This document shows positions 1 to 64,000 of a stretch of DNA of 64,000 nucleotides, one piece after another. The position numbers were made by a program, and so were the translations under genes. The notes beneath the pieces were generated by a model, which saw only the letters and a program-made list of their open reading frames with translations, did no database searches and had not been told where the DNA came from. The stretch comes from Methylopila sp. Yamaguchi (GTDB taxonomy: Bacteria; Pseudomonadota; Alphaproteobacteria; Rhizobiales; Methylopilaceae): assembly GCF_002897035.1 (NCBI RefSeq), contig NZ_BAUX01000020.1:1-64000 (forward strand), read 5' to 3'. Within the stretch, counting starts at the first letter, position 1. Each line of letters starts with the position of its first letter.

Positions 1-458
1 GGGGCGCAGCGCGCGGTCGCATGGGGCGCTATCGATCGGAGCGGAGGGCGCCGGGCGCAGGCGGTGGCCCGCGACGAGACGCTTCGTCGAACGCGTTGGA
101 ACGATCTCCATCGCGTCCTTCCAACCAAGGCTCCGTCCTCAACCGCGCTATTAAACACGCGTTTAATATGGCCCATGAGACGGTCGATGTGCAGCTCAAA
201 AGCTGGGCGCCGCTATTGGACCGAGTGGGCTGAATTCCGCAGGAGGCGCCCGTGCGGAAGGCGCCGACTGCGCGCGAAGCGCCCAGCTCGTCCGGGGGTG
301 AAAACGGGCGCCAGGGCACCGATCCCGGGCTTCTACTTGGGTCGGGCCTGCTCGACGACGGCGTCGCCGTTGGGATCTCCGCAGACAGTTAAGAGAGGTC
401 GAGGTCAACAGGGCGGCTCACGGCGCAGCGAATGACCATCGCCGCGCGGTTGATCGGT
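1..458. other. Left-edge region without a recognisable gene
   Basis: I see no convincing coding sequence here. The open frames are arginine-rich mirror frames typical of high-GC DNA. The only clear structure is the AT-rich palindrome listed at 149-168. It is followed at 169 by an ATG opening a 21-codon frame that ends at 233. That frame has no recognisable motif and could be a gene remnant. Confidence 0.5.
149..168. promoter_or_regulatory. 20-bp perfect palindromic operator candidate
   Basis: TATTAAAC-ACGC-GTTTAATA has perfect 8-bp arms around a 4-bp centre and is AT-rich within GC-rich surroundings. Its size and symmetry are typical of TetR-family operators (family knowledge). Which gene it controls cannot be told, because no regulator is visible to the right and the left flank lies outside the window. 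Confidence 0.4.
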
Positions 459-1475
459 TCAGCGCCAGCCCAAGGCGGGGGCGACGTGCTTCAGAATGGC
501 CTCGATCACATGGGCGTTGTAGGCGACGCCCAGCTGGTTCGGGACGGTCAGCAGCAGCGTGTCGGCCTCCTGGATCGCCTCATCCGCCTTCAACGCCGCC
601 GCCAGCTTGTCGGGTTCGGCCGCGTAGGACCTGCCGAAGATCGCCCGCATGTCGTCGATCACCCCGATCTGGTCGTCGCCGTCCCCGCGACCGAAGTACG
701 CCCGGTCCTGGTCGTTCACGAGGGCGAAGATCGAACGGGAGACCGAGACGCGCGGGGTCCGCGCGTGGCCCGCCTCTTTCCAGGCGTCGCGATAGATCCG
801 GATCTGCTTGGCCTGCTGCACGTGGAAGGGCTCGCCGCTTTCGTCCTTCTTCAGGGTCGAGCTTTGCAGGTTCATCCCCTGTTGCGCGGCCCAGACGGCC
901 GTGTCGTTGGAGGCCGACCCCCACCAGATGCGGTCGCGCAAGCCGGGGGAGTGCGGCTCGATGCGCAGCAGCCAGGGCGGGTTCGGGAACATCGGGCGCG
1001 GGTTGGGCTGAGCGAAGCCTTCGCCCTTCAGCACGTTCAGGAAGACCTCGGCGTGACGGCGACCCATGTCGGCGTCGCTTTCGCCGTCGGCCGGCGCATA
1101 GCCGAAGTGTCGCCAACCCTCGATGACCTGCTCGGGCGAGCCGCGGCTGATCCCGAGCTGCAGCCGGCCCCCGGCGATGAGGTCCGCCGCGCCCGCGTCC
1201 TCGGCCATATAGAGCGGGTTCTCGTAGCGCATGTCGATGACGCCGGTGCCGATCTCGATGCGGCTCGTCTTCGCGCCGACGGCCGCCAGCAGCGGAAACG
1301 GCGAGGCCAACTGCCGCGCGAAGTGATGCACCCGGAAATAGGCCCCATCCGCGCCAAGCTCCTCAGCCGCTACGGCGAGGTCGATCGACTGGAGCAGGGT
1401 GTCGCCCGCCGAGCGGGTCTGCGAGTGCGCGGAGGGCGACCAATGGCCGAACGACAGGAACCCGATCTTCTTCAT
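459..1475 (-). CDS. LLM-class flavin-dependent oxidoreductase (luciferase-like)
   Basis: A 338-residue bacterial-luciferase-like TIM-barrel protein, expected to use reduced flavin and O2 on an unidentified substrate. The N-terminus KKIGFLSFGHW, the segment IEIGTGVIDMRYENPLYMAEDAG and LQLGISRGSPEQ are typical of the family. I chose the ATG at 1475 because the homologous N-terminus begins there; an in-frame ATG lies 11 codons upstream but adds a non-conserved tail. It is followed downstream by 458 bp without a gene and preceded by the azoreductase gene on the same strand, 117 bp away. Both use flavin, so a shared redox or detoxification role is possible. The substrate is not predictable. Confidence 0.85.
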   Translation of the reverse strand: MKKIGFLSFGHWSPSAHSQTRSAGDTLLQSIDLAVAAEELGADGAYFRVHHFARQLASPFPLLAAVGAKTSRIEIGTGVIDMRYENPLYMAEDAGAADLIAGGRLQLGISRGSPEQVIEGWRHFGYAPADGESDADMGRRHAEVFLNVLKGEGFAQPNPRPMFPNPPWLLRIEPHSPGLRDRIWWGSASNDTAVWAAQQGMNLQSSTLKKDESGEPFHVQQAKQIRIYRDAWKEAGHARTPRVSVSRSIFALVNDQDRAYFGRGDGDDQIGVIDDMRAIFGRSYAAEPDKLAAALKADEAIQEADTLLLTVPNQLGVAYNAHVIEAILKHVAPALGWR

Positions 1476-1592
1476 GACGTCCACTCTACATGTGCTGTCG
1501 GCCGCCACCTGTGCGGGCAGGGCGGCCGATCGTGCGTTACCAAGGCATACGCCGGCGCAAGCGTGAGGTCGCCGGCGCTGCGCGAACCGACG

Positions 1593-2207
1593 TCACGCCG
1601 CTTTCAGCCGCGCCGCGTCCTGAAGCGCCGCGTCGAGCGCCTTCTCCCGCAAGCCGGGTCCGGCCATGACGCCCTCGGCTATGACAAACTCGACCTGCGG
1701 GACGCCAATGAACGCGAACACAGACTTGAGATAGGTCTCGACATGCTCGAACGCCGCCATGGGCGTGTCGGCGCCATAAAAGCCTCCGCGGGAGACCGCG
1801 ACGATCACCCGCTTGTCGCCCGCAAGTCCGACGACGCGTCCGTTCTCGCCGTACTTGAAGGTCCGGCCTGCTACGAGCAGCCGGTCGATCCACGCCTTGA
1901 GCTGGCTTGGGATCGTGAAGTTGTACATCGGCGCGCCGATCACCACGACATCGGCTTCCAGGAACTCGTCGAGCGCCCGAGCGGCCTCGGCGTTCTCGGC
2001 CCTCGTGTCGGCGGAGACGTCCGCGTCCGGGGCCGCGGCCGCCAGATGCTCGCCCGAGAGATGCGCCAGCGGCGCGGCCGCCAGATCGCGCCGGACGATC
2101 TCGACGCCGGGCGTCTCGGCTTCGAACCGCTGGACGATCGCCGCAGACACAGCGCGACTGACGGAATGGGCGCCGAGAATGCTGGCGTCGACATGGAGCA
2201 GTTTCAT
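1593..2207 (-). CDS. azoR: FMN-dependent NADH:quinone reductase / azoreductase
   Basis: A 204-residue flavodoxin-fold protein of the AzoR family, which performs two-electron reduction of quinones and azo compounds with NADH and FMN. The N-terminus MKLLHVDASILGAHSVSR is the phosphate-binding segment. APMYNFTIPSQLKAWIDR and VSRGGFYG are the family's FMN-contact motifs. The start at 2207 fits the usual AzoR N-terminus and has a GAGGA ribosome site. The frame stays open upstream for 138 codons, but that stretch is the mirror of the divergent regulator. It is transcribed divergently from the HxlR regulator gene across a 75-bp gap containing an inverted repeat, so control by that regulator is likely, probably in response to quinone or electrophile stress (inference). 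Confidence 0.92.
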   Translation of the reverse strand: MKLLHVDASILGAHSVSRAVSAAIVQRFEAETPGVEIVRRDLAAAPLAHLSGEHLAAAAPDADVSADTRAENAEAARALDEFLEADVVVIGAPMYNFTIPSQLKAWIDRLLVAGRTFKYGENGRVVGLAGDKRVIVAVSRGGFYGADTPMAAFEHVETYLKSVFAFIGVPQVEFVIAEGVMAGPGLREKALDAALQDAARLKAA

Positions 2208-2228
2208 TGTGATCCTCGGTATTGGTTT

Positions 2229-2251
2229 GTAACCGAGGCTCAATAAGTTAC
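2229..2251. promoter_or_regulatory. Inverted repeat in the azoR-hxlR divergent gap
   Basis: GTAAC (2229-2233) and GTTAC (2247-2251) form a perfect inverted repeat spaced by 13 bp in the middle of the divergent promoter region. HxlR-type dimers bind such sites in divergent regulator/oxidoreductase pairs (family knowledge), so this is the natural operator candidate. Confidence 0.45.
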
Positions 2252-2282
2252 TCTTGGACGCTGATCGCAAGGAGGCACATTC

Positions 2283-2687
2283 TTGGAACGCAGGCACACC
2301 GATGATCCCATCCCCGGCTACGCGGGCGCGGAGTCCCACGAGTGCCTGATGGTGAACTCGGTGCTGGCGCGGGTCGGCGACAAGTGGACCGTGCTGGTCG
2401 TCATGTTCCTCGCAGACGGCTCCAAACGCTTCAACGAGCTCAAACGGCTGATCGGAGGCGTGTCCCAGCGGATGCTGACTCTGACGCTGCGCGGTCTCGA
2501 GCGGGACGGGCTGGTGACGCGGACTGTGACCCCGAGCATTCCGCCGCGGGTCGATTACGAACTCACCGATCTCGGCCGCTCCCTGCAGGCGCACGCGGTC
2601 GCGCTTGCTCGTTGGGCGCACGAGAACGGACCGGCGATCGAGAGCGCCCGCGCCGCCTTCGATGACGAGCGCAGAGAGGCGTCGTGA
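2283..2687 (+). CDS. HxlR-family winged-helix transcriptional regulator
   Basis: A 134-residue MarR/HxlR-type regulator. VLARVGDKWTVLVVMFL, RFNELKRLIGGVSQRMLT and LERDGLVTR are diagnostic of the HxlR winged helix. The start is the TTG at 2283, supported by a strong AAGGAGG at 2269-2275; the first in-frame ATG would remove the conserved segment before the recognition fold. Cys21 (in SHECLMV) sits near the N-terminus, where thiol-sensing HxlR proteins such as YodB and QorR carry their redox cysteine, so redox control of the divergent azoreductase is plausible. Its stop overlaps the next gene's GTG start by four bases. Confidence 0.9.
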   Translation: MERRHTDDPIPGYAGAESHECLMVNSVLARVGDKWTVLVVMFLADGSKRFNELKRLIGGVSQRMLTLTLRGLERDGLVTRTVTPSIPPRVDYELTDLGRSLQAHAVALARWAHENGPAIESARAAFDDERREAS

Positions 2688-3268
2688 CTGGGAGCGACGC
2701 GCCGGCCAAGCCTTGGAACCCGCCGCCGCTCATCCTGACGCTCCGCCTCGATCAGGCGCGGCAAGTCAGGTTCGACGCGTTGCGCCAGGAGCATTTTCCT
2801 CCGGAGCGCAATTACCTGTCGTCGCACGTCACCCTGTTCCACCATCTCCCGGGCGCAGATGTGTTGGAGATCATTCGACGGTTGCGCGCAGTCGTCGACG
2901 GGCGCCCGCCGCCCCTGGTGACGGTGCAGTCCGTGGCCTCGCTCGGCCGCGGCGTCGCCTTTCGGCTGTCGTCCCCGGAGACGCTCGAGATCAGGCGCGC
3001 GCTCGCCGCGGAGTGGCGGCCGCACCTGACGCCCCAGGACCGCAACTTCGGCGGGCTGCATGTGACGGTCCAGAACAAGGTCGCTCCAGAAGCCGCCCAC
3101 GCTCTGCTGGCGCGCCTGCGAAGTTCATTCGCGCCCGACGATTTTCACGCTCCCGGTCTCGACCTGTGGCGGTACCTCGGCGGACCTTGGGAGCACGTCG
3201 AGGCGTTCGATTTCGCGCCGCGGCAGGGAGCCGGGGTCGGCTTCTCGGCCGGCGCGGGCGGGAACTGA
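2684..3268 (+). CDS. 2H phosphoesterase, 2'-5' RNA ligase (LigT) superfamily
   Basis: A 194-residue protein with two HxT motifs, HVT at residues 48-50 and HVT at 126-128, spaced as in 2H phosphodiesterases that act on cyclic phosphates or 2'-5' RNA linkages. GTG start, with four-base overlap (GTGA) with the upstream HxlR gene, implying translational coupling. The physiological substrate is unknown. The link with a redox regulator may be only operonic convenience. Confidence 0.82.
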   Translation: MTGSDAPAKPWNPPPLILTLRLDQARQVRFDALRQEHFPPERNYLSSHVTLFHHLPGADVLEIIRRLRAVVDGRPPPLVTVQSVASLGRGVAFRLSSPETLEIRRALAAEWRPHLTPQDRNFGGLHVTVQNKVAPEAAHALLARLRSSFAPDDFHAPGLDLWRYLGGPWEHVEAFDFAPRQGAGVGFSAGAGGN

Positions 3269-3323
3269 GCGGCGCCGCGCGAAAGACGCCGGATCAATCC
3301 GGCGGCGCGGCTCTTTCAGGGTC

Positions 3324-4625
3324 ATGACCATCCCCCAGGCCTTGCTCCCCGACCCCTACATCCTCGCGCTCACCGGGGCGGGGCTCCTGATTGCCCTGGT
3401 CGTCTGGCTTCCGACGGCGCTGCGGAGGGTCCCGCTGTCGTTGCCGATCATCTGCATCGCGCTTGGCGCGGCTCTGTTCGCGCTTCCGGGGATCTCGCTC
3501 GAGCCGCTGCCGACCCTCCACCCCGAGCTGACCGAGCGCCTCTCGGAGCTCGTGGTCGTCATCGCCCTGATGGGCGCGGGATTGAAGATCGACCGGGTGT
3601 TCGGCGTCCGGCGATGGTCCGTAGCTCTGCGCCTGATCGTCGTGACGATGCCGCTTAGCATCGTGGCCATCACCGCGATCGGCGGTTGGTGGATCGGGAT
3701 GTCATGGACCGTGGCGCTGCTGTTCGGCGCCGCGCTCGCCCCGACAGATCCCGTGCTGGCGGCGGACGTTCAGGTCGGACCGCCGAAGTCGCACGATGAG
3801 GACGACGTGCGGTTCGGGCTGACGGCCGAGGCCGGATTGAACGACGGCTTCGCCTTTCCCTTCGTTCATCTGGCGATCGCGCTCGCCGCGTCGGCCGCGA
3901 CAGGAAAGCCCTGGGTCGCCGAATGGATCGCCGTCAACGTGATCTGGGAGATCGCCGCCGGGGTCACGGCGGGCTACGTCATCGGCCGGGCGTTCGGGTG
4001 GCTGACATTCCATGTGCCGGCGAAGTCCAAGCTGGCGGAGAGCGGCGACGGGCTGATCGCGCTGTCCGCGGCCTTGGTGTCCTACGGCCTGACCGAGATC
4101 ATCCACTGCTACGGCTTCCTCGCGGTTTTCGTGACGGCGCTCACCTTCCGGCATGCGCACCGCGACCACGAGCTTCACGTCGGGATGCACGAGGTCGCGG
4201 AGCAGATCGAACGTCTCATGATGATGGCGCTGCTCCTGCTTTTCGGCGGCGCTCTCGTTAGCGGCCTGCTGGCCCCGCTCGGCTGGGTCGACGTCGCCGC
4301 CGCGGTGGTTATTCTGGTCGTGGTCCGGCCGCTCGCCGGGCTGATCGGATTGATCGGGCACAAAGCGGACTGGCGGGAGCGGCTGACGCTCGCGTTCTTC
4401 GGCATCCGCGGCGTGGGTTCGATCTATTACATCGCCTACGGCCTCAACCACATGCCCGCTCAAGAAGGCGAACGTCTCTGGGCGATCGTCGGTCTGGTGA
4501 TCCTGCTCTCGATCCTCATGCATGGGCTGACCGTCACGCCGATCATGCGCAGGCTCGACCGGAGCCAGGGTCGAGATCCCGATCAGGACGAGCCGCAGCC
4601 TGCGGCCGTCCAGAACGCGCCCTGA
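3324..4625 (+). CDS. Cation:proton antiporter, CPA1 (NhaP-type)
   Basis: A 433-residue inner-membrane exchanger with hydrophobic segments throughout. TDP (residues 141-143, in APTDPVLAADVQVG) and ND (173-174, in AGLNDGFAFPF) match the two ion-binding motifs of CPA1 antiporters. The hydrophilic C-terminus after about residue 410 (SQGRDPDQDEPQ) is short, without a CNBD or TrkA domain. It lies 55 bp after the LigT gene on the same strand. Na+/H+ or K+/H+ exchange is the family role; the ion cannot be assigned. Confidence 0.88.
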   Translation: MTIPQALLPDPYILALTGAGLLIALVVWLPTALRRVPLSLPIICIALGAALFALPGISLEPLPTLHPELTERLSELVVVIALMGAGLKIDRVFGVRRWSVALRLIVVTMPLSIVAITAIGGWWIGMSWTVALLFGAALAPTDPVLAADVQVGPPKSHDEDDVRFGLTAEAGLNDGFAFPFVHLAIALAASAATGKPWVAEWIAVNVIWEIAAGVTAGYVIGRAFGWLTFHVPAKSKLAESGDGLIALSAALVSYGLTEIIHCYGFLAVFVTALTFRHAHRDHELHVGMHEVAEQIERLMMMALLLLFGGALVSGLLAPLGWVDVAAAVVILVVVRPLAGLIGLIGHKADWRERLTLAFFGIRGVGSIYYIAYGLNHMPAQEGERLWAIVGLVILLSILMHGLTVTPIMRRLDRSQGRDPDQDEPQPAAVQNAP

Positions 4626-4650
4626 CGCGCGGCGCTCTTGTCGACTTCCG

Positions 4651-5010
4651 TCACCTCGGCTCGTCGGCGTCCTGGGCGTCATACCATGTGGCGTAGGGGG
4701 TGTTCCGGGCGAGCTTCCGGTTCAGATCAGGCGCGCCGTCCGTCCACCACGCAGGTCCGCGCTCCCCGAGCGCGACCTTCGCGGCGTGAACCCGGTCGCG
4801 GGCGGCCTTCAGCGCTTCAGCGTCGGCGCGCGCGGTCCGGACGGCGCTGCGGGCCGACATCAGCTCGGACACGAGTCGACGCCGCTCGTCGTCCGACAGA
4901 GCGGGATTGCTGAGCCTCCACAGGCGTCCCCTCACCACAAAATAGCGGCCGTCAGGGGTGACGGGATGCCGTCGCGCAAGCGCCTCCGAGGACGAGCCGG
5001 CTTCAGCCAT
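4651..5010 (-). CDS. Conserved hypothetical protein, HPVTPDGRYFVVRGRLWR type
   Basis: A 119-residue soluble protein. Its N-terminal part (HPVTPDGRYFVVRGRLWRL, residues 15-33) is a pattern I recognise from uncharacterised proteobacterial proteins. The middle (residues about 40-80) is charged and probably helical. The C-terminus GPAWWTDGAPDLNRKLARNTPYATWY is aromatic-rich and also conserved in form. No catalytic motif is seen and the function is unknown. It is convergent with the antiporter. Confidence 0.7.
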   Translation of the reverse strand: MAEAGSSSEALARRHPVTPDGRYFVVRGRLWRLSNPALSDDERRRLVSELMSARSAVRTARADAEALKAARDRVHAAKVALGERGPAWWTDGAPDLNRKLARNTPYATWYDAQDADEPR

Positions 5011-5130
5011 CGCCTGAACTGCTCCGTTGGGTCGGGCGCGCTAAGCGCCGAGCGCCCTTGAGGGCGAGCTCGGAACATAGCGCTGACAGCGTCAAGGCCA
5101 GCCGTGACGCCGCCCGCCTGAGTGGGCCTT

Positions 5131-5175
5131 TGTAGTACATAGAATTTATAGATTGTATTGACTTATTCGTTGAAG
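5131..5175. promoter_or_regulatory. AT-rich probable promoter region of the sulfonate-type cluster
   Basis: A run of TA-rich sequence (TACATAGAATTTATAGATTG within it) lies 40-85 bp upstream of the monooxygenase start in otherwise GC-rich DNA. I cannot fix exact -35/-10 elements. An activator such as a CysB/Cbl-type protein would be expected for sulfonate genes, but none is encoded nearby. Confidence 0.35.
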
Positions 5176-5214
5176 TTTCGGAGGAATGCGCCGGACGCCG
5201 CGAAGGGCTTGGAG

Positions 5215-6291
5215 ATGGCGCAGATCGAATTCGGCGTGTGGGCGCCCGTGCACGGACCGCGCGCTGCCGCCCATGATCCGCAGGAGGCCTACGACGCCTC
5301 GTGGGAGCACAACCGCGCCACGGTGATCGAGGCCGAAACGCTCGGTTACGACTCCGTGCTCGTCGCCCAGCACACCGCCAATCCTCATGTGCCCAGCCAT
5401 GATCAGCTCGAGGCCTGGACGGCGTCCGCCGGTCTCGCGGCGCTGACGCACCGCATCGAAATCATCGCGGCGATCAAGCCGGCGCTCTACCACCCGGTCG
5501 TGCTCGCCAAGATGGCGCTGCAGATCGAGGAGATCAGCCGCGGCCGCTTCGCCCTCAACCTGATCAACGCCTGGAACCGCGCCGAATTCGACAGGGCCGG
5601 CATCCCCTTCCTCGACCACGATCTGCGCTACGCCTATGGCCGCGAGTGGCTCTCGATCGTGAAGCGGCTGCTGCGCGGAGAGACCGTCACGCACCGGGGC
5701 GAGCACTTCGCCATCGATGGCTACGTGCTGGCGCCGGCGGGTAAATTCCGAGAGCGGCCGCGGATTTATCTCGGGGGCGAGTCCGAGCCCGCGCGGGAGC
5801 TTGCGACCGAGCACAGCGACGTCTGGTTCATCAACGGCCAGCCGCTCGGGGCGGTCGAGGGGCTGATCGCCGACCTCAGGGCCCGGCCGCGCCTGGGAAG
5901 CCCGCTGCGCTTCGGCCTGGCGGCCTTCGTGATCGCCCGCGAGACCGAGGCCGAGGCCCAGGCCGAACACCGCAGGCTCGCGACGCTCGCCGAGCGCGAC
6001 AAGGCCGACCGGGCGATCCAGAAGGCCAACACCGACCCGAAGGTGGTGATGTTCCAGACGATCGCGAAGAACCCTTCCGTCGGCACGAACGGCGGCACGG
6101 CGGCCGGCCTCGTCGGCAGCTACGACCAGGTCGCCGAACGCATCGCGGCGTTCCACGCCGCCGGCGTCGAGGTCTTCATGCTGCAGTTCCAGCCTTTCCG
6201 CGCCGAGATGCGGCGCTTCGCCGAAGAGATCTTTCCGCGTCTCGGCCGGTCGCCGGCGACGGTCGCCGCGAGCCTGAGGGACGCTCGATGA
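5215..6291 (+). CDS. FMNH2-dependent monooxygenase, SsuD/SfnG-like LLM class
   Basis: A 358-residue luciferase-fold monooxygenase. The pattern LALNLINAWN in the barrel, HDLRYAYGREW and the long QHTANPHVPSHDQLEAWT region resemble alkanesulfonate and dimethylsulfone monooxygenases, which release sulfite or sulfinate using FMNH2 and O2. I chose the ATG at 5215 (AAGGG seven bases upstream); a TTG 19 codons earlier lies in the AT-rich promoter region. It overlaps the permease gene by four bases (ATGA). Co-transcription with an Ssu/Tau-type ABC transporter supports organosulfur use. No dedicated flavin reductase gene is present here. The substrate is an inference. Confidence 0.85.
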   Translation: MAQIEFGVWAPVHGPRAAAHDPQEAYDASWEHNRATVIEAETLGYDSVLVAQHTANPHVPSHDQLEAWTASAGLAALTHRIEIIAAIKPALYHPVVLAKMALQIEEISRGRFALNLINAWNRAEFDRAGIPFLDHDLRYAYGREWLSIVKRLLRGETVTHRGEHFAIDGYVLAPAGKFRERPRIYLGGESEPARELATEHSDVWFINGQPLGAVEGLIADLRARPRLGSPLRFGLAAFVIARETEAEAQAEHRRLATLAERDKADRAIQKANTDPKVVMFQTIAKNPSVGTNGGTAAGLVGSYDQVAERIAAFHAAGVEVFMLQFQPFRAEMRRFAEEIFPRLGRSPATVAASLRDAR

Positions 6292-7172
6292 GCCTCGCCG
6301 ATCCGCGCGTCGGCAGCGGCTACGCGCTCGCGCCCGAGCCCAGCCTGCGGGCGCCGTCCGCCCGGCCGTCCGCGCGCGCCGCCGCCGCCGGCGCGGCCGC
6401 GAGACAGCGCTGGCTGCTCGCGCTGTCCTGGGCGGCGCCCGTCGTCGTGCTCATCGTCTGGGAAGCCCTGTGCCGCGGCGGCTACGTCGCGCCGCATGTG
6501 CTGCCGGCGCCGAGCAAGGTGGTGCAGACGGCGATCAAGCTCGCCTCCACAGGAAGCCTGTTCTCCGACCTCGGCGTAAGCCTCCTCAGAGCGGCGACCG
6601 GCTTCGCCGTCGGCGGCTTGATCGGCTTCTCGCTCGGCGTCACGGTCGGCTTCTCGCGCCTCGCGGAAGCCGCGATCGACCGCAGCGTCCAGATGATCCG
6701 CGCGGTGCCGTTCCTGGCGGCTCTGCCGCTCACGATCATCTGGTTCGGCGTCGGCGAGGCGCAGAAGATCTTCCTCGTGTCGCTCGGCGTCGTCTTCCCG
6801 ATTTACATCAACACGATCCTCGGGATCCGGCAGGTCGACCCGAAGCTGCTCGAACTCGCACGCGTGCAGGGCCTGTCGGGATGGACCACCATCCGGCGCA
6901 TCATCCTGCCGGGCGCGCTGCCCTCGATCCTGACGGGCGTCCGCTACGCCCTCGCTGTCGCCTGGCTTGCGCTCGTCGTCGCCGAGACCGTCGGCGCACA
7001 GGCGGGCCTCGGATTCCTCGCCATGGACGCTCGCGAGTTCCTGCGCACGGACGTCATCGTGCTAACCATCCTGATCTACGCGCTGATCGGCGCCGGATCA
7101 GATTCGATCGCGCGCCTGCTGGAGCGGCGGCTGCTTGCCTGGCACCCGAACTATGCAAAGGGCGCCCGATGA
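6288..7172 (+). CDS. ABC transporter permease, SsuC/TauC family
   Basis: A 294-residue inner-membrane permease with an alanine/arginine-rich N-terminal tail before the first membrane segment. The cytoplasmic EAA loop ELARVQGLSGWTTIRRIILP, which docks on the ATPase, is typical of sulfonate, taurine and nitrate importers. Start and stop overlap both neighbouring genes by four bases, indicating one polycistronic message. It probably forms the channel for an alkanesulfonate-like compound together with the following ATPase and binding protein. Confidence 0.9.
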   Translation: MSLADPRVGSGYALAPEPSLRAPSARPSARAAAAGAAARQRWLLALSWAAPVVVLIVWEALCRGGYVAPHVLPAPSKVVQTAIKLASTGSLFSDLGVSLLRAATGFAVGGLIGFSLGVTVGFSRLAEAAIDRSVQMIRAVPFLAALPLTIIWFGVGEAQKIFLVSLGVVFPIYINTILGIRQVDPKLLELARVQGLSGWTTIRRIILPGALPSILTGVRYALAVAWLALVVAETVGAQAGLGFLAMDAREFLRTDVIVLTILIYALIGAGSDSIARLLERRLLAWHPNYAKGAR

Positions 7173-7909
7173 GCCCGGTCGCCGCGGCTCCGGCTGTCGT
7201 CGTCCGCCGCCTCGTCCGGCGCTACGGCGAGCGCACCGTCATCGACGGCCTCGACCTGACCATCCAGCGCGGCGAGTTCGTCGCCCTGCTCGGCGAAAGC
7301 GGCTGCGGCAAGACCACCCTGCTGCGCGCGCTCGCCGGCCTCGACCCGATCGACGGCGGGTCGGTCAACGCGCCGGGGCGGCCAGCCGTCGTGTTCCAGG
7401 AGCATCGCCTGCTGCCTTGGGACAGCCTCTGGCGAAACGTGTCTCTGGGGCAGCCGGAGGACGGGGCGCGCGAGCGCGCCGCCGCCGCTTTGGCGGAGGT
7501 CGGCCTTGGCGACCGGCTGGACGACTGGCCGCGCAACCTCTCCGGCGGCCAGGCGCAGCGCGTCGCGCTCGCCCGCGCGCTGGTGCAGGAGCCCGAGCTG
7601 CTGCTCCTCGACGAGCCTTTCGCCGCGCTCGACGCGCTGACGCGTCTTCGGATGCACCAGCTCGTCAAGGAGCTCATCGCCCGACATCGGCCGGGCGTGC
7701 TGCTCGTCACCCATGACGTCGACGAGGCGCTCGCGCTGGCCGACCGCATCCTGCTCATGCGGGACGGGGCGATCGCTCACGAAATCCGGCTCTCGGACGA
7801 GGTCTCGCTCCAGGCCGCCCGCGCGGACCTGTTGGCCCAACTCGGCGTCGTTCCGGCGGATCGCCGCGCGAGCTCTCCCGCGTCCTCCCTCTCTCAAACG
7901 CCCGCTTAA
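7169..7909 (+). CDS. ABC transporter ATP-binding protein, SsuB/TauB family
   Basis: A 246-residue ATPase. Walker A is GESGCGKTT at residues 42-50. The signature LSGGQAQRVALARAL and Walker B LLLLDEPFAALDALTR follow in order, with the H-loop in LLVTHDVDEAL. I placed the start at the ATG overlapping the permease stop; the frame is open further upstream only as a mirror of the permease. FQEHRLLPWDSLWRNV is the Q-loop pattern typical of nitrate/sulfonate/taurine importers. Confidence 0.92.
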   Translation: MSPVAAAPAVVVRRLVRRYGERTVIDGLDLTIQRGEFVALLGESGCGKTTLLRALAGLDPIDGGSVNAPGRPAVVFQEHRLLPWDSLWRNVSLGQPEDGARERAAAALAEVGLGDRLDDWPRNLSGGQAQRVALARALVQEPELLLLDEPFAALDALTRLRMHQLVKELIARHRPGVLLVTHDVDEALALADRILLMRDGAIAHEIRLSDEVSLQAARADLLAQLGVVPADRRASSPASSLSQTPA

Positions 7910-7919
7910 GGCTCAACCC

Positions 7920-8924
7920 ATGTCGTTCTTCCGCACCCCTTCGCGCCGCTCGTTCCTCGCGGGTTCGACGCTCGCCGCCGGCGCACTGTCCGGCGCCTTC
8001 TCGCTCGGGGGCGCCGCCCCTGCGTCCGCGCGCAACACCGACAAGGTTCGGCTGACCTTCGGACCGTCCGGGGGCCTCACGCTGATCGCCAAGGAGCGCG
8101 GCGCGTTCGAGAAGGCGCTCAATGACCAGGGCCTCAAGGTCGAGTGGGTCGGTCCGTTCCCGAACCACGCGCCGACCCTGCAGGCGGTGACGGGCGGCAG
8201 CGCCGACTTCAGCTTCGGCGGCAGCACGACACCGGCCTTCGCAGCGATCAGCGCCGGCTCGCCGCTCGTCTTCACCCAGTTCCTCGTCTACCGCCCGCGC
8301 ACGACCTCGATCATCGCCCGGCAGGGCTCGGGGATCGAGAAGGTCCAGGACCTCGTCGGCAGGTCGGTGGCGGTGAATCGCTCCGGGCTGGGCGAGTTCC
8401 TGTTGGTCGCGGCGCTGGAAAAGTACGGCGTTGACCGCTCCAAGGTGAACTTCGTCTACCTCAACCCGCCGGACGCGGCGCCCGCGCTCGCCTCCGGCAA
8501 GGTCGACGCCTGGTCCATGTGGAGCCCCGGCGTCGACATCGCCCGCGCCGAGTACAAGGCGCACGACATCTTCGTCGAGGAGCGAGATCTCGACTTCCAG
8601 ATCGACTTCACGACCTGGCTGACCTCGCGCACCTTCGCGACCGAAAACGCCGACATCGTGCGGTTGGTGAACGCCGGCTTCGCCCGCGAGGCGGAGTGGG
8701 CGAGCGCAAACCCGCAGGAGGCCGAGAAGATCGCTCAAGGCACGCCGCCCCGCTACTCCGACGCCGTCCGCGACCTCTTCCTCGAGCGCAAGCGACGCTA
8801 CGAGATCTATCCCGTCACAGACGAGGCCTTCGTCGCCCAGTTGCAGAAGGCCGCGGACTGGCTGGTCGAGCGCAAGGTCCTGCCGGAGAAGGTGACGGTG
8901 ACGGACCTGCTCGCGAAGGTCTGA
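7920..8924 (+). CDS. Tat-exported ABC substrate-binding protein, SsuA-like
   Basis: A 334-residue periplasmic binding protein. The N-terminus has a twin-arginine signal (SRRSFL at residues 8-13, then a hydrophobic stretch ending near ASA). The mature part has the NMT1/SsuA-type fold with LTFGPSGGLTLIAKERG, GSADFSFGGSTTPAF and LVGRSVAVNRSGLGEFLL. It begins ten bases after the ATPase stop. It should capture an aliphatic sulfonate or similar compound and deliver it to the permease. No binding residue identifies the exact ligand. Confidence 0.88.
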   Translation: MSFFRTPSRRSFLAGSTLAAGALSGAFSLGGAAPASARNTDKVRLTFGPSGGLTLIAKERGAFEKALNDQGLKVEWVGPFPNHAPTLQAVTGGSADFSFGGSTTPAFAAISAGSPLVFTQFLVYRPRTTSIIARQGSGIEKVQDLVGRSVAVNRSGLGEFLLVAALEKYGVDRSKVNFVYLNPPDAAPALASGKVDAWSMWSPGVDIARAEYKAHDIFVEERDLDFQIDFTTWLTSRTFATENADIVRLVNAGFAREAEWASANPQEAEKIAQGTPPRYSDAVRDLFLERKRRYEIYPVTDEAFVAQLQKAADWLVERKVLPEKVTVTDLLAKV

Positions 8925-8938
8925 GGCGGACCTCGTCC

Positions 8939-8961
8939 CGGCCTCGGTTGATCCGAGGTCG
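8939..8961 (+). terminator. Hairpin after the sulfonate-type operon
   Basis: CCTCGG (8942-8947) and CCGAGG (8953-8958) form a short GC stem with a TTGAT loop 17 bases after the last stop codon. There is no U-tract, so it may be a weak or factor-assisted terminator. The rest of the gap to 9134 shows nothing else. Confidence 0.3.
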
Positions 8962-9134
8962 GCCGGCGCTGCCCGAGATTTCGGGTGCGCGCGCCGCCTA
9001 CACGTCACGGATCGACGGCCTCATAGGCGTGCGGAGGGCCTACCGGCCGGCGTGCGATGCGTCTTCGGAGGTTGTCAATCGCTCCGACCTGGGCGATTGC
9101 CTTGGGCTGCGATCAAAAGCCCGGGGAATGAACA

Positions 9135-10259
9135 ATGCCTCCGATCACCTATCTGACGACGATCGACTTCGAGATCGGCGCCGTCGCTCGGCTTGGCGAG
9201 GCGATCCAGGGCCTCAAGATTTCCCGCCCCTTGATCGTTTCGGACCGAGGCCTGAAGGCGGCGGGGATCGTCGACCGCATCGCGGCGCTCTGCCCGGCGG
9301 GATCGCCGGTGTTTCTCGACGTCCCGACCAACCCGACCGAATCCGCGGCGCTCGCCGCTCTCGAGGTCTACAAAGCGGAGGGCTGCGACGGCTTGGTGGC
9401 GGCCGGCGGCGGGTCGCCGATCGACCTCGCGAAGGCGGTCGCCCTGCTCGCGACCCACGACGGTCCGCTGGAGACCTACGCCGCAATCCTCGGCGGCATT
9501 CCGAAGATCGCCGCAGTCGCGCCGCTGATCGCAGTGCCGACCACGGCGGGCACCGGCTCGGAGGTCGGCCGCGCGGCCTTGATCAGTCTCGACGACGGCC
9601 GAAAGCTGGGCTTCATCAGCCCGCACCTCATCCCGAAGCTCGCGATCTGCGACCCCGAGCTGACGCTTGGCCTGCCGGCGTGGCTGACCGCCGCGACCGC
9701 GCTGGACGGGCTGTCGCACTGCATCGAGACCTTGCTCTCGCCCCGCTTCAATCCGCCGGCCGAGGCGATCGCGCTCGACGGCGCCGGGCGCATCTGGCGG
9801 CACATCGAGCGGGCCTGCGCCGACGGGAGCGACATCGAGGCGCGTTCCGAACTGATGATGGGCGCGCTCGAGGGCGGCCTGACCTTCCAGAAGGGCCTCG
9901 GCGCGGTCCACGCGCTCAGCCATGCGCTCGGCGGCCTGAAGACGACGTCGCTGCACCACGGCACCCTGAACGCGATCCTGATGCCGCCGGTGCTGCGGTT
10001 CAGCGCCGGCCATGTCGGCGACAAGATCGAGCGCCTCAAGGCGGCGATGGGCCTCCCGCCGGAGGCCGATCTTGCGGACGAGCTTGACGCCCTCAACCGG
10101 CGCCTCGGCGTGCCGGCGGGCCTGGGTACGCTCGGCGTCACCGCGGACGTGCTGCCTTGGGTGGTCGAGCGCGCGCTCGCCGACCACAGCCACGCGACCG
10201 CGCCGCGCCAGCCGACCGCCGAGGAGTACCGGGCGCTGCTGGACGACCGCATGGGGTGA
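9135..10259 (+). CDS. Iron-containing (group III) alcohol dehydrogenase
   Basis: A 374-residue Fe-ADH/dehydroquinate-synthase-fold oxidoreductase using NAD(P)H. AAGGGSPIDLAKAVAL is the nucleotide-binding segment and VPTTAGTGSEVGRAALI the family signature. Metal ligands are probably the Asp and His of LDGLSHCIE and the His residues of AVHALSHALGG and LHHGTLNAI. The substrate could be an alcohol or aldehyde, or maleylacetate as in related enzymes; the sequence alone does not decide. It stands alone between the sulfonate-type operon and the pirin gene. Confidence 0.87.
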   Translation: MPPITYLTTIDFEIGAVARLGEAIQGLKISRPLIVSDRGLKAAGIVDRIAALCPAGSPVFLDVPTNPTESAALAALEVYKAEGCDGLVAAGGGSPIDLAKAVALLATHDGPLETYAAILGGIPKIAAVAPLIAVPTTAGTGSEVGRAALISLDDGRKLGFISPHLIPKLAICDPELTLGLPAWLTAATALDGLSHCIETLLSPRFNPPAEAIALDGAGRIWRHIERACADGSDIEARSELMMGALEGGLTFQKGLGAVHALSHALGGLKTTSLHHGTLNAILMPPVLRFSAGHVGDKIERLKAAMGLPPEADLADELDALNRRLGVPAGLGTLGVTADVLPWVVERALADHSHATAPRQPTAEEYRALLDDRMG

Positions 10260-10368
10260 GGCCGCCAGTGCGCGGCCGTCACGCGATTGCCGAGGCGTCG
10301 AAACCGGGCTTCAATCGCGGCGCGGCGACGCGCTCCTCGGCGCGGATCTCGGCGGAGGAAGAGACGAC

Positions 10369-11331
10369 ATGACTTGGAGCCCCTGTCCCGATCCCATGAT
10401 CGGCGACCGCCCGTCGACCGACGCGATCGAGACCTTGATCGTGCCGCGAGCGGTCGATCTGGGCGAGATGGTGGTGCGCCGCGCGCTGCCCTCGACCAAG
10501 CGCCAGATGGTCGGACCCTTCATCTTCTTCGATCAGATGGGGCCGGCGGAGTTTCTGACCGACCAGGGCATCGACGTCCGGCCGCACCCGCACATCAACC
10601 TCGCGACCCTGACCTACCTGTTCGAAGGCGAGATTCTCCACCGCGACAGCCTCGGCACCGAGATCGCCATCCAGCCCGGCGCCGTGAATTGGATGCGGGC
10701 GGGCCGCGGCATCGTGCACTCCGAGCGCACCAGCGAAACCCGCAAGCGAACGGGCCAGAAACTCTTCGGCATCCAGTCCTGGATGGCGCTTCCCACCGCG
10801 ATCGAGGAGGCGGATCCCGCCTTCATGCACCACGGCGCGGCGGCCCTGCCGGTGATCGACGTGGAGGGCGTCCAGGCGCGGCTCATCGCGGGCGCCGCCT
10901 TCGGCGAGATCTCTCCGCTCGCCGTCGCGTCGCCGACGCTCTACGCCGACGTTCGCCTCGCGGCGGGGCGGCGCCTGCCGATCGACGCGACCTACGAGGA
11001 GCGCGCGCTCTACACCATCGCCGGCGAGATCGAGATCGCAGGCGACGCCTTCGCGCCGGGCCAGCTCCTCGTTCTGCGCCCCGGCGACCCAATTACGATC
11101 CACGCCCGCTCCGACGCGCGGTTCATGCTGTTCGGCGGCGAGCCGATGGAGGGCCCGCGCTACATCTGGTGGAACTTCGTTTCCTCGCGACTTGAGCGGA
11201 TCGAGCTCGCCAAAGAGGAGTGGGCGAAAGGCCGCTTCGACACGGTGCCGGGGGACGAGCACGAGTTCATCCCGCTGCCGCCGTCTTTGAACGCGCCGCA
11301 GCGCGCCACCGGCGGCGCGGAGCGCGTCTGA
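10369..11331 (+). CDS. Pirin family protein
   Basis: A 320-residue bicupin. The N-terminal cupin carries the metal-binding pattern RPHPHINLATLTYLFEGE, with the further His and Glu in GIVHSERTSE. The second half (DVRLAAGRRLPIDATYEERALYTIAG) is the degenerate second cupin. Bacterial pirins are Fe-binding, and some have quercetinase activity or bind pyruvate dehydrogenase. The start is the ATG at 10369 with GGAGGAAGAG just upstream. It follows the alcohol dehydrogenase by 109 bp; a functional link is not evident. Confidence 0.9.
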   Translation: MTWSPCPDPMIGDRPSTDAIETLIVPRAVDLGEMVVRRALPSTKRQMVGPFIFFDQMGPAEFLTDQGIDVRPHPHINLATLTYLFEGEILHRDSLGTEIAIQPGAVNWMRAGRGIVHSERTSETRKRTGQKLFGIQSWMALPTAIEEADPAFMHHGAAALPVIDVEGVQARLIAGAAFGEISPLAVASPTLYADVRLAAGRRLPIDATYEERALYTIAGEIEIAGDAFAPGQLLVLRPGDPITIHARSDARFMLFGGEPMEGPRYIWWNFVSSRLERIELAKEEWAKGRFDTVPGDEHEFIPLPPSLNAPQRATGGAERV

Positions 11332-11415
11332 CGGCGTTTTTTACGGGTTTCTCCCGGCTGACTCGTTCTTCCATCGGTGGCGCATGCCCGGCGCTGCGTT
11401 GACGGGAGACGAACG

Positions 11416-12405
11416 ATGGCGGAACAGGCGACGGGTCGCGGCGGCGATGCGACCGCGCGGAGGGGTGCCGGCGTCGGCCGCGTGCGGGCCGCGACGTGTT
11501 TCCTCGGGAGCTGGCGCATCCTTCCCCTGATCGCCGCGCTCGCCTGCGCCGTCGGCCCGGCCTCCGCCGTCGAGATCATGACCGCGTCTGGTCCGGTCGA
11601 CGTCGCGACGCCCCTGAAGCGCGTCGCGGTCTACGACCTGTCGGCGCTCGACACGCTGGACAGGCTCGGCGTCGTCCCCGCCGGGGTGCCGGAGAAGCTC
11701 TACGCGCCCGCGCTCGAGCCGATCGCCGCCAAGGCGGCGCATGTCGGCACCCTGTTCGAACCGGACCTCGAGGCGCTCAGCGCGTTGAAGCCAGACCTGG
11801 TCATCGTCGGCGGCCGCTCGTCCCCGCGGGCCGAGGCGACGCGCAAGGTGGCGCCCACCATCGACATGACCATGACCGGCGGCGATCTCGTAGGCGAAGC
11901 CAAAGCGCGGCTCGCGGCCTACGGGACGCTGTTCGGCCGCGAGACGGAGGCCGCGGCGGCGAAGGCGGAGCTGGAGGCCGCGGAGCAGGCCGCCCGCGCG
12001 GCGGCGCAAGGCAAGGGGACCGGTCTCATCCTGATGACGACCGGGCCAAAGATTTCGGTGTTCGGCCCGGGCACGCGTTTCGGCTGGGTTCACGAGGCGC
12101 TGGGCCTGCCGGCCGCCATCAAGCAGGTCAAGGCCGGCTTCCATGGCGAGGCCGCGTCGTTCGAGCTGATCGCACAGGCGAACCCGGACTGGCTCATCGT
12201 CGTGGATCGTGCCGTCGCGATCGGCGCGCCCGGCGCGACCGCGCGGGCGACGCTGGACAATGAGCTCGTCGCGGGCACGACCGCCTGGAAGAAGGGGCAG
12301 GTGATCTACCTCCCGCCAGCCGATTTCTACGTCGCCGGCGGCGGGGTGCAGGCGTTGACCCGGACGTTCAAGGCCATGACCGCCGCATTCGACGCGGCGA
12401 AATGA
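11416..12405 (+). CDS. Iron-siderophore-type ABC substrate-binding protein (FatB/CeuE-like)
   Basis: A 329-residue class III periplasmic binding protein. It has a long positively charged N-terminus, a hydrophobic segment (about residues 35-50) and a likely cleavage after ASA near residue 51. MTASGPVDVATPLKRVAVYDLSALDTLDRLG and FEPDLEALSALKPDLVIVGG are typical of siderophore-binding lobes. It starts at the ATG at 11416 with a GGGAG site. Overlap with the permease gene by four bases fixes it as the first gene of a complete importer. A Fur box was not recognised in the 84-bp gap upstream. The ligand is probably a catecholate or another Fe complex. Confidence 0.85.
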   Translation: MAEQATGRGGDATARRGAGVGRVRAATCFLGSWRILPLIAALACAVGPASAVEIMTASGPVDVATPLKRVAVYDLSALDTLDRLGVVPAGVPEKLYAPALEPIAAKAAHVGTLFEPDLEALSALKPDLVIVGGRSSPRAEATRKVAPTIDMTMTGGDLVGEAKARLAAYGTLFGRETEAAAAKAELEAAEQAARAAAQGKGTGLILMTTGPKISVFGPGTRFGWVHEALGLPAAIKQVKAGFHGEAASFELIAQANPDWLIVVDRAVAIGAPGATARATLDNELVAGTTAWKKGQVIYLPPADFYVAGGGVQALTRTFKAMTAAFDAAK

Positions 12406-13376
12406 GGGCTGTCCGCCGCGCGTCGCCGGCGGGCCTCGCGGGCGTCGCGCTGCTGCTGGCGCTCGCCTCCGCCAGCCTGTTCGTCGGCGCGGGGCATCTC
12501 AGCCTCGCGCGCCTCACGCAGGATCCTGCGGCCTGGACGCTGTTCGCCGCGAGCCGGCTGCCCCGGACTCTGGCCGCGATCCTCGCCGGCGCGGGCCTCG
12601 CCGTCGCGGGTCTCGTGATGCAGACGCTCGCCCGCAACCGCTTCGTCGAGCCGATGACCGCCGGCGGCGGACAGAGCGCGGCGCTCGGCGTTCTCGCGGT
12701 CACGCTGCTCTGGCCGGCCGCCTCGCTGCCCGTGAAGATGGCGGCGGCGAGCGCGGCGGCGCTGGCGGCGTCCTCGCTGTTCGTCGCGGTCGCCCAGAGG
12801 CTGCCGCCCACCCAGCCGCTGCTCGTGCCTCTTTTCGGGCTCGCTTACGGCGCCGTGCTCGGCTCCGCACTGACCTTCCTGGCCTGGCGCACCGACCTCC
12901 TGCAGTATGTTGAGATCTGGATCAACGGCGACTTCTCCGGGGTGCTGCGGGGGCGGTACGAGTTGCTGTGGCTCGCCGCCGCGGCGACGGCCCTCGCCTG
13001 GTGGGCGGCGGACCGGCTGACCGTGTTGTCGCTCGGGCGGGACGCGAGCGTCGGCCTCGGGCTCGACTACGCGGCGATGATGCGGCTCGGCCTCGTTATC
13101 GTCTCGGTGGTCTCCGCTATCACCGTCACCACGGTCGGCATGATCCCGTTCGTCGGCCTCGTCGCGCCGAACCTGGTCACGCGCCTCGTCGGCGATCACC
13201 TTCGGCGCGCGACGCCGTGGGCGGCGCTCGCGGGCGCAAGCCTCACGCTCGGCTGCGACGTGCTGGGACGGCTGCTGCGCCACCCCTACGAAGCGCCGGT
13301 CGGCACGGTCCTCGGCGTCGTGGGAGCGGCGGCATTCCTTTGGCTGCTCTTCGGTCCGCGGCCAGCCCGTGCTTAA
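12402..13376 (+). CDS. FecCD-family ABC permease 1
   Basis: A 324-residue BtuC/FecCD-type inner-membrane permease. RLPRTLAAILAGAGLAVAGLVMQ is the first conserved family motif, and VGMIPFVGLVAPNLVTRLVG is the ATPase-contacting region. It overlaps the binding protein gene upstream and the second permease gene downstream by 4 and 8 bases. It forms a heterodimeric channel with the next gene product. Confidence 0.92.
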   Translation: MRAVRRASPAGLAGVALLLALASASLFVGAGHLSLARLTQDPAAWTLFAASRLPRTLAAILAGAGLAVAGLVMQTLARNRFVEPMTAGGGQSAALGVLAVTLLWPAASLPVKMAAASAAALAASSLFVAVAQRLPPTQPLLVPLFGLAYGAVLGSALTFLAWRTDLLQYVEIWINGDFSGVLRGRYELLWLAAAATALAWWAADRLTVLSLGRDASVGLGLDYAAMMRLGLVIVSVVSAITVTTVGMIPFVGLVAPNLVTRLVGDHLRRATPWAALAGASLTLGCDVLGRLLRHPYEAPVGTVLGVVGAAAFLWLLFGPRPARA

Positions 13377-14319
13377 GCGCGAACGCGTCGTGCTCGCCAG
13401 CCTCGCCGGGCTCGCGCTGGTCGCGACGGCGGCGTTCCTCGGCCTCAACCTGCGCGGCGACCTCGCCTTCGCGCTTGAGCTTCGGGGCGTGCGGCTGCTG
13501 GCGCTGGTCCTCGTGGCCGTCGCCGTCGCCGCCTCGACCGTGACGTTCCAGACGGTGACGGCGAACCGCATCCTGACGCCCGCGATCATGGGGCTCGACG
13601 CGCTCTACGCCTTCGGCCAGACCGCGCTGGTGTTCGGGCTCGGCGCCTACGGCTTCGCGTCGCTCGACCCGCGCCTCAAGTTCGCGGGGGAATCGACCCT
13701 GATGCTCGTCATGGCGCTCGCGCTGTTCCTGCCGCTGCTCCGCGCCCGCATGGACGTCACGCTGATGCTGCTCAGCGGCGTCGTGCTCGGCGTGCTGTTC
13801 CGCAGTCTCTCGGCGCTGCTGATCCGCCTTGTCGATCCAACGGCCTTCGCCGCCATCCAGGGCGCGAGCTTCGCGAGCTTCAACGCGGTTCGCAGCGACC
13901 TGCTCGCGATCGCCGGCGTCGTCACAATCCTCGCCGTCGCCGCGATCTGGCGGGCGCGCCACGCGCTCGACGTCCTGGCGCTGGGGGCGGACCCCGCCAC
14001 AGGGCTCGGCCTCGACTGGCGGCGCTCGGCGGTCGGGCTGCTCGCGCTGACCGCCCTTCTCGTCGCCGTCTCCACCGCGCTGGTGGGTCCGGTCGTGTTC
14101 CTCGGCCTGTTCGTGGTGGCGGTGGCCGAGCGCCTGGTCGACACGCGTCGCCACGCCGTGCTCCTGCCTGCGGCGGCGCTGGTGGGCGTCGTCATTCTCG
14201 TCGGAGGACAGGCTCTGCTGCAACACGGCCTCGGCGGGGAGGGCGCGCTGGGCATCGTGGTCGAATTCCTCGGCGGCGTCGTCTTCCTCGCCCTGCTGAT
14301 CTCGGAGGCTCGGCGATGA
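13369..14319 (+). CDS. FecCD-family ABC permease 2
   Basis: A 316-residue FecCD permease starting at a GTG inside the end of the previous gene. FQTVTANRILTPAIMGLDAL replaces the usual first-permease pattern, as in FatC/CeuC-type second permeases. ALVGPVVFLGLFVVAVAERLV is the coupling region. It partners permease 1 in the siderophore-type importer and overlaps the ATPase gene by four bases. Confidence 0.92.
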   Translation: MLKRERVVLASLAGLALVATAAFLGLNLRGDLAFALELRGVRLLALVLVAVAVAASTVTFQTVTANRILTPAIMGLDALYAFGQTALVFGLGAYGFASLDPRLKFAGESTLMLVMALALFLPLLRARMDVTLMLLSGVVLGVLFRSLSALLIRLVDPTAFAAIQGASFASFNAVRSDLLAIAGVVTILAVAAIWRARHALDVLALGADPATGLGLDWRRSAVGLLALTALLVAVSTALVGPVVFLGLFVVAVAERLVDTRRHAVLLPAAALVGVVILVGGQALLQHGLGGEGALGIVVEFLGGVVFLALLISEARR

Positions 14320-15071
14320 TCCGGATCGAGAACGTCTCGCTGACGCGCGGCGGCGCGCGCATCCTGGACGACGTCAGCCTGACCCTGCCGAAGGGCGGCC
14401 TGACGGCGCTGATCGGCCCGAACGGCGCGGGCAAGTCGTCGCTGCTCTCGCTGATCGCCCGGCTGCAGCCGCTCCAAACCGGGCGCATCTCGGTCGACGG
14501 CCTACCCGTGGACGGGACCCCGGGGCGGGCGCTCGCGAAGACGCTCGCCGTCCTGCGCCAGGATCCTGGCGTCGCGAGCCGGTTGCGCGTCCGCGAACTG
14601 GTGGGCTTCGGCCGCTTCCCGCACAGCCGCGGGCGGCTGACGCCTGAGGACGAGGCGGTGGTGGCGGCCACGCTCGACCAGTTCGACCTGACGCCGCTCG
14701 AGGAGCGCTTCGTCGAGACGCTGTCCGGCGGCCAGCGCCAGCGGGCGCTGATCGCCATGACGGTGGCCCAGGCGACCGATTACCTGCTGCTGGACGAGCC
14801 TCTCAACAATCTCGACATGCGCTACGCCCGCGACCTGATGCGACGCCTGCGCGCCTTGGCCGACGCCGGCCGCACGATCGTCGCGGTGCTCCATGACGTG
14901 AACCAGGCCGCGGCCTACGCCGACCGCATCGTCGCCCTGCGGGACGGGCGGCAGGTGGCGATGGGAGCGCCCGCGGAGATCATGACGCCGGAAATCCTGG
15001 ACGCCGTCTTCGGCTACCGCATGCGCGTCGTGGACCTCGAGGGGCGGCCGATGGCGCTGCACCATCTGTGA
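14316..15071 (+). CDS. Iron-siderophore-type ABC ATP-binding protein
   Basis: A 251-residue FepC/CeuD-type ATPase with Walker A GPNGAGKSS, signature LSGGQRQRALIAM, Walker B YLLLDEPLNNLDM and H-loop VLHDVNQAAAYA. It is the last gene of the four-gene importer and is convergent with rfbA 16 bp further on. The C-terminal PEILDAVFGYRMRVVDLEGRPMALHHL matches siderophore ATPases. Confidence 0.92.
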   Translation: MIRIENVSLTRGGARILDDVSLTLPKGGLTALIGPNGAGKSSLLSLIARLQPLQTGRISVDGLPVDGTPGRALAKTLAVLRQDPGVASRLRVRELVGFGRFPHSRGRLTPEDEAVVAATLDQFDLTPLEERFVETLSGGQRQRALIAMTVAQATDYLLLDEPLNNLDMRYARDLMRRLRALADAGRTIVAVLHDVNQAAAYADRIVALRDGRQVAMGAPAEIMTPEILDAVFGYRMRVVDLEGRPMALHHL

Positions 15072-15087
15072 CGCCGAAAACGATCTT

Positions 15088-15972
15088 CTAGAAGCCTTCT
15101 TCCATGCAGAGCTGCCTGAGATAACGGCCGTAGTCCGATTTCGACAGGCCAGCGGCGATCGAGGACAGGGCCTCGCCCGTGATCCAGCCCTTGCGGAACG
15201 CGATCTCCTCTGGGCAGCCGGTCTGCACGCCCTGCCTCTGCTGGAGCGTGCGCACGAAGTTGCCGGCGTCGAGCAGGCTTTCGTGCGTGCCGGTGTCGAG
15301 CCAGGCGAACCCCCGGCCGAGCTTCTCCACGCTCAGCGAGCCCTCCCGCAGATAGAGCTCGAGCAGCGCCGTGATCTCCAGTTCGCCCCGGGCGGAGGGC
15401 TTGATGTCCTTCGCCTTCCGCGACGCCGTTCCGTCGAGGAAATAGAGGCCCGTAACCGCGTAGCTCGACGGCGGCGCCGCCGGCTTCTCGATGATGGCCG
15501 TCGCCGTCCCCGCGGCGTCGAACGCCACGACCCCGTAGCGCTGAGGCTCGGTGACGCGATAGGCGAAGACGGTTCCGCCTTGCTGGCCGGCGCTTGCGGC
15601 CTGAAGGATCTCGGGCAGGCCGTGCCCGAAGAAGATGTTGTCGCCGAGGATCATGCAGGAGGGCGAACCCGCGAGAAAATCCTCGCAGATCAGATAGGCC
15701 TGGGCGAGCCCGTCCGGACTTTCCTGCGTAAAGAACGACAGCTCGACGCCCCACTGCCGGCCGTCCCCGAGCGCCCTTCGGAACTGGTCGGCGTCGCCGG
15801 GCGTGGTGATGATCGCGATGTCCCGGATGCCCGCCAGCATCAGCACCGACAGCGGATAGTAGATCATCGGCTTGTCGAACACCGGCATCAGCTGCTTCGA
15901 GACGCCGTGGGTGATCGGATAGAGGCGCGTGCCCGATCCGCCCGCGAGGATGATGCCTTTTCTCGTGCTCAC
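15088..15972 (-). CDS. rfbA: Glucose-1-phosphate thymidylyltransferase
   Basis: A 294-residue nucleotidyltransferase making dTDP-glucose from dTTP and glucose-1-phosphate, the first step of dTDP-L-rhamnose synthesis. GGSGTRLYPITHGVSKQLMP is the signature nucleotide-binding loop. CMILGDNIFFGHGL and FAWLDTGTHESLLDA are family hallmarks, and the length is the usual one. It is the last gene of the rfbC-B-D-A operon and overlaps rfbD by four bases. Confidence 0.96.
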   Translation of the reverse strand: MSTRKGIILAGGSGTRLYPITHGVSKQLMPVFDKPMIYYPLSVLMLAGIRDIAIITTPGDADQFRRALGDGRQWGVELSFFTQESPDGLAQAYLICEDFLAGSPSCMILGDNIFFGHGLPEILQAASAGQQGGTVFAYRVTEPQRYGVVAFDAAGTATAIIEKPAAPPSSYAVTGLYFLDGTASRKAKDIKPSARGELEITALLELYLREGSLSVEKLGRGFAWLDTGTHESLLDAGNFVRTLQQRQGVQTGCPEEIAFRKGWITGEALSSIAAGLSKSDYGRYLRQLCMEEGF

Positions 15973-16826
15973 GCGTGGTCCGTTCGAAGCTGGGCGATGA
16001 TCGGGCCAAGCGCAGATCGCCAGTCAGGTCTGCGAACGCCCAAATGCCGCCTTATCCGATCGCAGTCGAGGCGGGAGTTGGACGGGCGCCGCGCCGGCCG
16101 CGGACAGTCGGACGAGGGAACGCCCACCACGTCGCATTCCATCGCAGCCGTCTCGAAGATCGCCGAGGCGAAGCTCGCCCAGCTGACGTCGGGCGCCCCC
16201 GCGAGATGATAGAGGCCACGATGTGCTTCGGATTCTCGCAGCGCCGCCGCCAGGTCGAGGCAGGCCCGTGCGACGGCCGCGGCAGGCGTCGGGCCGCCGA
16301 TCTGATCGTCCACCACCCGCAGGGACGACCGGCCCTCGCCGGCCCGGAGCATGGTACGGACGAAGTTGGCCCCGAAGCGCGAGAAGACCCAGGAGGTGCG
16401 CAGGATCGCGCAACGCCCGCCGTTCCGCAGGACCTGCTCCTCGCCGAGCCGTTTGCTGCGTCCGTAGGCGTTGATCGGCGCGGTCGCATCGTCCTCGCGC
16501 CAGGGCGCTTCGCCGGCGCCGCTGAAGACATAGTCGGTGGAGATGTGGACGAAGGGTGCGCCAAGCTCCGCGCAGGCCTGCGCCATCTGGCCGGGCGCCT
16601 CGCCGTTGACGATGAGCGCGGCGGCCTCCTGCTCCTCGGCGAGATCGACGGCTGTCCAGGCGGCGGCGTTGATGACCGCGTCGGGCCGGGCGGCCCGGAT
16701 CAGCCGGGCGCAGGCGCGGGGATCGGTGAGGTCGGCCTCGTTCCGGCCGACGAAGCGGGCCGCCGGCGCGGCCAACGCCAGCTCGCGTGCGACCTGTCCC
16801 GTGGAGCCGAAGACGAGGAGCGTCAT
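15969..16826 (-). CDS. rfbD: dTDP-4-dehydrorhamnose reductase
   Basis: A 285-residue short-chain-type reductase for the last step of dTDP-L-rhamnose synthesis. FGSTGQVARELAL is the Rossmann loop, STDYVFSG the conserved substrate segment, and YGRSKRLGEE carries the Tyr-x3-Lys catalytic pair. It lies 10 bp after rfbB and overlaps rfbA. Confidence 0.95.
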   Translation of the reverse strand: MTLLVFGSTGQVARELALAAPAARFVGRNEADLTDPRACARLIRAARPDAVINAAAWTAVDLAEEQEAAALIVNGEAPGQMAQACAELGAPFVHISTDYVFSGAGEAPWREDDATAPINAYGRSKRLGEEQVLRNGGRCAILRTSWVFSRFGANFVRTMLRAGEGRSSLRVVDDQIGGPTPAAAVARACLDLAAALRESEAHRGLYHLAGAPDVSWASFASAIFETAAMECDVVGVPSSDCPRPARRPSNSRLDCDRIRRHLGVRRPDWRSALGPIIAQLRTDHA

Positions 16827-16836
16827 CGCGGCCTCA

Positions 16837-17880
16837 TCATGGCGGGGTCACGCTGAGGCCGAGCCGCGCGGAGCGTTCGTCGATGCGGCCGCGCCACCAG
16901 CTCTCGTTGTCGAGGAACCACTGCACCGTGGCCTCGAGGCCGACCCGCAGCGTCGTCCGCGGCGCCCACCCCAGCTCGTTCCGGATGCGGCTCGCGTCGA
17001 TCGCGTAGCGGAAATCGTGGCCGGGCCGGTCAGCGACGAAGGCGATCTGGCGCTCGTAGCGGCTCGCCTTAGGTCGCTTCGCGTCGAGGATCGCGCAGAG
17101 CGTGCGGACGATGTCGATGTTCGTCGCCTCGGCGTCGCCGCCGACGTTGTAGCTTCGGCCGACGACTCCGCTGGAGAGCGCGAGCAGCAGCGCGGCCGCA
17201 TGGTCTTCCACGTAGAGCCAGTCGCGCACGTTCCGGCCGTCGCCATAGACCGGGAGCGGCCGCCCGCCGAGCGCCGCGAGGATCGTCAACGGGATCAGCT
17301 TCTCGGGAAACTGGAAGGGACCGTAGTTGTTCGAGCAGTTCGTCAGGATCACCGGCAGGCCGTAGGTCGCATGCCACGCCCGCGCGAGATGGTCCGACGC
17401 CGCCTTCGAGGCCGCGTAGGGGCTGTTCGGCGCGTAGGGCGAGGTTTCGGTGAACTTGCCGTCGACGTCGAGCGCGCCGAACACCTCGTCTGTGGAGACA
17501 TGGAGAAAGCGGAAGCGGGCGGGCGACCCCGCGTCGAGCCAGAAGGCGCGCGCCGCCTCGAGCAGGTTCAGCGTGCCGACGACGTTAGTCTCGACGAACA
17601 CGCGCGGCGCGTCGATCGACCGGTCGACGTGGGTCTCGGCGGCGAGATGGATCACGCCGTCCGGCCGGTAGTCGCGAAACAGCGCCCGCATTGCCTCGGC
17701 GTCCCGGATGTCGGCGTGCGCGAAGCGATGCCGCGTCGAGCCCGCGACCTCGGCGACGTTCGCGAGCGACGAGGCGTAGCTCAGCGCGTCGATGTTGAGG
17801 ACGTCATGGCCTTCGCGCACGGCGAGCCGCACGACGGCCGATCCGATGAACCCCGCGCCGCCGGTTACGATCAGGCGCAT
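16837..17880 (-). CDS. rfbB: dTDP-glucose 4,6-dehydratase
   Basis: A 347-residue extended SDR enzyme. GGAGFIGSAVVRLAV is the NAD-binding loop. STDEVFGAL and YAASKAASDHL give the catalytic Thr/Asp/Glu and Tyr-x3-Lys residues, and NNYGPFQFPEKLIP and GDGRNVRDWLYVEDH are hallmark motifs. The start is the ATG at 17880, immediately before the Rossmann strand; longer readings extend into rfbC. It acts between RfbA and RfbC. Confidence 0.96.
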   Translation of the reverse strand: MRLIVTGGAGFIGSAVVRLAVREGHDVLNIDALSYASSLANVAEVAGSTRHRFAHADIRDAEAMRALFRDYRPDGVIHLAAETHVDRSIDAPRVFVETNVVGTLNLLEAARAFWLDAGSPARFRFLHVSTDEVFGALDVDGKFTETSPYAPNSPYAASKAASDHLARAWHATYGLPVILTNCSNNYGPFQFPEKLIPLTILAALGGRPLPVYGDGRNVRDWLYVEDHAAALLLALSSGVVGRSYNVGGDAEATNIDIVRTLCAILDAKRPKASRYERQIAFVADRPGHDFRYAIDASRIRNELGWAPRTTLRVGLEATVQWFLDNESWWRGRIDERSARLGLSVTPP

Positions 17881-17890
17881 GGGCCGCTCC

Positions 17891-18445
17891 TCATGCGAAC
17901 GGCGAGACGAAGGCCGCGAGGGCCTGCGCCTCGGCGTCCCGGGGGGAGGTGAGCGGCGCGACTCCCGCGGGGACCGGCCAGTCCACGCCGCAGCTGTCCC
18001 AGCGGACGGCGCCCTGCGCGTCGGGAGCGTAATCGGCGGTGCACTTGTAGAGCGCCTCGGTGTCGTCCTCGAGCGTAAGCAGGCCGTGGAGAAAGCCTTC
18101 GGGGATGTAGAGCTGCAGCCCATTGTCCGCGCTGAGCTCGATCCCGAACGACCGCCCGTAGGTCGCGCTGCTCGTCCGGACGTCCACCGCGACGTCGAAG
18201 AACCGTCCCCGCCCGCAGCGCACGAGCTTGCCCTGGGCGTGCGGCGGGGCCTGGTAGTGCATCCCGCGGAGTGTCCAGCGGCGCGGCGACAGCGAACGGT
18301 TGTCCTGGACGAACTCCGGAAGCGCGACGCCCGCCTCGGCGAGCCTCCGCTTGCTCCACGTTTCCGAAAGCGCGCCCCGGTCGTCCCGGAACTGGGGCGG
18401 CGTGATGATAATCAGGCCCGCGATGTCCGTTCGCTCGACGCGCAT
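17891..18445 (-). CDS. rfbC: dTDP-4-dehydrorhamnose 3,5-epimerase
   Basis: A cupin-fold epimerase of about 184 residues. FRDDRGALSETWSKRRL, QDNRSLSPRRWTLRGMHYQ and GKLVRCGRGRFFDVAVDVR contain the conserved catalytic His and substrate contacts, and PEGFLHGLLTLEDDTEALYKCT follows. I prefer the ATG at 18445 because RfbC proteins usually begin with a VERT-type sequence; ATGs at 18457 and 18475 are possible. It is the first gene of the rhamnose operon. L-rhamnose probably goes to lipopolysaccharide or exopolysaccharide. Confidence 0.93.
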   Translation of the reverse strand: MRVERTDIAGLIIITPPQFRDDRGALSETWSKRRLAEAGVALPEFVQDNRSLSPRRWTLRGMHYQAPPHAQGKLVRCGRGRFFDVAVDVRTSSATYGRSFGIELSADNGLQLYIPEGFLHGLLTLEDDTEALYKCTADYAPDAQGAVRWDSCGVDWPVPAGVAPLTSPRDAEAQALAAFVSPFA

Positions 18446-18519
18446 GCGCCCCTTCATGGCCGTGGCGCGGCCCATCTCCAGGAAACGTCGGTGAAACCCG
18501 CCGTCGAGATTTCTAACCT

Positions 18520-19563
18520 TCAGGCCGGGCTGGGGGAAAGCCCCGCCAGACGCGCCTCCTTGAAGGAGATCAGCTTGCGGGCGGTCTCATCCCAGAGCGC
18601 GAGCGGCACGCATTTCAGGCTCTGAGTGAACGTCAGCCGTCCCACGGCGCGCAGCTCGGGGAAGTCGCGGAGCACTTCCGGCAGGCGGTAGTAGGGGATG
18701 CGGCTCGACACGTGATGCACGTGGTGGATGCCGATGTTCGCCGTGAGCCACTGGAACGGCGCCGGAAGATCATAGTGCGAACTGCCGTGCAGCGCGGCTT
18801 CCGAGGCGTTCCATTCCTCGCCCTCGCGCCAGTGCGTCTCCTCGAACTGGTGCTGGACAAAGAACAGCCACACGCCCGCGGAGGCGGCGAGCGCGACCAC
18901 CGGGAGCTGGATGAGGAAGAACGAGCTGGCCCCGACGGCCCAGATCATCAGACCCGCGATCAGCGCGATGACGGCGTTGGTCGCCATGGTGCTGAGCCAC
19001 AGCGTCCGTCCCTTGCGCATGAAGCCGACAGGCAGACGACCCTGCAGGATGAAGACGTACGAGGGGCCGAAGCCGAACATCACCAGCGGATTGCGGTAGA
19101 GCCGGTACCGGAGGCGGCCCCAGGGCGAGCGCGCCCAATATTCCGCGACCGTCAGCGTGTCGATATCGCCGACGCCCCGGTGGTCCAGGTTGCCCGAGGT
19201 CGCATGGTGCACGGCGTGGCTGCGCCGCCAGTAATCGTAGTCGGTGAGGGTGAGCACGCCGATCACGCGGCCGACCCAGTCGTTGGCCGAGCGGCGCGGG
19301 AAGAACGAGCCGTGCCCGCAGTCGTGCTGGATCATGAACAGCCGCACGAGGAAGCCGGCGGCCGGCGCGATCAGCAACAGATAGAGCCACACCAGGCCCT
19401 GGTTCAGCGCGACCGCCATGGCCGCCCAGGTCCCCGCGAACAACGCGACCGTCAGGCCGATCTCATAGACGCTGCGAGCCGTGCTCGGCTCGTGGTAGGC
19501 GCGAAGTTTCCCGCGCAGCTGGCTCGCGTCCAGGGAGGCCGTTCGGCTGTCGTCCGGCGCCAT
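18520..19563 (-). CDS. Membrane fatty acid desaturase
   Basis: A 347-residue di-iron integral-membrane desaturase. All three histidine boxes are present: HDCGH, HAVHH and HHVHH, between hydrophobic segments. MFGFGPSYVFILQGRLP and WLFFVQHQFEETHW are typical of the bacterial Δ9/Δ12-type subfamily (COG3239). The start is the ATG at 19563; the longer open frame upstream is low-complexity and not conserved in type. It introduces a double bond into membrane acyl chains. Regiospecificity is not predictable from the boxes. Confidence 0.9.
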   Translation of the reverse strand: MAPDDSRTASLDASQLRGKLRAYHEPSTARSVYEIGLTVALFAGTWAAMAVALNQGLVWLYLLLIAPAAGFLVRLFMIQHDCGHGSFFPRRSANDWVGRVIGVLTLTDYDYWRRSHAVHHATSGNLDHRGVGDIDTLTVAEYWARSPWGRLRYRLYRNPLVMFGFGPSYVFILQGRLPVGFMRKGRTLWLSTMATNAVIALIAGLMIWAVGASSFFLIQLPVVALAASAGVWLFFVQHQFEETHWREGEEWNASEAALHGSSHYDLPAPFQWLTANIGIHHVHHVSSRIPYYRLPEVLRDFPELRAVGRLTFTQSLKCVPLALWDETARKLISFKEARLAGLSPSPA

Positions 19564-20306
19564 GGCGCGTCGCTTTCTGCTGCGCGGTGAGGCTGCCAGC
19601 TGTGGAGAGTTCACAGATCGACACGGCAAGTCGTGTGCGCCGCGCCGTCCCGCAAGCCCGCGGGGAGCCCCCGCATAGCCTGCGTAGCCGCCGACATCCA
19701 TCATTTCGTGCGCCCAAGGGTTGCCGAACGAGCGTCGCCGATAGCGCGGATCGGCGACGTTCCGGACGCGTGCCACCCGATGGTCCGCTCTTAGCCGGAG
19801 CGCGAGAGAGGCGGACGCGCGGGTCGGCGGCTGGCCTTCGCGAACACGAGATGGTGACCGACGTCGCCGACCGAGTGGGGGCGAGCCGAGGCGCGGGGCG
19901 AACAGCCGACCGGCCTCAACCCGCCTTCCGCGAGACGACAATAGACGTCTGCAACATAGAAAAATATAAAATCGATGTAATGAATATATTTATGTTGACC
20001 CAGCGATTGGACTGGCGCATCGTCACTCTGCGCTCGGGTCGTCCCCGACTGAACGCCGCGGCTTTTGAACGAGCAGCTTGCGCCGCGTCACCAATCGCTA
20101 AAGCGCCACGGCGTGACGAACGCCCGTGGTTCCGACAGCCCCGAAGGTCCGTCATGCCTGCGTTCCCGACGTCCTCTCTCGACCACCTCAAACCCCGGCT
20201 CCGCACGGCCGCGGGACGATGTCGCCCCTGACGCGAGGGTCGATGTGGTCCGGCCGCCGCGACGGCGCCGGGGTTCTTTCTTGAGAGACGTGAAAAGGAG
20301 CGCGCC
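19564..20306. other. 743-bp intergenic region with an AT-rich inverted repeat
   Basis: No credible gene is seen: the frames here are short and arginine-rich. The notable element is a very AT-rich stretch around 19950-20000, listed separately. The final part contains the AAAAGGAG ribosome site of the next small gene. The desaturase promoter is presumably in the right part of this gap, but I could not fix it. Confidence 0.5.
19952..19997. promoter_or_regulatory. AT-rich island with long imperfect inverted repeat
   Basis: CAACATA (19952-19958) pairs with TATGTTG (19991-19997), and the AAATATA/TATATTT stretches inside extend the symmetry. About 50 bp are overwhelmingly A and T in a GC-rich chromosome. 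It could be a regulatory site, an IHF/H-NS-like binding region or a remnant of foreign DNA; the sequence does not decide. Confidence 0.35.
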
Positions 20307-20492
20307 ATGAGCGCAGCGTTCGTCATCGAAGTGCGAGGCCGGCAGGCCGGTCTCGTCGTGCGCCAGGACCGCGGCGGCTACCGCTTTTTCGCGGCGATGT
20401 CCGAAGCCTTTGCGCTTGAAGGCAAGGTGTTTCCCTCGGCGGCGGACGCGAGCCGGGCCGCCCGGGCGATTTTTGCGGCCTCCGCCCGCTAA
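20307..20492 (+). CDS. Small conserved hypothetical protein (61 aa)
   Basis: A 61-residue protein beginning MSAAFVIEVRGRQAGLVVR, with a strong AAAAGGAG ribosome site 8 bases before the ATG. It has an alternating strand-like first half, a FFAAMSEAFALEGKVF middle and an alanine-rich helical tail (ASRAARAIFAAS). The pattern resembles small uncharacterised alphaproteobacterial proteins that I recognise only by appearance. Function unknown. Confidence 0.65.
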   Translation: MSAAFVIEVRGRQAGLVVRQDRGGYRFFAAMSEAFALEGKVFPSAADASRAARAIFAASAR

Positions 20493-20638
20493 AACCGTGA
20501 CCGTTCGGCCACGCCTCTCTCCGCTATCGTCGCTTCTCCGGCCCTCGTGACGCCGCAGGCCGCGCATTGGGCATGCGCGGCGGCGACGGGCCGGCTAAGC
20601 CTCTTCGCTCAGGACATCCGCGGCGGGGGCTTTGAACG

Positions 20639-22450
20639 ATGGCGGCTGAAGGCCAGAGCGAACTCGTGCAGGTCGTGGCTCTGCTCGGCGCGGGCGTCGT
20701 CGCCGTTCCGATCTTCCGGCGGCTGGGATTGGGCTCGGTGCTCGGCTACTTCGCGGCCGGCCTCGTCATCGGGCCGTTCGGGTTCGGGCTGTTCTCCGAT
20801 CCCGGCGCAATCCTCCATGTCGCCGAGTTCGGCGTCATCATGCTGCTGTTCGTCATCGGCCTCGAGATGCAGCCCTCGCGGCTGTGGGCGCTCAGGCGCG
20901 AGATCTTCGGCCTCGGCGTGGCGCAGGTCGTCGCCTCCGGCGCGCTGCTGACTCTGGGCGGCTACATGGCGGGACTCGACCCCGCCGTCGCCTTCGTCGC
21001 CGGCATGGGCTTCGTGCTGTCCTCGACCGCGGTCGTCATGCAGATGCTGGACGAGCGCGGCGAGACGTCCACGGCGCAGGGCCAGAAGGCGGTCTCGATC
21101 CTTCTGCTCGAGGATCTCGCGATCGTGCCGCTGCTCGCGATCGTGGCGTTCATCGCGCCCGCCGACAGCGGCGAGAACGCCGCCGACCGCTGGCGCGAGA
21201 TCGCGATCGCGATCGTGGCGGTGGGCGGCCTCGTGCTCGCCGGCCGCTATCTGCTGAACCCGATGTTCCGGATCCTGGCCCGCTCCCAGGCGCGCGAGGT
21301 GATGACGGCGGCGGCGCTGCTGGTGGTGCTCGGCGCGGCGCTGCTGATGGAGTTCGGCGGCCTGTCGATGGCCATGGGCGCCTTCCTCGCCGGCGTGCTG
21401 CTGTCGGAATCGACCTTCCGCCACCAGCTCGAAGCCGACATCGAGCCGTTCCGCGGCATCCTGCTCGGCCTGTTCTTCCTGGCGGTCGGCATGTCGCTCG
21501 ATCTGGCCGCGATCTCCGTCCACTGGCCGACGATCCTCGCCTTCACCGCGCTGTTCATAGCGGTCAAGGCGGCCGCGATCTTCGGCGTCGCGCGGCTGAT
21601 GGGCTCGTCCTCCCGGGAGTCGATCGACCGGGTGGCGCTGTTCGCGCAGGGCGGCGAGTTCGCCTTCGTGCTCTACTCCGCGGCCTCCGCCGTCGGGATC
21701 ATGGACGCGCCGACCAACGCGATCTTCACGTCGGTCGTGATCCTCTCGATGGCGCTGACGCCGCTCACCGCGCTGGCGCTGAAGCGCCTCTTGCCCCGCA
21801 GCGCGCCGTCGCTCGACGGGGTGGACAAGGCGGACGGACTCAGCGGCGAGGTGCTGGTGATTGGCTTCGGCCGGTTCGCGCAGGTGGCGAGCCAGTCGCT
21901 GCTCGCCCGCGGCTTCGAGGTCTCGATCATCGAGAACGACGTCGAGATGATCGAGGCGGCGGCGACCTTCGGCTTCAAGGTCTATTACGGCGACGGCACG
22001 CGGCTGGACACGCTGCGGGCCTCCGGCGCGGGTCAGGCGCGGGCGGTTCTGGTGTGCGTCGACAAGCAGGAGGCGGCCGAAAAGATCGTCGAGCTGGTTC
22101 AGTCCGAATTTCCGCTCGCCAAGCTGTTCGTGCGCGCGTTCGACCGCGGCCACGCGATGGATCTGGTGCGGGCCGGGGTCGACTATCACATCCGCGAGAC
22201 GTTCGAATCCGCCATGGTCTTTGGCGAGGCGGCGCTGGTCGCGCTTGGGGTGCCCGAGGAGGAGGCGGCCGAGATCGCGGAGGACGTGCGGCGGCGGGAC
22301 GCGGAGCGGTTCGCGCTGCAGGTCGCGGGCGACATCCACTCCGGCTCCAGCCTGATCCGCGGCAACGCGCCGATCCCGACGCCGCTCACGCGTCCGCGCC
22401 GCGCCGGTCAGATCATGGACCAGGGAGCGCCGCAGCCGGAGGCGAGCTGA
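20639..22450 (+). CDS. CPA2 cation:proton antiporter with TrkA-N domain (KefB/C-like)
   Basis: A 603-residue protein. The N-terminal ~390 residues form a CPA2 membrane transporter (FRRLGLGSVLGYFAAGLVIGP; FVLSSTAVVMQML; AMGAFLAGVLLSES). The C-terminal part is a cytosolic RCK/TrkA-N domain beginning GEVLVIGFGRFAQVASQSL and continuing YYGDGTRLDTLRASG, which binds NAD(H) or glutathione adducts in Kef proteins. It probably exports K+ under electrophile stress or exchanges K+/H+. A tail of about 40 residues after the RCK domain is disordered-looking. The gene appears monocistronic, or is followed by the DUF2934 gene after 59 bp. Confidence 0.92.
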   Translation: MAAEGQSELVQVVALLGAGVVAVPIFRRLGLGSVLGYFAAGLVIGPFGFGLFSDPGAILHVAEFGVIMLLFVIGLEMQPSRLWALRREIFGLGVAQVVASGALLTLGGYMAGLDPAVAFVAGMGFVLSSTAVVMQMLDERGETSTAQGQKAVSILLLEDLAIVPLLAIVAFIAPADSGENAADRWREIAIAIVAVGGLVLAGRYLLNPMFRILARSQAREVMTAAALLVVLGAALLMEFGGLSMAMGAFLAGVLLSESTFRHQLEADIEPFRGILLGLFFLAVGMSLDLAAISVHWPTILAFTALFIAVKAAAIFGVARLMGSSSRESIDRVALFAQGGEFAFVLYSAASAVGIMDAPTNAIFTSVVILSMALTPLTALALKRLLPRSAPSLDGVDKADGLSGEVLVIGFGRFAQVASQSLLARGFEVSIIENDVEMIEAAATFGFKVYYGDGTRLDTLRASGAGQARAVLVCVDKQEAAEKIVELVQSEFPLAKLFVRAFDRGHAMDLVRAGVDYHIRETFESAMVFGEAALVALGVPEEEAAEIAEDVRRRDAERFALQVAGDIHSGSSLIRGNAPIPTPLTRPRRAGQIMDQGAPQPEAS

Positions 22451-22509
22451 CGTCGCCCCGCGGAACTTTCACCGCGTCCGAGGCCTTTCTCTGCAAAGGA
22501 GAATCCGCC

Positions 22510-22761
22510 ATGGACAGCACGCAGGAAATTCGAGAACGGGCCTATCAGATCTGGATCGAGGCCGGCCAACCCGTCGGTCAGGAGGAGCAGCACTGGGAGC
22601 AGGCGCGCCGCGACGTCGAGGGCGCCCATCAGGACGCGGCAGGCCAGAGCGAGAGCCAGGAGAGCCGGCTCGACGAGACCTTGAAGGAAAGCTTTCCAAG
22701 CAGCGACCCGTCGTCGGAAAGCCAGCCCGGCGGGGGCATCACGGGTCCGGGAAACCCGTAG
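22510..22761 (+). CDS. DUF2934 domain-containing small protein
   Basis: An 83-residue acidic protein. EIRERAYQIWIEAGQPVGQEEQHWEQA is the short DUF2934 motif, and the C-terminal half has the LDETLKESFPSSDPSS pattern that is common in alphaproteobacterial DUF2934 proteins. AAAGGAG lies 8 bases before the ATG. The last 23 bases overlap the convergent Pnap_2097-type gene tail to tail. Function unknown; family members are often found near stress genes. Confidence 0.8.
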   Translation: MDSTQEIRERAYQIWIEAGQPVGQEEQHWEQARRDVEGAHQDAAGQSESQESRLDETLKESFPSSDPSSESQPGGGITGPGNP

Positions 22762-23629
22762 TTTTCGTTGTGAAGACATCGGCGAGGGGGCGGCCGTCGG
22801 CGGCCGCCTCGAGCGCGATCCAGTGTCCGACGGCGCCTGGGCGACGCTTGAGCCCACGCAGACGGACCGTCAGCCTCGCTCCCGGCTCCAGGTTGCCGTG
22901 ATAGACGATCTCTCGAGCGCGGACGGCGACGCCGCGAGCGGGGAGGTCCAGCAGGTCCCACTCCGCGCGATCGGCGAAGGCCTGATAGGCGCAGAAGTAC
23001 ATGAGCTCCGCGCCGTTGAAATCCTGAGTGGGGCATGGGCGCACGTCGATGTGGCCGATGTCGCTCTCGTCGCCGCATGTGAAGCCGCGATGCTCAGTCC
23101 AGCGGCCCCGCCGGAGCTGGGCTGGCAGCGCCGCAATCGCGGCGCCGCGAGACAACCCGTCCCACGCCGGCAGCCCTGGCAGAACGACCTTGGCGATCGA
23201 TCGATTGCAGCCTCCCTCCGCGCGTTTCACGAAGGTCGACAGCAGCGCGATACTCCCCGCCGCCGCGCCGCCGCGACGCTGAAGCCGATGCGTGGTGGCG
23301 AACCGGGTGCGGGAGGTCCGTGTCATCTCCGAGCGGATCGTCAGCTCGTCGTGCTCGGCGAAGGCGTCGAGAGCAAGCCCCTGAGACTGCACCGCGCAGA
23401 ACGCGGCGTAGACCTTGTCTCCGGTCGCGTCGCGGAAGTCCGCGGCGGCGACGCCGCAGACCTCGGCGAGGAGCCGCCAGTGCAGGTCGCCGCACAGCTT
23501 TAGCAGCCACGTCTCGGAGACGCCGCCGAGGCACAGCTCCGGCATGCCCAGCGTCACCCGCGTCGTCCGGCACGGGGCCGTGAAGACGGTCGCGCCCTCG
23601 AGCGCGGAACGATCGACCGCGATGTTCAT
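22739..23629 (-). CDS. Pnap_2097/LnmK-like double-hotdog protein of the Nit1C-type cluster
   Basis: A 296-residue protein resembling the Pnap_2097 family, related to the LnmK bifunctional acyltransferase/decarboxylase (double hotdog fold). VTLGMPELCLGGVSETWLLK, FNGAELMYFCAYQAFADRAEW and ARGVAVRAREIVYHGNLEPG are the conserved segments. The ATG at 23629 is 2 bases after the stop of the flavin oxidoreductase gene, so it is the last gene of the operon. By family analogy it would act on an acyl thioester carried by an acyl carrier protein or CoA, but no carrier protein is encoded here. The C-terminus overlaps the convergent DUF2934 gene by 23 bases. Confidence 0.8.
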   Translation of the reverse strand: MNIAVDRSALEGATVFTAPCRTTRVTLGMPELCLGGVSETWLLKLCGDLHWRLLAEVCGVAAADFRDATGDKVYAAFCAVQSQGLALDAFAEHDELTIRSEMTRTSRTRFATTHRLQRRGGAAAGSIALLSTFVKRAEGGCNRSIAKVVLPGLPAWDGLSRGAAIAALPAQLRRGRWTEHRGFTCGDESDIGHIDVRPCPTQDFNGAELMYFCAYQAFADRAEWDLLDLPARGVAVRAREIVYHGNLEPGARLTVRLRGLKRRPGAVGHWIALEAAADGRPLADVFTTKTTGFPDP

Positions 23630-23631
23630 GG

Positions 23632-24903
23632 TCAGACGGCGACGCTGAGGGGCGCGCGTTTGCGCGACAGGCGGTCGGCGATCCTGGACACGACGAACTC
23701 CGCGTCTCGGCCGACCGCGCCGAAGCGGCCGGAGCCCCAGGTGTTCAGCCAGGGCAGCCCGATGAAGGACACGCCCTCGACCTCGGTCTCGCCGCGCCTG
23801 TGGACCGGACGGCCCGCGCCGTTGAAGACGGGCGCGTCGAGCCAGCGGAAGTCCGGCGTGAAGCCGATGCACCAGACGATCGACGTGATCCCGGAGCCGG
23901 CAAGATCGAGCGTTCCGCGCTCCGCCGGCGGCGTCCACACCGGCTCGTAGACCGACGGCGGCGGGGCGTCGACGCCGGTCTCGGCGATGTGCTTGTCGAT
24001 CGCCGCGTTGATGCCGTTGTAGGTGCGGTCGGCGAAGTCGAGGCTGGCGGCGAGGTTCTCGCGGAAGCGCAGGACCCCGGCGTCGTAATCCTCCAGCACG
24101 CCGTAGAGCTCCATCCCCTCCGTCGCGAAGCGCCGGAGGTCGATGTCGCGGCCGCCGTCGCGGCCGGTGACGTAGTGATTGGTGTTGTCGCGCACGCCCT
24201 CGCGCAGGGGGTGCTTGTCGACCGTCATCTCGTAGTAGCCCATGTCCGCGAGCCAGGTGACGACATCGCGGCCGCGGTAGAACCGAGCGCAGCGCGGCGC
24301 CTCTCCGACGGCGAGATGCACCTTGCGGCCCGTGAGATGGAGGTCTTCGGCGATCTGGGCTCCAGACTGGCCCGAACCCACCACGAGGACCTCGCCGGCG
24401 GGCAGCTGGTCGGCGTTGCGGTACTGTTCGGAGTGGATCTGCGTGATCGATTTCGGCAGCTTCTCCGCCATGCGCGGAATGATCGGCGTGTGGTAGCCGC
24501 CGGACGCGACCACGATTTCGTCGGCGGTGTAGTCGCCGTCCGAGGTCGCGATCGCGAAGCCCCCGTGCGGACGCCGCGCCACGCGCGTCACCGACACGCC
24601 CTCGCGGATCGGCGGGTTCACCTTCTCCACGAAGCCGCGGACGTAGGCGACGATCTCGTCCTTCTTCATGAAGCCGTCAGGGTCGGGACCATCGTAGGGA
24701 TGGCCCGGCAGGTCGCACTGCCAGTTGGGCGTGACCAAGCTGAAACTGTCCCAGCGCTGCGTCGACCAAGTGTGTGCGGCGAAGCGCTTCTCGATCACCA
24801 GGTGATCGATCTGCCGCTGCTGCAGCCAGTAGCTGGTGGAGAGGCCCGCCTGGCCGCCTCCGACGACGACGACGCTGAGATGCGGAGTTCCGGACATGCT
24901 CAT
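23632..24903 (-). CDS. MSMEG_0569-family flavin-dependent oxidoreductase
   Basis: A 423-residue two-dinucleotide-binding flavoprotein. VVVVGGGQAGLSTSYWLQQ (residues 9-27) binds FAD, and VVGSGQSGAQIAEDL binds NAD(P)H, as in flavin N-oxygenases and Baeyer-Villiger-like enzymes. WDSFSLVTPNWQCDLPGHPY is a family signature. The start at 24903 is supported by CCAGGAGGACAGC upstream. It belongs to the conserved Nit1C gene set. Its substrate is unknown; N- or C-oxygenation of the cluster's product is a reasonable guess. Confidence 0.9.
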   Translation of the reverse strand: MSMSGTPHLSVVVVGGGQAGLSTSYWLQQRQIDHLVIEKRFAAHTWSTQRWDSFSLVTPNWQCDLPGHPYDGPDPDGFMKKDEIVAYVRGFVEKVNPPIREGVSVTRVARRPHGGFAIATSDGDYTADEIVVASGGYHTPIIPRMAEKLPKSITQIHSEQYRNADQLPAGEVLVVGSGQSGAQIAEDLHLTGRKVHLAVGEAPRCARFYRGRDVVTWLADMGYYEMTVDKHPLREGVRDNTNHYVTGRDGGRDIDLRRFATEGMELYGVLEDYDAGVLRFRENLAASLDFADRTYNGINAAIDKHIAETGVDAPPPSVYEPVWTPPAERGTLDLAGSGITSIVWCIGFTPDFRWLDAPVFNGAGRPVHRRGETEVEGVSFIGLPWLNTWGSGRFGAVGRDAEFVVSRIADRLSRKRAPLSVAV

Positions 24904-24920
24904 GCTGTCCTCCTGGAGGA

Positions 24921-25202
24921 TCAGGTTTCGAAGGAGACGACGGTGACGGGCGCGTCCGGCGCGAACCGCGCGGAGGCTCGCTCGATCCGCCCGAGTTGGT
25001 CGAGCGCGCTGGAGCAGGCGAAGCCATACTTCGCGCGCACCCGTTCGCTCGCGATGTTCAGCGCGGTGCGGCAGCGCTCGGCGAAGTCGGAAACGGGATA
25101 GCTCTCGCCCGCTGTCATGTGCTCGGAGATGACGAGCGAGGGCGAGTAGCAGCTCTCTTCCGCGCCGTCGGGCCAGCGGATGGTGAAGCGCATTTCAGGC
25201 AT
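24921..25202 (-). CDS. MSMEG_0570-family nitrogen starvation response protein
   Basis: A 93-residue protein. MRFTIRWPDGAEESCYSPS and the central SYPVSDFAERCRTALNIASERV match the small MSMEG_0570 family found only in Nit1C-type clusters. It overlaps the glycosyltransferase gene by 8 bases and precedes the flavin oxidoreductase by 17 bases. The function is not established. Cys18 and the acidic pattern do not suggest a known enzyme. Confidence 0.88.
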   Translation of the reverse strand: MPEMRFTIRWPDGAEESCYSPSLVISEHMTAGESYPVSDFAERCRTALNIASERVRAKYGFACSSALDQLGRIERASARFAPDAPVTVVSFET

Positions 25203-26352
25203 GGGCGGACTCCGTCAGACGGCTGTAGACGTCGAGATGAGTGCGGGCGACGGAGAGCCAGTCGCGGCCCAGCGCCGCCGCCCGGCCGCGCTCCGCGAAC
25301 TGGGAGCGGACGGGTTCCGCCAGCGTCAGCATCAGCGCGTTCGCGATCGATCCCGGGTTAAGCGGGTCGCACCAGGCGACGTCTCCGTCGCCGAGGTACT
25401 CCGTGAAGGGCGCGATGCGGGAGGCGGCGACGGGCGTCCCGCTCGCCATCGCCTCAAGCGCCACGAGGCCGAAGCCTTCCCGCACCGAAGGAAAGGCGAG
25501 CACGTCCGCGACGCGGTAGAGCGCGGGCATGTCGGCGTCGGGCAGCGGACCCGTGCGGATCAACGCGCTCGGCGGAAGTCCGCTCGCAGCGGCGTCCCGC
25601 TCGAAGGCCGCGCGGTAATCGCCGTGGTCCAGCACCGAGGCGCCGCCGGCGATCACCAGTTGCGCGCGCTCGTGGAGCCGGCGCACCTGCCGGAAGGCCT
25701 CCAGCAGCCGCCGCGCGTTCTTGCGCTCCTCGACGCCGCCGACCGAGAGGATGATGGGACCGGAGCCCAACCCCAGGCGAACGCGCAGCGTCGCCTCGCG
25801 GCCGTCCGGATCGGGGCGGAACCGCCGGGCGTCGACGCCGTTGCCGGCGAGCGTCGCCTCCAGCCCGTAGCGGGCGCGCAGCACGCCGCGCCAGAGCTCG
25901 CTGACGACGATTTGAGCGTCTGAGGTCGTCACGGAGCGCGTCTGCAGCGCGGCGACCCGGGCGTCCGCAAAGTCGTCGAGGTGGTGCACCGTCCGCGCGA
26001 AACCGCGGACGAGGCCGTCGTCCTTGAGCGTCGCGAGCGCGTTGCCGGAAATGCCGTCCTGGGCGTGGAACACGTCGAAGCGACGGTTCTCCGGTTTCGC
26101 GAAATGCCGGCGATACTCATCGACCCGCGTCATCACCATGTCGTGGGTGTCGCCCTCGACCGGGGCGGCCTCGACGCAGACGGTCTGGAACGGCGCCTCG
26201 CGGAAGAACCCGCGGGCCGCGGGATCGGGGGCGTGGACGACGGGGGCGTGCCCGAGGTCGTGCAGGGCGCCCGCAAGCTCCATCGCGTGGACCACGCCGC
26301 CGCGCGGATTGACCGAATGACAGAGCAGGGCGATGCGGAGAGGCGCCGTCAT
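25195..26352 (-). CDS. MSMEG_0565-family GT4 glycosyltransferase
   Basis: A 385-residue GT-B fold glycosyltransferase. The N-terminal domain starts LRIALLCHSVNPRGGVVHAMELAGALHDLG. The C-terminal nucleotide-sugar site contains ILSVGGVEERKNARRLLEAF and the E-x7-E pattern in FPSVREGFGLVALEAMASGTPV. It starts at the ATG overlapping the AIR-synthase-like gene stop. The sugar donor and acceptor are unknown. Its presence argues that the cluster makes a glycosylated or sugar-derived small molecule. Confidence 0.9.
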   Translation of the reverse strand: MTAPLRIALLCHSVNPRGGVVHAMELAGALHDLGHAPVVHAPDPAARGFFREAPFQTVCVEAAPVEGDTHDMVMTRVDEYRRHFAKPENRRFDVFHAQDGISGNALATLKDDGLVRGFARTVHHLDDFADARVAALQTRSVTTSDAQIVVSELWRGVLRARYGLEATLAGNGVDARRFRPDPDGREATLRVRLGLGSGPIILSVGGVEERKNARRLLEAFRQVRRLHERAQLVIAGGASVLDHGDYRAAFERDAAASGLPPSALIRTGPLPDADMPALYRVADVLAFPSVREGFGLVALEAMASGTPVAASRIAPFTEYLGDGDVAWCDPLNPGSIANALMLTLAEPVRSQFAERGRAAALGRDWLSVARTHLDVYSRLTESAHA

Positions 26353-27338
26353 GACGCCGGTCCCGGGGCGCAGCCGATGAGCGGGCGCGCGGCGAGGTCC
26401 CAGACGGTCGCGACGCCTCCGCGGGATGCGATCTCGACGCGGCCGCCCCGTGTGATCCCGCCGATGTCGGCCGCGGCGATCCCGCGCGCATGAAACCGGC
26501 CGAGGATCGCGTCGACGTGGTTCGACGGCGCGGCGATCAGGTAGCCGAAGCTCGGAAAGCTCCGGAGCCAGCGATCGAGCGGAACGCCGTCCGGCCGGGG
26601 CACGGCGTCGAGCTCGATCCGCACGCCGACTCCAGAGCATTCCGCGAGCATGGCGGCGGTGCCGACCACGCCGGCCTGGCTGATGTCCTTGGCCGCGCAG
26701 CTGAGGCCCGCTTCGGCGATCTCCGGCAGCAGCTCCAGGTCGCCTCGCAGCCGGTCCGCCGGCGCGTCGGTCGCGGCCTCCCAGTTGTCGAAGGGCTCGC
26801 GGTAGCGCCCGCGCAGGTCGACGGCGGCGATCAGGCGGTCGCCAGGCGCGGCGTCGAAGCTCGTGAGCAGGCGCCGGGCGCGGCCGAGCACGGCGACCGA
26901 AAGCTGGCCGCGGTCGCAGGCGAGATTGCTGTGGCCGCCGACGATCGGCGTGCCGAACCGGGCCGACGCGTCGCGCAGGCCCTCCAGCACCGGCGCCGCT
27001 CCGGCCTCGCCGTTCGCCCAGACGGCGTCGACCACCGCGATCGGCCGCCCGCCCATGGCGGCGATGTCGGACAGGTTCACCATCACGCCGCACCAGCCGG
27101 CGAACCAGGGATCCCTCTCCACGAAGGCGTTCATGAAGCCCTCGATCGCGAACAGGAGATAGCCGTCGCCCTCGGGGATCGCCGCGCAGTCGTCTCCGAC
27201 CGCCACCACCGACGCGCCCGAAACGCCGAGGCGCGCGACTGCGGCCGCGATGTCCGCCTTGGCCTCCATCCCGCGGCCGGACCTCAGGGCCGCCGCCAGC
27301 GCATCGAGGTCGACCGTGCCTGAGAGGGCGAGGCTCAT
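26349..27338 (-). CDS. Sll0787-family AIR synthase-like protein
   Basis: A 329-residue PurM/ThiL/SelD-superfamily protein. VGDDCAAIPEGDGYLLFAIEGF holds the acidic metal/ATP-binding residues, MVNLSDIAAMGGRPIAVVDAVW the dimer-interface motif and PIVGGHSNL the nucleotide motif. CAAKDISQAGVVGTAAML marks the C-terminal AIRS domain. It probably phosphorylates or ATP-activates an amide or carboxylate in the cluster's pathway. It overlaps both neighbours by four bases. Confidence 0.9.
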   Translation of the reverse strand: MSLALSGTVDLDALAAALRSGRGMEAKADIAAAVARLGVSGASVVAVGDDCAAIPEGDGYLLFAIEGFMNAFVERDPWFAGWCGVMVNLSDIAAMGGRPIAVVDAVWANGEAGAAPVLEGLRDASARFGTPIVGGHSNLACDRGQLSVAVLGRARRLLTSFDAAPGDRLIAAVDLRGRYREPFDNWEAATDAPADRLRGDLELLPEIAEAGLSCAAKDISQAGVVGTAAMLAECSGVGVRIELDAVPRPDGVPLDRWLRSFPSFGYLIAAPSNHVDAILGRFHARGIAAADIGGITRGGRVEIASRGGVATVWDLAARPLIGCAPGPAS

Positions 27339-27877
27339 GCCGCTCTCCGGACGAGCGTCAGGAAGCCGGCCTCCGGCGTCGCGAATGGCGGATAGAAGGC
27401 GAGGTCGGCCTCCATCCTGAGATGCGGGCGGCCATGAAGTTCGACGGTCTCCAGCGCGCGCCAGCGCAGCCGCTCGAACAGAGGCCCGTTCTGCTCCTGC
27501 ACGTGGGCGAAGAACCGCGTGCAGCCGCGCGCGTGGGCGGAGGACACCGCGAGCCGGATCAGCGCCGCGCCCAGAGCGCCGACGCGCCGGTGGCCGGCGT
27601 CCACCGCAAGCCGCGAGCCCCACCACACGCCGGGCCTCTCCTCGTGGATGCGGACGGTGCCGACAACGGCGTCGTAGGCGACGGCGAGCGACGACGCCGC
27701 GACCAATGGGATCGCGACCTCGTCGATCGCGTCGCGGTCGTCGCCCGCGAAGATCTTCTGCTCCTCGCAGAACACCTTCCGGCGCAGGGCGGCGGCGCCG
27801 CGCCGCTCCCAGTCGCCGACCGCCCACTTGATCTGGTAGCCGGCCGGGACGAAGGGCGTCACCGCTTCGAAGAACAT
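27335..27877 (-). CDS. MSMEG_0567/Sll0786-family GNAT N-acetyltransferase
   Basis: A 180-residue GNAT-fold protein. WERRGAAALRRKVFCEEQKIF (from residue ~23) opens the fold and SRLAVDAGHRRVGALGAALIRLAV is the acetyl-CoA-binding R/QxxGxG/A region. The ATG at 27877 fits the family N-terminus and overlaps the radical SAM gene end by 19 bases. It should transfer an acyl group to an amine in the cluster's pathway. Confidence 0.88.
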   Translation of the reverse strand: MFFEAVTPFVPAGYQIKWAVGDWERRGAAALRRKVFCEEQKIFAGDDRDAIDEVAIPLVAASSLAVAYDAVVGTVRIHEERPGVWWGSRLAVDAGHRRVGALGAALIRLAVSSAHARGCTRFFAHVQEQNGPLFERLRWRALETVELHGRPHLRMEADLAFYPPFATPEAGFLTLVRRAA

Positions 27878-29007
27878 GCGCTCTCTCCGCGTTCGTAGGC
27901 CGCAAGCGACGAGCACGCGCCGCACTTCGCGCAGCCCGCCTTGACGTCGACGGAGCGCAGGCCGCTTGCGATCAGCATGCGGGCGAGGGGGCCGAGGATC
28001 GAGGCCATGAAGGCCGGCGGCGGCGTCGGATGGCTCTCGAGCGGGGTGCCGGAGATCGGCGTGAACGGCACCACGAAGGGATAGACGCCGAGCGCCGTCA
28101 GCCGCTCGCAGACCGCGAGAATCTCGGCCGGCGTGTCGCCGAGGCCGGCGAGGATGTAGGTCGAGACCTGTCCGCGGCCGAACACCGGGACCGCCGCGCC
28201 GAAGGCCTCGAAGTAGCGCTCGACGGTGACCGTCGCCTTGCCCGGCATGATGCGCTGGCGCACCGGCTCCGACACCGCCTCCAGATGCATGCCGAGCGCG
28301 TCGGCGCCCGCGGTCTGCAGGCGCTCGAACCAGGCGTCGTCGTCCGGCGGCTCGCACTGGACCTGGATCGGCAGGTCCACCCGCGCCTTCACGCCGATGC
28401 AGCTTTCCGCCAGGACGGCGGCGCCCCGGTCCGCGCCCTTCGGCGTGCCCGTGGTCATCACCATGTGCCGCACGCCGTCGAGCCGGACGGCGGCCTCGGC
28501 CACCTCGCCGAGTTGGGCGGGCGTCTTGTGCGCGACGGTGCGGCCGGCGGCGAGCGACTGCCCGATGGCGCAGAACTGGCAGGTCTTGGTGCGGCTCTGG
28601 TAGCGGATGCAGGTCTGCAGCACCGTGGTCGCCAGAACGTCACGGCCGTGCAGCGTGGCGATATGCCGGTAGGGCACGCCGTCGGCCGTCGTCAGCTCGT
28701 AGAACTTCGGGCCGAGCGGGAACGAGGCCTCCGCCACGACCGCGCCGTCTCGGGTGATGCGGCTGCGGCCGAAGGCGTCGGGCTTCTCGACCAGATAGGG
28801 GCTGTCGAACGCCGGCGCGGTGTGCACCGGCGCCATCACCGTCATGCCGTCGATGGTGATCGCCTTGTGGTCGGAGGGTCCGGCGCCGCCGCGGCGGCTG
28901 GCGGCCCCCGCGCTAGGATCGACGAGCCGGACCCCGAAGGACTGCAACTCGTTGATCAGCTCCTCGGTCCGCAGCGTCGGCTTCGGCTTGGTCGGCATCG
29001 GCGTCAT
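27859..29007 (-). CDS. MSMEG_0568-family radical SAM protein
   Basis: A 382-residue radical SAM enzyme. The probable cluster-binding cysteines are C133, C143 and C146 ([14 protein letters not shown]), a C-x9-C-x2-C spacing characteristic of this family rather than the usual C-x3-C-x2-C. A second cysteine set near the C-terminus ([10 protein letters not shown]) may hold an auxiliary Fe-S cluster. GGAG lies eight bases before the ATG at 29007. The 5' end overlaps the nitrilase frame by 95 bases. The reaction is unknown; it is a defining member of the Nit1C set. Confidence 0.88.
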
Positions 29008-29962
29008 CGAATGCGCTCCAGGAAGAATGGGTGGCGGACCGGCGCAGCGGCGCCTGCGGACGGTCGTCGAGGACGAGGCTGAGGAGCTCGGGCCGGGCGT
29101 AATGGCCGATCGAGTCCATCATCCGCTTGCGCTTGGTCACCAGCGCCATGTCGAGATCGGCGATCAGGATGCCCTCGCCCTCGGTGAGCGGCGGGACGAG
29201 ATGCGCGCCCTCGGGCGAGACGATCGCCGTCATGCATCCGCCGGTGAGGGCCTTGCGAAGCTTTTCGTCGGGCGAGATTCCGGCGCGCTGTTCGTCCGTC
29301 AGCCAGCCCGTCGCGTTGACGACGAAGCAGCCGCTTTCCAGCGCGTGGTGCCGGATCGTCACCTCCATCTGGTCGGCGAAGATCGGCCCGACCATGGAGC
29401 CGGGGAATTGGGCGGCGTGGATCTCCTCATGGTCCGCCATGAGGGCGTAGCGGGCGAGCGGGTTGTAATGCTCCCAGCAGGCCAGCGCGCCGACGCGGCC
29501 GACATTGGTGTCGACGGCGCGCAGGCCCGAGCCGTCGCCTTGGCCCCAGATCATCCGCTCGTGGTAGGTCGGCGTGATCTTGCGGCGCTTGAGCTTGAGC
29601 GTCCCGTCGGCGTCGAAGATCAGCTGGGCGTTGTAGAGCGAGCCGTGGTCGCGCTCGTTCACGCCGAGCACGACCACGAGGCCGCGCCGCCGCGCCGCCG
29701 CCGACACCGCGTCAGTGACGGGCCCCGGCACGACGACGGCGTGCTCGTAGAGCCTCAGGTGCTCCCCGCCGGTCGTAACCGGCGGATGCACGAAGGAGAA
29801 ATAGGGGTACCAGGGCAGGAAGGTCTCGGGAAACACCACGAGCTCCGCGCCCTTGCCGGCCGCGTCGTCCAGCGCGTTCAGCACGCGGTCGAGCGTGCCT
29901 GCGCCGTTCTCGATGTCGGGCGCGATCTGGACAGCCGCGGCGCGGACGATGCGTTTTTCCAT
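28913..29962 (-). CDS. Nit6803-family nitrilase of the Nit1C-type cluster
   Basis: A 349-residue nitrilase that hydrolyses a nitrile to a carboxylate and ammonia. The catalytic triad is E46 (VVFPETF), K128 (KRRKITP) and C162 (ALACWEH), at normal spacing. I chose the ATG at 29962 (AGGAG upstream); the ATG at 29980 lies inside a palindromic repeat. The C-terminus (about 32 residues, Ala/Asp-rich) extends 95 bases into the radical SAM gene in another frame, which is unusually long. In pseudomonads the homologous NitC is needed for growth on cyanide (published); the same role here is an inference. Confidence 0.92.
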
Positions 29963-29974
29963 CTTCCGTCTCCT

Positions 29975-30087
29975 CGTCATCCCCGGACGGCCGAAGGCCG
30001 ATCCGGGATCGTCATCAGGATGAGGCGTCCTGGCGCTTTGTTTGGACGACGATCCCGGCTCTCCGCTGCGCTTCGGCCGGGATGACG
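29975..30087. repeat. REP-type double palindrome
   Basis: The outer arms CGTCATCCCCGG (29975-29986) and CCGGGATGACG (30077-30087) enclose inner arms CCGGGATCGTC (30003-30013) and GACGATCCCGG (30048-30058). The GTCATCCCGG / GCTTCGGCCGGGATGAC wording is that of the short interspersed palindromes common in Hyphomicrobiales. It sits between two Nit1C genes inside the operon, so it may stabilise the upstream mRNA or attenuate transcription into the nitrilase gene. Confidence 0.75.
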
Positions 30088-30094
30088 TCCGCGC

Positions 30095-30577
30095 TCACAG
30101 CGTCCAGGTGTCGAGGATGAAGGCGTTCTCCTTGCGGTGCAGGAGGACGATGTCGAGCACGTCGAGCGGGCTGATCGGCGTGACGCCGGGGATCAGGGCG
30201 CCTTCGCCGTGGCCGTAGAGCGCCTGGAGCGCGAACCGGCAGGCGTAGACCTTGCCGCCGTCGGCGAGGATCTTCTCGATCCGGTTGTTGAAGTTGAGAT
30301 GGCCCGGGAAGGCCTCGTCGCCGAGCTTCGGGAAGCCGCGCTGCACGCCGAGCGTGACGCCGGGGCCATAGAGCAGGACGGAGGTCTCGAAGCCCTTCGC
30401 GATCAGGCGCGAGGCTTGCAACAGGTTCACGAGGCCGATCGAGCCTTCGAAGGCGACGGTGTGAAACGTAACGAGCGCCTTTTCGCCCGGCGCGGCCTTC
30501 ACGTCCTCGAACACCTTGGTTTCGTAATCGACCAGGAAGTCGCCCTTCTGATTGGCGGGCTTCGTCACTGCGGGCAT
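30095..30577 (-). CDS. MSMEG_0572/Sll0783-family nitrogen starvation response protein
   Basis: A 160-residue protein, first gene of the Nit1C-type operon. [44 protein letters not shown] and [19 protein letters not shown] are family segments; the shape suggests a DsrE-like fold. The Synechocystis homologue Sll0783 is induced by nitrogen starvation (published). GGAGAG precedes the ATG. A σ54 promoter lies about 55 bases upstream. The biochemical role is unknown. Confidence 0.9.
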
Positions 30578-30630
30578 CGCTCTCTCCTCGTGTGGCCTCC
30601 GCGGCGCCGGCCGCAGGTCGCGAAGAGATG

Positions 30631-30647
30631 AGCAATCCCCATGCCAA
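30631..30647 (-). promoter_or_regulatory. σ54 promoter of the Nit1C-type operon
   Basis: Read on the minus strand the sequence is TTGGCATGGGGATTGCT, which matches the σ54 consensus YTGGCAYG-N4-TTGCW at every conserved position, including GG at -24 and GC at -12 with ten bases between. Initiation about 12 bases downstream would leave a leader of roughly 43 bases before the first gene. This implies control by an NtrC-like or dedicated σ54 activator. Confidence 0.8.
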
Positions 30648-30668
30648 TCGCTGTTTTAGGATTGCAGT

Positions 30669-30803
30669 CATTGAATGGCGCAATATGCATTCAATAATCC
30701 CGTCAATGCCGGGCTTTGTGCTTCATAAGTTGAATTCATCTTCTTGGGATTGCGCATGATGAGGGCGCCATGTGCGCATCTGCTGAGCAGAAAATTGAAT
30801 GCA
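30669..30803. promoter_or_regulatory. ATTGAATG inverted repeats between Nit1C operon and MocR gene
   Basis: ATTGAATG (30670-30677) and CATTCAAT (30688-30695) are perfect 8-bp arms spaced by 10 bp. A third copy, ATTGAATGCA (30794-30803), is the exact reverse complement of TGCATTCAAT at 30686-30695. The whole region is AT-rich. These are candidate operators for the divergent MocR regulator or for the σ54 activator of the nitrilase operon, lying 25-170 bp upstream of the σ54 promoter. Confidence 0.55.
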
Positions 30804-30878
30804 TTGATCGGGTGCTGGACGCATGCTTCAATCCAGTCAATATTGCAGGCGACGCTCCTCTGAGAATTGCGACGGCCG

Positions 30879-32255
30879 ATGCCTTGGACCCCCGACCTGA
30901 CGCTCAGCGACAAGCCCCGCTATCTCGCGATCGCAGACATGATCGCGGCCGACGTGAAGTCCGGCCGGCTGGCGGCGGGCGATCGCCTGCCGCCCCAGCG
31001 GACGCTCGCGAAGCGTCTCGAGATGGATTTCACCACCGTCGCGCGCGGCTATGCGGAGGCCCGCAAGCGCGGCTTGATCGACAGCCGCGTGGGGCAGGGC
31101 ACCTTCGTGCTGGGCGCACCCAAGACCGCGGCGCTGCGCGCCTCCGCGCGGCTCTCCGCCGATCTCACCATGAACCTGCCGCCCGAGCCGACCGAGCCTG
31201 AACTGATCGAGTTGATGCGGGGCGGGCTCGCGCAGGTCGGCCGGGATCTCGTGGGCCGGCTGCGCTACCAGGGTTTCGGGGGATCCCCGGCGGACAAGGA
31301 CGCAGCCTCGGCCTGGCTCGGCCGCCGCGCGCTCGTGCCGTCGCAGGACCGGCTGTTCGTGACCCCTGGCGCGCACGCCGCCCTGCTCGGCATTCTCGGA
31401 ATCCTCGCCAAGCCCGGCGACGTGGTGCTGTGCGAGGCCGTGACCTATCCCGGCGTACGGGCAATCGCTGCGCAGCTCGGGATCCGGCTCGTCGGCCTGG
31501 CGATGGACGCGGACGGCGTGACGCCGGCGGCCCTCGACGACGCCTGCGAGCGGCTGGAGCCCAAGGCGCTCTATCTCAACCCTACGCTCCAGAACCCGAC
31601 GACGCTGACGGTCTCGGAGGAGCGACGCGCGGCCCTCGCCGACGTCGCGAGGCTCCATGAGCTGCCGATCGTCGAGGACGACGCCTACGGCTTCATCCCG
31701 ATACGCAAGATCTCTCCCTTCGCGGCGATCGCGCCGGACCTCACCTGGCACGTCGCCGGCCTCGCCAAATGCATCGGGGCGGGCTTGCGGGCGGCCTATG
31801 TGGTGGCGCCCAGCGCGAAAGCCTCCTGGCCCTTCGTGGCGGCGCTCCGGGCCGCGAACGTCATGGCCTCGCCCCTCACCGTCGCGCTCGCCACCGCCTG
31901 GATCGAGGACGGCACCGCCGACGCCATCCTGCGGTTCATCCGGGCCGAGACCGCGGCGCGCCAAAAGCTCGCGACCGAGATCCTGCCGGCGGGCTCCTTC
32001 GCGGCGGACCCGCTGAGCTTCAATCTCTGGATCCCGCTGCCCGCGCCCTGGAACCGCTCGTCCTTCGTCGGCCACCTGCGCGACACCGGCATCGGCGTGG
32101 TCGCGAGCGACGCCTTCGCTGCCGGCGGGCCTCCGAGCGAGGCGGTGCGCGTGTGCATCGGCGGCCCGTCGACCCGGGACGAAATCCGCCGCGCGCTGGA
32201 GTTCATCGGCCACGCCTTGGCCGAGCCGCCGGAACTCGCCTCGTCCTACATCTGA
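30879..32255 (+). CDS. MocR-type PLP-dependent transcriptional regulator
   Basis: A 458-residue fusion of an N-terminal GntR winged helix (YLAIADMIAADVKSGRLAAGDRLPPQRTLAKRL, then TTVARGYAEARKRGLI and GQGTFV) with a C-terminal fold-type I aminotransferase domain. VTPGAHAALLGILGIL and LNPTLQNPTTLT match PLP contacts. Lys in VAGLAKCIGAGLRAAYV is the expected Schiff-base lysine. It is divergent from the Nit1C-type operon and is its likely local regulator, or else controls a PLP/amine gene. The start is the ATG at 30879; a TTG four codons upstream is possible. Confidence 0.9.
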   Translation: MPWTPDLTLSDKPRYLAIADMIAADVKSGRLAAGDRLPPQRTLAKRLEMDFTTVARGYAEARKRGLIDSRVGQGTFVLGAPKTAALRASARLSADLTMNLPPEPTEPELIELMRGGLAQVGRDLVGRLRYQGFGGSPADKDAASAWLGRRALVPSQDRLFVTPGAHAALLGILGILAKPGDVVLCEAVTYPGVRAIAAQLGIRLVGLAMDADGVTPAALDDACERLEPKALYLNPTLQNPTTLTVSEERRAALADVARLHELPIVEDDAYGFIPIRKISPFAAIAPDLTWHVAGLAKCIGAGLRAAYVVAPSAKASWPFVAALRAANVMASPLTVALATAWIEDGTADAILRFIRAETAARQKLATEILPAGSFAADPLSFNLWIPLPAPWNRSSFVGHLRDTGIGVVASDAFAAGGPPSEAVRVCIGGPSTRDEIRRALEFIGHALAEPPELASSYI

Positions 32256-32288
32256 CGCGCCGCCCCACAGAGGGTCGGGGACAGCGCC

Positions 32289-34031
32289 TCAACCGCGGAC
32301 GTTATCCCGGGCGGCCGCCAGCGGAACGTAGTGATGCGGCTGGCGCATCGTCACGAGGTCTTTCCGGCGGATCGCGTTGGTGGGGTAGGGGGTCGCGAGG
32401 TTCGTGGTGTCGAGCGTCGAGACCGCGACGCCTTCGCCCTCGAACACGACGGATTCGGTGCGGGGGAAGGTGAAGGTCTCTGGTCCGAACACGCCGCTCT
32501 TGCCGGCGTAGCCGCGCTCCGGGTCGACCACGTTGGCGAAGGCGAAGACCACGTTGTTTTCGCCCGCGCGCGCCCGGAAATGGTGCCAATGCATGGGGTC
32601 CGCGCCGGTCGGGATGGGATAGCTCTGCCGCACCGTCGTGCCGGCGTGCCCGTAGGAGAACACGCCGCCCTGGGCGGCGGGGCAGGCGATCAGGTCGCAG
32701 CCTTTCAGCGCGAGCACCCGACCGGCTTCCGGGAACAGAGCGTCGTGACCGATCAAAAGCCCGACGCGCCCCAACGGCAGGTCGAACACGCGCCAGCGAT
32801 CGCCCGCCGTGGCCCAGGGCCGGTCATGGTCGCTGAGATGCGTCTTGCGGTAGCCGCCGGCGACCCCCTCGGGCCCGACCAGCGCCGCCGCGTTGTAGAC
32901 GGCGTCGCCCTCGGCCTCCGCGAGGCCCGCCACGATGTGGACGCCGAGCTTGGCCGCGATCGCGTAGAGCCGCGTCACGGCGACCCCGGAGAGCGGCTCC
33001 GCTCGGCTCCCCGGGTTGTCGAGGCCGGTGAGCGACAGCTCGGGAAACACCACCAGGCTGGCGCCCCGCGCGGCCGCGTCCGCCGCGAGCTCCGCGATCC
33101 GGGCGAGATTGGCGTCGACGTCGCAGGTGGGCCTGAATTGCGCCGCCGCGACCTTGGAGACGCGACCCGTGGGAAGCGGCTGGTGGCCGTAGAGGCCGTG
33201 GAAGTCGAGGGGGTTCCAGCCGGACTGACCGGTTGCGAGCTCGGCGTAGAGCTCCGGGCGGCGCTGGGCGAAGGTCGGCTCGCCCAGCACGGTTCGCGCG
33301 CGGGCCCGGTCGGTGTCGATGTCCGCGTAGATCACGCCGTCGCCGCCGTCGATCACCGCCGCGATCGCCCCGTCTGGCTCGATCACGCAGCTCCCGCCGG
33401 AGAACTGCACCGTCCGCTCGAGGCCCCAGCGGTTGCTCTCGATGAGGTAGCAGGAGTTCTCAAACGCGCGGCTGATCCAGTACGGCGCCGGCGTGCGCTC
33501 CGAAAGCCAGTTCGAGACGTGGCAGATGACGTCGGCGCCGTCGAGGGCGACGAGCCGCGCCGTCTCTACGAAGTGGATGTCCATGCAGATGAGCAGCGTG
33601 ATGCGCCCGATCGGCGTCTCGAACACCTGATGGCCGAGATCGCCCGGCGCCGCCCATTTCGGCTCGGAGATGTAAGGGTGGCTCTTGCGGTGCTTGCCGA
33701 CCAGGCCCTCGGGACCGATCAGCGCCGCCGAGTTGAAGTAGAGGTTGGTCGCCGGGTCCACCTCGGGCATCCCGATGACGATGTAGGTCCCGGTCTCCTT
33801 GGCGAGCGCGGCGAAGCGATCGGTCGTCGGCCCGGGGATGGTTTCGACCTGGGAGGCGACCTCGTCCCTATCGAACCAGCAGTATCCGGTCGTCCCCATC
33901 TCGGGCGTCACGATCAGCTTCGCGCCGTTGTCCGCCGCTTCGCGCGCGAGCGTGAGCAAACGCGCGATGTTGCGCTCCTTCTCGAACATCGTGGGTTCGA
34001 ACTGGACCGCGGCTGCTTTGAAGATCGGCAC
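32289..34031 (-). CDS. Double-domain carbon-nitrogen hydrolase with degenerate second domain
   Basis: A 580-residue protein with two nitrilase-superfamily domains. Domain 1 (about residues 1-270) keeps the triad E44 (TPEMGTTG), K116 (KHRKSHP) and C149 (LICMDIHF). Domain 2 (about 292-555) keeps E331 (FPELSL) and K396 (YRKTHL), but the catalytic Cys is replaced by Gly428 (LLIGHDALFPE). One site is thus probably active and the other structural or regulatory. It should hydrolyse an amide or nitrile. It lies downstream of the porin gene after a terminator and converges on the MocR gene. Confidence 0.88.
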   Translation of the reverse strand: MPIFKAAAVQFEPTMFEKERNIARLLTLAREAADNGAKLIVTPEMGTTGYCWFDRDEVASQVETIPGPTTDRFAALAKETGTYIVIGMPEVDPATNLYFNSAALIGPEGLVGKHRKSHPYISEPKWAAPGDLGHQVFETPIGRITLLICMDIHFVETARLVALDGADVICHVSNWLSERTPAPYWISRAFENSCYLIESNRWGLERTVQFSGGSCVIEPDGAIAAVIDGGDGVIYADIDTDRARARTVLGEPTFAQRRPELYAELATGQSGWNPLDFHGLYGHQPLPTGRVSKVAAAQFRPTCDVDANLARIAELAADAAARGASLVVFPELSLTGLDNPGSRAEPLSGVAVTRLYAIAAKLGVHIVAGLAEAEGDAVYNAAALVGPEGVAGGYRKTHLSDHDRPWATAGDRWRVFDLPLGRVGLLIGHDALFPEAGRVLALKGCDLIACPAAQGGVFSYGHAGTTVRQSYPIPTGADPMHWHHFRARAGENNVVFAFANVVDPERGYAGKSGVFGPETFTFPRTESVVFEGEGVAVSTLDTTNLATPYPTNAIRRKDLVTMRQPHHYVPLAAARDNVRG

Positions 34032-34084
34032 CGTTATCTCCGCCGGAGAACACGACGCCTCGTGACGCGGGCGCCGTTCAAACA

Positions 34085-34120
34085 GGAAAAGGCGTCGCGC
34101 CTGGTCAGGGGCGCGACGCC
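34085..34120 (-). terminator. Intrinsic terminator of the porin gene
   Basis: GGCGTCGCGCC (34091-34101) and GGCGCGACGCC (34110-34120) form a perfect 11-bp stem with an 8-base loop. Read on the minus strand it is followed by TTTTCCTG. It lies 26 bases after the porin stop, so it should end most porin transcripts before the hydrolase gene. Confidence 0.8.
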
Positions 34121-34146
34121 GCGGCTCAAAGCCGGAGCAGGGTCGG

Positions 34147-34962
34147 TTACTTCAGCTTGCTGAAGGACGTGTCGAACGACAGGCTCGCCATGTAGCGGTC
34201 GCCGCACGAGTTGAACTGACCGATGAAGGTGGCGCACTCGCGACGCGACAGGTTGCTGTCGGTGTAGCGCAGGTCTAGCGTCATCGCCTTGTAGGTGAAG
34301 CCGATGCCGGCGTTCCAGAAGGTGTAGTCCGGAATGATCGGCGACTTGATCCAGAACTTGCCGACTTCGGCCGAGACGTAGGCGCCGACGTCCGGGATCG
34401 GCATCAGCGACGACGGGATCGAGTACTTGGCGAACAGCGAGCTGTGGGTGCTGTCGTTGCCGATGTTCACGAAATCGCTCGTCCAGTAGACGTTGGCGCC
34501 GACCGAGAAGTCGGCGGTCAGGGCGTACTTCGCGATGCCGTAGATCTTCCAGAAGTCGAGGGAGCGCGTGCCGTTGATCTGGCCGACGTAGTCGATGTAG
34601 AGGAAGCCGGCGTCGAGGGTCAGGGCGTCGAAGGTGTGACGCACGCCGCCGTAGTAGTCGAGCTCCGCCGTGGGGTCAGCGCCGCCGAAATTGACGTTCG
34701 ACGCCCAGAAGCCGGCGTAGACCCAATCGAACGCCGAGACTTCGACATAGCCCTGCACAGCCGGATCGCCCTTGCTCTGGCTGACGCTGCGGAGGTTGTA
34801 CTCGGTGGCGAACTTCACGCCGAACGAGACGTCGATCGGAGACATCGTCTCGACGACAAAGGCTTCGGGAGCGGCGAGATCCGCGGCCATGGCGGCGTCG
34901 CTCAGCGGCAGAGCCGCGGCGCCGACGAGCGCGGCGCAGGCGAGTTTCAAAGCGTAAGACAT
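34147..34962 (-). CDS. TorF-family putative outer-membrane porin
   Basis: A 271-residue β-barrel candidate. The signal peptide has a hydrophobic core ALKLACAALVGAAALPL and probable cleavage after AMA (residue 26). The mature part has alternating aromatic strands, starting with DVSFGVKFATEYNLRSVSQSKGDPAVQGYVE, which is the Gcw_chp/TorF signature (YNLRGVSQS type). A CATCTAGATG box about 50 bases upstream is shared with the amide importer, so it may be the outer-membrane channel for amides or urea (inference). Confidence 0.85.
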   Translation of the reverse strand: MSYALKLACAALVGAAALPLSDAAMAADLAAPEAFVVETMSPIDVSFGVKFATEYNLRSVSQSKGDPAVQGYVEVSAFDWVYAGFWASNVNFGGADPTAELDYYGGVRHTFDALTLDAGFLYIDYVGQINGTRSLDFWKIYGIAKYALTADFSVGANVYWTSDFVNIGNDSTHSSLFAKYSIPSSLMPIPDVGAYVSAEVGKFWIKSPIIPDYTFWNAGIGFTYKAMTLDLRYTDSNLSRRECATFIGQFNSCGDRYMASLSFDTSFSKLK

Positions 34963-35212
34963 TCCCGAAGGTCCCCGTCAGACAATTCTGATGAGCCATC
35001 TAAGCTTCATCTAGATGTCATCGCTAGGGCCGAAATGCTGCGGTGGCGAATAAGATAAGCAAGTGTTGCGCGAATGCAGCACTTGGTTTCGCAGATTAAA
35101 GGATTAGAAAGGCATAGGATTGCGCGACGAGACGCCGCACGTTGCTGATGATGATCAGATTAAAACTATGCGAGGGCGCCGCAGCAAAAGGCAGTTCGGC
35201 TAGATGAAATGA
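34963..35212. other. 250-bp AT-richer upstream region of the porin gene
   Basis: This gap holds the CATCTAGATG box (35008-35017), a partial CATCTA copy at 34998-35003, GCTAGGG at 35022-35028 (also seen beside the box upstream of urtA), and a CTAGATG half-site at 35200-35206. No gene is seen. The 98-residue orphan gene ends just to the right at 35213. Confidence 0.5.
35008..35017. promoter_or_regulatory. CATCTAGATG box upstream of the porin gene
   Basis: A perfect 10-bp palindrome containing CTAG, a tetramer that is rare in most bacterial genomes. The identical 10-mer occurs upstream of urtA and a 9/10 variant upstream of the gene at 45802-46167. It is a probable operator of one regulon. Confidence 0.6.
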
Positions 35213-35509
35213 TCAAACAAGCGGCAGCTCGCTGCGCTTGAACAGAAAGACGCTTGAGCCGGCGGTCGTGCTTGGGGCGGTCGGGACGTGCAGCTGTTCC
35301 GTCAGATACCGGAACACGATGCGCGCGGCCGCGGCCGATAGCGTCGGCTTCCAGAGCCAGATGTCGCGCTCCTGGTCCACTGCGTTCTCGTCGAACAGCG
35401 CCGCCGTCGCGTCCTCCGCGCAGCCAACGCGCCACTCGCTTGGATTTCCGCCGAATTCCTTGATGTAGCTGAGGAATTCGAACTTGACCTGCTGGGGGCT
35501 GAACACCAT
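35213..35509 (-). CDS. Orphan 98-aa protein in the formamidase operon
   Basis: I do not recognise this protein. It has 98 residues and begins MVFSPQQVKFEFLSYIKEFG. It is rich in aromatic residues in the first half, with WLWKPTLSAAAARIVFRYLTEQL as a probable helical middle. No signal peptide, membrane segment or cysteine pattern is seen. The ATG is 5 bases after the stop of the Sel1-repeat gene, so it is translated as the last gene of the dmf-type operon. Confidence 0.6.
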   Translation of the reverse strand: MVFSPQQVKFEFLSYIKEFGGNPSEWRVGCAEDATAALFDENAVDQERDIWLWKPTLSAAAARIVFRYLTEQLHVPTAPSTTAGSSVFLFKRSELPLV

Positions 35510-35514
35510 CGCCG

Positions 35515-36213
35515 TCAGCCTGGCATCGGGTTGAGGCGGGCGTGCCGGGAGGTCTCGGCCGTGCGCGAGCGCCAGCGCTCGACGCCGGCGGCGCCCTCGC
35601 GCTTCTCGTCGGCGGACATCTGGCTGGCGATCGCCTCCAGGGCGTTGAGGGCGGAGCCGACCCCGTGCTGGGCCGCAAGCGAAAGCCAGACATAGGCCTG
35701 CGCCCGGTTCTTCTCGACGCCGATACCGTTGGCGTACAGGAAGCCAAGACGCGCCTGCGACGGATAATGGCCGGCCTCAGCCGCCGCACGATACCAGCGC
35801 GCCGCCTCGGCGGGATCGAGCCCGACGCCCTCTCCCTTCGAGCAGAGGGTCGCGAGATTGTACTGCGCGAACACGTCGCCCTGTTCGGCGGCGCGCCGCA
35901 GCCAGGCGGCGCCGGCGGGGACGTCGGTCGCGACGCCCTGTCCCATCGCCAGCATGGCGCCGACGTTGGTCTGCGCCAGCGGATTGCCCGCCTCGGCGCC
36001 TTCGAGGTAGAGGGCGAAGGCTTTCGTCAGCGAGGCGGGCACGCCCTCGCCATGGGCGTATATTGCGCCCAGCCACGTCTTGGCCTCCGCGTCGCCGGCC
36101 TCGGCGAGGCTCGAGAATTGCGCGAAGGCGTCCTTGAAGTCGCCGCGCTTGTAGGCCGACACTGCGGCGCCGATCACCGTGGCGTCGTCGACCGGGATCT
36201 GAAGGGAAAGCAT
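35515..36213 (-). CDS. Sel1-repeat (SLR/TPR-like) protein
   Basis: A 232-residue soluble protein with four consecutive Sel1-like repeats, for example AKTWLGAIYAHGEGVPASL, AQTNVGAMLAMGQGVATDV and AQYNLATLCSKGEGVGLDP, followed by ARLGFLYANGIGVEKNR. There is no signal peptide, so it is probably a cytosolic scaffold. The ATG lies 4 bases after the Rieske-like gene, within the dmf-type operon. Sel1 proteins usually mediate protein-protein contacts, so a role in assembling the formamidase or the Rieske-like partner is possible. Confidence 0.85.
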   Translation of the reverse strand: MLSLQIPVDDATVIGAAVSAYKRGDFKDAFAQFSSLAEAGDAEAKTWLGAIYAHGEGVPASLTKAFALYLEGAEAGNPLAQTNVGAMLAMGQGVATDVPAGAAWLRRAAEQGDVFAQYNLATLCSKGEGVGLDPAEAARWYRAAAEAGHYPSQARLGFLYANGIGVEKNRAQAYVWLSLAAQHGVGSALNALEAIASQMSADEKREGAAGVERWRSRTAETSRHARLNPMPG

Positions 36214-36217
36214 CGGG

Positions 36218-37309
36218 TCAGCCTCTCGGGTTCTGGAACAAGGGCTGGGGAAGGTCGTCCCGCGGCGCCCGCGCCACGCGCTCCGCGAGCGCGCGCTGCA
36301 TCCAGACGCCGTGAGGTTCGGACTGGCGGGGGAGCGGTCCTCCGATGGTCTCGGGCCGGAACTGCGTGCCCCAGCGCGACAACGCGAGATGCTCCTCAGC
36401 GGCCTCGCCGGCGCGGCGGTCGATCTCGGCGCGCCAGAAGCCTGCGCTCGTCGCCGAGCCCTCGCCATAGACCGAGACCCGGCACAGCGTCTGTCCGATC
36501 GCGGTCGGCTGGAGGACGACGACGCAGGTTTCGTCAGCGGTGGCGAACAGCACGAGGTTCGGGAACAGCCAGGCCGCCCGCGCTTCGCGGCCATCGGCCA
36601 GGGTGGTCACGCCGAGGAGCCAGCGGTCGCCGTCGTCAAACAGCGGCTCCCCGCCGGCGAGATGCTGGCCGGCGAGCTTCCAGTTGGCGGGATGCTCGAG
36701 CCAGGCCTCCTCGGACCGGACGCTCTTGTGGTTGCCGAAGAAGTCGCCGAGTTGGTTCAGCGTGGTGAGGCTGGCTTCGGGCGAAGCGGGCGCGACGTCC
36801 AGGTTGACGAAGATCAGCGGCCCCCAGCTGCGGACGTGCGCGGTCAGCAGCCGCTCCGGACGTAAGCCGAGATACTGGTGCATCTCCGGCGCGCCCTCGC
36901 CGAGGTCGCGCGCGGGGATCGCGGGCCGGTCGCGGCTGTAGCCGCAGGAGGTGAAGGAGCACTTGGTCTTGGCGCCGGTCTGGCATTGCAGCGGAACCAT
37001 GCGGCAACCGCCATGCTGAGCCTTGTTGAAGCGCGCGGCGAGGCCGCCCTCCGTGCGCTGCACGTGGACGCCATGGGTCCCGATCGTGAAGGGCAGCAGG
37101 TCGCCGACGTGGGGGATCGCCTCATGCGCGCCGACGCAGATCCAGTCCCGCGTCCAGACCGCCTCGTCTTCGAGCAGTGTGAAGGGCAGCGACCGGAACG
37201 CCGCCGGCGGGAGCACGCGGGGCGCGTCGCCGAGGGCCTCCGCGTAGAAGGCGGAGGACGCCAGGTCGCGCCCCTCGTCGTGATAGCCGAGGTCGGGTCT
37301 GTGCGACAT
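36218..37309 (-). CDS. Rieske oxygenase α-subunit-like protein lacking iron ligands
   Basis: A 363-residue protein with the overall layout of ring-hydroxylating oxygenase α subunits: LEDEAVWTRDWICVGAHEAIPHVGD, then a Rieske-like segment, then PANWKLAGQH and WLFPNLVLFATADE. The Rieske CxH motif reads A97-Q-H99, and the CxxH motif reads C117-S-F-T120, so a Cys and a His ligand are missing. In the catalytic domain the usual ENxxEcYHxxxxH is replaced by GQHLAGGEPLFDDG, without the two facial-triad histidines. It is probably not an oxygenase; other cysteines (C102, C109, C117, C122) might bind a metal. It starts 80 bases after the dimethylformamidase-like gene. Confidence 0.8.
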   Translation of the reverse strand: MSHRPDLGYHDEGRDLASSAFYAEALGDAPRVLPPAAFRSLPFTLLEDEAVWTRDWICVGAHEAIPHVGDLLPFTIGTHGVHVQRTEGGLAARFNKAQHGGCRMVPLQCQTGAKTKCSFTSCGYSRDRPAIPARDLGEGAPEMHQYLGLRPERLLTAHVRSWGPLIFVNLDVAPASPEASLTTLNQLGDFFGNHKSVRSEEAWLEHPANWKLAGQHLAGGEPLFDDGDRWLLGVTTLADGREARAAWLFPNLVLFATADETCVVVLQPTAIGQTLCRVSVYGEGSATSAGFWRAEIDRRAGEAAEEHLALSRWGTQFRPETIGGPLPRQSEPHGVWMQRALAERVARAPRDDLPQPLFQNPRG

Positions 37310-37389
37310 GGTCCGATCCCTCATCGATCGATGGAAGTGCCGGCGCCCGCAGGGGAAGAGTGCGGGCGCCGGCGGCTGACCCCGCGCGC

Positions 37390-39786
37390 CTAGGCGCGCG
37401 ACGCCAGAGCGGGGGACTCGTAGTCGGCGCGGCCGCGGTGCTTGATCGCGTCGGCCGGCGGGGGCGGCAGGGGGCCGTCCGCCATGAAGCGGTTCAGCAC
37501 GTTGCCGACCAGAGTCGAGATGTTGTTCTTGCACTCGTTCCAGGGGAGCGAGCCGCAGAACGCGATGGAGGAGAACGAGAAGGCCGCGCCGCCGTTCGGG
37601 GTCTCGTGGTAGGCGATGTCGCCGCGCACGCGGGGATGCGTGGTGCCGTCGAGGCCCTGCTGGTTGAAGCCGAAGTCCTCCATGACGAGGAGGTAGGCCT
37701 CGGTGTGGCGGCCGGCCGAGGTCGCGACCGCGAGCGTGTGCGGAGGCGAGCCCAGCATGGTGTCGACGATGTCGAGCTCGAGGCCGGCGGCGCCGCCGCC
37801 CACGAGACCGAAATTGCCGAGCTTCTCGTCGTAGTCGATGCCCTCGAACGCCCAGGAGACGCGGGCGTCGAGGCTTTCGGAGGTGCGGCTGAAGTAGCTC
37901 GAGATGTCGAAGCCTTCCGACGACATGCCGACGCCGGCCACCGAGTGCAGATAACGGCCGCGGTAGCGCCACATGCCGCCCAGTTCGCCGGTGCCCTGGT
38001 GGTAGTACTCGCCCGGATCGGCGCGCCAGGTGCGGATGCCGCTCTCGCAGCGGCGCATCTCGGTGACGACGCCGCGGCCGAGGCCGTCGTAGGCCGGGTG
38101 GAACGAGTGCACCCAGTACCAAGCGTCCGCGCCCATATACATCAGGCGTCCGCCGCGCTGCGTGTAGTTGTGCAGGGCGTCGAGCTGCGTGCCGGAGTTA
38201 TGCTCAGGATGCGAGCCGGTGATGATGACGTTGTAGTTCTCGAGGCGGGAGATCCCGTCGTAGGTGACGTCTTCGTCGGTGATGACGTCGTACTCGTAAC
38301 CCATCGTCTCCAGCCAGTAGATCAGGTGGAGGTCTGCCGGATACTGCCAAGGCGCCTGGGCGAGGAAGTGGTCGTACTTCGGGCGGATCGACAGGATCGG
38401 GCGCAGCCGCGACGACAGGCAGATGCCCGAGCCGTCGGTATGGGTGTCGTAGATCGAGCCGCCGTACTCGCGGTGCTCCGCCAGGAACATGTTCTGGTGC
38501 TGCATGATCGGCACGCGGTAGATGAACAGCTCCGCGCCGCCGGCGTTGCAGGCCACGTGTTCGTTGGCGTAGGCCATGTAGCTGATGGTTGGCACCATCA
38601 CCGCGATCTTGGACTGTTCTTCGCCGATCTTCGGCACGATCCAGAACGGGATGTAGTCCTCGTCGCCTTCGGTCGTGGTGAGCTTCAGCGCGTAGAACCG
38701 GCTCTTGATCTCGGTCGGGACCGTCCACTCGATGTCGGCGCTCCAGCGGGCGTCGTCGACGTCGTCGTCGTGGAAGTGAATCGCGCCGTACTCCTTCGGG
38801 GCGTGTTTCCAGTCGAAGTTCTGGCCGGCCCAGTTGTAGCCGGTGAGCGCGCGCGTCGGGCAGTTCACCAGGCGGGCGTCGAACCGGTAGGGGCCGTTGT
38901 CCTTCGCGACGATGGTGTTGATGCCGTCCCAGAAGTCCCAGGCGGCGACGATGACCTCCGAGAGCGCGCCGGTCGGGCCGGAGTTGCGGCGCTCGGTGAG
39001 GCCGGGCTGGGCGCCGCCCTTCATCTGCTCGATCTCGAACCGGCTCAGCGCCTTCTTGCAGATGCGCGGGCTGTCGATCTTGCCGTTGTACTTGCCCGCA
39101 AAGACGACGCCGGCCGGAAGCGAAGACTGCGCGAGCGGGTCGTCCGAGAGCGTGTCGACATAGGCCGCGATGGCGACCGGGATGGGCGAGTGCTCAATCT
39201 TGGCCGCGACCGTCGCTTTCACCGGCTCGATGACGGGATCGAGGGCGTAGACCACCTGCGGCTCATGGTAGAGCGTCACGTCGCCGTTCGCGGCGTCGAA
39301 GGTCGCGGCGACGAAGTGCCAGGCGTGGTCGCGGATCGGCGCGCCGGTCGTGATCTTGTGCTCGTTGATGCGCAGCTCGACGAAGCCGTCCTCGTTGATG
39401 AAAAGGCCGTAGCCCTTATCCTTGGACCACTTGGTCACGAGCCCCTGGGCCCCGTGCTTCCAGTAACGCGGATGAGTCTTCGGCGTCGTCGGCCAGATCC
39501 AGCACTGCAGCGTGAAGCTTTCGACCTGGAACACCTTGGCGTCGGGGACGAAACCATAGGAGCCGCCGTGGATGATCTGCTTGCGGCCGGCGTAGGTCTT
39601 GTTGACGTCGGCCGCGATCGGCCTCTCGATGAAGCCCGGGCCGCGCGGATTGGTGTCGCCGTTGATCATCTGGACGACCTCGGCGGCGTATTCCGCTGGC
39701 CCGTCGCAGTTGACGTAGAACTTAATCTTGTCGCCGGGGTGGACGCCGAACTTGTCGGCGTAACCTGTCAGCCGCATGGCGCACAT
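37390..39786 (-). CDS. dmfA2: N,N-dimethylformamidase large (β) subunit-like
   Basis: A 798-residue protein resembling DmfA2, which hydrolyses dimethylformamide to dimethylamine and formate. The N-terminal half includes a LamG-like lectin fold (about residues 90-240; FTLQCWIWPTTP, GLVTKWSKDKGYGLFINEDG). The catalytic domain follows from about 390. By comparison with the known mononuclear iron site formed by two Tyr and one Glu, the candidates here are Y403 or Y406 (ISYMAYANEH), Y441 or Y446 (EYGGSIYDTHTDGSG) and E528 (GSHPEHNSG). I chose the ATG at 39786 (CGGAG upstream). The natural substrate may be another formamide. Confidence 0.87.
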   Translation of the reverse strand: MCAMRLTGYADKFGVHPGDKIKFYVNCDGPAEYAAEVVQMINGDTNPRGPGFIERPIAADVNKTYAGRKQIIHGGSYGFVPDAKVFQVESFTLQCWIWPTTPKTHPRYWKHGAQGLVTKWSKDKGYGLFINEDGFVELRINEHKITTGAPIRDHAWHFVAATFDAANGDVTLYHEPQVVYALDPVIEPVKATVAAKIEHSPIPVAIAAYVDTLSDDPLAQSSLPAGVVFAGKYNGKIDSPRICKKALSRFEIEQMKGGAQPGLTERRNSGPTGALSEVIVAAWDFWDGINTIVAKDNGPYRFDARLVNCPTRALTGYNWAGQNFDWKHAPKEYGAIHFHDDDVDDARWSADIEWTVPTEIKSRFYALKLTTTEGDEDYIPFWIVPKIGEEQSKIAVMVPTISYMAYANEHVACNAGGAELFIYRVPIMQHQNMFLAEHREYGGSIYDTHTDGSGICLSSRLRPILSIRPKYDHFLAQAPWQYPADLHLIYWLETMGYEYDVITDEDVTYDGISRLENYNVIITGSHPEHNSGTQLDALHNYTQRGGRLMYMGADAWYWVHSFHPAYDGLGRGVVTEMRRCESGIRTWRADPGEYYHQGTGELGGMWRYRGRYLHSVAGVGMSSEGFDISSYFSRTSESLDARVSWAFEGIDYDEKLGNFGLVGGGAAGLELDIVDTMLGSPPHTLAVATSAGRHTEAYLLVMEDFGFNQQGLDGTTHPRVRGDIAYHETPNGGAAFSFSSIAFCGSLPWNECKNNISTLVGNVLNRFMADGPLPPPPADAIKHRGRADYESPALASRA

Positions 39787-39927
39787 GAATGTCGTCTCCG
39801 AGGGTATGGCGGCCGACGTCAGGCAAATCGCCGCCGTTCGCGGTCCTGGTGGGGCCGCGCGGGAGGCGCTCATGCGTGAGGCGAGCCTGAAGCGTTTGAG
39901 AGGTTCAGCGCGGGAAAGATCGGGCGG

Positions 39928-40368
39928 TCAGGTGACCGGCCAGTTGTCGTCCCTGCGCTTCCAGCCTTCGTTGAAATGTTCCGGCATGCCGGCGGTCTCG
40001 GGCAGCTCGTCCAGGCGCATCAGAAAGATGTCGTGCTGAATTTCCTGCTCGTCGGTGTAGACTTTGTCGTTTACAAACTCCGGCGGCACGCCGCGGATGC
40101 CGGACAGACGGCCGATGCGCCATTCGGCGTCGACCTTCGTGCAGATCACGATCAGCTTGCCCTTCGTCGATTCGCCCCGCATGCGCAGCAGCACGCGCTT
40201 CAGGACCGGATCCTCATGAACGCCGCCGGTGACCACGGTGGTGTCGCCGGGGGTCTCACACTTCAGCACCGAGAAGCCCGCGACGCCCTTCATGGAGTCG
40301 ACGCATTCCTTGTGCTCCTTGATCAGAGCTTCGCGTTCAGGCGTACCCTTCTTCGGGATCGGAATCAT
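39928..40368 (-). CDS. dmfA1: N,N-dimethylformamidase small (α) subunit-like
   Basis: A 146-residue protein upstream of the large subunit gene in the same operon (141-bp gap). Its C-terminal part, EWRIGRLSGIRG then DKVYTDEQEIQHDIFLMRLD, follows the pattern I recall for DmfA1 small subunits (…TEEEAMHAVFLRRIED…). It also aligns without gaps over about 65 residues with the product of the gene at 45802-46167. The N-terminal 50 residues are divergent. It has no signal peptide. It probably packs on the large subunit as in the α2β2 enzyme. Confidence 0.72.
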   Translation of the reverse strand: MIPIPKKGTPEREALIKEHKECVDSMKGVAGFSVLKCETPGDTTVVTGGVHEDPVLKRVLLRMRGESTKGKLIVICTKVDAEWRIGRLSGIRGVPPEFVNDKVYTDEQEIQHDIFLMRLDELPETAGMPEHFNEGWKRRDDNWPVT

Positions 40369-40412
40369 GGCAGTCCTCCCAAGGCGTAGTCATGAAGAAG
40401 CTGAGCCCGCCG

Positions 40413-40425
40413 CAATAAACGTTGC
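40413..40425. promoter_or_regulatory. GCAATAAACGT element in the dmf-type promoter region
   Basis: GCAATAAACGT recurs identically in the σ54-like site upstream of urtB. Here, read on the minus strand, it is CGCAACGTTTATTGCGG: the -12 TTGC is present but the -24 GG is not. It is therefore at best a weak σ54 site, or a second shared binding motif. Confidence 0.3.
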
Positions 40426-40527
40426 GGAAGGACACTAGATCGGCAGGAAGAATGTCGTTGTCCCGCCGGTGATGACTTGCCGAAACTAAACCAATTCCAG
40501 CTTGGGCGCAATCAAATTGGACGATAC

Positions 40528-40560
40528 GTCTAGATGTTTATTCGCGCTGAAGTCTAGATG
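40528..40560. promoter_or_regulatory. Two GTCTAGATG direct repeats upstream of the dmf-type operon
   Basis: GTCTAGATG occurs at 40528-40536 and again at 40552-40560, 24 bp apart. A CTAGAT half-site is at 40435-40440. These are variants of the CATCTAGATG box of the porin and urtA promoters. The second copy includes the TAG stop codon of urtE. They sit 160-190 bases upstream of the small-subunit start. Confidence 0.5.
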
Positions 40561-41258
40561 GTCATATGGCGGTTGACCAGCTCGTCGGTCATCTCCGCAA
40601 TCGGCCCCCGGGCGACGATGCGCCCGTTGTCGACCATCAGGAAGGCGTCGCCGAGCTTGCGGGCGACCTTGATGTGCTGCTCGGTCAGGATCAGGCTGAT
40701 GCCCAGCTCCTTGTTGAGCATCTTCAGGATCTCGCCGATCTCGTTGACGATGTTGGGCTGGATGCCCTCCGTCGGCTCGTCGAGCAGCAGGATCTGCGGA
40801 CCCACGGCGAGGGCGCGCGCGATCGCGAGCTGCTGCTTCTGCCCGCCCGACAGCAGGCCGGCGCGCCGGTCCAGGTTTTCTTTCAGGTAGGGGAAGATCC
40901 TGAGGCACAGCTCGGGAATCTCGGGGGCCTTGTCCGCGCGGGCGAAGGTGCCGAGCAGGATGTTCTCCCGCACCGTGAAGTCCGAGAGAATGCCGCGGCC
41001 CTGGGGCACGTAGCCAAGCCCATAGGTGGCGCGCACGTTGGTCGGCTTGCCCGAGAGCTCCGCGCCGTTGATGCGGATCGCTCCGGTTGAGCGGTCAGTC
41101 AGCCCCATGATGGTGCGCATCAGCGTCGTCTTGCCGACGCCGTTGCGGCCCAGCACGCAGAGGCACTGCCCCTTCTCCAGCTCGAAGGACATGTCCTTCA
41201 GGATGCGAGTGGCGCCGTAGTAGGACGTGACGTTCTCGAAGTTGAGCAGCGTGGTCAT
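40554..41258 (-). CDS. urtE: Urea/short-chain amide ABC transporter ATPase, UrtE
   Basis: A 234-residue LivF-type ATPase. Walker A GRNGVGKTTLM, GLGYVPQGRGILSDFTVREN, LLSGGQKQQLAIARAL and LLLDEPTEGIQPNIVNEIG are characteristic of UrtE. The start is the ATG overlapping urtD by four bases. It energises the branched-chain-type importer with UrtD. The related FmdF acts in amide and urea uptake in Methylophilus. Confidence 0.93.
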   Translation of the reverse strand: MTTLLNFENVTSYYGATRILKDMSFELEKGQCLCVLGRNGVGKTTLMRTIMGLTDRSTGAIRINGAELSGKPTNVRATYGLGYVPQGRGILSDFTVRENILLGTFARADKAPEIPELCLRIFPYLKENLDRRAGLLSGGQKQQLAIARALAVGPQILLLDEPTEGIQPNIVNEIGEILKMLNKELGISLILTEQHIKVARKLGDAFLMVDNGRIVARGPIAEMTDELVNRHMTI

Positions 41259-42001
41259 GCCGCCTCCTGCTCGCCGAGGTAGACCTCGCGCACGCGCGCG
41301 TTCCCCTCGATCTGCTGGATCGTGCCCTGGGCGAGCAGCGATCCCATGTGCATCACCACGACCTCGTCGGCGATCTCGCGCACGAAGCCCATGTCGTGCT
41401 CGACCACGACGAGCGTGGCGGTCTTGCGCAGATCCCTGAAGATGCGGACGGTCTTCTCGATCTCGCCCTCGGTCATGCCGGCGATCGGCTCGTCCATCAG
41501 CAGCAGCCGCGGCTCCTGCATCAGCACCATGCCGATCTCCAGCCACTGGGTCTCGCCGTGCGACAGGATGCCGGCCCGGTCGTTCAGACGGCCGGTAAGG
41601 CCCGCGAGGGTCGCGATCTCGTCGAGCTTCTGCTTGAGGCCCGCGACGCGGAACTTGAACAGGTTCCAGAACGGATTGGTCTGCCGGCTGTAGGCGACCT
41701 CGAGGTTCTGACGCACGGTCATGTCGCGCAGCACCGCCGGCACCTGGAACTTCCGGCCGATGCCGGAGCGGGCGATGATGTGCTCGTGCTTCGCCGTGAT
41801 GTCTTCGTTCGCGAACACGATCTTTCCCGAGGTGGGTTTGATGCGGCCGGTGATGAGGTCCATCGTCGTGGTCTTGCCCGCGCCGTTGGGACCCACCAGG
41901 CAACAGAGCGTCCCCTCGGTGACCTCCATGCTGAAGTCGTTGATGACCTTGGTGGTGTCGAAGCTCTTCGACAGATTGTGGATTTCCAGAAGGCCTGGCA
42001 T
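41255..42001 (-). CDS. urtD: Urea/amide ABC transporter ATPase, UrtD
   Basis: A 248-residue LivG-type ATPase. Walker A GPNGAGKTTTMDLITG and LSHGETQWLEIGMVLMQEP, with the unusual SHGE in place of SGGQ, are hallmarks of UrtD. Walker B is LLLMDEPIAGMTEGE, and VVVEHDMGFVREIAD holds the H-loop. It lies 8 bases after urtC. Confidence 0.94.
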   Translation of the reverse strand: MPGLLEIHNLSKSFDTTKVINDFSMEVTEGTLCCLVGPNGAGKTTTMDLITGRIKPTSGKIVFANEDITAKHEHIIARSGIGRKFQVPAVLRDMTVRQNLEVAYSRQTNPFWNLFKFRVAGLKQKLDEIATLAGLTGRLNDRAGILSHGETQWLEIGMVLMQEPRLLLMDEPIAGMTEGEIEKTVRIFRDLRKTATLVVVEHDMGFVREIADEVVVMHMGSLLAQGTIQQIEGNARVREVYLGEQEAA

Positions 42002-42009
42002 CGCCGCCC

Positions 42010-43113
42010 TTACTCCGCGGGAATGGGTTTGGCGTCGCCGTTCGGCTCGGCCGAGGCCGGTCCGCGCTTGGTCGCGAACAGACCGAGGCCGGATTCGACC
42101 AGGCTCGCGAGCCCGTTCGGCAGGAACCGCACGACGACGATGAAGAAGCCGCCGAGGATCAGGAGCCAGGTGGCGAGGAAGGCGTCGCCGAGGTAGCTCT
42201 GGGCGCCCTGGATGATGAAGGCGCCGATGATGGACCCCAGCAGCGAGTAGCGCCCGCCGATCGCCGCCCAGATCACCATGGAGAGGCTGAAGCCGACGTC
42301 GAGCTGGGCCGGCGAGACGTATTGCACGAGCATCACCCAGCAGCAGCCGGCGACGGCCGCGATCAGTCCGGAGACGGTGTAGATCACCGTCTCGTAGCCC
42401 GCGACGCTGTAGCCAAGGAAGCGCACGCGCTCGCTGTCGTCACGGATCGCCTGCGTCACGAGCCCGAACGAGCTCTGCGTGATCAGCTTGGCGAGCACGG
42501 TGGCGCCGAGCAGGAAGCTGAACACCACCCAATAAGCGGTGGGGCTGTAGGGATCGACCTCGAAGCCCGCGAACTGCAGCGAGGAGGGCGGCGTCAGGCC
42601 GTTAACGCCGCCGGTGTAAGGCTGGCGGTCGATGATGATGGTGTAGAAGGCGGAGAGCATCGCGAGCGTCATGATCGCGAAGAACGGGCCGGAGACGCGC
42701 GCCCGGAACATGATGCCGCCGAAGACCGCGCAGAACAGCGTGGGCGCCGCGACCGCGAGGATCATGCCGATATAGGTGTTCTGGAACGGCTGCCAGAGCA
42801 TCGGCAGGTGGTCCAGGCTGTTGTTCAGCATGAACGGCGGGATCGGATTGGACTCGTCCTGGGTCTGCATCTGCATGGTCATCGCCATGCCGTACGCGCC
42901 CAGTCCGAAGGCGATGCCCTGGCCGAGGTTCAGGATGCCGCCGAAGCCCCAGCAGAGGCTGATCGACAGCGCCAGCATCCCGTAGACGCCGTAGGTGGCG
43001 AGCTGGTTCAGCAGGAAGCTGTCGTCGACGGTCATCGGGATGACGGCCAAGCCCGCGAAGAAAGCGGCGTAGACCAGCCACTGCGCCGTCTTGTTGTGGT
43101 AGAGATTTCCCAT
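42010..43113 (-). CDS. urtC: Urea/amide ABC transporter permease, UrtC
   Basis: A 367-residue LivM-type permease with hydrophobic segments throughout. LALSISLCWGFGGILNLGQGIAFGLGAYG and GVNGLTPPSSL are typical of UrtC. The C-terminal tail is short, polar and cytosolic. It forms the translocation path with UrtB and starts 45 bp after it. Confidence 0.93.
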   Translation of the reverse strand: MGNLYHNKTAQWLVYAAFFAGLAVIPMTVDDSFLLNQLATYGVYGMLALSISLCWGFGGILNLGQGIAFGLGAYGMAMTMQMQTQDESNPIPPFMLNNSLDHLPMLWQPFQNTYIGMILAVAAPTLFCAVFGGIMFRARVSGPFFAIMTLAMLSAFYTIIIDRQPYTGGVNGLTPPSSLQFAGFEVDPYSPTAYWVVFSFLLGATVLAKLITQSSFGLVTQAIRDDSERVRFLGYSVAGYETVIYTVSGLIAAVAGCCWVMLVQYVSPAQLDVGFSLSMVIWAAIGGRYSLLGSIIGAFIIQGAQSYLGDAFLATWLLILGGFFIVVVRFLPNGLASLVESGLGLFATKRGPASAEPNGDAKPIPAE

Positions 43114-43158
43114 GGTCTCAGAGCGATCCCGCGGTGACGTTGCTGATGGAGTGCGCGC

Positions 43159-44034
43159 TCATCGGCGCGCGCCGGCCTGGGCGAAGAGGCCTTGCGGCCG
43201 GAACCGCAGGAACACCACGATCAGCACGAAGATGATGAAGCGGGCGAAGGTGTCGTTGGTGAAGAAGGCGAACACGGACTGCATCTCGCCTGTGACGCCG
43301 CTCGCCACCACGCTTCCGGCCAGTGAGCCGCCGCCGACCACGACCATGAGGAACGCCTGCACCACGTAGCTCGCCCCCATGGTCGGCAACACGATGGCGA
43401 GCACGCCGAACAGCGCGCCCGCCACGCCCGCGAGGCCTGCGCCGAGCGCGAAGGTCATCATGTAGATGCGGCCGGAGTTGATGCCGAAGGAGGCGGCCAT
43501 CTCCTTGTTCTGCATCACTGCGCGGACCTGCACGCCGAACCGCGTCTTGTAGAACAGCAGCCAGAGCGCGAAGACCAGCAGCGCGGTCACGCCGAGCACG
43601 ACGATGCGGAAGGTCGAGATCGACGCGGAGCCGAGCATCACGTTGCTCTGGAAGATCTCAGGCACCGCGAGATACTTCGGATCGCTGCCGAAGATCAGGC
43701 GGACGCCTTGCATCAGCACGAGCGACACGCCGTAGGTGGCGAGCAGAGTGTCGAGCGGGCGATTGTAGAGATAGCGGATCAGCCCGCGTTCCAGCGCGAG
43801 GCCCACCAGCGCGACGATCACGAAGGAGGCCGGCAGGCACAGCAGGTACGGCACCCCGAGATAGAACTGCAGCATGTAGGAGCTGTAGGCGCCGAGCATG
43901 ATGAACTCGCCGTGCGCCATGTTGATCACCCCGGCCGTGCCGTAAATGATCGTGAGTCCGAGCGCCGCGATCAGCCAGATGCTGGCGATGCTGACGCCCA
44001 GAATGAGCGCGTTCAGAAGCGATCCAAGATCCAT
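43159..44034 (-). CDS. urtB: Urea/amide ABC transporter permease, UrtB
   Basis: A 291-residue LivH-type permease. LTIIYGTAGVINMAHGEFIMLGAYSSYMLQ is the family signature, and YKTRFGVQVRAVMQNKEMAASFGIN is the ATPase-coupling loop. It is separated from urtA by 130 bp containing a hairpin and a σ54-like promoter, so it may be expressed both by read-through and independently. Confidence 0.93.
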   Translation of the reverse strand: MDLGSLLNALILGVSIASIWLIAALGLTIIYGTAGVINMAHGEFIMLGAYSSYMLQFYLGVPYLLCLPASFVIVALVGLALERGLIRYLYNRPLDTLLATYGVSLVLMQGVRLIFGSDPKYLAVPEIFQSNVMLGSASISTFRIVVLGVTALLVFALWLLFYKTRFGVQVRAVMQNKEMAASFGINSGRIYMMTFALGAGLAGVAGALFGVLAIVLPTMGASYVVQAFLMVVVGGGSLAGSVVASGVTGEMQSVFAFFTNDTFARFIIFVLIVVFLRFRPQGLFAQAGARR

Positions 44035-44112
44035 GACGCCTTATCCGTTCGGCCGCGTGGGGCCAATCCCAGCGCACTCGCGCCGTCGGCGAGCGCGGCG
44101 CTGATGTTGCGT

Positions 44113-44129
44113 TGCAATAAACGTGCCCC
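44113..44129 (-). promoter_or_regulatory. σ54-type promoter upstream of urtB
   Basis: On the minus strand the sequence GGGGCACGTTTATTGCA carries GG at -24 and GC at -12 with ten bases between and the full CACG and TTGCA elements; only the first T of TGGCACG is replaced. Transcription would start about 67 bases before urtB. It overlaps the foot of the urtA-urtB hairpin. Confidence 0.6.
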
Positions 44130-44151
44130 GCGGCGCTTGGGCGCCGCAGGG
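44126..44151 (-). terminator. Attenuating hairpin between urtA and urtB
   Basis: GCGGCGC (44130-44136) and GCGCCGC (44141-44147) form a 7-bp core stem with a TTGG loop, extendable by CCC/GGG pairs. There is no good U-tract. Such hairpins between a binding-protein gene and its permease gene usually protect or enrich the binding-protein transcript. Confidence 0.55.
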
Positions 44152-44164
44152 CGGAGACGTCAGG

Positions 44165-45472
44165 TCAGATGACGCTCTTGCGGATCTTGCCGTCGGGCGA
44201 CTTGAGGCCGTCCTTGGTGCAGACGCCGGCGTCGGGGTAGATCGAGTACGGGTCGGGCGCGACGTGGTTGTCGGCGGCCTTGACGATCTTGAAGGTGCCG
44301 TCCGCCTGGCACTGGCCGATCTTCGGCTTCAGCCAGCAGTTGAAGTTGTTCTCGTCGATCCAGATCAGGCCTTCCGGCGAGACGTTGTCCTCGACGCGGA
44401 CGCCGCCTGAATGATCACGGATCGCGCGCGGCGTGACGTTCTCGAAGCCCACCGCGGCCGCGGCCTTCTCAAAGCCGGCCTTGAACACGTAGGCGGAGGT
44501 GTAGGTCTCCTCCATGTTGTAGTGGGTCGTGCCGTTCTTGCCGTACTTCGACTTCAGGAAGCTCTCGACGAACTTGTTGTTGGTAGGGTTGTCGAGGGTC
44601 TGGAAGTACGGGGCCGACAGGAAGTGGCCGGCGCCGAACTCGGCGCCCATGGCGCGCGTCTCGATCTCACCGGTGGTGAGCGAGGCGATCGGCATCTTAT
44701 CGGCCTTAAAGCCTTCCTGCTTGAACTGCTTGTGGAACGCGATGTCCGACGCGCCAACCACGGTCGAGAAGATGAAGTCGGGCTTGGCTTCGCGGATCTT
44801 GTTCAGAACCGGTCCGAACTCGGAGCTACCGAGCGGGATGTACTCTTCCCCGAGCAGCTCGCCGCCGGCCTTCTGCAGCCACACCTTGGCGTTCTTGTTC
44901 GATTCCTTCGGCCACACGTAGTTCGAGCCGACGAAGAACACGCGCTTGCCGAACTGCTGGACCATGAAGGGGATCAGGTCCTGCGAGTGCTGGTTGGCGA
45001 GCGGGCCGGTGCAGATGGTGTTCTGCGTGCACTCCGCTCCCTCGTAGCAGGTCGGGTAGTAAAGCAGATGGTCGCGCTGCATGACAGTCGGCAGGATCGC
45101 CTTGCGGCTCGCCGAGGTGTAGCAGCCGAACAACGCGATGACCTTCTCGCGCAGGATGAGCTCCTTGGCCTTCTCGGAGTAGACCGCGAAGTCCGACTTG
45201 GCGTCGACGATGACCGGTTCGATCGGCACGCCGGCCACGCCGCCCGCCTTGTTGATCTCCTCGATGGCGTACTGCATCACGAGGGTCGAATCTTCTTCCG
45301 GAACCGCGAGCGAGCCGGTGAGGGAGAACAGCAGGCCGACCTTGATCGGCTCCCCCTTCTTCAGGGTCGCGCCCCAGGCCTCGCTGGCGGTCGGCAACCA
45401 AAGATGCGGCGCAGCAAGAGCGGCGGAGGCCGCTGCCGTCGTCTTCAGTAAATTACGGCGGGTGAACTGCAT
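44165..45472 (-). CDS. urtA: Urea/amide ABC transporter substrate-binding protein, UrtA
   Basis: A 435-residue periplasmic binding protein. The Tat-type signal is TRRNLLK (residues 4-10) followed by an alanine-rich hydrophobic stretch ending near SEA. IKVGLLFSLTGSLAVPEEDS, FGCYTSASRKAILP and FFVGSNYVWPKESNKNAK are characteristic of UrtA/FmdD. The ATG at 45472 fits the signal. It is the first gene of the importer and has a CATCTAGATG box about 85 bases upstream. The ligand could be urea or a short amide. Confidence 0.93.
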   Translation of the reverse strand: MQFTRRNLLKTTAAASAALAAPHLWLPTASEAWGATLKKGEPIKVGLLFSLTGSLAVPEEDSTLVMQYAIEEINKAGGVAGVPIEPVIVDAKSDFAVYSEKAKELILREKVIALFGCYTSASRKAILPTVMQRDHLLYYPTCYEGAECTQNTICTGPLANQHSQDLIPFMVQQFGKRVFFVGSNYVWPKESNKNAKVWLQKAGGELLGEEYIPLGSSEFGPVLNKIREAKPDFIFSTVVGASDIAFHKQFKQEGFKADKMPIASLTTGEIETRAMGAEFGAGHFLSAPYFQTLDNPTNNKFVESFLKSKYGKNGTTHYNMEETYTSAYVFKAGFEKAAAAVGFENVTPRAIRDHSGGVRVEDNVSPEGLIWIDENNFNCWLKPKIGQCQADGTFKIVKAADNHVAPDPYSIYPDAGVCTKDGLKSPDGKIRKSVI

Positions 45473-45801
45473 GTGGGCGGCCCTCAGGTGAAAGGCGTAA
45501 AGGCGAAAGAAAAGGCGGTCCGGCAAGGCGCAAGCACTTGCAACTAGACTTTACATCTAGATGCTAGGGTCGGGCATCAGAGGTCGTCAAGGTCTTTCTT
45601 TAGAGGCATCGAAATTTCTCCATGCGATGCAGCCCGGCGCCGTTTTCATGCTCAAAGCCCGCTCTCATGCTGTGCACGGCGTCGCAAAATTGAGCGGTTT
45701 CGGCCGCGGGCTCCGGCGAGATGGCCGGCAGGGGCGGTTCGTCTGAACTGTCGGGCTACTTGCGCTGCGGGCGAGGGCGCGTCTGTGCGCGCCGACAGCC
45801 G
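45473..45801. other. 329-bp promoter region of urtA
   Basis: It holds the CATCTAGATG box, a nearby CTAGACT and the CTAGGG element at 45564-45569, in an AT-richer stretch at 45540-45640. No gene is seen. The right part lies after the stop of the small-subunit-like gene at 45802. Confidence 0.5.
45554..45563. promoter_or_regulatory. CATCTAGATG box upstream of urtA
   Basis: This is identical to the palindrome upstream of the porin gene and is followed directly by CTAGGG, which also accompanies the porin box. Position about -85 relative to the urtA start codon. A candidate operator for the local NarL-type regulator (inference). Confidence 0.6.
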
Positions 45802-46167
45802 TCACGTTTCAAAGAGATCCTGGACGCGGCGGAGAAACAGGCCGTGCTCGGCCTCCTCCGGCGACGCGTAGAGCCGCTCGTCGAGAGGGCGGGGCCCAAG
45901 GCCCAAGCCCCTTGCATTCTCAACGAGTCGATAGGCCTCAAATGGCTTTACGACCAGCACCGCGTAGCCGTCGGCCGCGGCCTCGCGTTGGAAATAGACC
46001 ATCAGACGTTCGAGCGCTTCGCTGCGCTGACCGGGCGGCGGCGTGCGGCGGTGCTCGTCGATCACGGCGTCGGTGACGAGGGACCGTAAAAACTCGCGCT
46101 GCTTTCGACCGTAGCGGCGGCGCTCCGGGAGGGTTCTCAGATCTCCAGCGGCGGGCTTGGGGAGCAT
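45802..46167 (-). CDS. Second N,N-dimethylformamidase small-subunit-like protein
   Basis: A 121-residue soluble protein. FEAYRLVENARG and DERLYASPEEAEHGLFLRRV near the C-terminus follow the DmfA1 pattern, and the last 70 residues align gap-free with the product of 39928-40368. The N-terminus (RRRYGRKQREFLRSL) is basic and different. No large-subunit gene accompanies it, so it may substitute in the same enzyme or serve as a binding or regulatory paralogue. A CATCTAGATA box lies about 90 bases upstream. Confidence 0.68.
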   Translation of the reverse strand: MLPKPAAGDLRTLPERRRYGRKQREFLRSLVTDAVIDEHRRTPPPGQRSEALERLMVYFQREAAADGYAVLVVKPFEAYRLVENARGLGLGPRPLDERLYASPEEAEHGLFLRRVQDLFET

Positions 46168-46588
46168 GTCGATCAGCCCAGGGGTCTGGAGAGGAGGCCC
46201 ATCGATCGCTTCCCCACAACCAGCTGCGGTCCCGCGTGATTAGAGCTAGAGGTATCATCTAGATATTTGCGAGGCTAATGCTGCGTCGATCCAGCCGTCA
46301 AGCTGTCGTCTTCGCTGAAAGCGCGGGCCGGCGACGCACTGCCGAGCACGCCGGAGTCCGTTCAATTTCGCGGATGCGGCGCCGTCGCTCTCCGCGAGCG
46401 TCGCCGTGCCGTGAGGCGGAGCCGCGTGCTGTTGGTTGGGCGAAAGCAGCGGTGGAGCGGCTTTGCTGTCCTCTTGGAAAGGTGCGGCAATCGTGACAGA
46501 AGGTTTCGATAGGCGGGCGGCGCGCGCATCGAAGCAGCGTCAGCGCTAGACGCAAACGCAGCGCCGAGAGAAACGATCGCGTGAAGGC
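46168..46588. other. 421-bp divergent region before the two-component genes
   Basis: It holds the CATCTAGATA box and an AT-rich stretch at 46240-46275. The rest is GC-rich without a recognisable gene or clear σ70/σ54 promoter. It should contain promoters for the small-subunit-like gene (leftward) and the response regulator (rightward). Confidence 0.45.
46256..46265. promoter_or_regulatory. CATCTAGATA box in the dmfA1-like / response regulator gap
   Basis: A 9/10 match to the CATCTAGATG palindrome, preceded by GCTAGAG. It could control the leftward small-subunit-like gene or give autoregulation of the rightward response regulator. Confidence 0.5.
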
Positions 46589-47290
46589 ATGAAGGTTCTC
46601 ATCGCCGACGACCATTGGGTGGTTCGACAGTCCTTGAAGCAGGTCATGCGGCGCCTGCATCAAGCGCTCGAAACCTACGAGGCCGAGACGTTCGACGAAG
46701 CGGCCGCCTTGCTGGTCGAGCACGACGACATCGATCTGATGCTGGTCGACCTCGTGATGCCCGGATTCGACGCCTTCGACGGACTGAGGCGGCTGCGCGC
46801 GAGTTTCCCGGACGTTCCCGTCGTGGTCGTGTCGGTCCACGAGGACGTGGACCATGTCCTGCGGTCGGTCGAACAGGGCGTCATCGGCTACATTCCCAAA
46901 TCGTCTGGTGGTCCGGAAATCGAACGCGCTCTCGAACGGGTGCTCGCGGGCGAGGTGAGCTTTCCGCGCAGGATCATCGAGCGCTCCGCGTCCGCCCAGC
47001 CGCCGGCGGTGCGGGCTCCGGCCTCGGCCGAGGCGACGACCGCCGCGGCCGTCGCGATCGATCCAGCGCGCGATCTCGACGCGCTCACCGCGCGCGAGCG
47101 GGGCGTTCTCAGCCTGCTGGGGCGTGGCTATTCGGTGAAACGGATCGCCGAGGAACTGGAGCTCAGCAGCCAGACCGTCCGCGTCCACCTCGGCAACGCC
47201 ATGCGGAAGCTGAACATCCGCGATCGTTCCGCCGCGGTGCATTACGCCATCAGCCGGTTCGGCGCCGCGGCGACCGCAGGACGTGGCTGA
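46589..47290 (+). CDS. NarL/LuxR-family response regulator
   Basis: A 233-residue regulator. The receiver domain is residues 1-120, with acidic pair D7/D8, phosphoacceptor D54 (MLVDLVMPG) and K104 (GYIPKSS). The LuxR-type helix-turn-helix is LTARERGVLSLLGRGYSVKRIAEELELSSQTVRVHLGNAMRKL at about 170-215. It overlaps the kinase gene by 8 bases, so the two form a cognate pair. It is the best local candidate to bind the CATCTAGATG boxes, though NarL-type sites are usually looser heptamers. Confidence 0.9.
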   Translation: MKVLIADDHWVVRQSLKQVMRRLHQALETYEAETFDEAAALLVEHDDIDLMLVDLVMPGFDAFDGLRRLRASFPDVPVVVVSVHEDVDHVLRSVEQGVIGYIPKSSGGPEIERALERVLAGEVSFPRRIIERSASAQPPAVRAPASAEATTAAAVAIDPARDLDALTARERGVLSLLGRGYSVKRIAEELELSSQTVRVHLGNAMRKLNIRDRSAAVHYAISRFGAAATAGRG

Positions 47291-48833
47291 GACCGACGCC
47301 GCCGCGGACCCGGACGGTCGGCTGGCGGCGATCTGGGCCGGCCTCGACGTCGCGCCCAACGGCATCCTGGTCTGGGGCGACGACCGCCGGCTGCTCTACG
47401 TCAACGACCGGTTCCGCAAGACCTGCGATCTCCCGGCGTCGGTCGGGATGACCTACGACGCCTTCGTCTCCGCCATGGCGCGCTCACACGAATGCTTCCT
47501 GCCGTGCGAGCCGGAGGAGTGGGAGCGCGAGGAAATCGCCGATTTCGGCGTCGAAAAGCAGCGCGACTACCTCTTCGCGACCGGCGCGGTGATGCAGGTG
47601 ACCCATGCGCCGTCCCGCCTCGGCGGGATGACGGTGACCTTCACCGACGTGACCGCGATCAAGCGCAACGAAACGGCGCTGCAACTCGCCAAGGAGGCGG
47701 CGGAGGCCACCGACGAGGCTAAGTCCCGCTTCCTGCGGGCGGCGAACCACGACCTCCGCCAGCCGCTCGCCTCGCTCAAGATCCTGATCTACAATTGCAT
47801 CCGCGAGCCGATCGAGGAGCACCGCTCCGACATGCTGCACGCCATGGGCGTGGCGGTCTCGATCATGGAGGACCTGCTCGGCGCGCTGCTTCAGATCGGC
47901 CAACTCGACGCGGGCCGCATCCAGCCGCGGATCACCTCGTTCCAGCTGTCGCAGCTGTTCGAGCGCCTTGACATCCAGTTCCGCCATCAGGCGGAGGAAA
48001 AGGCCTTGCGGCTGAAGTTCGTCGCCCCGCGCGGCACGATCGCGACCGACCGCGCGCTGCTGGAGCGGATCCTCAGCAACTTCGTCGCCAACGCGATCCG
48101 CTTCACCGAGGTCGGGGGCGTCGTGGTCGGATGCCGCCGCGAGGGCAAGAGCCTCCGCATCGAGGTCGTCGACACCGGCCGGGGCGTCCGGCCCGAGGAT
48201 CGCGAGCGGGTCTTCGACGAGTTCTACCGCGCGACCGAAGAGCGGCGGATGCAGAAGAGCGGCCTCGGCCTCGGCCTCAACATCGTCAAGCGGCTGGCTG
48301 AACTGCTGGAACATCCGGTCCGCCTGCGTTCGGAGCTCGGCAAGGGCTCGATCTTCTCGGTCACCGTCCCTCTCGGAAACATCTGGCACAGCGAGGCCGG
48401 CCGGGAGGTCGAGATCAGCGAGGCGGTCGCGGGCGAGTTCGTCGGCACGCCGGTGATCCTGGTCGAGGACGACGACATCCTGCGCGAAACCATGACGCAG
48501 CTGCTGCGCCGCTGGGGGATTGACGTGCACGCGGCCGCCGACGAAAGCGAAGCCATTCGCCTGGTGGAGGGCGGCGTCACGCCCCAGCTGATCGTGGCGG
48601 ACTACAACCTGAAGACGCGGACGGGCGTCGATGTGGTCGAAGGCGTGCGGCAGGCGATCGGCGCCGCCACCCCCGCCATGATCGTCACCGCGGACGCGGA
48701 GCCGCGCGTGCTCGAAGGCATCCGCGCCGCGGGTCTGCCGGTGCTCGTGAAGCCGGTCAGCCCGCCGCGGTTGCGGGTTCTGATGCACAACCTGCTTTTT
48801 GAACCTAGTCTCACGAAGTTGTCCGGCCGCTGA
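47283..48833 (+). CDS. Soluble hybrid histidine kinase (PAS-HisKA-HATPase-REC)
   Basis: A 516-residue kinase. It has an N-terminal PAS-like domain (about 15-130; NGILVWGDDRRLLYVNDRF), the phosphoacceptor H156 in AANHDLRQPL, an ATPase domain with the N-box LSNFVANAIRFTE and G-box KSGLGLGLNIVKRLAE, and a C-terminal receiver (VILVEDDDILRETM; phosphoacceptor in LIVADYNLK). There is no membrane segment, so sensing is intracellular. GTG start within the response regulator gene. The receiver may work in a phosphorelay or as an off-switch. Confidence 0.9.
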   Translation: MAETDAAADPDGRLAAIWAGLDVAPNGILVWGDDRRLLYVNDRFRKTCDLPASVGMTYDAFVSAMARSHECFLPCEPEEWEREEIADFGVEKQRDYLFATGAVMQVTHAPSRLGGMTVTFTDVTAIKRNETALQLAKEAAEATDEAKSRFLRAANHDLRQPLASLKILIYNCIREPIEEHRSDMLHAMGVAVSIMEDLLGALLQIGQLDAGRIQPRITSFQLSQLFERLDIQFRHQAEEKALRLKFVAPRGTIATDRALLERILSNFVANAIRFTEVGGVVVGCRREGKSLRIEVVDTGRGVRPEDRERVFDEFYRATEERRMQKSGLGLGLNIVKRLAELLEHPVRLRSELGKGSIFSVTVPLGNIWHSEAGREVEISEAVAGEFVGTPVILVEDDDILRETMTQLLRRWGIDVHAAADESEAIRLVEGGVTPQLIVADYNLKTRTGVDVVEGVRQAIGAATPAMIVTADAEPRVLEGIRAAGLPVLVKPVSPPRLRVLMHNLLFEPSLTKLSGR

Positions 48834-48859
48834 GCGCGCGGCCCTAGGGAAAGCAGAGC

Positions 48860-50134
48860 GTGGCCGCCAGCCAAGACGTCGTGCCGATCGGCAGCATGAT
48901 CCCGCTTACGGGGCCTTCGGCCGCCGACGGCGCAGAGTTCCGCAAGGGAATGATCCTCGCCGTCGAGGAGTTGAACGCGCGCGGCGGGCTGCTGGGGCGG
49001 CCGATCCGGCCGATCTTCGCCGACACCTGCCGCCAGACCGCCGAGGAGGTGGTCGGCGCCGCCCGCTGGCTGATCGAGAAGCATCAGGTCCACGCCATCG
49101 TCAACGGCTACAACATCGGCCCGCAGAACTCGGAGTATGAGCCGATCGCGGACGCCGGCATCATCTACGTCCACGCCAACACGCTGCTGCAGCATCACGA
49201 CACGGTGATGAGCGACCCCGAGCGCTACTTCGGCTGCTTCATGGCCGACCCGGCGGACTACTGGTACGGGCCGGGCTTCATCAAGTTCATCTCGTGGCTC
49301 CGGGACTCCGGGCAGTGGACGCCGAACTCGGACAGGCTCGCGATCATCTCAGGCTCGAAGCCCTACAGCATCGTCATCGCCAACGCGATGGCGGCCGCCG
49401 CCGCCGATTTTGGCTGGCGCCTCTGCTTCGGGCCGAAGATCGTGCAGACGCCGACCAGCCAGTGGCGGGACGTGCTGGACGAGGTGCGCGCGACCAACCC
49501 GGCCGTCATCGCCAACACCCACTTCTACGCCGGCGACCTCGCGCATTTTCAACGGCAGTTCAGCGAGAAGCCGATGGACTGCATCGTCTACCTGCAATAC
49601 GGCGCGATGCACCGCACCTTCACCGACATCGCCCAAGAGGCGGCGGTGGGCGTCATCGTTTCCTCCGTCATCGGCCTGCTACGCGACGAGATGGGGAAAC
49701 GCTTCGAGGCGCGCTACAACGCCCGCTTCGGCGAGGGCTCCACCGCGACCATCGGCTGCCAGTCCTACAGCAACATGCACCATTACGCCGTCGCCGCCGC
49801 CATGGCGGGAGGCTCCGGGCCGCCCGGCGACTTCGAGCAGAACCGCAAGGTCGCCTTCGCGCTGAAGGGCATGATCTACCGCAGCGTCCACGGCACGATC
49901 CGCTACCACCCCGATTGGCAGGCCGTGGTGCCGTACCCCGTCGTGACGCACGACCCGTCTCTCGGCATGCCGCACATCTTCTACCAGATCCAGGACTTCC
50001 GGAAGCCGCTGTCGATGATCGCGCCCGAGCCCTACAACACCGAGCGCTTCGTCTATCCGCCCTGGATGAGCGGGCGAGGGACGGCGGTCCGCCCGGCGGC
50101 GCCGGGCAATCCGCGGGGTCTCACGGGCCTTTAG
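48860..50134 (+). CDS. Signal-less urea/amide-binding-fold protein (AmiC-like sensor)
   Basis: A 424-residue type I periplasmic-binding-fold protein, but it starts directly with VVPIGSMIPLTGPSAADGAEF and has no signal peptide, so it should stay in the cytosol. NGYNIGPQNSEYEPIADAGIIYVH and YLQYGAMHRTFTDIAQEAAVGVIVSS are the lobes. It lies 26 bp after the hybrid kinase in the same operon. By analogy with AmiC, the cytosolic amide sensor of Pseudomonas, I infer that it relays ligand binding to the kinase. GTG start; some uncertainty remains about an undetected upstream signal. Confidence 0.8.
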   Translation: MAASQDVVPIGSMIPLTGPSAADGAEFRKGMILAVEELNARGGLLGRPIRPIFADTCRQTAEEVVGAARWLIEKHQVHAIVNGYNIGPQNSEYEPIADAGIIYVHANTLLQHHDTVMSDPERYFGCFMADPADYWYGPGFIKFISWLRDSGQWTPNSDRLAIISGSKPYSIVIANAMAAAAADFGWRLCFGPKIVQTPTSQWRDVLDEVRATNPAVIANTHFYAGDLAHFQRQFSEKPMDCIVYLQYGAMHRTFTDIAQEAAVGVIVSSVIGLLRDEMGKRFEARYNARFGEGSTATIGCQSYSNMHHYAVAAAMAGGSGPPGDFEQNRKVAFALKGMIYRSVHGTIRYHPDWQAVVPYPVVTHDPSLGMPHIFYQIQDFRKPLSMIAPEPYNTERFVYPPWMSGRGTAVRPAAPGNPRGLTGL

Positions 50135-50293
50135 CCCCGCAAAGGCTTGAAGCCCGCGCGGTTTCGGGCGTTAATCGGGTCAAGGCGTCGCGACAGGATC
50201 GTCGCGGCGCGTCTCCGGCAAAGGCGCCGGGCGGCAGGCGTCGCAACGACCGCCGCGCATCCCGCGCTTTTCCCAGACAATCCGGAGACCGCC
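50135..50293. other. Gap before the NorQ-type gene
   Basis: 159 bp without a gene or clear promoter. The frame open through it is a continuation of arginine-rich sequence upstream of the ATPase start and shows no conserved motif. Confidence 0.4.
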
Positions 50294-51133
50294 ATGGCCG
50301 CAACGCCGGCGTCGGGCCGCCTGTCCGCCCACGAGATCCACGACGAGCCGTTCTATCGCCCGGTCGGCGACGAGATCGACATCTTCGCCGCCGCCTACGC
50401 CAGCCGCCTGCCCGTCATGCTCAAGGGACCGACTGGTTGCGGGAAGACGCGCTTCGTCGAGCACATGGCCTGGCGCCTGAAGCGGCCGCTGGTCACCGTC
50501 GCGGCGCATGAAGACCTGACCGCGGCCGACCTCGCCGGCCGCTTCCTGCTCGCGCCGGAAGGCACGATCTGGCACGACGGACCGCTCACCATGGCGGTGC
50601 GCGAAGGCGCGATCTGCTACCTCGACGAAATCGTCGAGGCCCGGCAGGACACCACCGTCGTCATCCACCCGCTGACCGACGCGAGGCGGGCGCTGCCGCT
50701 GGAGAAGAAGGGCGAGCTGGTTCCGGCGCACCCCGATTTTCAGCTCACGATCTCCTACAATCCCGGCTACCAGAGCGCGGTGAAGGACCTCAAAGAGTCC
50801 ACCAAACAGCGCTTCGTGGCGATCGAGTTCGACTACCCGGAGGCGGGGATCGAGGCCGAGATCGTCGCCCGCGAGGCCGGGGTGCCCGCCGATCTCGCCG
50901 GGACGCTGGTCGACGTGGGCTTACGCTCCCGCAACCTGCGCGGCCACGGCCTGGCAGAGGGCGCGTCGACCCGCATGCTGATCCACGCCGCGGTGCTCGC
51001 CCGGGGCGGGGCCTCGCTCGAAGCCGCGGTGCGCTCCGCGATCCTGCTGCCGATCACCGACGAGCGGGACGTCCGCGAGGCGCTCGGCGCCGCCATCGCT
51101 GCCGGGCTGCCCGCAGCCACGCGCCCGCGGTGA
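50294..51133 (+). CDS. MoxR-family AAA+ ATPase, NorQ/CbbQ/NirQ type
   Basis: A 279-residue AAA+ ATPase. Walker A is GPTGCGKT (residues 45-52) and Walker B is ICYLDEIVEAR; HPDFQLTISYNPGYQ and STKQRFVAIEFDYPE are NorQ/CbbQ hallmarks. These act with a VWA protein to insert or remodel metal centres (NO reductase, Rubisco activation). No such client is in the window; nearby metalloenzymes are the dimethylformamidase-like protein and urease. It overlaps the VWA gene by four bases. Confidence 0.92.
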   Translation: MAATPASGRLSAHEIHDEPFYRPVGDEIDIFAAAYASRLPVMLKGPTGCGKTRFVEHMAWRLKRPLVTVAAHEDLTAADLAGRFLLAPEGTIWHDGPLTMAVREGAICYLDEIVEARQDTTVVIHPLTDARRALPLEKKGELVPAHPDFQLTISYNPGYQSAVKDLKESTKQRFVAIEFDYPEAGIEAEIVAREAGVPADLAGTLVDVGLRSRNLRGHGLAEGASTRMLIHAAVLARGGASLEAAVRSAILLPITDERDVREALGAAIAAGLPAATRPR

Positions 51134-53415
51134 GCGTGCACGCCGTGCTCGAGGCGACGCCACACGCTTCGGCGCGCCGGGACGTGGCGCGCCTGCTGCT
51201 CGGCCGCGAGGACGTGGGCCCGGCGCTGGCCCAGACGCTGCGCCGCCTCGACACGCTGTGGCCGGAGGCCGAGGTCGAACTCTGGGCGGGCGGCGTTCTC
51301 AGCCTGCTGCACGCCAACGCCGGAGCCCGCTGCCTCCATGCCTTCGCTCGCGCGACGGAGGCCCTGGCCGGCCGGCGGGACGCCGCAGCGCTCGTGCGCG
51401 ACGCCGCAGGCGCCGCTGAGGTCGCGCGCCGCGGCGGGTCTCAGGCGGGGCGGGCGGCGCTCGACGCGCTGCCGGCCGCGGCGCTGAAGCTCCCCACGTC
51501 CGCCGAGCGCGCCAAGTGGTGGGCCGGCCTTGCGCGTCTGGCTAGGGAGGCGCCGGACTGCCTCGCGCCGGTCTGCGAGCGCGCGTCCGCGCTGCTCGGC
51601 CACGGCGAAGGCGCCGCCTTCGAGAGCTTCGTGGCGGCGGGCCTCAAGGCCTCCGGCGGGGACCGCGAGAAACGCCGCGCCTTCTTCACGCTGCAGGACC
51701 CCGCGGCGCGCGCCTTGCTCGAGCGGGCCGCGGGCGCCGTCGCGTTCCAGGACGTCGAGCGGCGGCTGAAGCTTTTCGGCCGCGCCTTGTGGGGGACGGC
51801 GCCGAGGCTCGCCGCGCTCCAGGGCGCTGGCGTCTCAGCCGCGCCGCAGCGCGCGTCGATCGTCGGCGATCTGGTGCGCCTGCCCGCCGTCTACCGCGGC
51901 GTCACCGGCGCGCGCGCCGAGCCGCTCTACCGGGCGGCGCTCGCCCACGCCCAGGCGCATCAGGCGTTCAGCCGCCGCCAGCGGGCGGAGAAGCTGAAGC
52001 CGTTGCAGATCGCGCTGGTCGGCCTTGTGGAGGACGCCCGCGTCGAGGCGCTCGCGCTCCAGCGGCATCCGGGCCTGAAGGCCCTCTGGGCGCCGTGGCA
52101 CATGGCGCAGCCCGGCGACGCCATGACGGCCGCGTTCCTAATGGCGCGGCTCGCGCGCGCGTTGTTCGACCCGGACTACCAGGACGACGACGGCTTCGTG
52201 GGGAAGGGGAGGCGGCTGTTCGCGGAAGCCTCCGGCCGGCTCGACGACCCGACCGCGGCGCGCGCCATCGGCGGCCTGCTCGGCCACGACCTCGGCCAGA
52301 TGCGGCTGCGGTTCGATCCCAAGATCTACGTTCCCGAGCCGCTCTACCGCGACGACAACCTCGGCCTCTGGACCTTCGACGACGAGCCTGACCAGCAGGC
52401 CGACGAGATCGAACAGGCGGTCGACGCGGCGCGGCTGACGCCGCAGGAGGCCGACGAAGGCCGGGAGGGCGACGACCCGCCGAAGCCGGACGCGGGCCGG
52501 GCGCGCGAGGCGCCGGCGGACGACCGCGGCGTCGCCATTGCGACTTATCCCGAATGGGATCGGGCGGCGGGCGTCGAGCGCCCGGACTGGACCACGGTGC
52601 GCCTCGTGGCGGCCGGGCTCGGCGACGCCCGCGCGCTGGAGGAGAAGCTCGACCGCCTCGGCGGCTTCCGCGACAGGATCGCTAGGCTCGTGCGAGGCGC
52701 GCGCGTGGGGAAGGCGGCGCGGCTGAAGCGTCAGCCGGAAGGCTTCGACCTCGACCTCGACGCCGCGGTCGACGCCGCGATCGCGATGCGCACCGGCGAC
52801 CTGCCCGACGACCGCATCCACCGCGCCTCCGGCCGCCGCGCCCGCGACGTCGCGACGGTCGTGCTCGTGGACGTCTCGGAATCGACCCGCGACCGCGCCG
52901 GCGCCGGCACGGTGCTCGACATCGAAAAGCTCGCGGTGGCGGCGCTCGGCCACGCCATGGAGACGGCCGGCGACGTCTTCGCCGTGCGCGCCTTCGCCTC
53001 CTGCGGGCGGGACGAGGTGCGGCTCAAGGAGGTGAAGAACTTCGACGGCCGCCTGGACGCGGCCGCCATGGCGCGGCTCGCGGGGCTCGAGCCCGGACTT
53101 TCGACACGCCTCGGCGCCGCGCTCCGGCATGTGGGCGCGGAGCTGGAGGACGTCCGATCGCACCGCAAGCTGGTCATCGCGCTGACCGACGGCGAGCCCT
53201 CCGACATCGATGTGACGGACCCGCTCGACCTCGTGGAGGACGCCCGTCGCGCGGCCCTATCACTCAGGCGGCGGGGCGTCGACGTGTTCGGCGTGACGCT
53301 CGGGCCGCACGCGGCGACCGACGTGTTCAGGCGGGCGAACACCATGCCCGCGCGCCGGCTCGACGACCTGCCGGCGCGGCTGTCGGAGCTGTACTTCCGC
53401 CTGGCGCGGCTGTGA
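51130..53415 (+). CDS. NorD/CbbO-type VWA-domain protein
   Basis: A 761-residue partner of the preceding ATPase. The N-terminal ~500 residues are helical and alanine-rich, followed by an acidic linker (about 425-465). The C-terminal VWA domain has an intact MIDAS: D581-x-S583-x-S585 (VDVSES), Thr in LSTRLG and D687 (LTDGEPSD). GTG start overlapping the ATPase stop. It is expected to recruit the ATPase ring to a metalloenzyme client in the cytosol. Confidence 0.9.
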   Translation: MSVHAVLEATPHASARRDVARLLLGREDVGPALAQTLRRLDTLWPEAEVELWAGGVLSLLHANAGARCLHAFARATEALAGRRDAAALVRDAAGAAEVARRGGSQAGRAALDALPAAALKLPTSAERAKWWAGLARLAREAPDCLAPVCERASALLGHGEGAAFESFVAAGLKASGGDREKRRAFFTLQDPAARALLERAAGAVAFQDVERRLKLFGRALWGTAPRLAALQGAGVSAAPQRASIVGDLVRLPAVYRGVTGARAEPLYRAALAHAQAHQAFSRRQRAEKLKPLQIALVGLVEDARVEALALQRHPGLKALWAPWHMAQPGDAMTAAFLMARLARALFDPDYQDDDGFVGKGRRLFAEASGRLDDPTAARAIGGLLGHDLGQMRLRFDPKIYVPEPLYRDDNLGLWTFDDEPDQQADEIEQAVDAARLTPQEADEGREGDDPPKPDAGRAREAPADDRGVAIATYPEWDRAAGVERPDWTTVRLVAAGLGDARALEEKLDRLGGFRDRIARLVRGARVGKAARLKRQPEGFDLDLDAAVDAAIAMRTGDLPDDRIHRASGRRARDVATVVLVDVSESTRDRAGAGTVLDIEKLAVAALGHAMETAGDVFAVRAFASCGRDEVRLKEVKNFDGRLDAAAMARLAGLEPGLSTRLGAALRHVGAELEDVRSHRKLVIALTDGEPSDIDVTDPLDLVEDARRAALSLRRRGVDVFGVTLGPHAATDVFRRANTMPARRLDDLPARLSELYFRLARL

Positions 53416-53422
53416 ACTGATT

Positions 53423-53486
53423 GGCGTTCAAACCCTGGCCGTCATCCTCCGGCTTTGACGGAGGATGCATCTAAGGCGCTGAACGC
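53423..53486. repeat. Palindromic REP-like element between convergent genes
   Basis: CATCCTCCG (53443-53451) and CGGAGGATG (53459-53467) form a perfect 9-bp stem with a GCTTTGA loop. GGCGTTCA (53423-53430) and TGAACGC (53480-53486) form outer arms. The wording GTCATCCTCCGGCTTTGAC resembles a rhizobial intergenic palindrome class. Lying between convergent norD and ureD, it probably works as a two-way transcription stop. Confidence 0.65.
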
Positions 53487-53541
53487 AATCTCTGGCGTGG
53501 GTGGCCCGGCTAAGCCGGACCACGACGCAGCTTCAACCGCT

Positions 53542-54399
53542 CTACTTCCGTCTCCGCGCCGGGGCGAAGCCCAGCATGGCCGCCACGCCCAGGTTGAAGA
53601 TCGCCTCCACGCCCGTCGCGATGCGTCCGCCGTTGGCGGCGAGCATCCGCACGCCGACGCCGGCGCCGTTCGGCAGCGGGCTGGCGCCCGCCCGGCAGCC
53701 GACGGCCTCCAGCGCCTGCTCCAGCGCGTCCGCCGAAGGGAGTTTTTCCGCGGGACCGAGCAGCATCGCCGAGCCGTAGGCGCCCATGCCGGCGCCGAGC
53801 AGCGAGGCTGGACCGATGAGGTCGGCGCCGTCGACCGTCGAACGGTCGAGCGCGAGCAGGCGTCCGTCCGGTCCATAGACGGCGACCTCGGAGGTCAGCG
53901 ACCGGAACGGGCGATCCCGCCCGGCGAAATCATGCCAGGCCACGCCGTCCGCGAGGATCGCCAGCGCGCCCTCGGCCAGATCCACCCGCGTCCGAACGCC
54001 GAGTTCGGCTCCGGGAAACAGAATTAGCGGGTCGAGCGTCAGCGCGCCGAAGGCGCCGGCACCGATAGCGATGTCCGTCGTCTGCCGAGCGCGGGCCGCT
54101 CCGGTGTCGTGCACCACCGTCGCGGCCTGGCTTGTGACATGCGCCGCCGCTCCGTCCTTCACCGTGAAGGCGAGGTCGAGCACGTCGCCGCGGTAGACGC
54201 CGCCCGAGGCCGACTGCAGGTAGAGCGTCGCGAGATCCGGCCGCGCCCGGTCGAGCGCGAAGGGCCGCGTGGTGTGGAAGGGGTAGGGGCTGACCTGCCG
54301 GACAAGCGCCGAGCGACCACCGCCGCGGGCGAAGACCAGCTCGGCGCGGCGATGGCGGCCTGCGGCGGCCTCGCCTGACGCGTAGTCGGCCGGCTTCAT
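53542..54399 (-). CDS. ureD: Urease accessory protein UreD (UreH)
   Basis: A 285-residue urease chaperone. [49 protein letters not shown] and [13 protein letters not shown] match the UreD β-helical family. It forms the UreDFG complex on apo-urease for nickel insertion. The start is the ATG overlapping ureG by four bases. It is the last gene of the ami-ure operon. Confidence 0.9.
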
Positions 54400-55052
54400 T
54401 CGCGGAACAGCACGGAGCGGCAGATGGCGTCGGCCAGCGCTTCCACGCCGTCGCCGGCGCGGGCGTTGGTGGCGATGACGGGGCGGCCGCTCCGCACCGC
54501 GCTCGCCTCCGCCAGCATGCGTTCGAGATCGACGCCGACATGCGGCGCGAGGTCGATCTTGTTGACCACCAGCAGGTCGCTCTTCAGCACGCCCGGACCC
54601 TTCTTGCGCGGGATGTCGTCGCCGCCCGCGACGTCGATCACGAAGATCCACCAGTCCACGAGGTCGAGCGAGAAGGTCGAGGCGAGGTTGTCGCCTCCGG
54701 ACTCGAACACGATCAGCTCCAGGCCTGGAAAGCTCGCCTCCAGCTCGTCGCCGGCCGCCATGTTCAGCGTCGGATCTTCGCGGATGACGGTGTGCGGGCA
54801 GGCGCCGGCCTCGACGGCCAGCACCCGCTCCGGCTCGATCAGCCCGGAGCGCCGCAGCCGCTCGGCGTCCTCCTTGGTGACGAGGTCGTTGGTCACCACC
54901 GCGAGGTTCACGTCGCGGGCGCGAAGGACCGGGATCAGCCGCTCGATCAGCGCGGTCTTGCCGGAGCCGACCGGCCCGCCGATCCCGATGCGGGCGGCGG
55001 TCGATTTGGGCGCGCCGGCGAAAGTCTGGGGAGACGGGTGGAGCACGGTCAC
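54396..55052 (-). CDS. ureG: Urease accessory GTPase UreG
   Basis: A 218-residue SIMIBI GTPase. Walker A is [24 protein letters not shown] and the CPH metal motif ([13 protein letters not shown]) bind nickel, [12 protein letters not shown] is the switch and [12 protein letters not shown] gives guanine specificity. The start is the GTG at 55052, overlapping the ureC stop as GTGA. It delivers nickel to urease upon GTP hydrolysis. Confidence 0.95.
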
Positions 55053-56761
55053 CTCAGCATGTAGCGCCGCGCGAGCGGCAGTTCGGTCGCGGGCTCGCAG
55101 GTCGCGAGTTCGCCGTCGACGAAGACGTCGAAGGTCTGCGGATCGACGCGGATGTTCGGCAGGGCGTCGTTGTGCAGCATGTCGGACTTCTTCAGCCCCC
55201 GCGTGCCGCTCGCCGGCAGCAGGATCTTGGAGACGCCGAGCTCCTCCCGCAGCCCGCGGGCGATGGCGAGCGGATGCACGAAGCAGGCGGACAGCGCCGG
55301 CGCCGCCTTGCCGTAGGCGCCCCATTGCGGGCGCAGCAGCATCGGCTCGCAAGTCATCAGCGAGGCCGCGCTGTCGCCCATCGCGCCCCACGCGATGAAG
55401 CCGCCCTTGATGACGAGCTCCGGCTTCACGCCGAAGAACGCCGGCCGCCAGACCACGATGTCGGCCATTTTGCCGGCTTCCAGCGAGCCGATGTGCTCGG
55501 CGATCCCAAAGGTCTTCGCGGCGTTGATCGTGTACTTGGCGACGTAGCGCTTGATGCGCTCGTTGTCACCGAAGCCCGGCTTCTCCTCGGGGAGCAGGCC
55601 GCGCTGGTCCTTCATCTTAGAGGCGAGCTGCCAGGTCCGGCAGATCACCTCGTGGATGCGGCCCATGCCCTGGCTGTCGGAGCCGAGCATCGAGATCGCG
55701 CCGATGTCGTGCAGGATGTCTTCCGCCGCGATGGTCTGCGCGCGGATGCGGCTCTCCGCGAAGGCCACGTCCTCCGGGATCGCCGGATTGAGGTGGTGGC
55801 AGGTCATGGTCATGTCGAGGTGTTCGTCGAACGTGTTGACCGTGTACGGATTGGTCGGGTTCGTCGACGACGGCAGGCAGTAGCCTTCGCCCGCCACGCG
55901 GATGATGTCCGGGGCGTGGCCGCCGCCGGCGCCCTCGGTGTGGTACATGTGGATCGTCCGGCCGCCGATCGCGGCCAGCGTATCCTCCAGAAAGCCGCTC
56001 TCGTTCAGAGTGTCGGTGTGCAGCTGCACTTGGTAGTCGAGCTCGTCGGCCGAGCGCAGGCAGGCGTCGATCGTCGCCGGCATCGCCCCCCAGTCCTCGT
56101 GGATCTTGAGCCCGAGGCATCCCGTCTCCAGCTGCTCCGTGAGGCAGCCCGGAATGTGGCTGTTGCCGCGGCCGAGAAAGCCGAAGTTCATCGGCCAGGC
56201 CTCGGAGGCTTGGATCATCTTGCCGGTGTTGAACGGGCCGCCGGAATCGATGCCGACCGTGATGGGCCCGAGCGACCCGCCGAGCATGGTCGTCAACCCG
56301 CTCGCCAGAGCGTGGTCGACCAAGCCGGCGGAGTCGAAGTGCACATGCACGTCGATCCCGCCCGCGGTGGCGATCAGCCCCTCGCAGTCGCGCACGGTGG
56401 TGCCGGCGCCGACGATCAGCCGCGGGTCGACGCCGTCCATGACGGCGGGGTTCCCCGCCTTGCCGACGCCGACGATCTTGCCGTCCTTGATCCCGAGGTC
56501 GCCTTTGACGATCCCGAGCACGGCGTCGATGACCAGCACGTTGCAGAGCAGGAAGTCGAGCGCGCCCTCGGCGTTGGTGATGCCGGCGGCGAGGCCCATG
56601 CCGTCGCGCAGCGTCTTGCCGCCGCCGTGTAGGCACTCGTCGCCGTAGGTCGCGTAGTCCTTCTCCACCACCGCGATGAGCGAGGTGTCGCCGAGCCGGA
56701 CGCCGTCGCCGACGGTCGGGCCATAGAGGGCGGCGTAGTCCTTGCGGGCGATCGTGACCAT
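55049..56761 (-). CDS. ureC: Urease α (catalytic) subunit UreC
   Basis: A 570-residue nickel amidohydrolase. The ligands are intact: H139 and H141 (DVHVHF), the carbamylated K219 ([10 protein letters not shown]), H248 (LHTDTLNES), H274 ([11 protein letters not shown]) and the Asp in [10 protein letters not shown]. The active-site flap CHHLN carries the mobile Cys and His. The sequence departs from common ureases at several usually fixed positions (CHHLN for [13 protein letters not shown] for GIDTHVHF), consistent with a divergent lineage that also has the fused UreAB. It converts urea to ammonia and carbamate. Confidence 0.95.
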
Positions 56762-56772
56762 GGCGTGTCTCC

Positions 56773-57465
56773 TCAGGCGCCGCGGAAGCCGGCCGCGCGG
56801 GCCTTGGCGAGCGCGACGTCCTTCGCCTCTTGGGTGGTGGTGTCGCCGCCGAGGCCGTTGAGGCCGCCGACGAAGCGGCTGCCGCCGAAGGTCGTCAGCG
56901 TCACCTCCTTGGTCTGGCCCGGCTCGAAGCGCACGGCCGTGCCGGCGGGAATGTCGAGCCGCATGCCGAAGGCCGCCGCGCGGTCGAACTCCATCGCGCG
57001 GTTCACCTCGAAGAAGTGGAAGTGCGAGCCGATCTGCACCGGGCGATCGCCGCTGTTGGTCGCCTCCAGCGTCACGCGCGGCCGGCCGTCGTTCAGCTCG
57101 ATCTCGCCCTCGAGCGCGAGCGTCTCGCCCGGCTGCACGGGATCCGCCTCGGAGCCCTCCGCCGGGCGGATCGGCTCGTGCACGGTCACGAGCTTGGTGC
57201 CGTCGGGGAAGACGCACTCCACCTGCAGGATGTGCAGCATCGCGGGCACCCCGGAGAGCACATCGTCGCTGGTCAGCACGGTCGCGCCGAAGCCGATGAG
57301 GTCGGCGACGGTGCGGTCCTCGCGGGCGCCTTCCAGGATCTCGTCGGTGATCAGCGCCACCGCCTCCGGGTAGTTGAGCTTGAGCCCCTTCGCCCTGCGT
57401 TTTCGCGCGAGCTCCGCCGCGGTGAAGATCGTCAGGCGTTCGAGTTCCGTCGGGGTCAGCAGCAT
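56773..57465 (-). CDS. ureA: Fused urease γ-β subunit (UreA-UreB)
   Basis: A 230-residue single chain combining the γ subunit (residues 1-100; [34 protein letters not shown]) and the β subunit (about 115-225; [48 protein letters not shown]). Most bacteria have separate UreA and UreB; the fused form is known from Helicobacter and some second ureases of alphaproteobacteria. It lies 11 bp before ureC. Confidence 0.93.
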
Positions 57466-57481
57466 AGGCGCTCGCGTGGGG

Positions 57482-58144
57482 TCAGTTCGAGAACAGGCGC
57501 AGCTCGCCCCGGGCGTGGCGAGCGGCGGCGATGTCGAGGCGGGGCGCGAAGCTCGCGATCCGCTCCGGGGCGGGCGCGGCGGCGAGTTCGGCGAGGAGCG
57601 GCAGCAGGCGGCGGACGACGGCTTGCGCCGCGACGGCGCCGACGACGCCGAGGCGCACGGCCGCTGTGGTGAAGCCGGAGAGGACCATGTAGCCGGAGGC
57701 GAGCGTCGCGCCTTCGGCGTCGAGGCCCGCGCCGCGCCAGACAACCCCTTGCGTCGGCGCGAGATGGCCCTGCGCACGGCCGGCGCGCACCCGCGCCTGC
57801 CACTCGCCCGCCCCGGGCGTCGCGATGCGGACATGAGCGGCGAGCAGCCCCGCCCCGTTGCGGCGTGAGCCGGCGCGGAACGGCTCCGACAGCGTGGTGG
57901 CCTCCACCTCGGCGTCGATCTCGGCGACGGCGTCGAGGTCGTCGGCGCGGGCGAACGCCTGAAGCATGGCGACCCGGTCGGCGGTCGCCCAGCGGCGGCG
58001 GAGAACGCCGGCGATCATCCGCTCCAGCGCCTCGCCGTCTAGGGCCTCTGAGGCCGCGAGGCCTTCAAGCCCGTTCGAAAAGGCGAAGCTCCCGCTCGGA
58101 AAGGCGGCGTCCGCCTGCCACATCGCGAGCAGCGGCCCGATCAC
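57482..58144 (-). CDS. ureF: Urease accessory protein UreF
   Basis: A 220-residue helical urease chaperone. [19 protein letters not shown] is the family N-terminal motif, followed by [33 protein letters not shown] and LRLFSN at the C-terminus. It acts as a GTPase-activating or coupling factor for UreG. It overlaps ureE by four bases. Confidence 0.93.
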
Positions 58145-58605
58145 GCCGCGAGATCCTGCGTCACCACGGAGCTCTTGATCGAGCGTCCGGCGAACAGCGC
58201 GTCGAGCCGTGCGAAGTAGGCCTCCGCCGGCCCTTCAAGCGCGACCAGCAGGCACTCGCCCTCGAAGCGCACGCGCCAGTGCAGATTGCCGGCGTGATAG
58301 CCAAGCTCGACCGCGTCGGCGATCGAGGTCGGCTGCAGGCGAAGCCAGCGCTCCACCTCCGCCCTCACCACGATCGCGCGGTCGTCGTCGATCAGCAGAA
58401 CGGCGCCGTCGAACAACTTCTGCTCGCGGGGCAGGGCGATCGCGAGCTCCTCGCCCTTCGGCGTCGTAAGGCGCAGGCGTCGGCGCGCCATGTCGGCGCT
58501 CGCGATTGTCACGGTTTCCACCGCCCCGTGGTGTTCGAGATGATGGAGGCGCCGGTGGAGGCCGGGCTCGGCCCGGTCTCCGACGACGCTATCAATGTGC
58601 AGCAT
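58141..58605 (-). CDS. ureE: Urease accessory metallochaperone UreE
   Basis: A 154-residue nickel chaperone. RRRLRLTTPKGEELAIALPR and DRAIVVRAEVERWLRLQP form the peptide-binding domain. AVELGYHAGNLHWRVRFEGECLLVAL is the metal-binding domain, with the conserved His. The His-rich C-terminal tail of some UreE proteins is missing. It starts 29 bp after the MetX-like gene. Confidence 0.92.
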   Translation of the reverse strand: MLHIDSVVGDRAEPGLHRRLHHLEHHGAVETVTIASADMARRRLRLTTPKGEELAIALPREQKLFDGAVLLIDDDRAIVVRAEVERWLRLQPTSIADAVELGYHAGNLHWRVRFEGECLLVALEGPAEAYFARLDALFAGRSIKSSVVTQDLAA

Positions 58606-58634
58606 TGGGGCAGGTCCTGTGGTGGCGCGCGTCG

Positions 58635-59654
58635 TCAGGAGGCGAGCAGGTCCTTGAGCTTGGCGTCGATGAAGTCGACGTCGGTCGGGTTGGTGCCGGG
58701 GCCACCGGCAAAGTGGCCCCAGATCGAGGGCACCGGCACGAGGGTGGCGTTCGGCATGTGCGCGACCTCGAATTCGCTGTCCTCGGGGGGGAAATAAAGG
58801 TCCGTCTGCCCAGGCATCACGAAGGCCTTGGCCTTGATCGCCCCGAGCGCGGCCTTGAAGTCGCCGCCGTAGAGCGAGTTGTCGCTGATGTCGCCGTTCT
58901 GCCAGGTCCACAGCATCGTCAGCAGGTTGTTGGCGTCCTTGGGCAGGAAGAAGCCCTCCCAGAAGGCGACGAGGAAGTCTTCGAGCGAGGAGTAGCCGAG
59001 CGCCTCGATGTCCAGCTTCTCCCGATAGAACGCCTGAGAAAAGCCCCATCCGGCGTAAACCCGCGCCATCGCCCGCAGGCCTCGCGCCGGCTTGTCGACG
59101 TACCAGCCCTCGGCGAAGGCGGCGTCCGCGGTCAGCGCGGCCTTCACGCCCTCGAGGAAGACGAAGTTGTGCCGCGAGCATTTGGCGGACCCGCAGAACG
59201 GCGCGATCAGGTCCATCATGTCGGGGAACAGCGCGCCCCAGTGGAAGGTCTGCAGCGCGCCCATCGACCAGCCGGTCACCAGCCGGACATGCTCGATCCC
59301 GAACAGCTCCGTCACCAGCCGATGCTGGACCATGACGTTGTCGTAGGCCGTGACCTGGGGAAACCGTGGGCCGTTGTAGGGCTCCGGCGTGTTGCTTGGC
59401 GACGACGACAAACCGTTGCCGAGCATGTTCGGCACGATGATGAAGTACTTCTCAGGATCGAGCGCCCGGCCGGCGCCGATGAGCCACTCGTTCTCGTAGT
59501 GCTGTCCCGAATACCAGGTCGGGTAGACGATCACGTTGTCCTTGGCGGGGCTCAGCGTCCCGTAGGTCTTGTAGGCGAGCTTCGCGCCACGGATTGTCGC
59601 GCCGCGTTGCAGGGACACGTCCCCCAGTTCGAAGATCTTGTAGTCGACGGTCAT
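58635..59654 (-). CDS. MetX-like α/β hydrolase (homoserine acetyltransferase family)
   Basis: A 339-residue α/β hydrolase of the MetX subfamily. The nucleophile elbow is GWSMGALQ, the acidic residue lies in MPGQTDLYFPPED and the His in IWGHFAGGPG. LAYKTYGTLSPAKDNVIVYPTWYSG is the MetX-like N-terminus. It sits between amiE and ureE in the same operon, which is odd for a methionine gene. In this context it is more likely a hydrolase or acyltransferase for an amide-derived product (inference). Confidence 0.85.
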   Translation of the reverse strand: MTVDYKIFELGDVSLQRGATIRGAKLAYKTYGTLSPAKDNVIVYPTWYSGQHYENEWLIGAGRALDPEKYFIIVPNMLGNGLSSSPSNTPEPYNGPRFPQVTAYDNVMVQHRLVTELFGIEHVRLVTGWSMGALQTFHWGALFPDMMDLIAPFCGSAKCSRHNFVFLEGVKAALTADAAFAEGWYVDKPARGLRAMARVYAGWGFSQAFYREKLDIEALGYSSLEDFLVAFWEGFFLPKDANNLLTMLWTWQNGDISDNSLYGGDFKAALGAIKAKAFVMPGQTDLYFPPEDSEFEVAHMPNATLVPVPSIWGHFAGGPGTNPTDVDFIDAKLKDLLAS

Positions 59655-59721
59655 CGCAGAACCTCCTTGAGGCGGGGACACGAGGCGCGCCGGCATGACC
59701 GGCGCGCCTCGTGCGCGTCGC

Positions 59722-60759
59722 TCAGCGGTGGAGAGTCTTCGCGGTCGGAAGCCCCTCGATCGGGCATTCGTCAACGCCGACCGTCGGGCGCGTGAAGGAC
59801 TCGACCATCTCGCGCGTGCCCTCCGGGTCCGCGATCCAGCGCTTGTAGAAGTCGTAGGGGCAGTCCGCCGTGCCCTTGTCGCCGTCGCCGGAGTTGATCA
59901 TCCCGGTGTAGCCGCGGTGGACCAGCTTGAAGAGGTGGTTGTTGGACTGGCCGTTCTTGCGGAAGTCGCGGATCAGCGACACGGAGAGCTGTGCGTAGTT
60001 GACCCCGTTCTCCTCGGTGCCGCACTCGCCGAGCGTGCGGCCGTCGAAGCCAACGATCGCGGAGTGGCCGAAGTAGGAATAGACGCCGTCGAAGCCGGTG
60101 GCGTTGGCGACCGCCACATAGGTGTTGTTTGCCCAGGCCATGGCCTTGGCCATCACCACCTGCTGATCCTTCGCCGGGTACATGTAGCCCTGGCAGCGGA
60201 CGATCAGCTCGGCGCCCCGCATCGCGCAGTCGCGCCAGATCTCCGGGTAGTTGCCGTCGTCGCAGATGATCAGGCTGATCTTCAGGCCCTTCGGCCCGTC
60301 GGAGACATAGGTGCAGTTGCCGGGGTACCAGCCCTCGATCGGCACCCACGGCATGATCTTGCGGTACTTCTGAACGATCTCGCCCTGGTCGTTCATCAGG
60401 ATCAGCGTGTTGTAGGGCGCTTTGTTCGGGTGCTCCTCGTGGCGCTCGCCGGTGAGCGAGAACACGCCCCAGCACTTCGCCCTGCGGCAGGCGTCGGCGA
60501 AGATCTCAGTCTCCTCGCCGGGGATCGCAGACGCGGTGTCGTACATCTCCTTGGAGTCGTACATGATCCCGTGGGTCGAGTACTCGGGGAAGATCACGAG
60601 GTCCATACCCGGCAGGCCGGCCTTCATGCCGACCACCATGTCGGCGATCTTCTTGGCGTTCTGCAGCACCTCGGCCTTCGTGTGCAGGCGGGGCATCTTG
60701 TAGTTCACCACCGCTACGCCGACGGTGTCGTTGCTTGAACCGATGTCGCCGTGAATCAT
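59722..60759 (-). CDS. amiE: Aliphatic amidase AmiE
   Basis: A 345-residue nitrilase-superfamily amidase converting short amides to acids and ammonia. The triad is E59 (IFPEYST), K134 (KYRKIMPW) and C166 ([11 protein letters not shown]), the same residue numbers as in Pseudomonas aeruginosa AmiE, with the same overall length. [12 protein letters not shown] and [20 protein letters not shown] are conserved. It is preceded by a leader with a terminator that AmiR should read through. It is the first enzyme of the ami-ure operon. Confidence 0.95.
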
Positions 60760-60968
60760 GCTCAGTCTCCTTGGGCCTTCGGGCGCTTCGCTTGGCGCCT
60801 CAGGGGTGGCGCGCGCCCCCCGTCGCCGCCGGCGAAGCGCGCCGGCGCGGCGTCGAGCAGGCCGCGGGGTCGAAGTGTCTGGTCTGGCGAAGCAAAGGCG
60901 CAGGTCGCGCATGCGTCGCCAAATGGAAGCAGTGCCGGACGACCGACGACGGCGCTGTCGCGGACGCG

Positions 60969-61014
60969 AAAAACAAAAAAGCCCGCCAAATCCTCTCGGG
61001 AGGATCTGTCGGGC
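60969..61014 (-). terminator. Intrinsic terminator in the amiE leader
   Basis: Read on the minus strand: GCCCG (61014-61010) pairs with CGGGC (60985-60981), and inside it ATCCTC (61005-61000) pairs with GAGGAT (60995-60990) around a CCGA loop. A run of TTTTTTGTTTTT follows directly. It should stop transcripts coming from amiC-amiR unless antitermination occurs. Confidence 0.85.
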
Positions 61015-61025
61015 TACATCGCCAA

Positions 61026-61052
61026 GCCGGATCGACCACCTTGTGATCCGGC
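61026..61052 (-). promoter_or_regulatory. ANTAR-type antitermination hairpin
   Basis: On the minus strand GCCGGATC and GATCCGGC form an 8-bp stem. The loop folds further through an AC/GT pair with one bulged C, leaving the hexaloop AAGGTG. A at position 1 and G at position 4 are the ANTAR-recognition bases. It lies 11 bases before the terminator stem. A second hexaloop hairpin, usual in ANTAR targets, is not clear; part of the terminator's 5' arm could serve. Confidence 0.65.
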
Positions 61053-61095
61053 GAAGTCGCTCGGCCGCTGCATCGCGCTCAAGCAACGGCCGAAG

Positions 61096-61704
61096 CTAAG
61101 CACCATCCGCGCGGAAGTTCAATAGCTCGTTGGCGTTGATGATCGCGCTCGCCATCTCCTCCATCGGCACCCGCTTCGACATGGCTTGGCGGCGGATGGT
61201 CTGGAACGCCTCCTCCTCGGAGATGCCCTGGTTGGCCATCAGGATGGTCTTGGCCTTCTGGATCTGCTGGATGCCGTTCAGCTTGCGCTCGAGCTTGCGC
61301 AGCCGCCGCGCCTGCTCCTTGCGCTCAAGCCAGAGACTGCGCGCGAGGGCGATCTGCGTCAGAAGGCCGAACGGCTTCAGCGGCCGCTCGATCACCGCAA
61401 GCGCCCCGCTCTCCAGCAGCAGCGAGAGCGTCGACGGGTTCTCGTAGCCGACGATCGCGATCACGGTCGGGGGCGAGTCGGAGCGCGACTTCATCAGCTT
61501 CAGCAGCCCGTCGCGGTCCTCCTGTTCGATCGTCAGCAGCACCAGGTCGACGTTGTCGGAGTAGGCGTCGGGGATCGGCCACGTCGTCTCGACGAAACAG
61601 CCGATGCGCTTGAGGTGGTCGACGAGCTGCTTTCCCTCCGCATCGTTGGGGTGAATCGCCTGAACGCGCAGGCCCTTGATGTCGCGCAGGATCTGGATCG
61701 CCAT
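61096..61704 (-). CDS. amiR: ANTAR-domain antiterminator AmiR
   Basis: A 202-residue protein with an N-terminal pseudo-receiver domain (residues about 10-125, without the canonical phosphoacceptor geometry), a coiled-coil (SLWLERKEQARRLRKLERKL) and the C-terminal ANTAR domain (IQKAKTILMANQGISEEEAFQTIRRQAMSKR) that binds hexaloop RNA. In Pseudomonas, AmiC holds AmiR inactive until an amide binds. Here amiR follows amiC by 11 bp and precedes the leader it should control. Confidence 0.93.
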   Translation of the reverse strand: MAIQILRDIKGLRVQAIHPNDAEGKQLVDHLKRIGCFVETTWPIPDAYSDNVDLVLLTIEQEDRDGLLKLMKSRSDSPPTVIAIVGYENPSTLSLLLESGALAVIERPLKPFGLLTQIALARSLWLERKEQARRLRKLERKLNGIQQIQKAKTILMANQGISEEEAFQTIRRQAMSKRVPMEEMASAIINANELLNFRADGA

Positions 61705-61715
61705 CGCCAGCGGCC

Positions 61716-62888
61716 TCAGCGCGCGCTGGGCGACGGCTCGACGAAGTCCGCGGACCAGTCGTCGAGCCGTTGCGTCACGCAGTAGGGGTCCGGCTTCACG
61801 CGCACGCCGGGGTTCCAGACGATCTGGAACGCGCCCTTGGCGTCGAGCCGCGCCACCCGAGGCCAGAGGTAGGTGTGGTGGTTCTCCGGATCGACGCGCA
61901 CGCGGCCCTGCGGCGCGTCGATCTCGACGTCCATGATCTCCGCCAGCACCCGCCGCGGGTCGTCCGCGCCGGCGCGCGCAAGCGCGGCGGCCGCGAGGTG
62001 GACCTGGAAGTAGGCGGCCTCCGCTGCGGATGGGATTGGCGCCTCGGCGCCGAACCGCTGGCGATAGGCCGCGACGAACTTGCGCGCCGCGGGCGAGCCG
62101 AGCGTCGAGAAGAAGGTCGCCGCCGAGATGTGGCCTTCGGCGACGCCGGGCCTCATCTCCGCGACGTCGGCCTCGGAGGTTGTGAGGCTCGCGATCGGCA
62201 TGTCGGAGGCCTTGAAGCCGGCGTCGGCGTAGGCCTCGTAGAACGCCGGGGTCGCCTGGCCGACGATGGTCGAGAAGATCACGTCCGGGCCGAGCTTCCG
62301 GATCCGCTTGATTACGCCCTTCAGGTCGTCCGCGGAGGCGTCGAGCGGAATGTAGAGCTCATCGAGGATCTTGCCACGCGACTGGACCACGAAGTCGCTC
62401 ATGATCCGGTTGATCTCGTACGGGTAGACGTAGTTCGAACCGACGAAGAGGTATCGCGGGCCGTGGCGCGCAAGCAGGTACTTGGCGAGCTGGAACGCGT
62501 TCTGGTTCGGCGCGGCGCCGGTGTAGATCGTCTGCAGCGAGTACTCGAAGCCCTCGTAGAGCGTGGGGTAGAACAGCAGACCGCGGAAGGGCTCCACCGC
62601 CTGCAGCACCGCCTTGCGGACGCTCGACATGTAGCAGCCGAAGATCAGCCGGACGCCGTCCGCCGCGATCAGCTGCTCGGCGAGCGCGCGGAAGCGCTTG
62701 GGGTCCGAGGCGCCGTCATAGACCACCGGCTGGAGCTCGCGGCCCATGACGCCGCCGGCCGCGTTGATCTCGTCGATCGCCAGCAGCGTGGCGTTGAGCT
62801 GGGCGCGCTCGACGTTGGCCGTCACGCCCGTCATCGAGAACAACACGCCGATCCGCCAGGGCTCGCTCGTCACCGTCACGCTCCGCAC
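61716..62888 (-). CDS. amiC: Amide sensor AmiC
   Basis: A 390-residue type I periplasmic-binding-fold protein without a signal peptide, as expected for the cytosolic amide sensor. WRIGVLFSMTGVTANVERAQL, FGCYMSSVRKAVLQAVEP, FVGSNYVYPYEINRIM and TPAFYEAYADAGFKASDMPIASLTTSEADV match AmiC. GTG start at 62888; another GTG two codons in is possible. It negatively regulates AmiR in Pseudomonas. Confidence 0.92.
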   Translation of the reverse strand: MRSVTVTSEPWRIGVLFSMTGVTANVERAQLNATLLAIDEINAAGGVMGRELQPVVYDGASDPKRFRALAEQLIAADGVRLIFGCYMSSVRKAVLQAVEPFRGLLFYPTLYEGFEYSLQTIYTGAAPNQNAFQLAKYLLARHGPRYLFVGSNYVYPYEINRIMSDFVVQSRGKILDELYIPLDASADDLKGVIKRIRKLGPDVIFSTIVGQATPAFYEAYADAGFKASDMPIASLTTSEADVAEMRPGVAEGHISAATFFSTLGSPAARKFVAAYRQRFGAEAPIPSAAEAAYFQVHLAAAALARAGADDPRRVLAEIMDVEIDAPQGRVRVDPENHHTYLWPRVARLDAKGAFQIVWNPGVRVKPDPYCVTQRLDDWSADFVEPSPSAR

Positions 62889-63101
62889 CGTCCATCCCGC
62901 CCGCGCTCGGCGGTCGGACGCATGGATAGACCATTTTTTCGCGTGTGCAGCACGTCCTTGATGCTCTTTGACGCGCCACGCCTAAAATCCGGTCGCCGTG
63001 GTGCGGATCGCGGTTGCGCGGAGCGCGGAGCTTCGCCCTAATAGGCCGCAGCGGCCCCGGATCAGGCTCGTCGCGCCCCCATAATCCCGGTTGCGGACCC
63101 C
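62889..63101. other. Divergent amiC / carbamoylase intergenic region
   Basis: 213 bp containing promoters for both genes. It has a T6 run at 62934-62939 and TTGACG/TAAAAT-like elements whose spacing does not fit a normal σ70 promoter. No clear operator or σ54 site is seen. Confidence 0.4.
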
Positions 63102-64000
63102 ATGACCCTCCTCACGACGCCGTCGCGCGACGACGCGGCGGTCGACGACTTCCATCGCCTGTTCGACGCCGTCGCCGCCTGCGGCGCCACCCCGCGCGGC
63201 GGCCTCGAACGCCAAAGCGCCAGCGCCGCCGACGGCGAGGCGCGGCGCGTCTTCGCCGCGGCGCTCGAGGCGGCCGGCGCGACGGTGCGGACCGACGCCG
63301 TCGGCAACCAGTACGGCGTGTTCGCGCTCGCCGACCGGGCCGACGCGCCGCTCGTGATGCTCGGCTCCCACCTCGACAGCCAGCCGCGCGGCGGCCGCTT
63401 CGACGGCGCGCTCGGCGTCGTCGCGGCGGCGGCGGTCGGCGCGGCGCTGATGCGGGCGAAACAGGCGGGCGCGCGCTTCGACGCCGATTTTTGCGCGGCG
63501 AACTGGACCAACGAGGAGGGCGCCCGCTTCCGCCCGAGCCTGCTCGGCAGCGGCTTCTTCACGGGCAAGCACGACGCGGCTTTCGCGCTCTCCCGCGCCG
63601 ACGACGCCGGCGTGACGCTGGGCGAGGCGCTCGCCGCCATCGGCCAGCGCGGGACGGACGCGCCGCCGCCGCTCCCGGCCTGCTATCTCGAGCTCCACAT
63701 TGAGCAGGGCCTCCATCTCGAGAGCGCGGCCGCGAACATCGGCGTGGTCCGCCGCAACTGGGGGGCGATCAAGGTCGACGTCCGGTTCCAGGGCGAGCAG
63801 GCCCACACCGGCCCGTGCCCGATGCCGCTCCGCCGCGACGCATTGCTCGCCGCCGCCTACCTCATCGCCGAGGCCCGCGCGATCGCCGACCGCTGGCCGG
63901 GCGTGGTCCACACCTCCGTCGGCCGCATCCTCGTGGCGCCGAACTCGGCCAACGTCGTGCCGTCCGAGGTCGCGCTGTCGCTGGAAATCCGCTCGGCCGA
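63102..64000 (+). CDS. M20-family Zn-dependent carbamoylase/ureidase (partial)
   Basis: The first 299 codons of a hydantoinase/carbamoylase-family amidohydrolase, cut by the window edge. The dinuclear metal ligands are in LGSHLDSQPRGGRFDGALGV, WTNEEGARF and LELHIEQG. The dimerisation lid domain follows (QAHTGPCPMPLRRDALLAAAYL). Members hydrolyse N-carbamoyl amino acids, β-ureidopropionate or allantoate, releasing ammonia. It is divergent from amiC, consistent with the nitrogen-salvage theme. ATG at 63102. Confidence 0.9.
   Translation, partial: MTLLTTPSRDDAAVDDFHRLFDAVAACGATPRGGLERQSASAADGEARRVFAAALEAAGATVRTDAVGNQYGVFALADRADAPLVMLGSHLDSQPRGGRFDGALGVVAAAAVGAALMRAKQAGARFDADFCAANWTNEEGARFRPSLLGSGFFTGKHDAAFALSRADDAGVTLGEALAAIGQRGTDAPPPLPACYLELHIEQGLHLESAAANIGVVRRNWGAIKVDVRFQGEQAHTGPCPMPLRRDALLAAAYLIAEARAIADRWPGVVHTSVGRILVAPNSANVVPSEVALSLEIRSA

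What the first reader, a model, noticed from the sequence alone, without database searches (positions are those of the whole stretch)
34998..46265. CATCTAGATG palindrome shared by porin, urtA, dmf-type and second small-subunit promoters
The exact 10-mer CATCTAGATG is at 35008-35017 and 45554-45563. A 9/10 copy is at 46256-46265, and two GTCTAGATG copies 24 bp apart are at 40528 and 40552. Each lies upstream of a gene of the amide/formamide module, and porin and urtA also share GCTAGGG close by. CTAG is a rare tetramer in most bacterial genomes, so this repetition is unlikely by chance. I noticed no CATCTAG elsewhere in the window by eye. It looks like the operator of one undescribed regulon for amide uptake and hydrolysis. 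The nearest DNA-binding candidate is the NarL-type regulator at 46589.
Basis: partly seen in the sequence, partly recalled or inferred. Interest (0 to 1): 0.78.

Follow-up and report, generated by a model that had tools for sequence, protein, structure and literature searches.

The report
CTAG operators of an amide-use regulator
A rare DNA signature built from two CTAG blocks marks control regions of a bacterial gene cluster for taking up and breaking down amide-like compounds, and it largely comes and goes across species together with one neighbouring regulator gene, which is therefore its most likely reader.

Summary
CATCTAGATG occurs exactly twice in the 4.42-Mb genome, both times here. The 10-mer is only a half-site, however. 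The conserved unit is a 17-bp inverted repeat, CTAGAY-N5-RTCTAG, that is, two CTAGs 13 bp apart. It lies upstream of porin-like, urtA and S2; dmfS has two CTAGs 24 bp apart instead. CTAG-N9-CTAG is present at 19 of 21 DMFase loci with an ortholog of the response regulator at 46589, and at 2 of 68 counted as lacking it; three of those 68 genomes proved to carry the regulator outside the fetched stretch. In the bacterial family the exact consensus is at this locus in 8 of 8 regulator-bearing genomes and nowhere in 5 of 5 same-genus genomes without it. Position suggests two modes: at dmfS a CTAG sits 22 bp before the -35 (activation); at urtA it abuts the -10 (repression or tuning). The regulator is encoded with a soluble hybrid kinase and a binding protein without signal peptide, suggesting cytosolic sensing. 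Closest described system: CrbS/R (ErdR). A new, local variant.

The parts
35011..35027 (.). Operator at the porin-like gene: CTAGATGTCATCGCTAG, with CATCTAGATG at 35008-35017 around its left half. CTAGs start 65 and 52 bp upstream of the start codon (34962, - strand)
   Evidence: N9 pair at the same promoter in L041, L043, L044, L045, L046, L047, L068
45544..45567 (.). Operator at urtA: CTAGACTTTACATCTAG plus a third CTAG at 45564. CTAGs start 95, 88 and 75 bp upstream of the start codon (45472, - strand). The only site of this genome that fits the exact consensus
45585..45590 (-). Putative urtA -35 (TTGACG). The middle CTAG begins 30 bp further on, directly after a -10-like TAGCAT
   Evidence: CTAG at +29 to +31 in 14 of 19 regulator-bearing loci with a readable urtA promoter
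46246..46262 (.). Operator at S2: CTAGAGGTATCATCTAG, 79-95 bp upstream of its start (46167, - strand)
   Evidence: S2 operator also in L041 and L043, not before the S2-like gene of L044
46296..46301 (-). Putative S2 -35 (TTGACG), upstream of the operator
   Evidence: read by eye
40530..40557 (.). Two RTCTAGAY half-sites 24 bp apart upstream of dmfS (start 40368, - strand). The distal one overlaps the urtE stop codon
   Evidence: not an N9 pair in this genome
40506..40511 (-). Putative dmfS -35 (TTGCGC). The proximal CTAG (40530) begins 22 bp upstream of it
   Evidence: same -22 register in 13 of 21 regulator-bearing loci (TTGCGC was added to the pattern after inspection; it serves this genome, L041 and L043)
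46589..47290 (+). Response regulator, receiver + GerE/LuxR HTH (NarL/FixJ type); proposed operator-binding protein
47283..48833 (+). PAS-HisKA-HATPase-receiver hybrid kinase without an evident transmembrane segment, nearest to the NahK/ErcS family
48860..50134 (+). Periplasmic-binding-protein fold (Peripla_BP_6) without a signal peptide; proposed cytosolic ligand sensor
37390..39873 (-). DMFase-like large subunit (DMFA2_C)
39928..40368 (-). DMFase-like small subunit (dmfS), distant match to DmfA1 (26% over 72 aa)
40554..45472 (-). urt-like ABC transporter: urtE 40554-41258, urtD 41255-42001, urtC 42010-43113, urtB 43159-44034, urtA 44165-45472
45802..46167 (-). S2, second small-subunit-like protein (30% to DmfA1 over 122 aa, 48% to the small subunit of the paralogous cluster in L044)
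34147..34962 (-). Porin-like protein (Gcw_chp)

Best explanation
The boxes are operators of the NarL/FixJ-type response regulator encoded at 46589-47290. Its dimer is proposed to read a 17-bp inverted repeat, CTAGAY-N5-RTCTAG (two RTCTAG half-sites 13 bp apart), so the CATCTAGATG 10-mer is one half-site with symmetric flanks. Proposed working: a soluble binding protein (48860-50134) senses the amide-like substrate inside the cell and sets the activity of the soluble hybrid kinase (47283-48833), which phosphorylates the regulator. The regulator then controls dmfS and the genes after it, urtA-E, S2 and the porin-like gene. At dmfS the half-sites lie just upstream of the -35, as for an activator. 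At urtA, and probably at S2 and porin, the operator overlaps the region from the -10 to just past the start site, as for a repressor or a tuner. Shown: sequence, uniqueness, conservation, co-distribution with the regulator, promoter register. Inferred: binding, phosphorelay, ligand, and sign of regulation at each promoter.
For: Uniqueness: the exact 10-mer occurs twice in 4.42 Mb, both here. CTAG-N9-CTAG occurs 9 times genome-wide: 3 here, 2 in tRNA genes, 1 between the paralogous regulator and its ABC operon on contig C6, and 3 elsewhere without an assigned role. Spacing: at 21 regulator-bearing loci 32 of 82 CTAG pairs with gaps of 0-30 have gap 9, and no other gap is seen more than 7 times; at 68 loci counted as without it, 2 of 25. 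Co-distribution: 19 of 21 loci against 2 of 68. In the family, exact CTAGAYNNNNNRTCTAG is at the locus in 8 of 8 regulator-bearing genomes and nowhere in 5 of 5 same-genus genomes without the regulator. Natural control: Ancylobacter moscoviensis keeps the DMFase cluster (89%) and TTGAC promoters but gave no regulator hit at E<=1e-40 in its genome and has no CTAG in 22 kb, whereas A. aquaticus and A. mangrovi have both. Forward test: a regulator ortholog found by protein in Chelatococcus, at the other type of cluster, has CTAGATATTTTATCTAG beside it. Register: CTAG at -22 from the dmfS -35 in 13 of 21 loci; at +29 to +31 from the urtA -35 in 14 of 19, and in 0 of 13 examined loci counted as lacking the regulator. 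Precedent: the LuxR-type response regulator CrbR activates through a 17-bp inverted repeat just upstream of the -35 (PMC5715377, section 16 read).
Against: There is no binding or expression data. Loci are related by descent, so the Fisher p of 3.7e-15 overstates independence. Two of 21 regulator-bearing loci (L074, L151) have no N9 pair, and four lack the dmfS box (L068, L150, L151, L152). In this genome only the urtA site fits the exact consensus, and the dmfS promoter has two half-sites 24 bp apart, not an N9 pair. Of four symmetric inner positions only the one next to the CTAGs is clearly palindromic: 19 of 31 sites against 9 expected; the other three (9, 6, 9) are at or below chance. Among more distant or paralogous regulators, L155, L165/L169, L156 and L166 have no N9 pair. 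Three loci (L074, L107, L153) have the regulator but no CTAG at urtA. Three of the 68 loci counted as lacking the regulator have it outside the fetched stretch, and one more (L102) holds a 49% relative without an N9 pair. The -35 assignment at dmfS for this genome was made after looking.
Confidence: 0.85

Rival explanations
1. The boxes are real operators, but of another DNA-binding protein, for example the MocR-type GntR/aminotransferase regulator at 30867-32255 or an unlinked regulator.
For: No binding data exist; a GntR-aminotransferase protein lies about 3 kb from the porin box, and such regulators bind DNA repeats (recalled).
Against: In the eight family loci scanned the MocR gene was seen only in L043 (some stretches end before its expected place), while N9 pairs are at 19 of 21 loci with the 46589 regulator and at 2 of 68 counted as without, many of which keep the target genes.
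Confidence: 0.1
2. The 46589 regulator works in one mode only: it activates all promoters, and the apparent overlap with the urtA start region reflects a wrongly assigned promoter.
For: Promoters were assigned by eye and pattern; CrbR, the nearest described case, is an activator.
Against: TTGAC promoters at nearly the same place (-120 to -122) are kept in L076, L117 and L118, which gave no regulator hit, without the CTAG; the CTAG abuts the -10 at a nearly constant distance in 14 loci. No -35-like sequence was seen by eye 22 bp downstream of the urtA operator in this genome.
Confidence: 0.3
3. Chance or non-regulatory recurrence: a tRNA-like, restriction-site or insertion-site CTAG repeat.
For: Two N9 pairs genome-wide are in tRNA genes; CTAG-rich spots exist elsewhere (C15:46022-46102).
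Against: 0 of 200,000 random placements give three pairs; the same promoters in other genera carry boxes with different inner bases; rarity where the regulator is not found.
Confidence: 0.02

Closest known systems
CrbS/R (MxtR/ErdR) and its ACTU motif, Pseudomonas/Vibrio acetate use
   Same: LuxR-type response regulator with a hybrid kinase; 17-bp imperfect inverted repeat, with GAC...GTC cores in many listed sites, just upstream of the -35; motif not found in enterobacteria, which lack the system (PMC5715377, section 16 read). ErdR is the best NCBIfam match of 46589.
   Different: ErdR match 125 bits against a cut-off of 390. Half-site spacing differs (GAC-N4-GTC against GAY-N5-RTC), CTAG is not conserved in ACTU, the kinase is fused to an SLC5 symporter domain (abstract and passages), and the targets are acetate genes.
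DmfR of Paracoccus aminophilus pAMI2 (activator of dmfA1-dmfA2)
   Same: LuxR-family activator of a DMFase operon (stated in PMC4543880, section 14 read; the 2010 primary paper is not held). Both proteins have a GerE domain.
   Different: DmfR (L157:1248-2282) has a GerE domain but no receiver-domain match and gave no BLAST hit to 46589 at E<=10; it controls the 37%-identical DMFase type; no CTAG in the 250 bp upstream of dmfR shown.
AmiC/AmiR amide sensing (recalled, no call)
   Same: A binding-protein fold used inside the cell as an amide sensor for an amidase locus.
   Different: AmiC was not among the 14 PDB matches at E<=1e-3 (its entry codes recalled); here the partners are a kinase and a DNA-binding regulator, not an antiterminator.
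NosP-NahK and YiaY with its hybrid kinase (sensor protein + hybrid kinase pairs)
   Same: A separate sensor protein is described or proposed to act on a hybrid kinase of the NahK/ErcS kind (passages of PMC12997753); the kinase here is nearest to that family.
   Different: Score below the NCBIfam cut-off (331 against 400); the sensor here is a Peripla_BP_6 protein; different targets.
NarL (recalled)
   Same: Same protein family (NarL structure 1a04 is the best PDB hit); a regulator that activates some promoters and represses others depending on site position (recalled).
   Different: NarL reads 7-bp heptamers (recalled), not CTAG repeats.

Membership tests
NarL/FixJ (LuxR-type) response regulators | Receiver domain plus C-terminal GerE HTH | tested here: met
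   PF00072 and PF00196 above cut-off
NarL/FixJ (LuxR-type) response regulators | Binds inverted repeats of about 16-20 bp at target promoters | not testable with these tools
   17-bp repeat co-distributes with the gene; no binding data
CrbR/ErdR | Curated ErdR model score | tested here: not met
   125 bits against 390
CrbR/ErdR | ACTU motif, GAC-N4-GTC | tested here: not met
   Sites here are GAY-N5-RTC within CTAG-N9-CTAG
NahK/ErcS hybrid kinases | Curated subfamily score (NF041832) | tested here: not met
   331 bits against 400
DmfR-type DMFase activators | Homology to DmfR, no receiver domain | tested here: not met
AmiC-type cytosolic amide sensors | Sequence similarity to AmiC | tested here: not met
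   Not among 14 PDB matches at E<=1e-3
AmiC-type cytosolic amide sensors | Binding-protein fold without export signal | tested here: met
   In this genome the start lies 4 codons after an in-frame stop and the mature fold begins at once; several relatives also have a stop within 1-17 codons
N,N-dimethylformamidase | DMFA2_C large subunit with a small subunit | tested here: met
   PF20254 299.6 bits; small subunit weakly similar to DmfA1
N,N-dimethylformamidase | Activity on DMF | not testable with these tools
   The pAMI5 ortholog (69.5%) has not been found linked to DMF use (PMC4543880)

The most novel reading that the evidence does not exclude
An undescribed, wholly soluble three-part amide sensor (binding protein, PAS hybrid kinase, NarL-type regulator), found in several genera of Hyphomicrobiales that include many methylotrophs, reads one 17-bp CTAG-N9-CTAG operator and uses its position to switch the hydrolase on while holding the transporter and porin back, so that uptake is matched to breakdown of a toxic substrate. 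A second, paralogous set of regulator and cluster (own contig C6, Chelatococcus, Methylocella tundrae) uses the same operator spacing.
Probability: 0.35. Interest if true: 0.6.

Novelty: new variant of a known kind. Interest (0 to 1): 0.48.

Why it matters
It gives a testable operator, regulator and sensor set for a DMFase-like cluster found across several genera whose substrate is unknown. The operator can be used to find further targets and, through the inducer, to learn the natural substrate. The lack of CTAG pairs in relatives that keep the genes but not the regulator is a natural experiment on how operators come and go with their regulator.

Tried and rejected
The 10-mer as the unit: rejected, because one-mismatch variants are not enriched (68 against 79 control) and the conserved feature is two CTAGs 13 bp apart. 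Counting all genome N9 pairs as operators: rejected, because two are in tRNA genes, and a recurrent CTAGATCCACAATCTAG occurs in 7 of 18 family genomes, two of them (G001, G004) without the regulator. MocR at 30867 as regulator: disfavoured, because seen at only one of eight family relatives' loci (some stretches end before its expected place). DmfR as the same regulator: rejected. A literature search for this operator or regulator found none, in an open-licence library only; the DmfR primary paper is not held, so absence from print is not established. No structure prediction was run.
Full report
OBSERVATION. CTAG is strongly avoided in this window (21 seen, 73 expected). Genome-wide the 10-mer is found only at these two places. 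Loose variants are not enriched. The nearest named relative at the DMFase gene is Methylopila capsulata (98%, L063).

THE UNIT. Listing CTAG pairs with gaps of 0-30 in the genome gave 45 places; CTAG-N9-CTAG occurs 9 times by its own search. Three are in this window at porin, urtA and S2; two are in tRNA-Pro and tRNA-Lys genes; one lies between a paralogous regulator and an ABC operon on contig C6; three others (two on C15, one on C22) have no assigned role. From 20 fetched loci of 19 regulator-bearing genomes I collected 31 distinct N9 sites (L074 and L151 have none). The frequencies, symmetrised by counting both strands, give RTCTAGAY-N5-RTCTAGAY. The inner pair next to the CTAGs is complementary in 19 of 31 sites against 9 expected; the other three inner pairs (9, 6, 9 of 31) are at or below chance. 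In this genome only the urtA site fits that consensus exactly; porin and S2 deviate inside.

CONSERVATION AND CO-DISTRIBUTION. A DMFase-L search of the family found strong orthologs in 9 of 18 genomes including the own; the regulator (E<=1e-40) is in 8 of 18, the same set minus G002. G002 (82% DMFase-L) has the cluster but no regulator and no N9 pair at it, only single CTAGs such as two upstream of urtA. Exact CTAGAYNNNNNRTCTAG is at the locus in 8 of 8 regulator-bearing genomes and absent from 5 of 5 same-genus genomes without it. Outside the locus the hits are one recurrent sequence, CTAGATCCACAATCTAG, in 7 of 18 genomes including the regulator-less G001 and G004, and one site in G011 about 4 kb outside the fetched stretch. 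In it N9 pairs occur in 19 of 21 loci with the regulator and 2 of 68 counted as without. The 5 loci found by the regulator alone all proved to be DMFase-urt clusters, 4 of 5 with an N9 pair. A check of 12 genomes (3 known positives and 9 counted as without) showed that three of the 9 (L072, L115, L122) do carry a regulator ortholog (63-75%) outside the fetched stretch, and L119 a 52% relative. Of the three, Chelatococcus (L072's genome; CTAGATATTTTATCTAG) and M. tundrae (CTAGGCATTCCAACTAG, not the consensus) have an N9 pair next to the regulator, and M. silvestris does not. A. moscoviensis, Methylorubrum rhodinum, Methylobacterium J-067 and R2-1, and Methylorubrum thiocyanatum had no regulator hit and no N9 pair. 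L102 holds a 49% relative and no N9 pair. Of the 68, ten (these nine and G002) were checked for a regulator elsewhere in the genome; 58 were not.

PROMOTER GEOMETRY. At dmfS, a CTAG begins exactly 22 bp before the start of a -35-like hexamer in 13 of 21 regulator-bearing loci: this window, L041, L043, L044, L045, L046, L047, L067, L073, L074, L107, L149 and L153. L042 has 23. L065, L066 and L109 have CTAGs at -41 and +12 instead, and L068, L150, L151 and L152 show no such box. In Methylobacterium (L073, L074, L107) and L153 the upstream neighbour is the divergent regulator rather than urtE, yet the register is the same. At urtA, a CTAG begins 29-31 bp after the start of TTGACG, directly after a TAGCAT-like -10, in 14 of 19 readable loci. 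L068 and L150 have CTAG pairs but no TTGAC; L074, L107 and L153 have TTGACG and no CTAG. Of 13 examined loci counted as without the regulator (3 of which have it elsewhere), none has a CTAG at that place, although several keep a TTGAC promoter. This suggests activation at dmfS and repression or tuning at urtA; S2 and porin look like urtA by eye. Start sites are not mapped.

REGULATOR AND SENSOR. 46589 is a receiver-GerE protein, best matched by ErdR (125 bits, cut-off 390), MadR and NarL. Its recognition-helix region is much alike in the box-bearing DMFase loci (mostly SSQTVRVHLGN, with H, T and I variants); the G is replaced by R or S in L049, L155, L156 and L102, of which L049 still has an N9 pair. 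The kinase is PAS-HisKA-HATPase-receiver, NahK/ErcS-like, with no evident transmembrane segment by hydropathy. The binding protein of this genome begins directly with the mature fold, with no room for a signal peptide; its best PDB match is 3h5l, E 6.5e-112. Regulator, kinase and binding protein lie together in the regulator-bearing DMFase loci examined. A sensor protein acting on such a kinase has precedents in NosP-NahK and the proposed YiaY pair (passages of PMC12997753).

TARGET GENES. DMFase-L is an ortholog-like match of the uncharacterised pAMI5 copy of P. aminophilus (69.5%), not of the proven pAMI2 DmfA2 (37%). The pAMI5 genes have not been found linked to DMF use (PMC4543880, section 14). 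The substrate is therefore open; 'amide' is inference from homology.

COMPARISON. CrbR is the closest described operator logic: a 17-bp imperfect inverted repeat at -52 to -36, needed for activation, and not found with these genes in enterobacteria, which lack the system (PMC5715377 section 16). RpuR of Sinorhizobium, regulator of another two-component system of that circle, instead needs an imperfect direct repeat at -80 to -43 (PMC9100948 section 17). The present operator fits neither exactly. DmfR is a different protein type.

VERDICT. A real, local regulon operator, not found described in the searches named, with a strongly supported regulator and an inferred, not shown, mechanism.

Noticed in passing
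window 36218-37465: The Rieske-oxygenase-like protein of the dmf operon scores only weakly (Ring_hydroxyl_A 21.7 bits, below cut-off), and by eye lacks the CxH...CxxH Rieske ligands (CRM...CGYS instead); possibly a degenerate, non-redox relative.
   Followed up: no
window 50147-53415: A CbbQ-like AAA+ ATPase and a VWA-domain protein follow the regulator triad. CbbQ is also beside it in L041, L042, L043, L046, L047 and L154, VWA in L042, L046, L047 and L154; neither was seen in L149-L153. Like an activase pair.
   Followed up: partly
window 45802-46167: S2 resembles the small subunit of the paralogous DMFase type (48% to the L044 copy) but has no large subunit beside it here; a large-subunit paralog lies on contig C6.
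   Followed up: partly
L049 (G000:C6:22000-41999): A second regulator, kinase and binding protein set (67, 61 and 76%) with an ABC transporter and a DMFase-like gene, with CTAGCCCAGAGAGCTAG in between; the first search reported one TGA inside the matched DMFase stretch.
   Followed up: partly
G001:C1:993335, G004:C7:232216, G007:C3:674727 and others: CTAGATCCACAATCTAG occurs once in each of 7 of 18 family genomes, with or without the regulator; origin unknown.
   Followed up: no
L157:6096-6359 (pAMI2): PLSDB lists a predicted AAK-1 beta-lactamase inside an IS3 transposase gene; probably a false prediction.
   Followed up: no
L158:5892-9308 (pAMI5): The pAMI5 DMFase-like genes also have a response regulator (32% to 46589), kinase and substrate-binding protein beside them, but no CTAG in the 205 bp upstream of the small-subunit gene.
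   Followed up: partly
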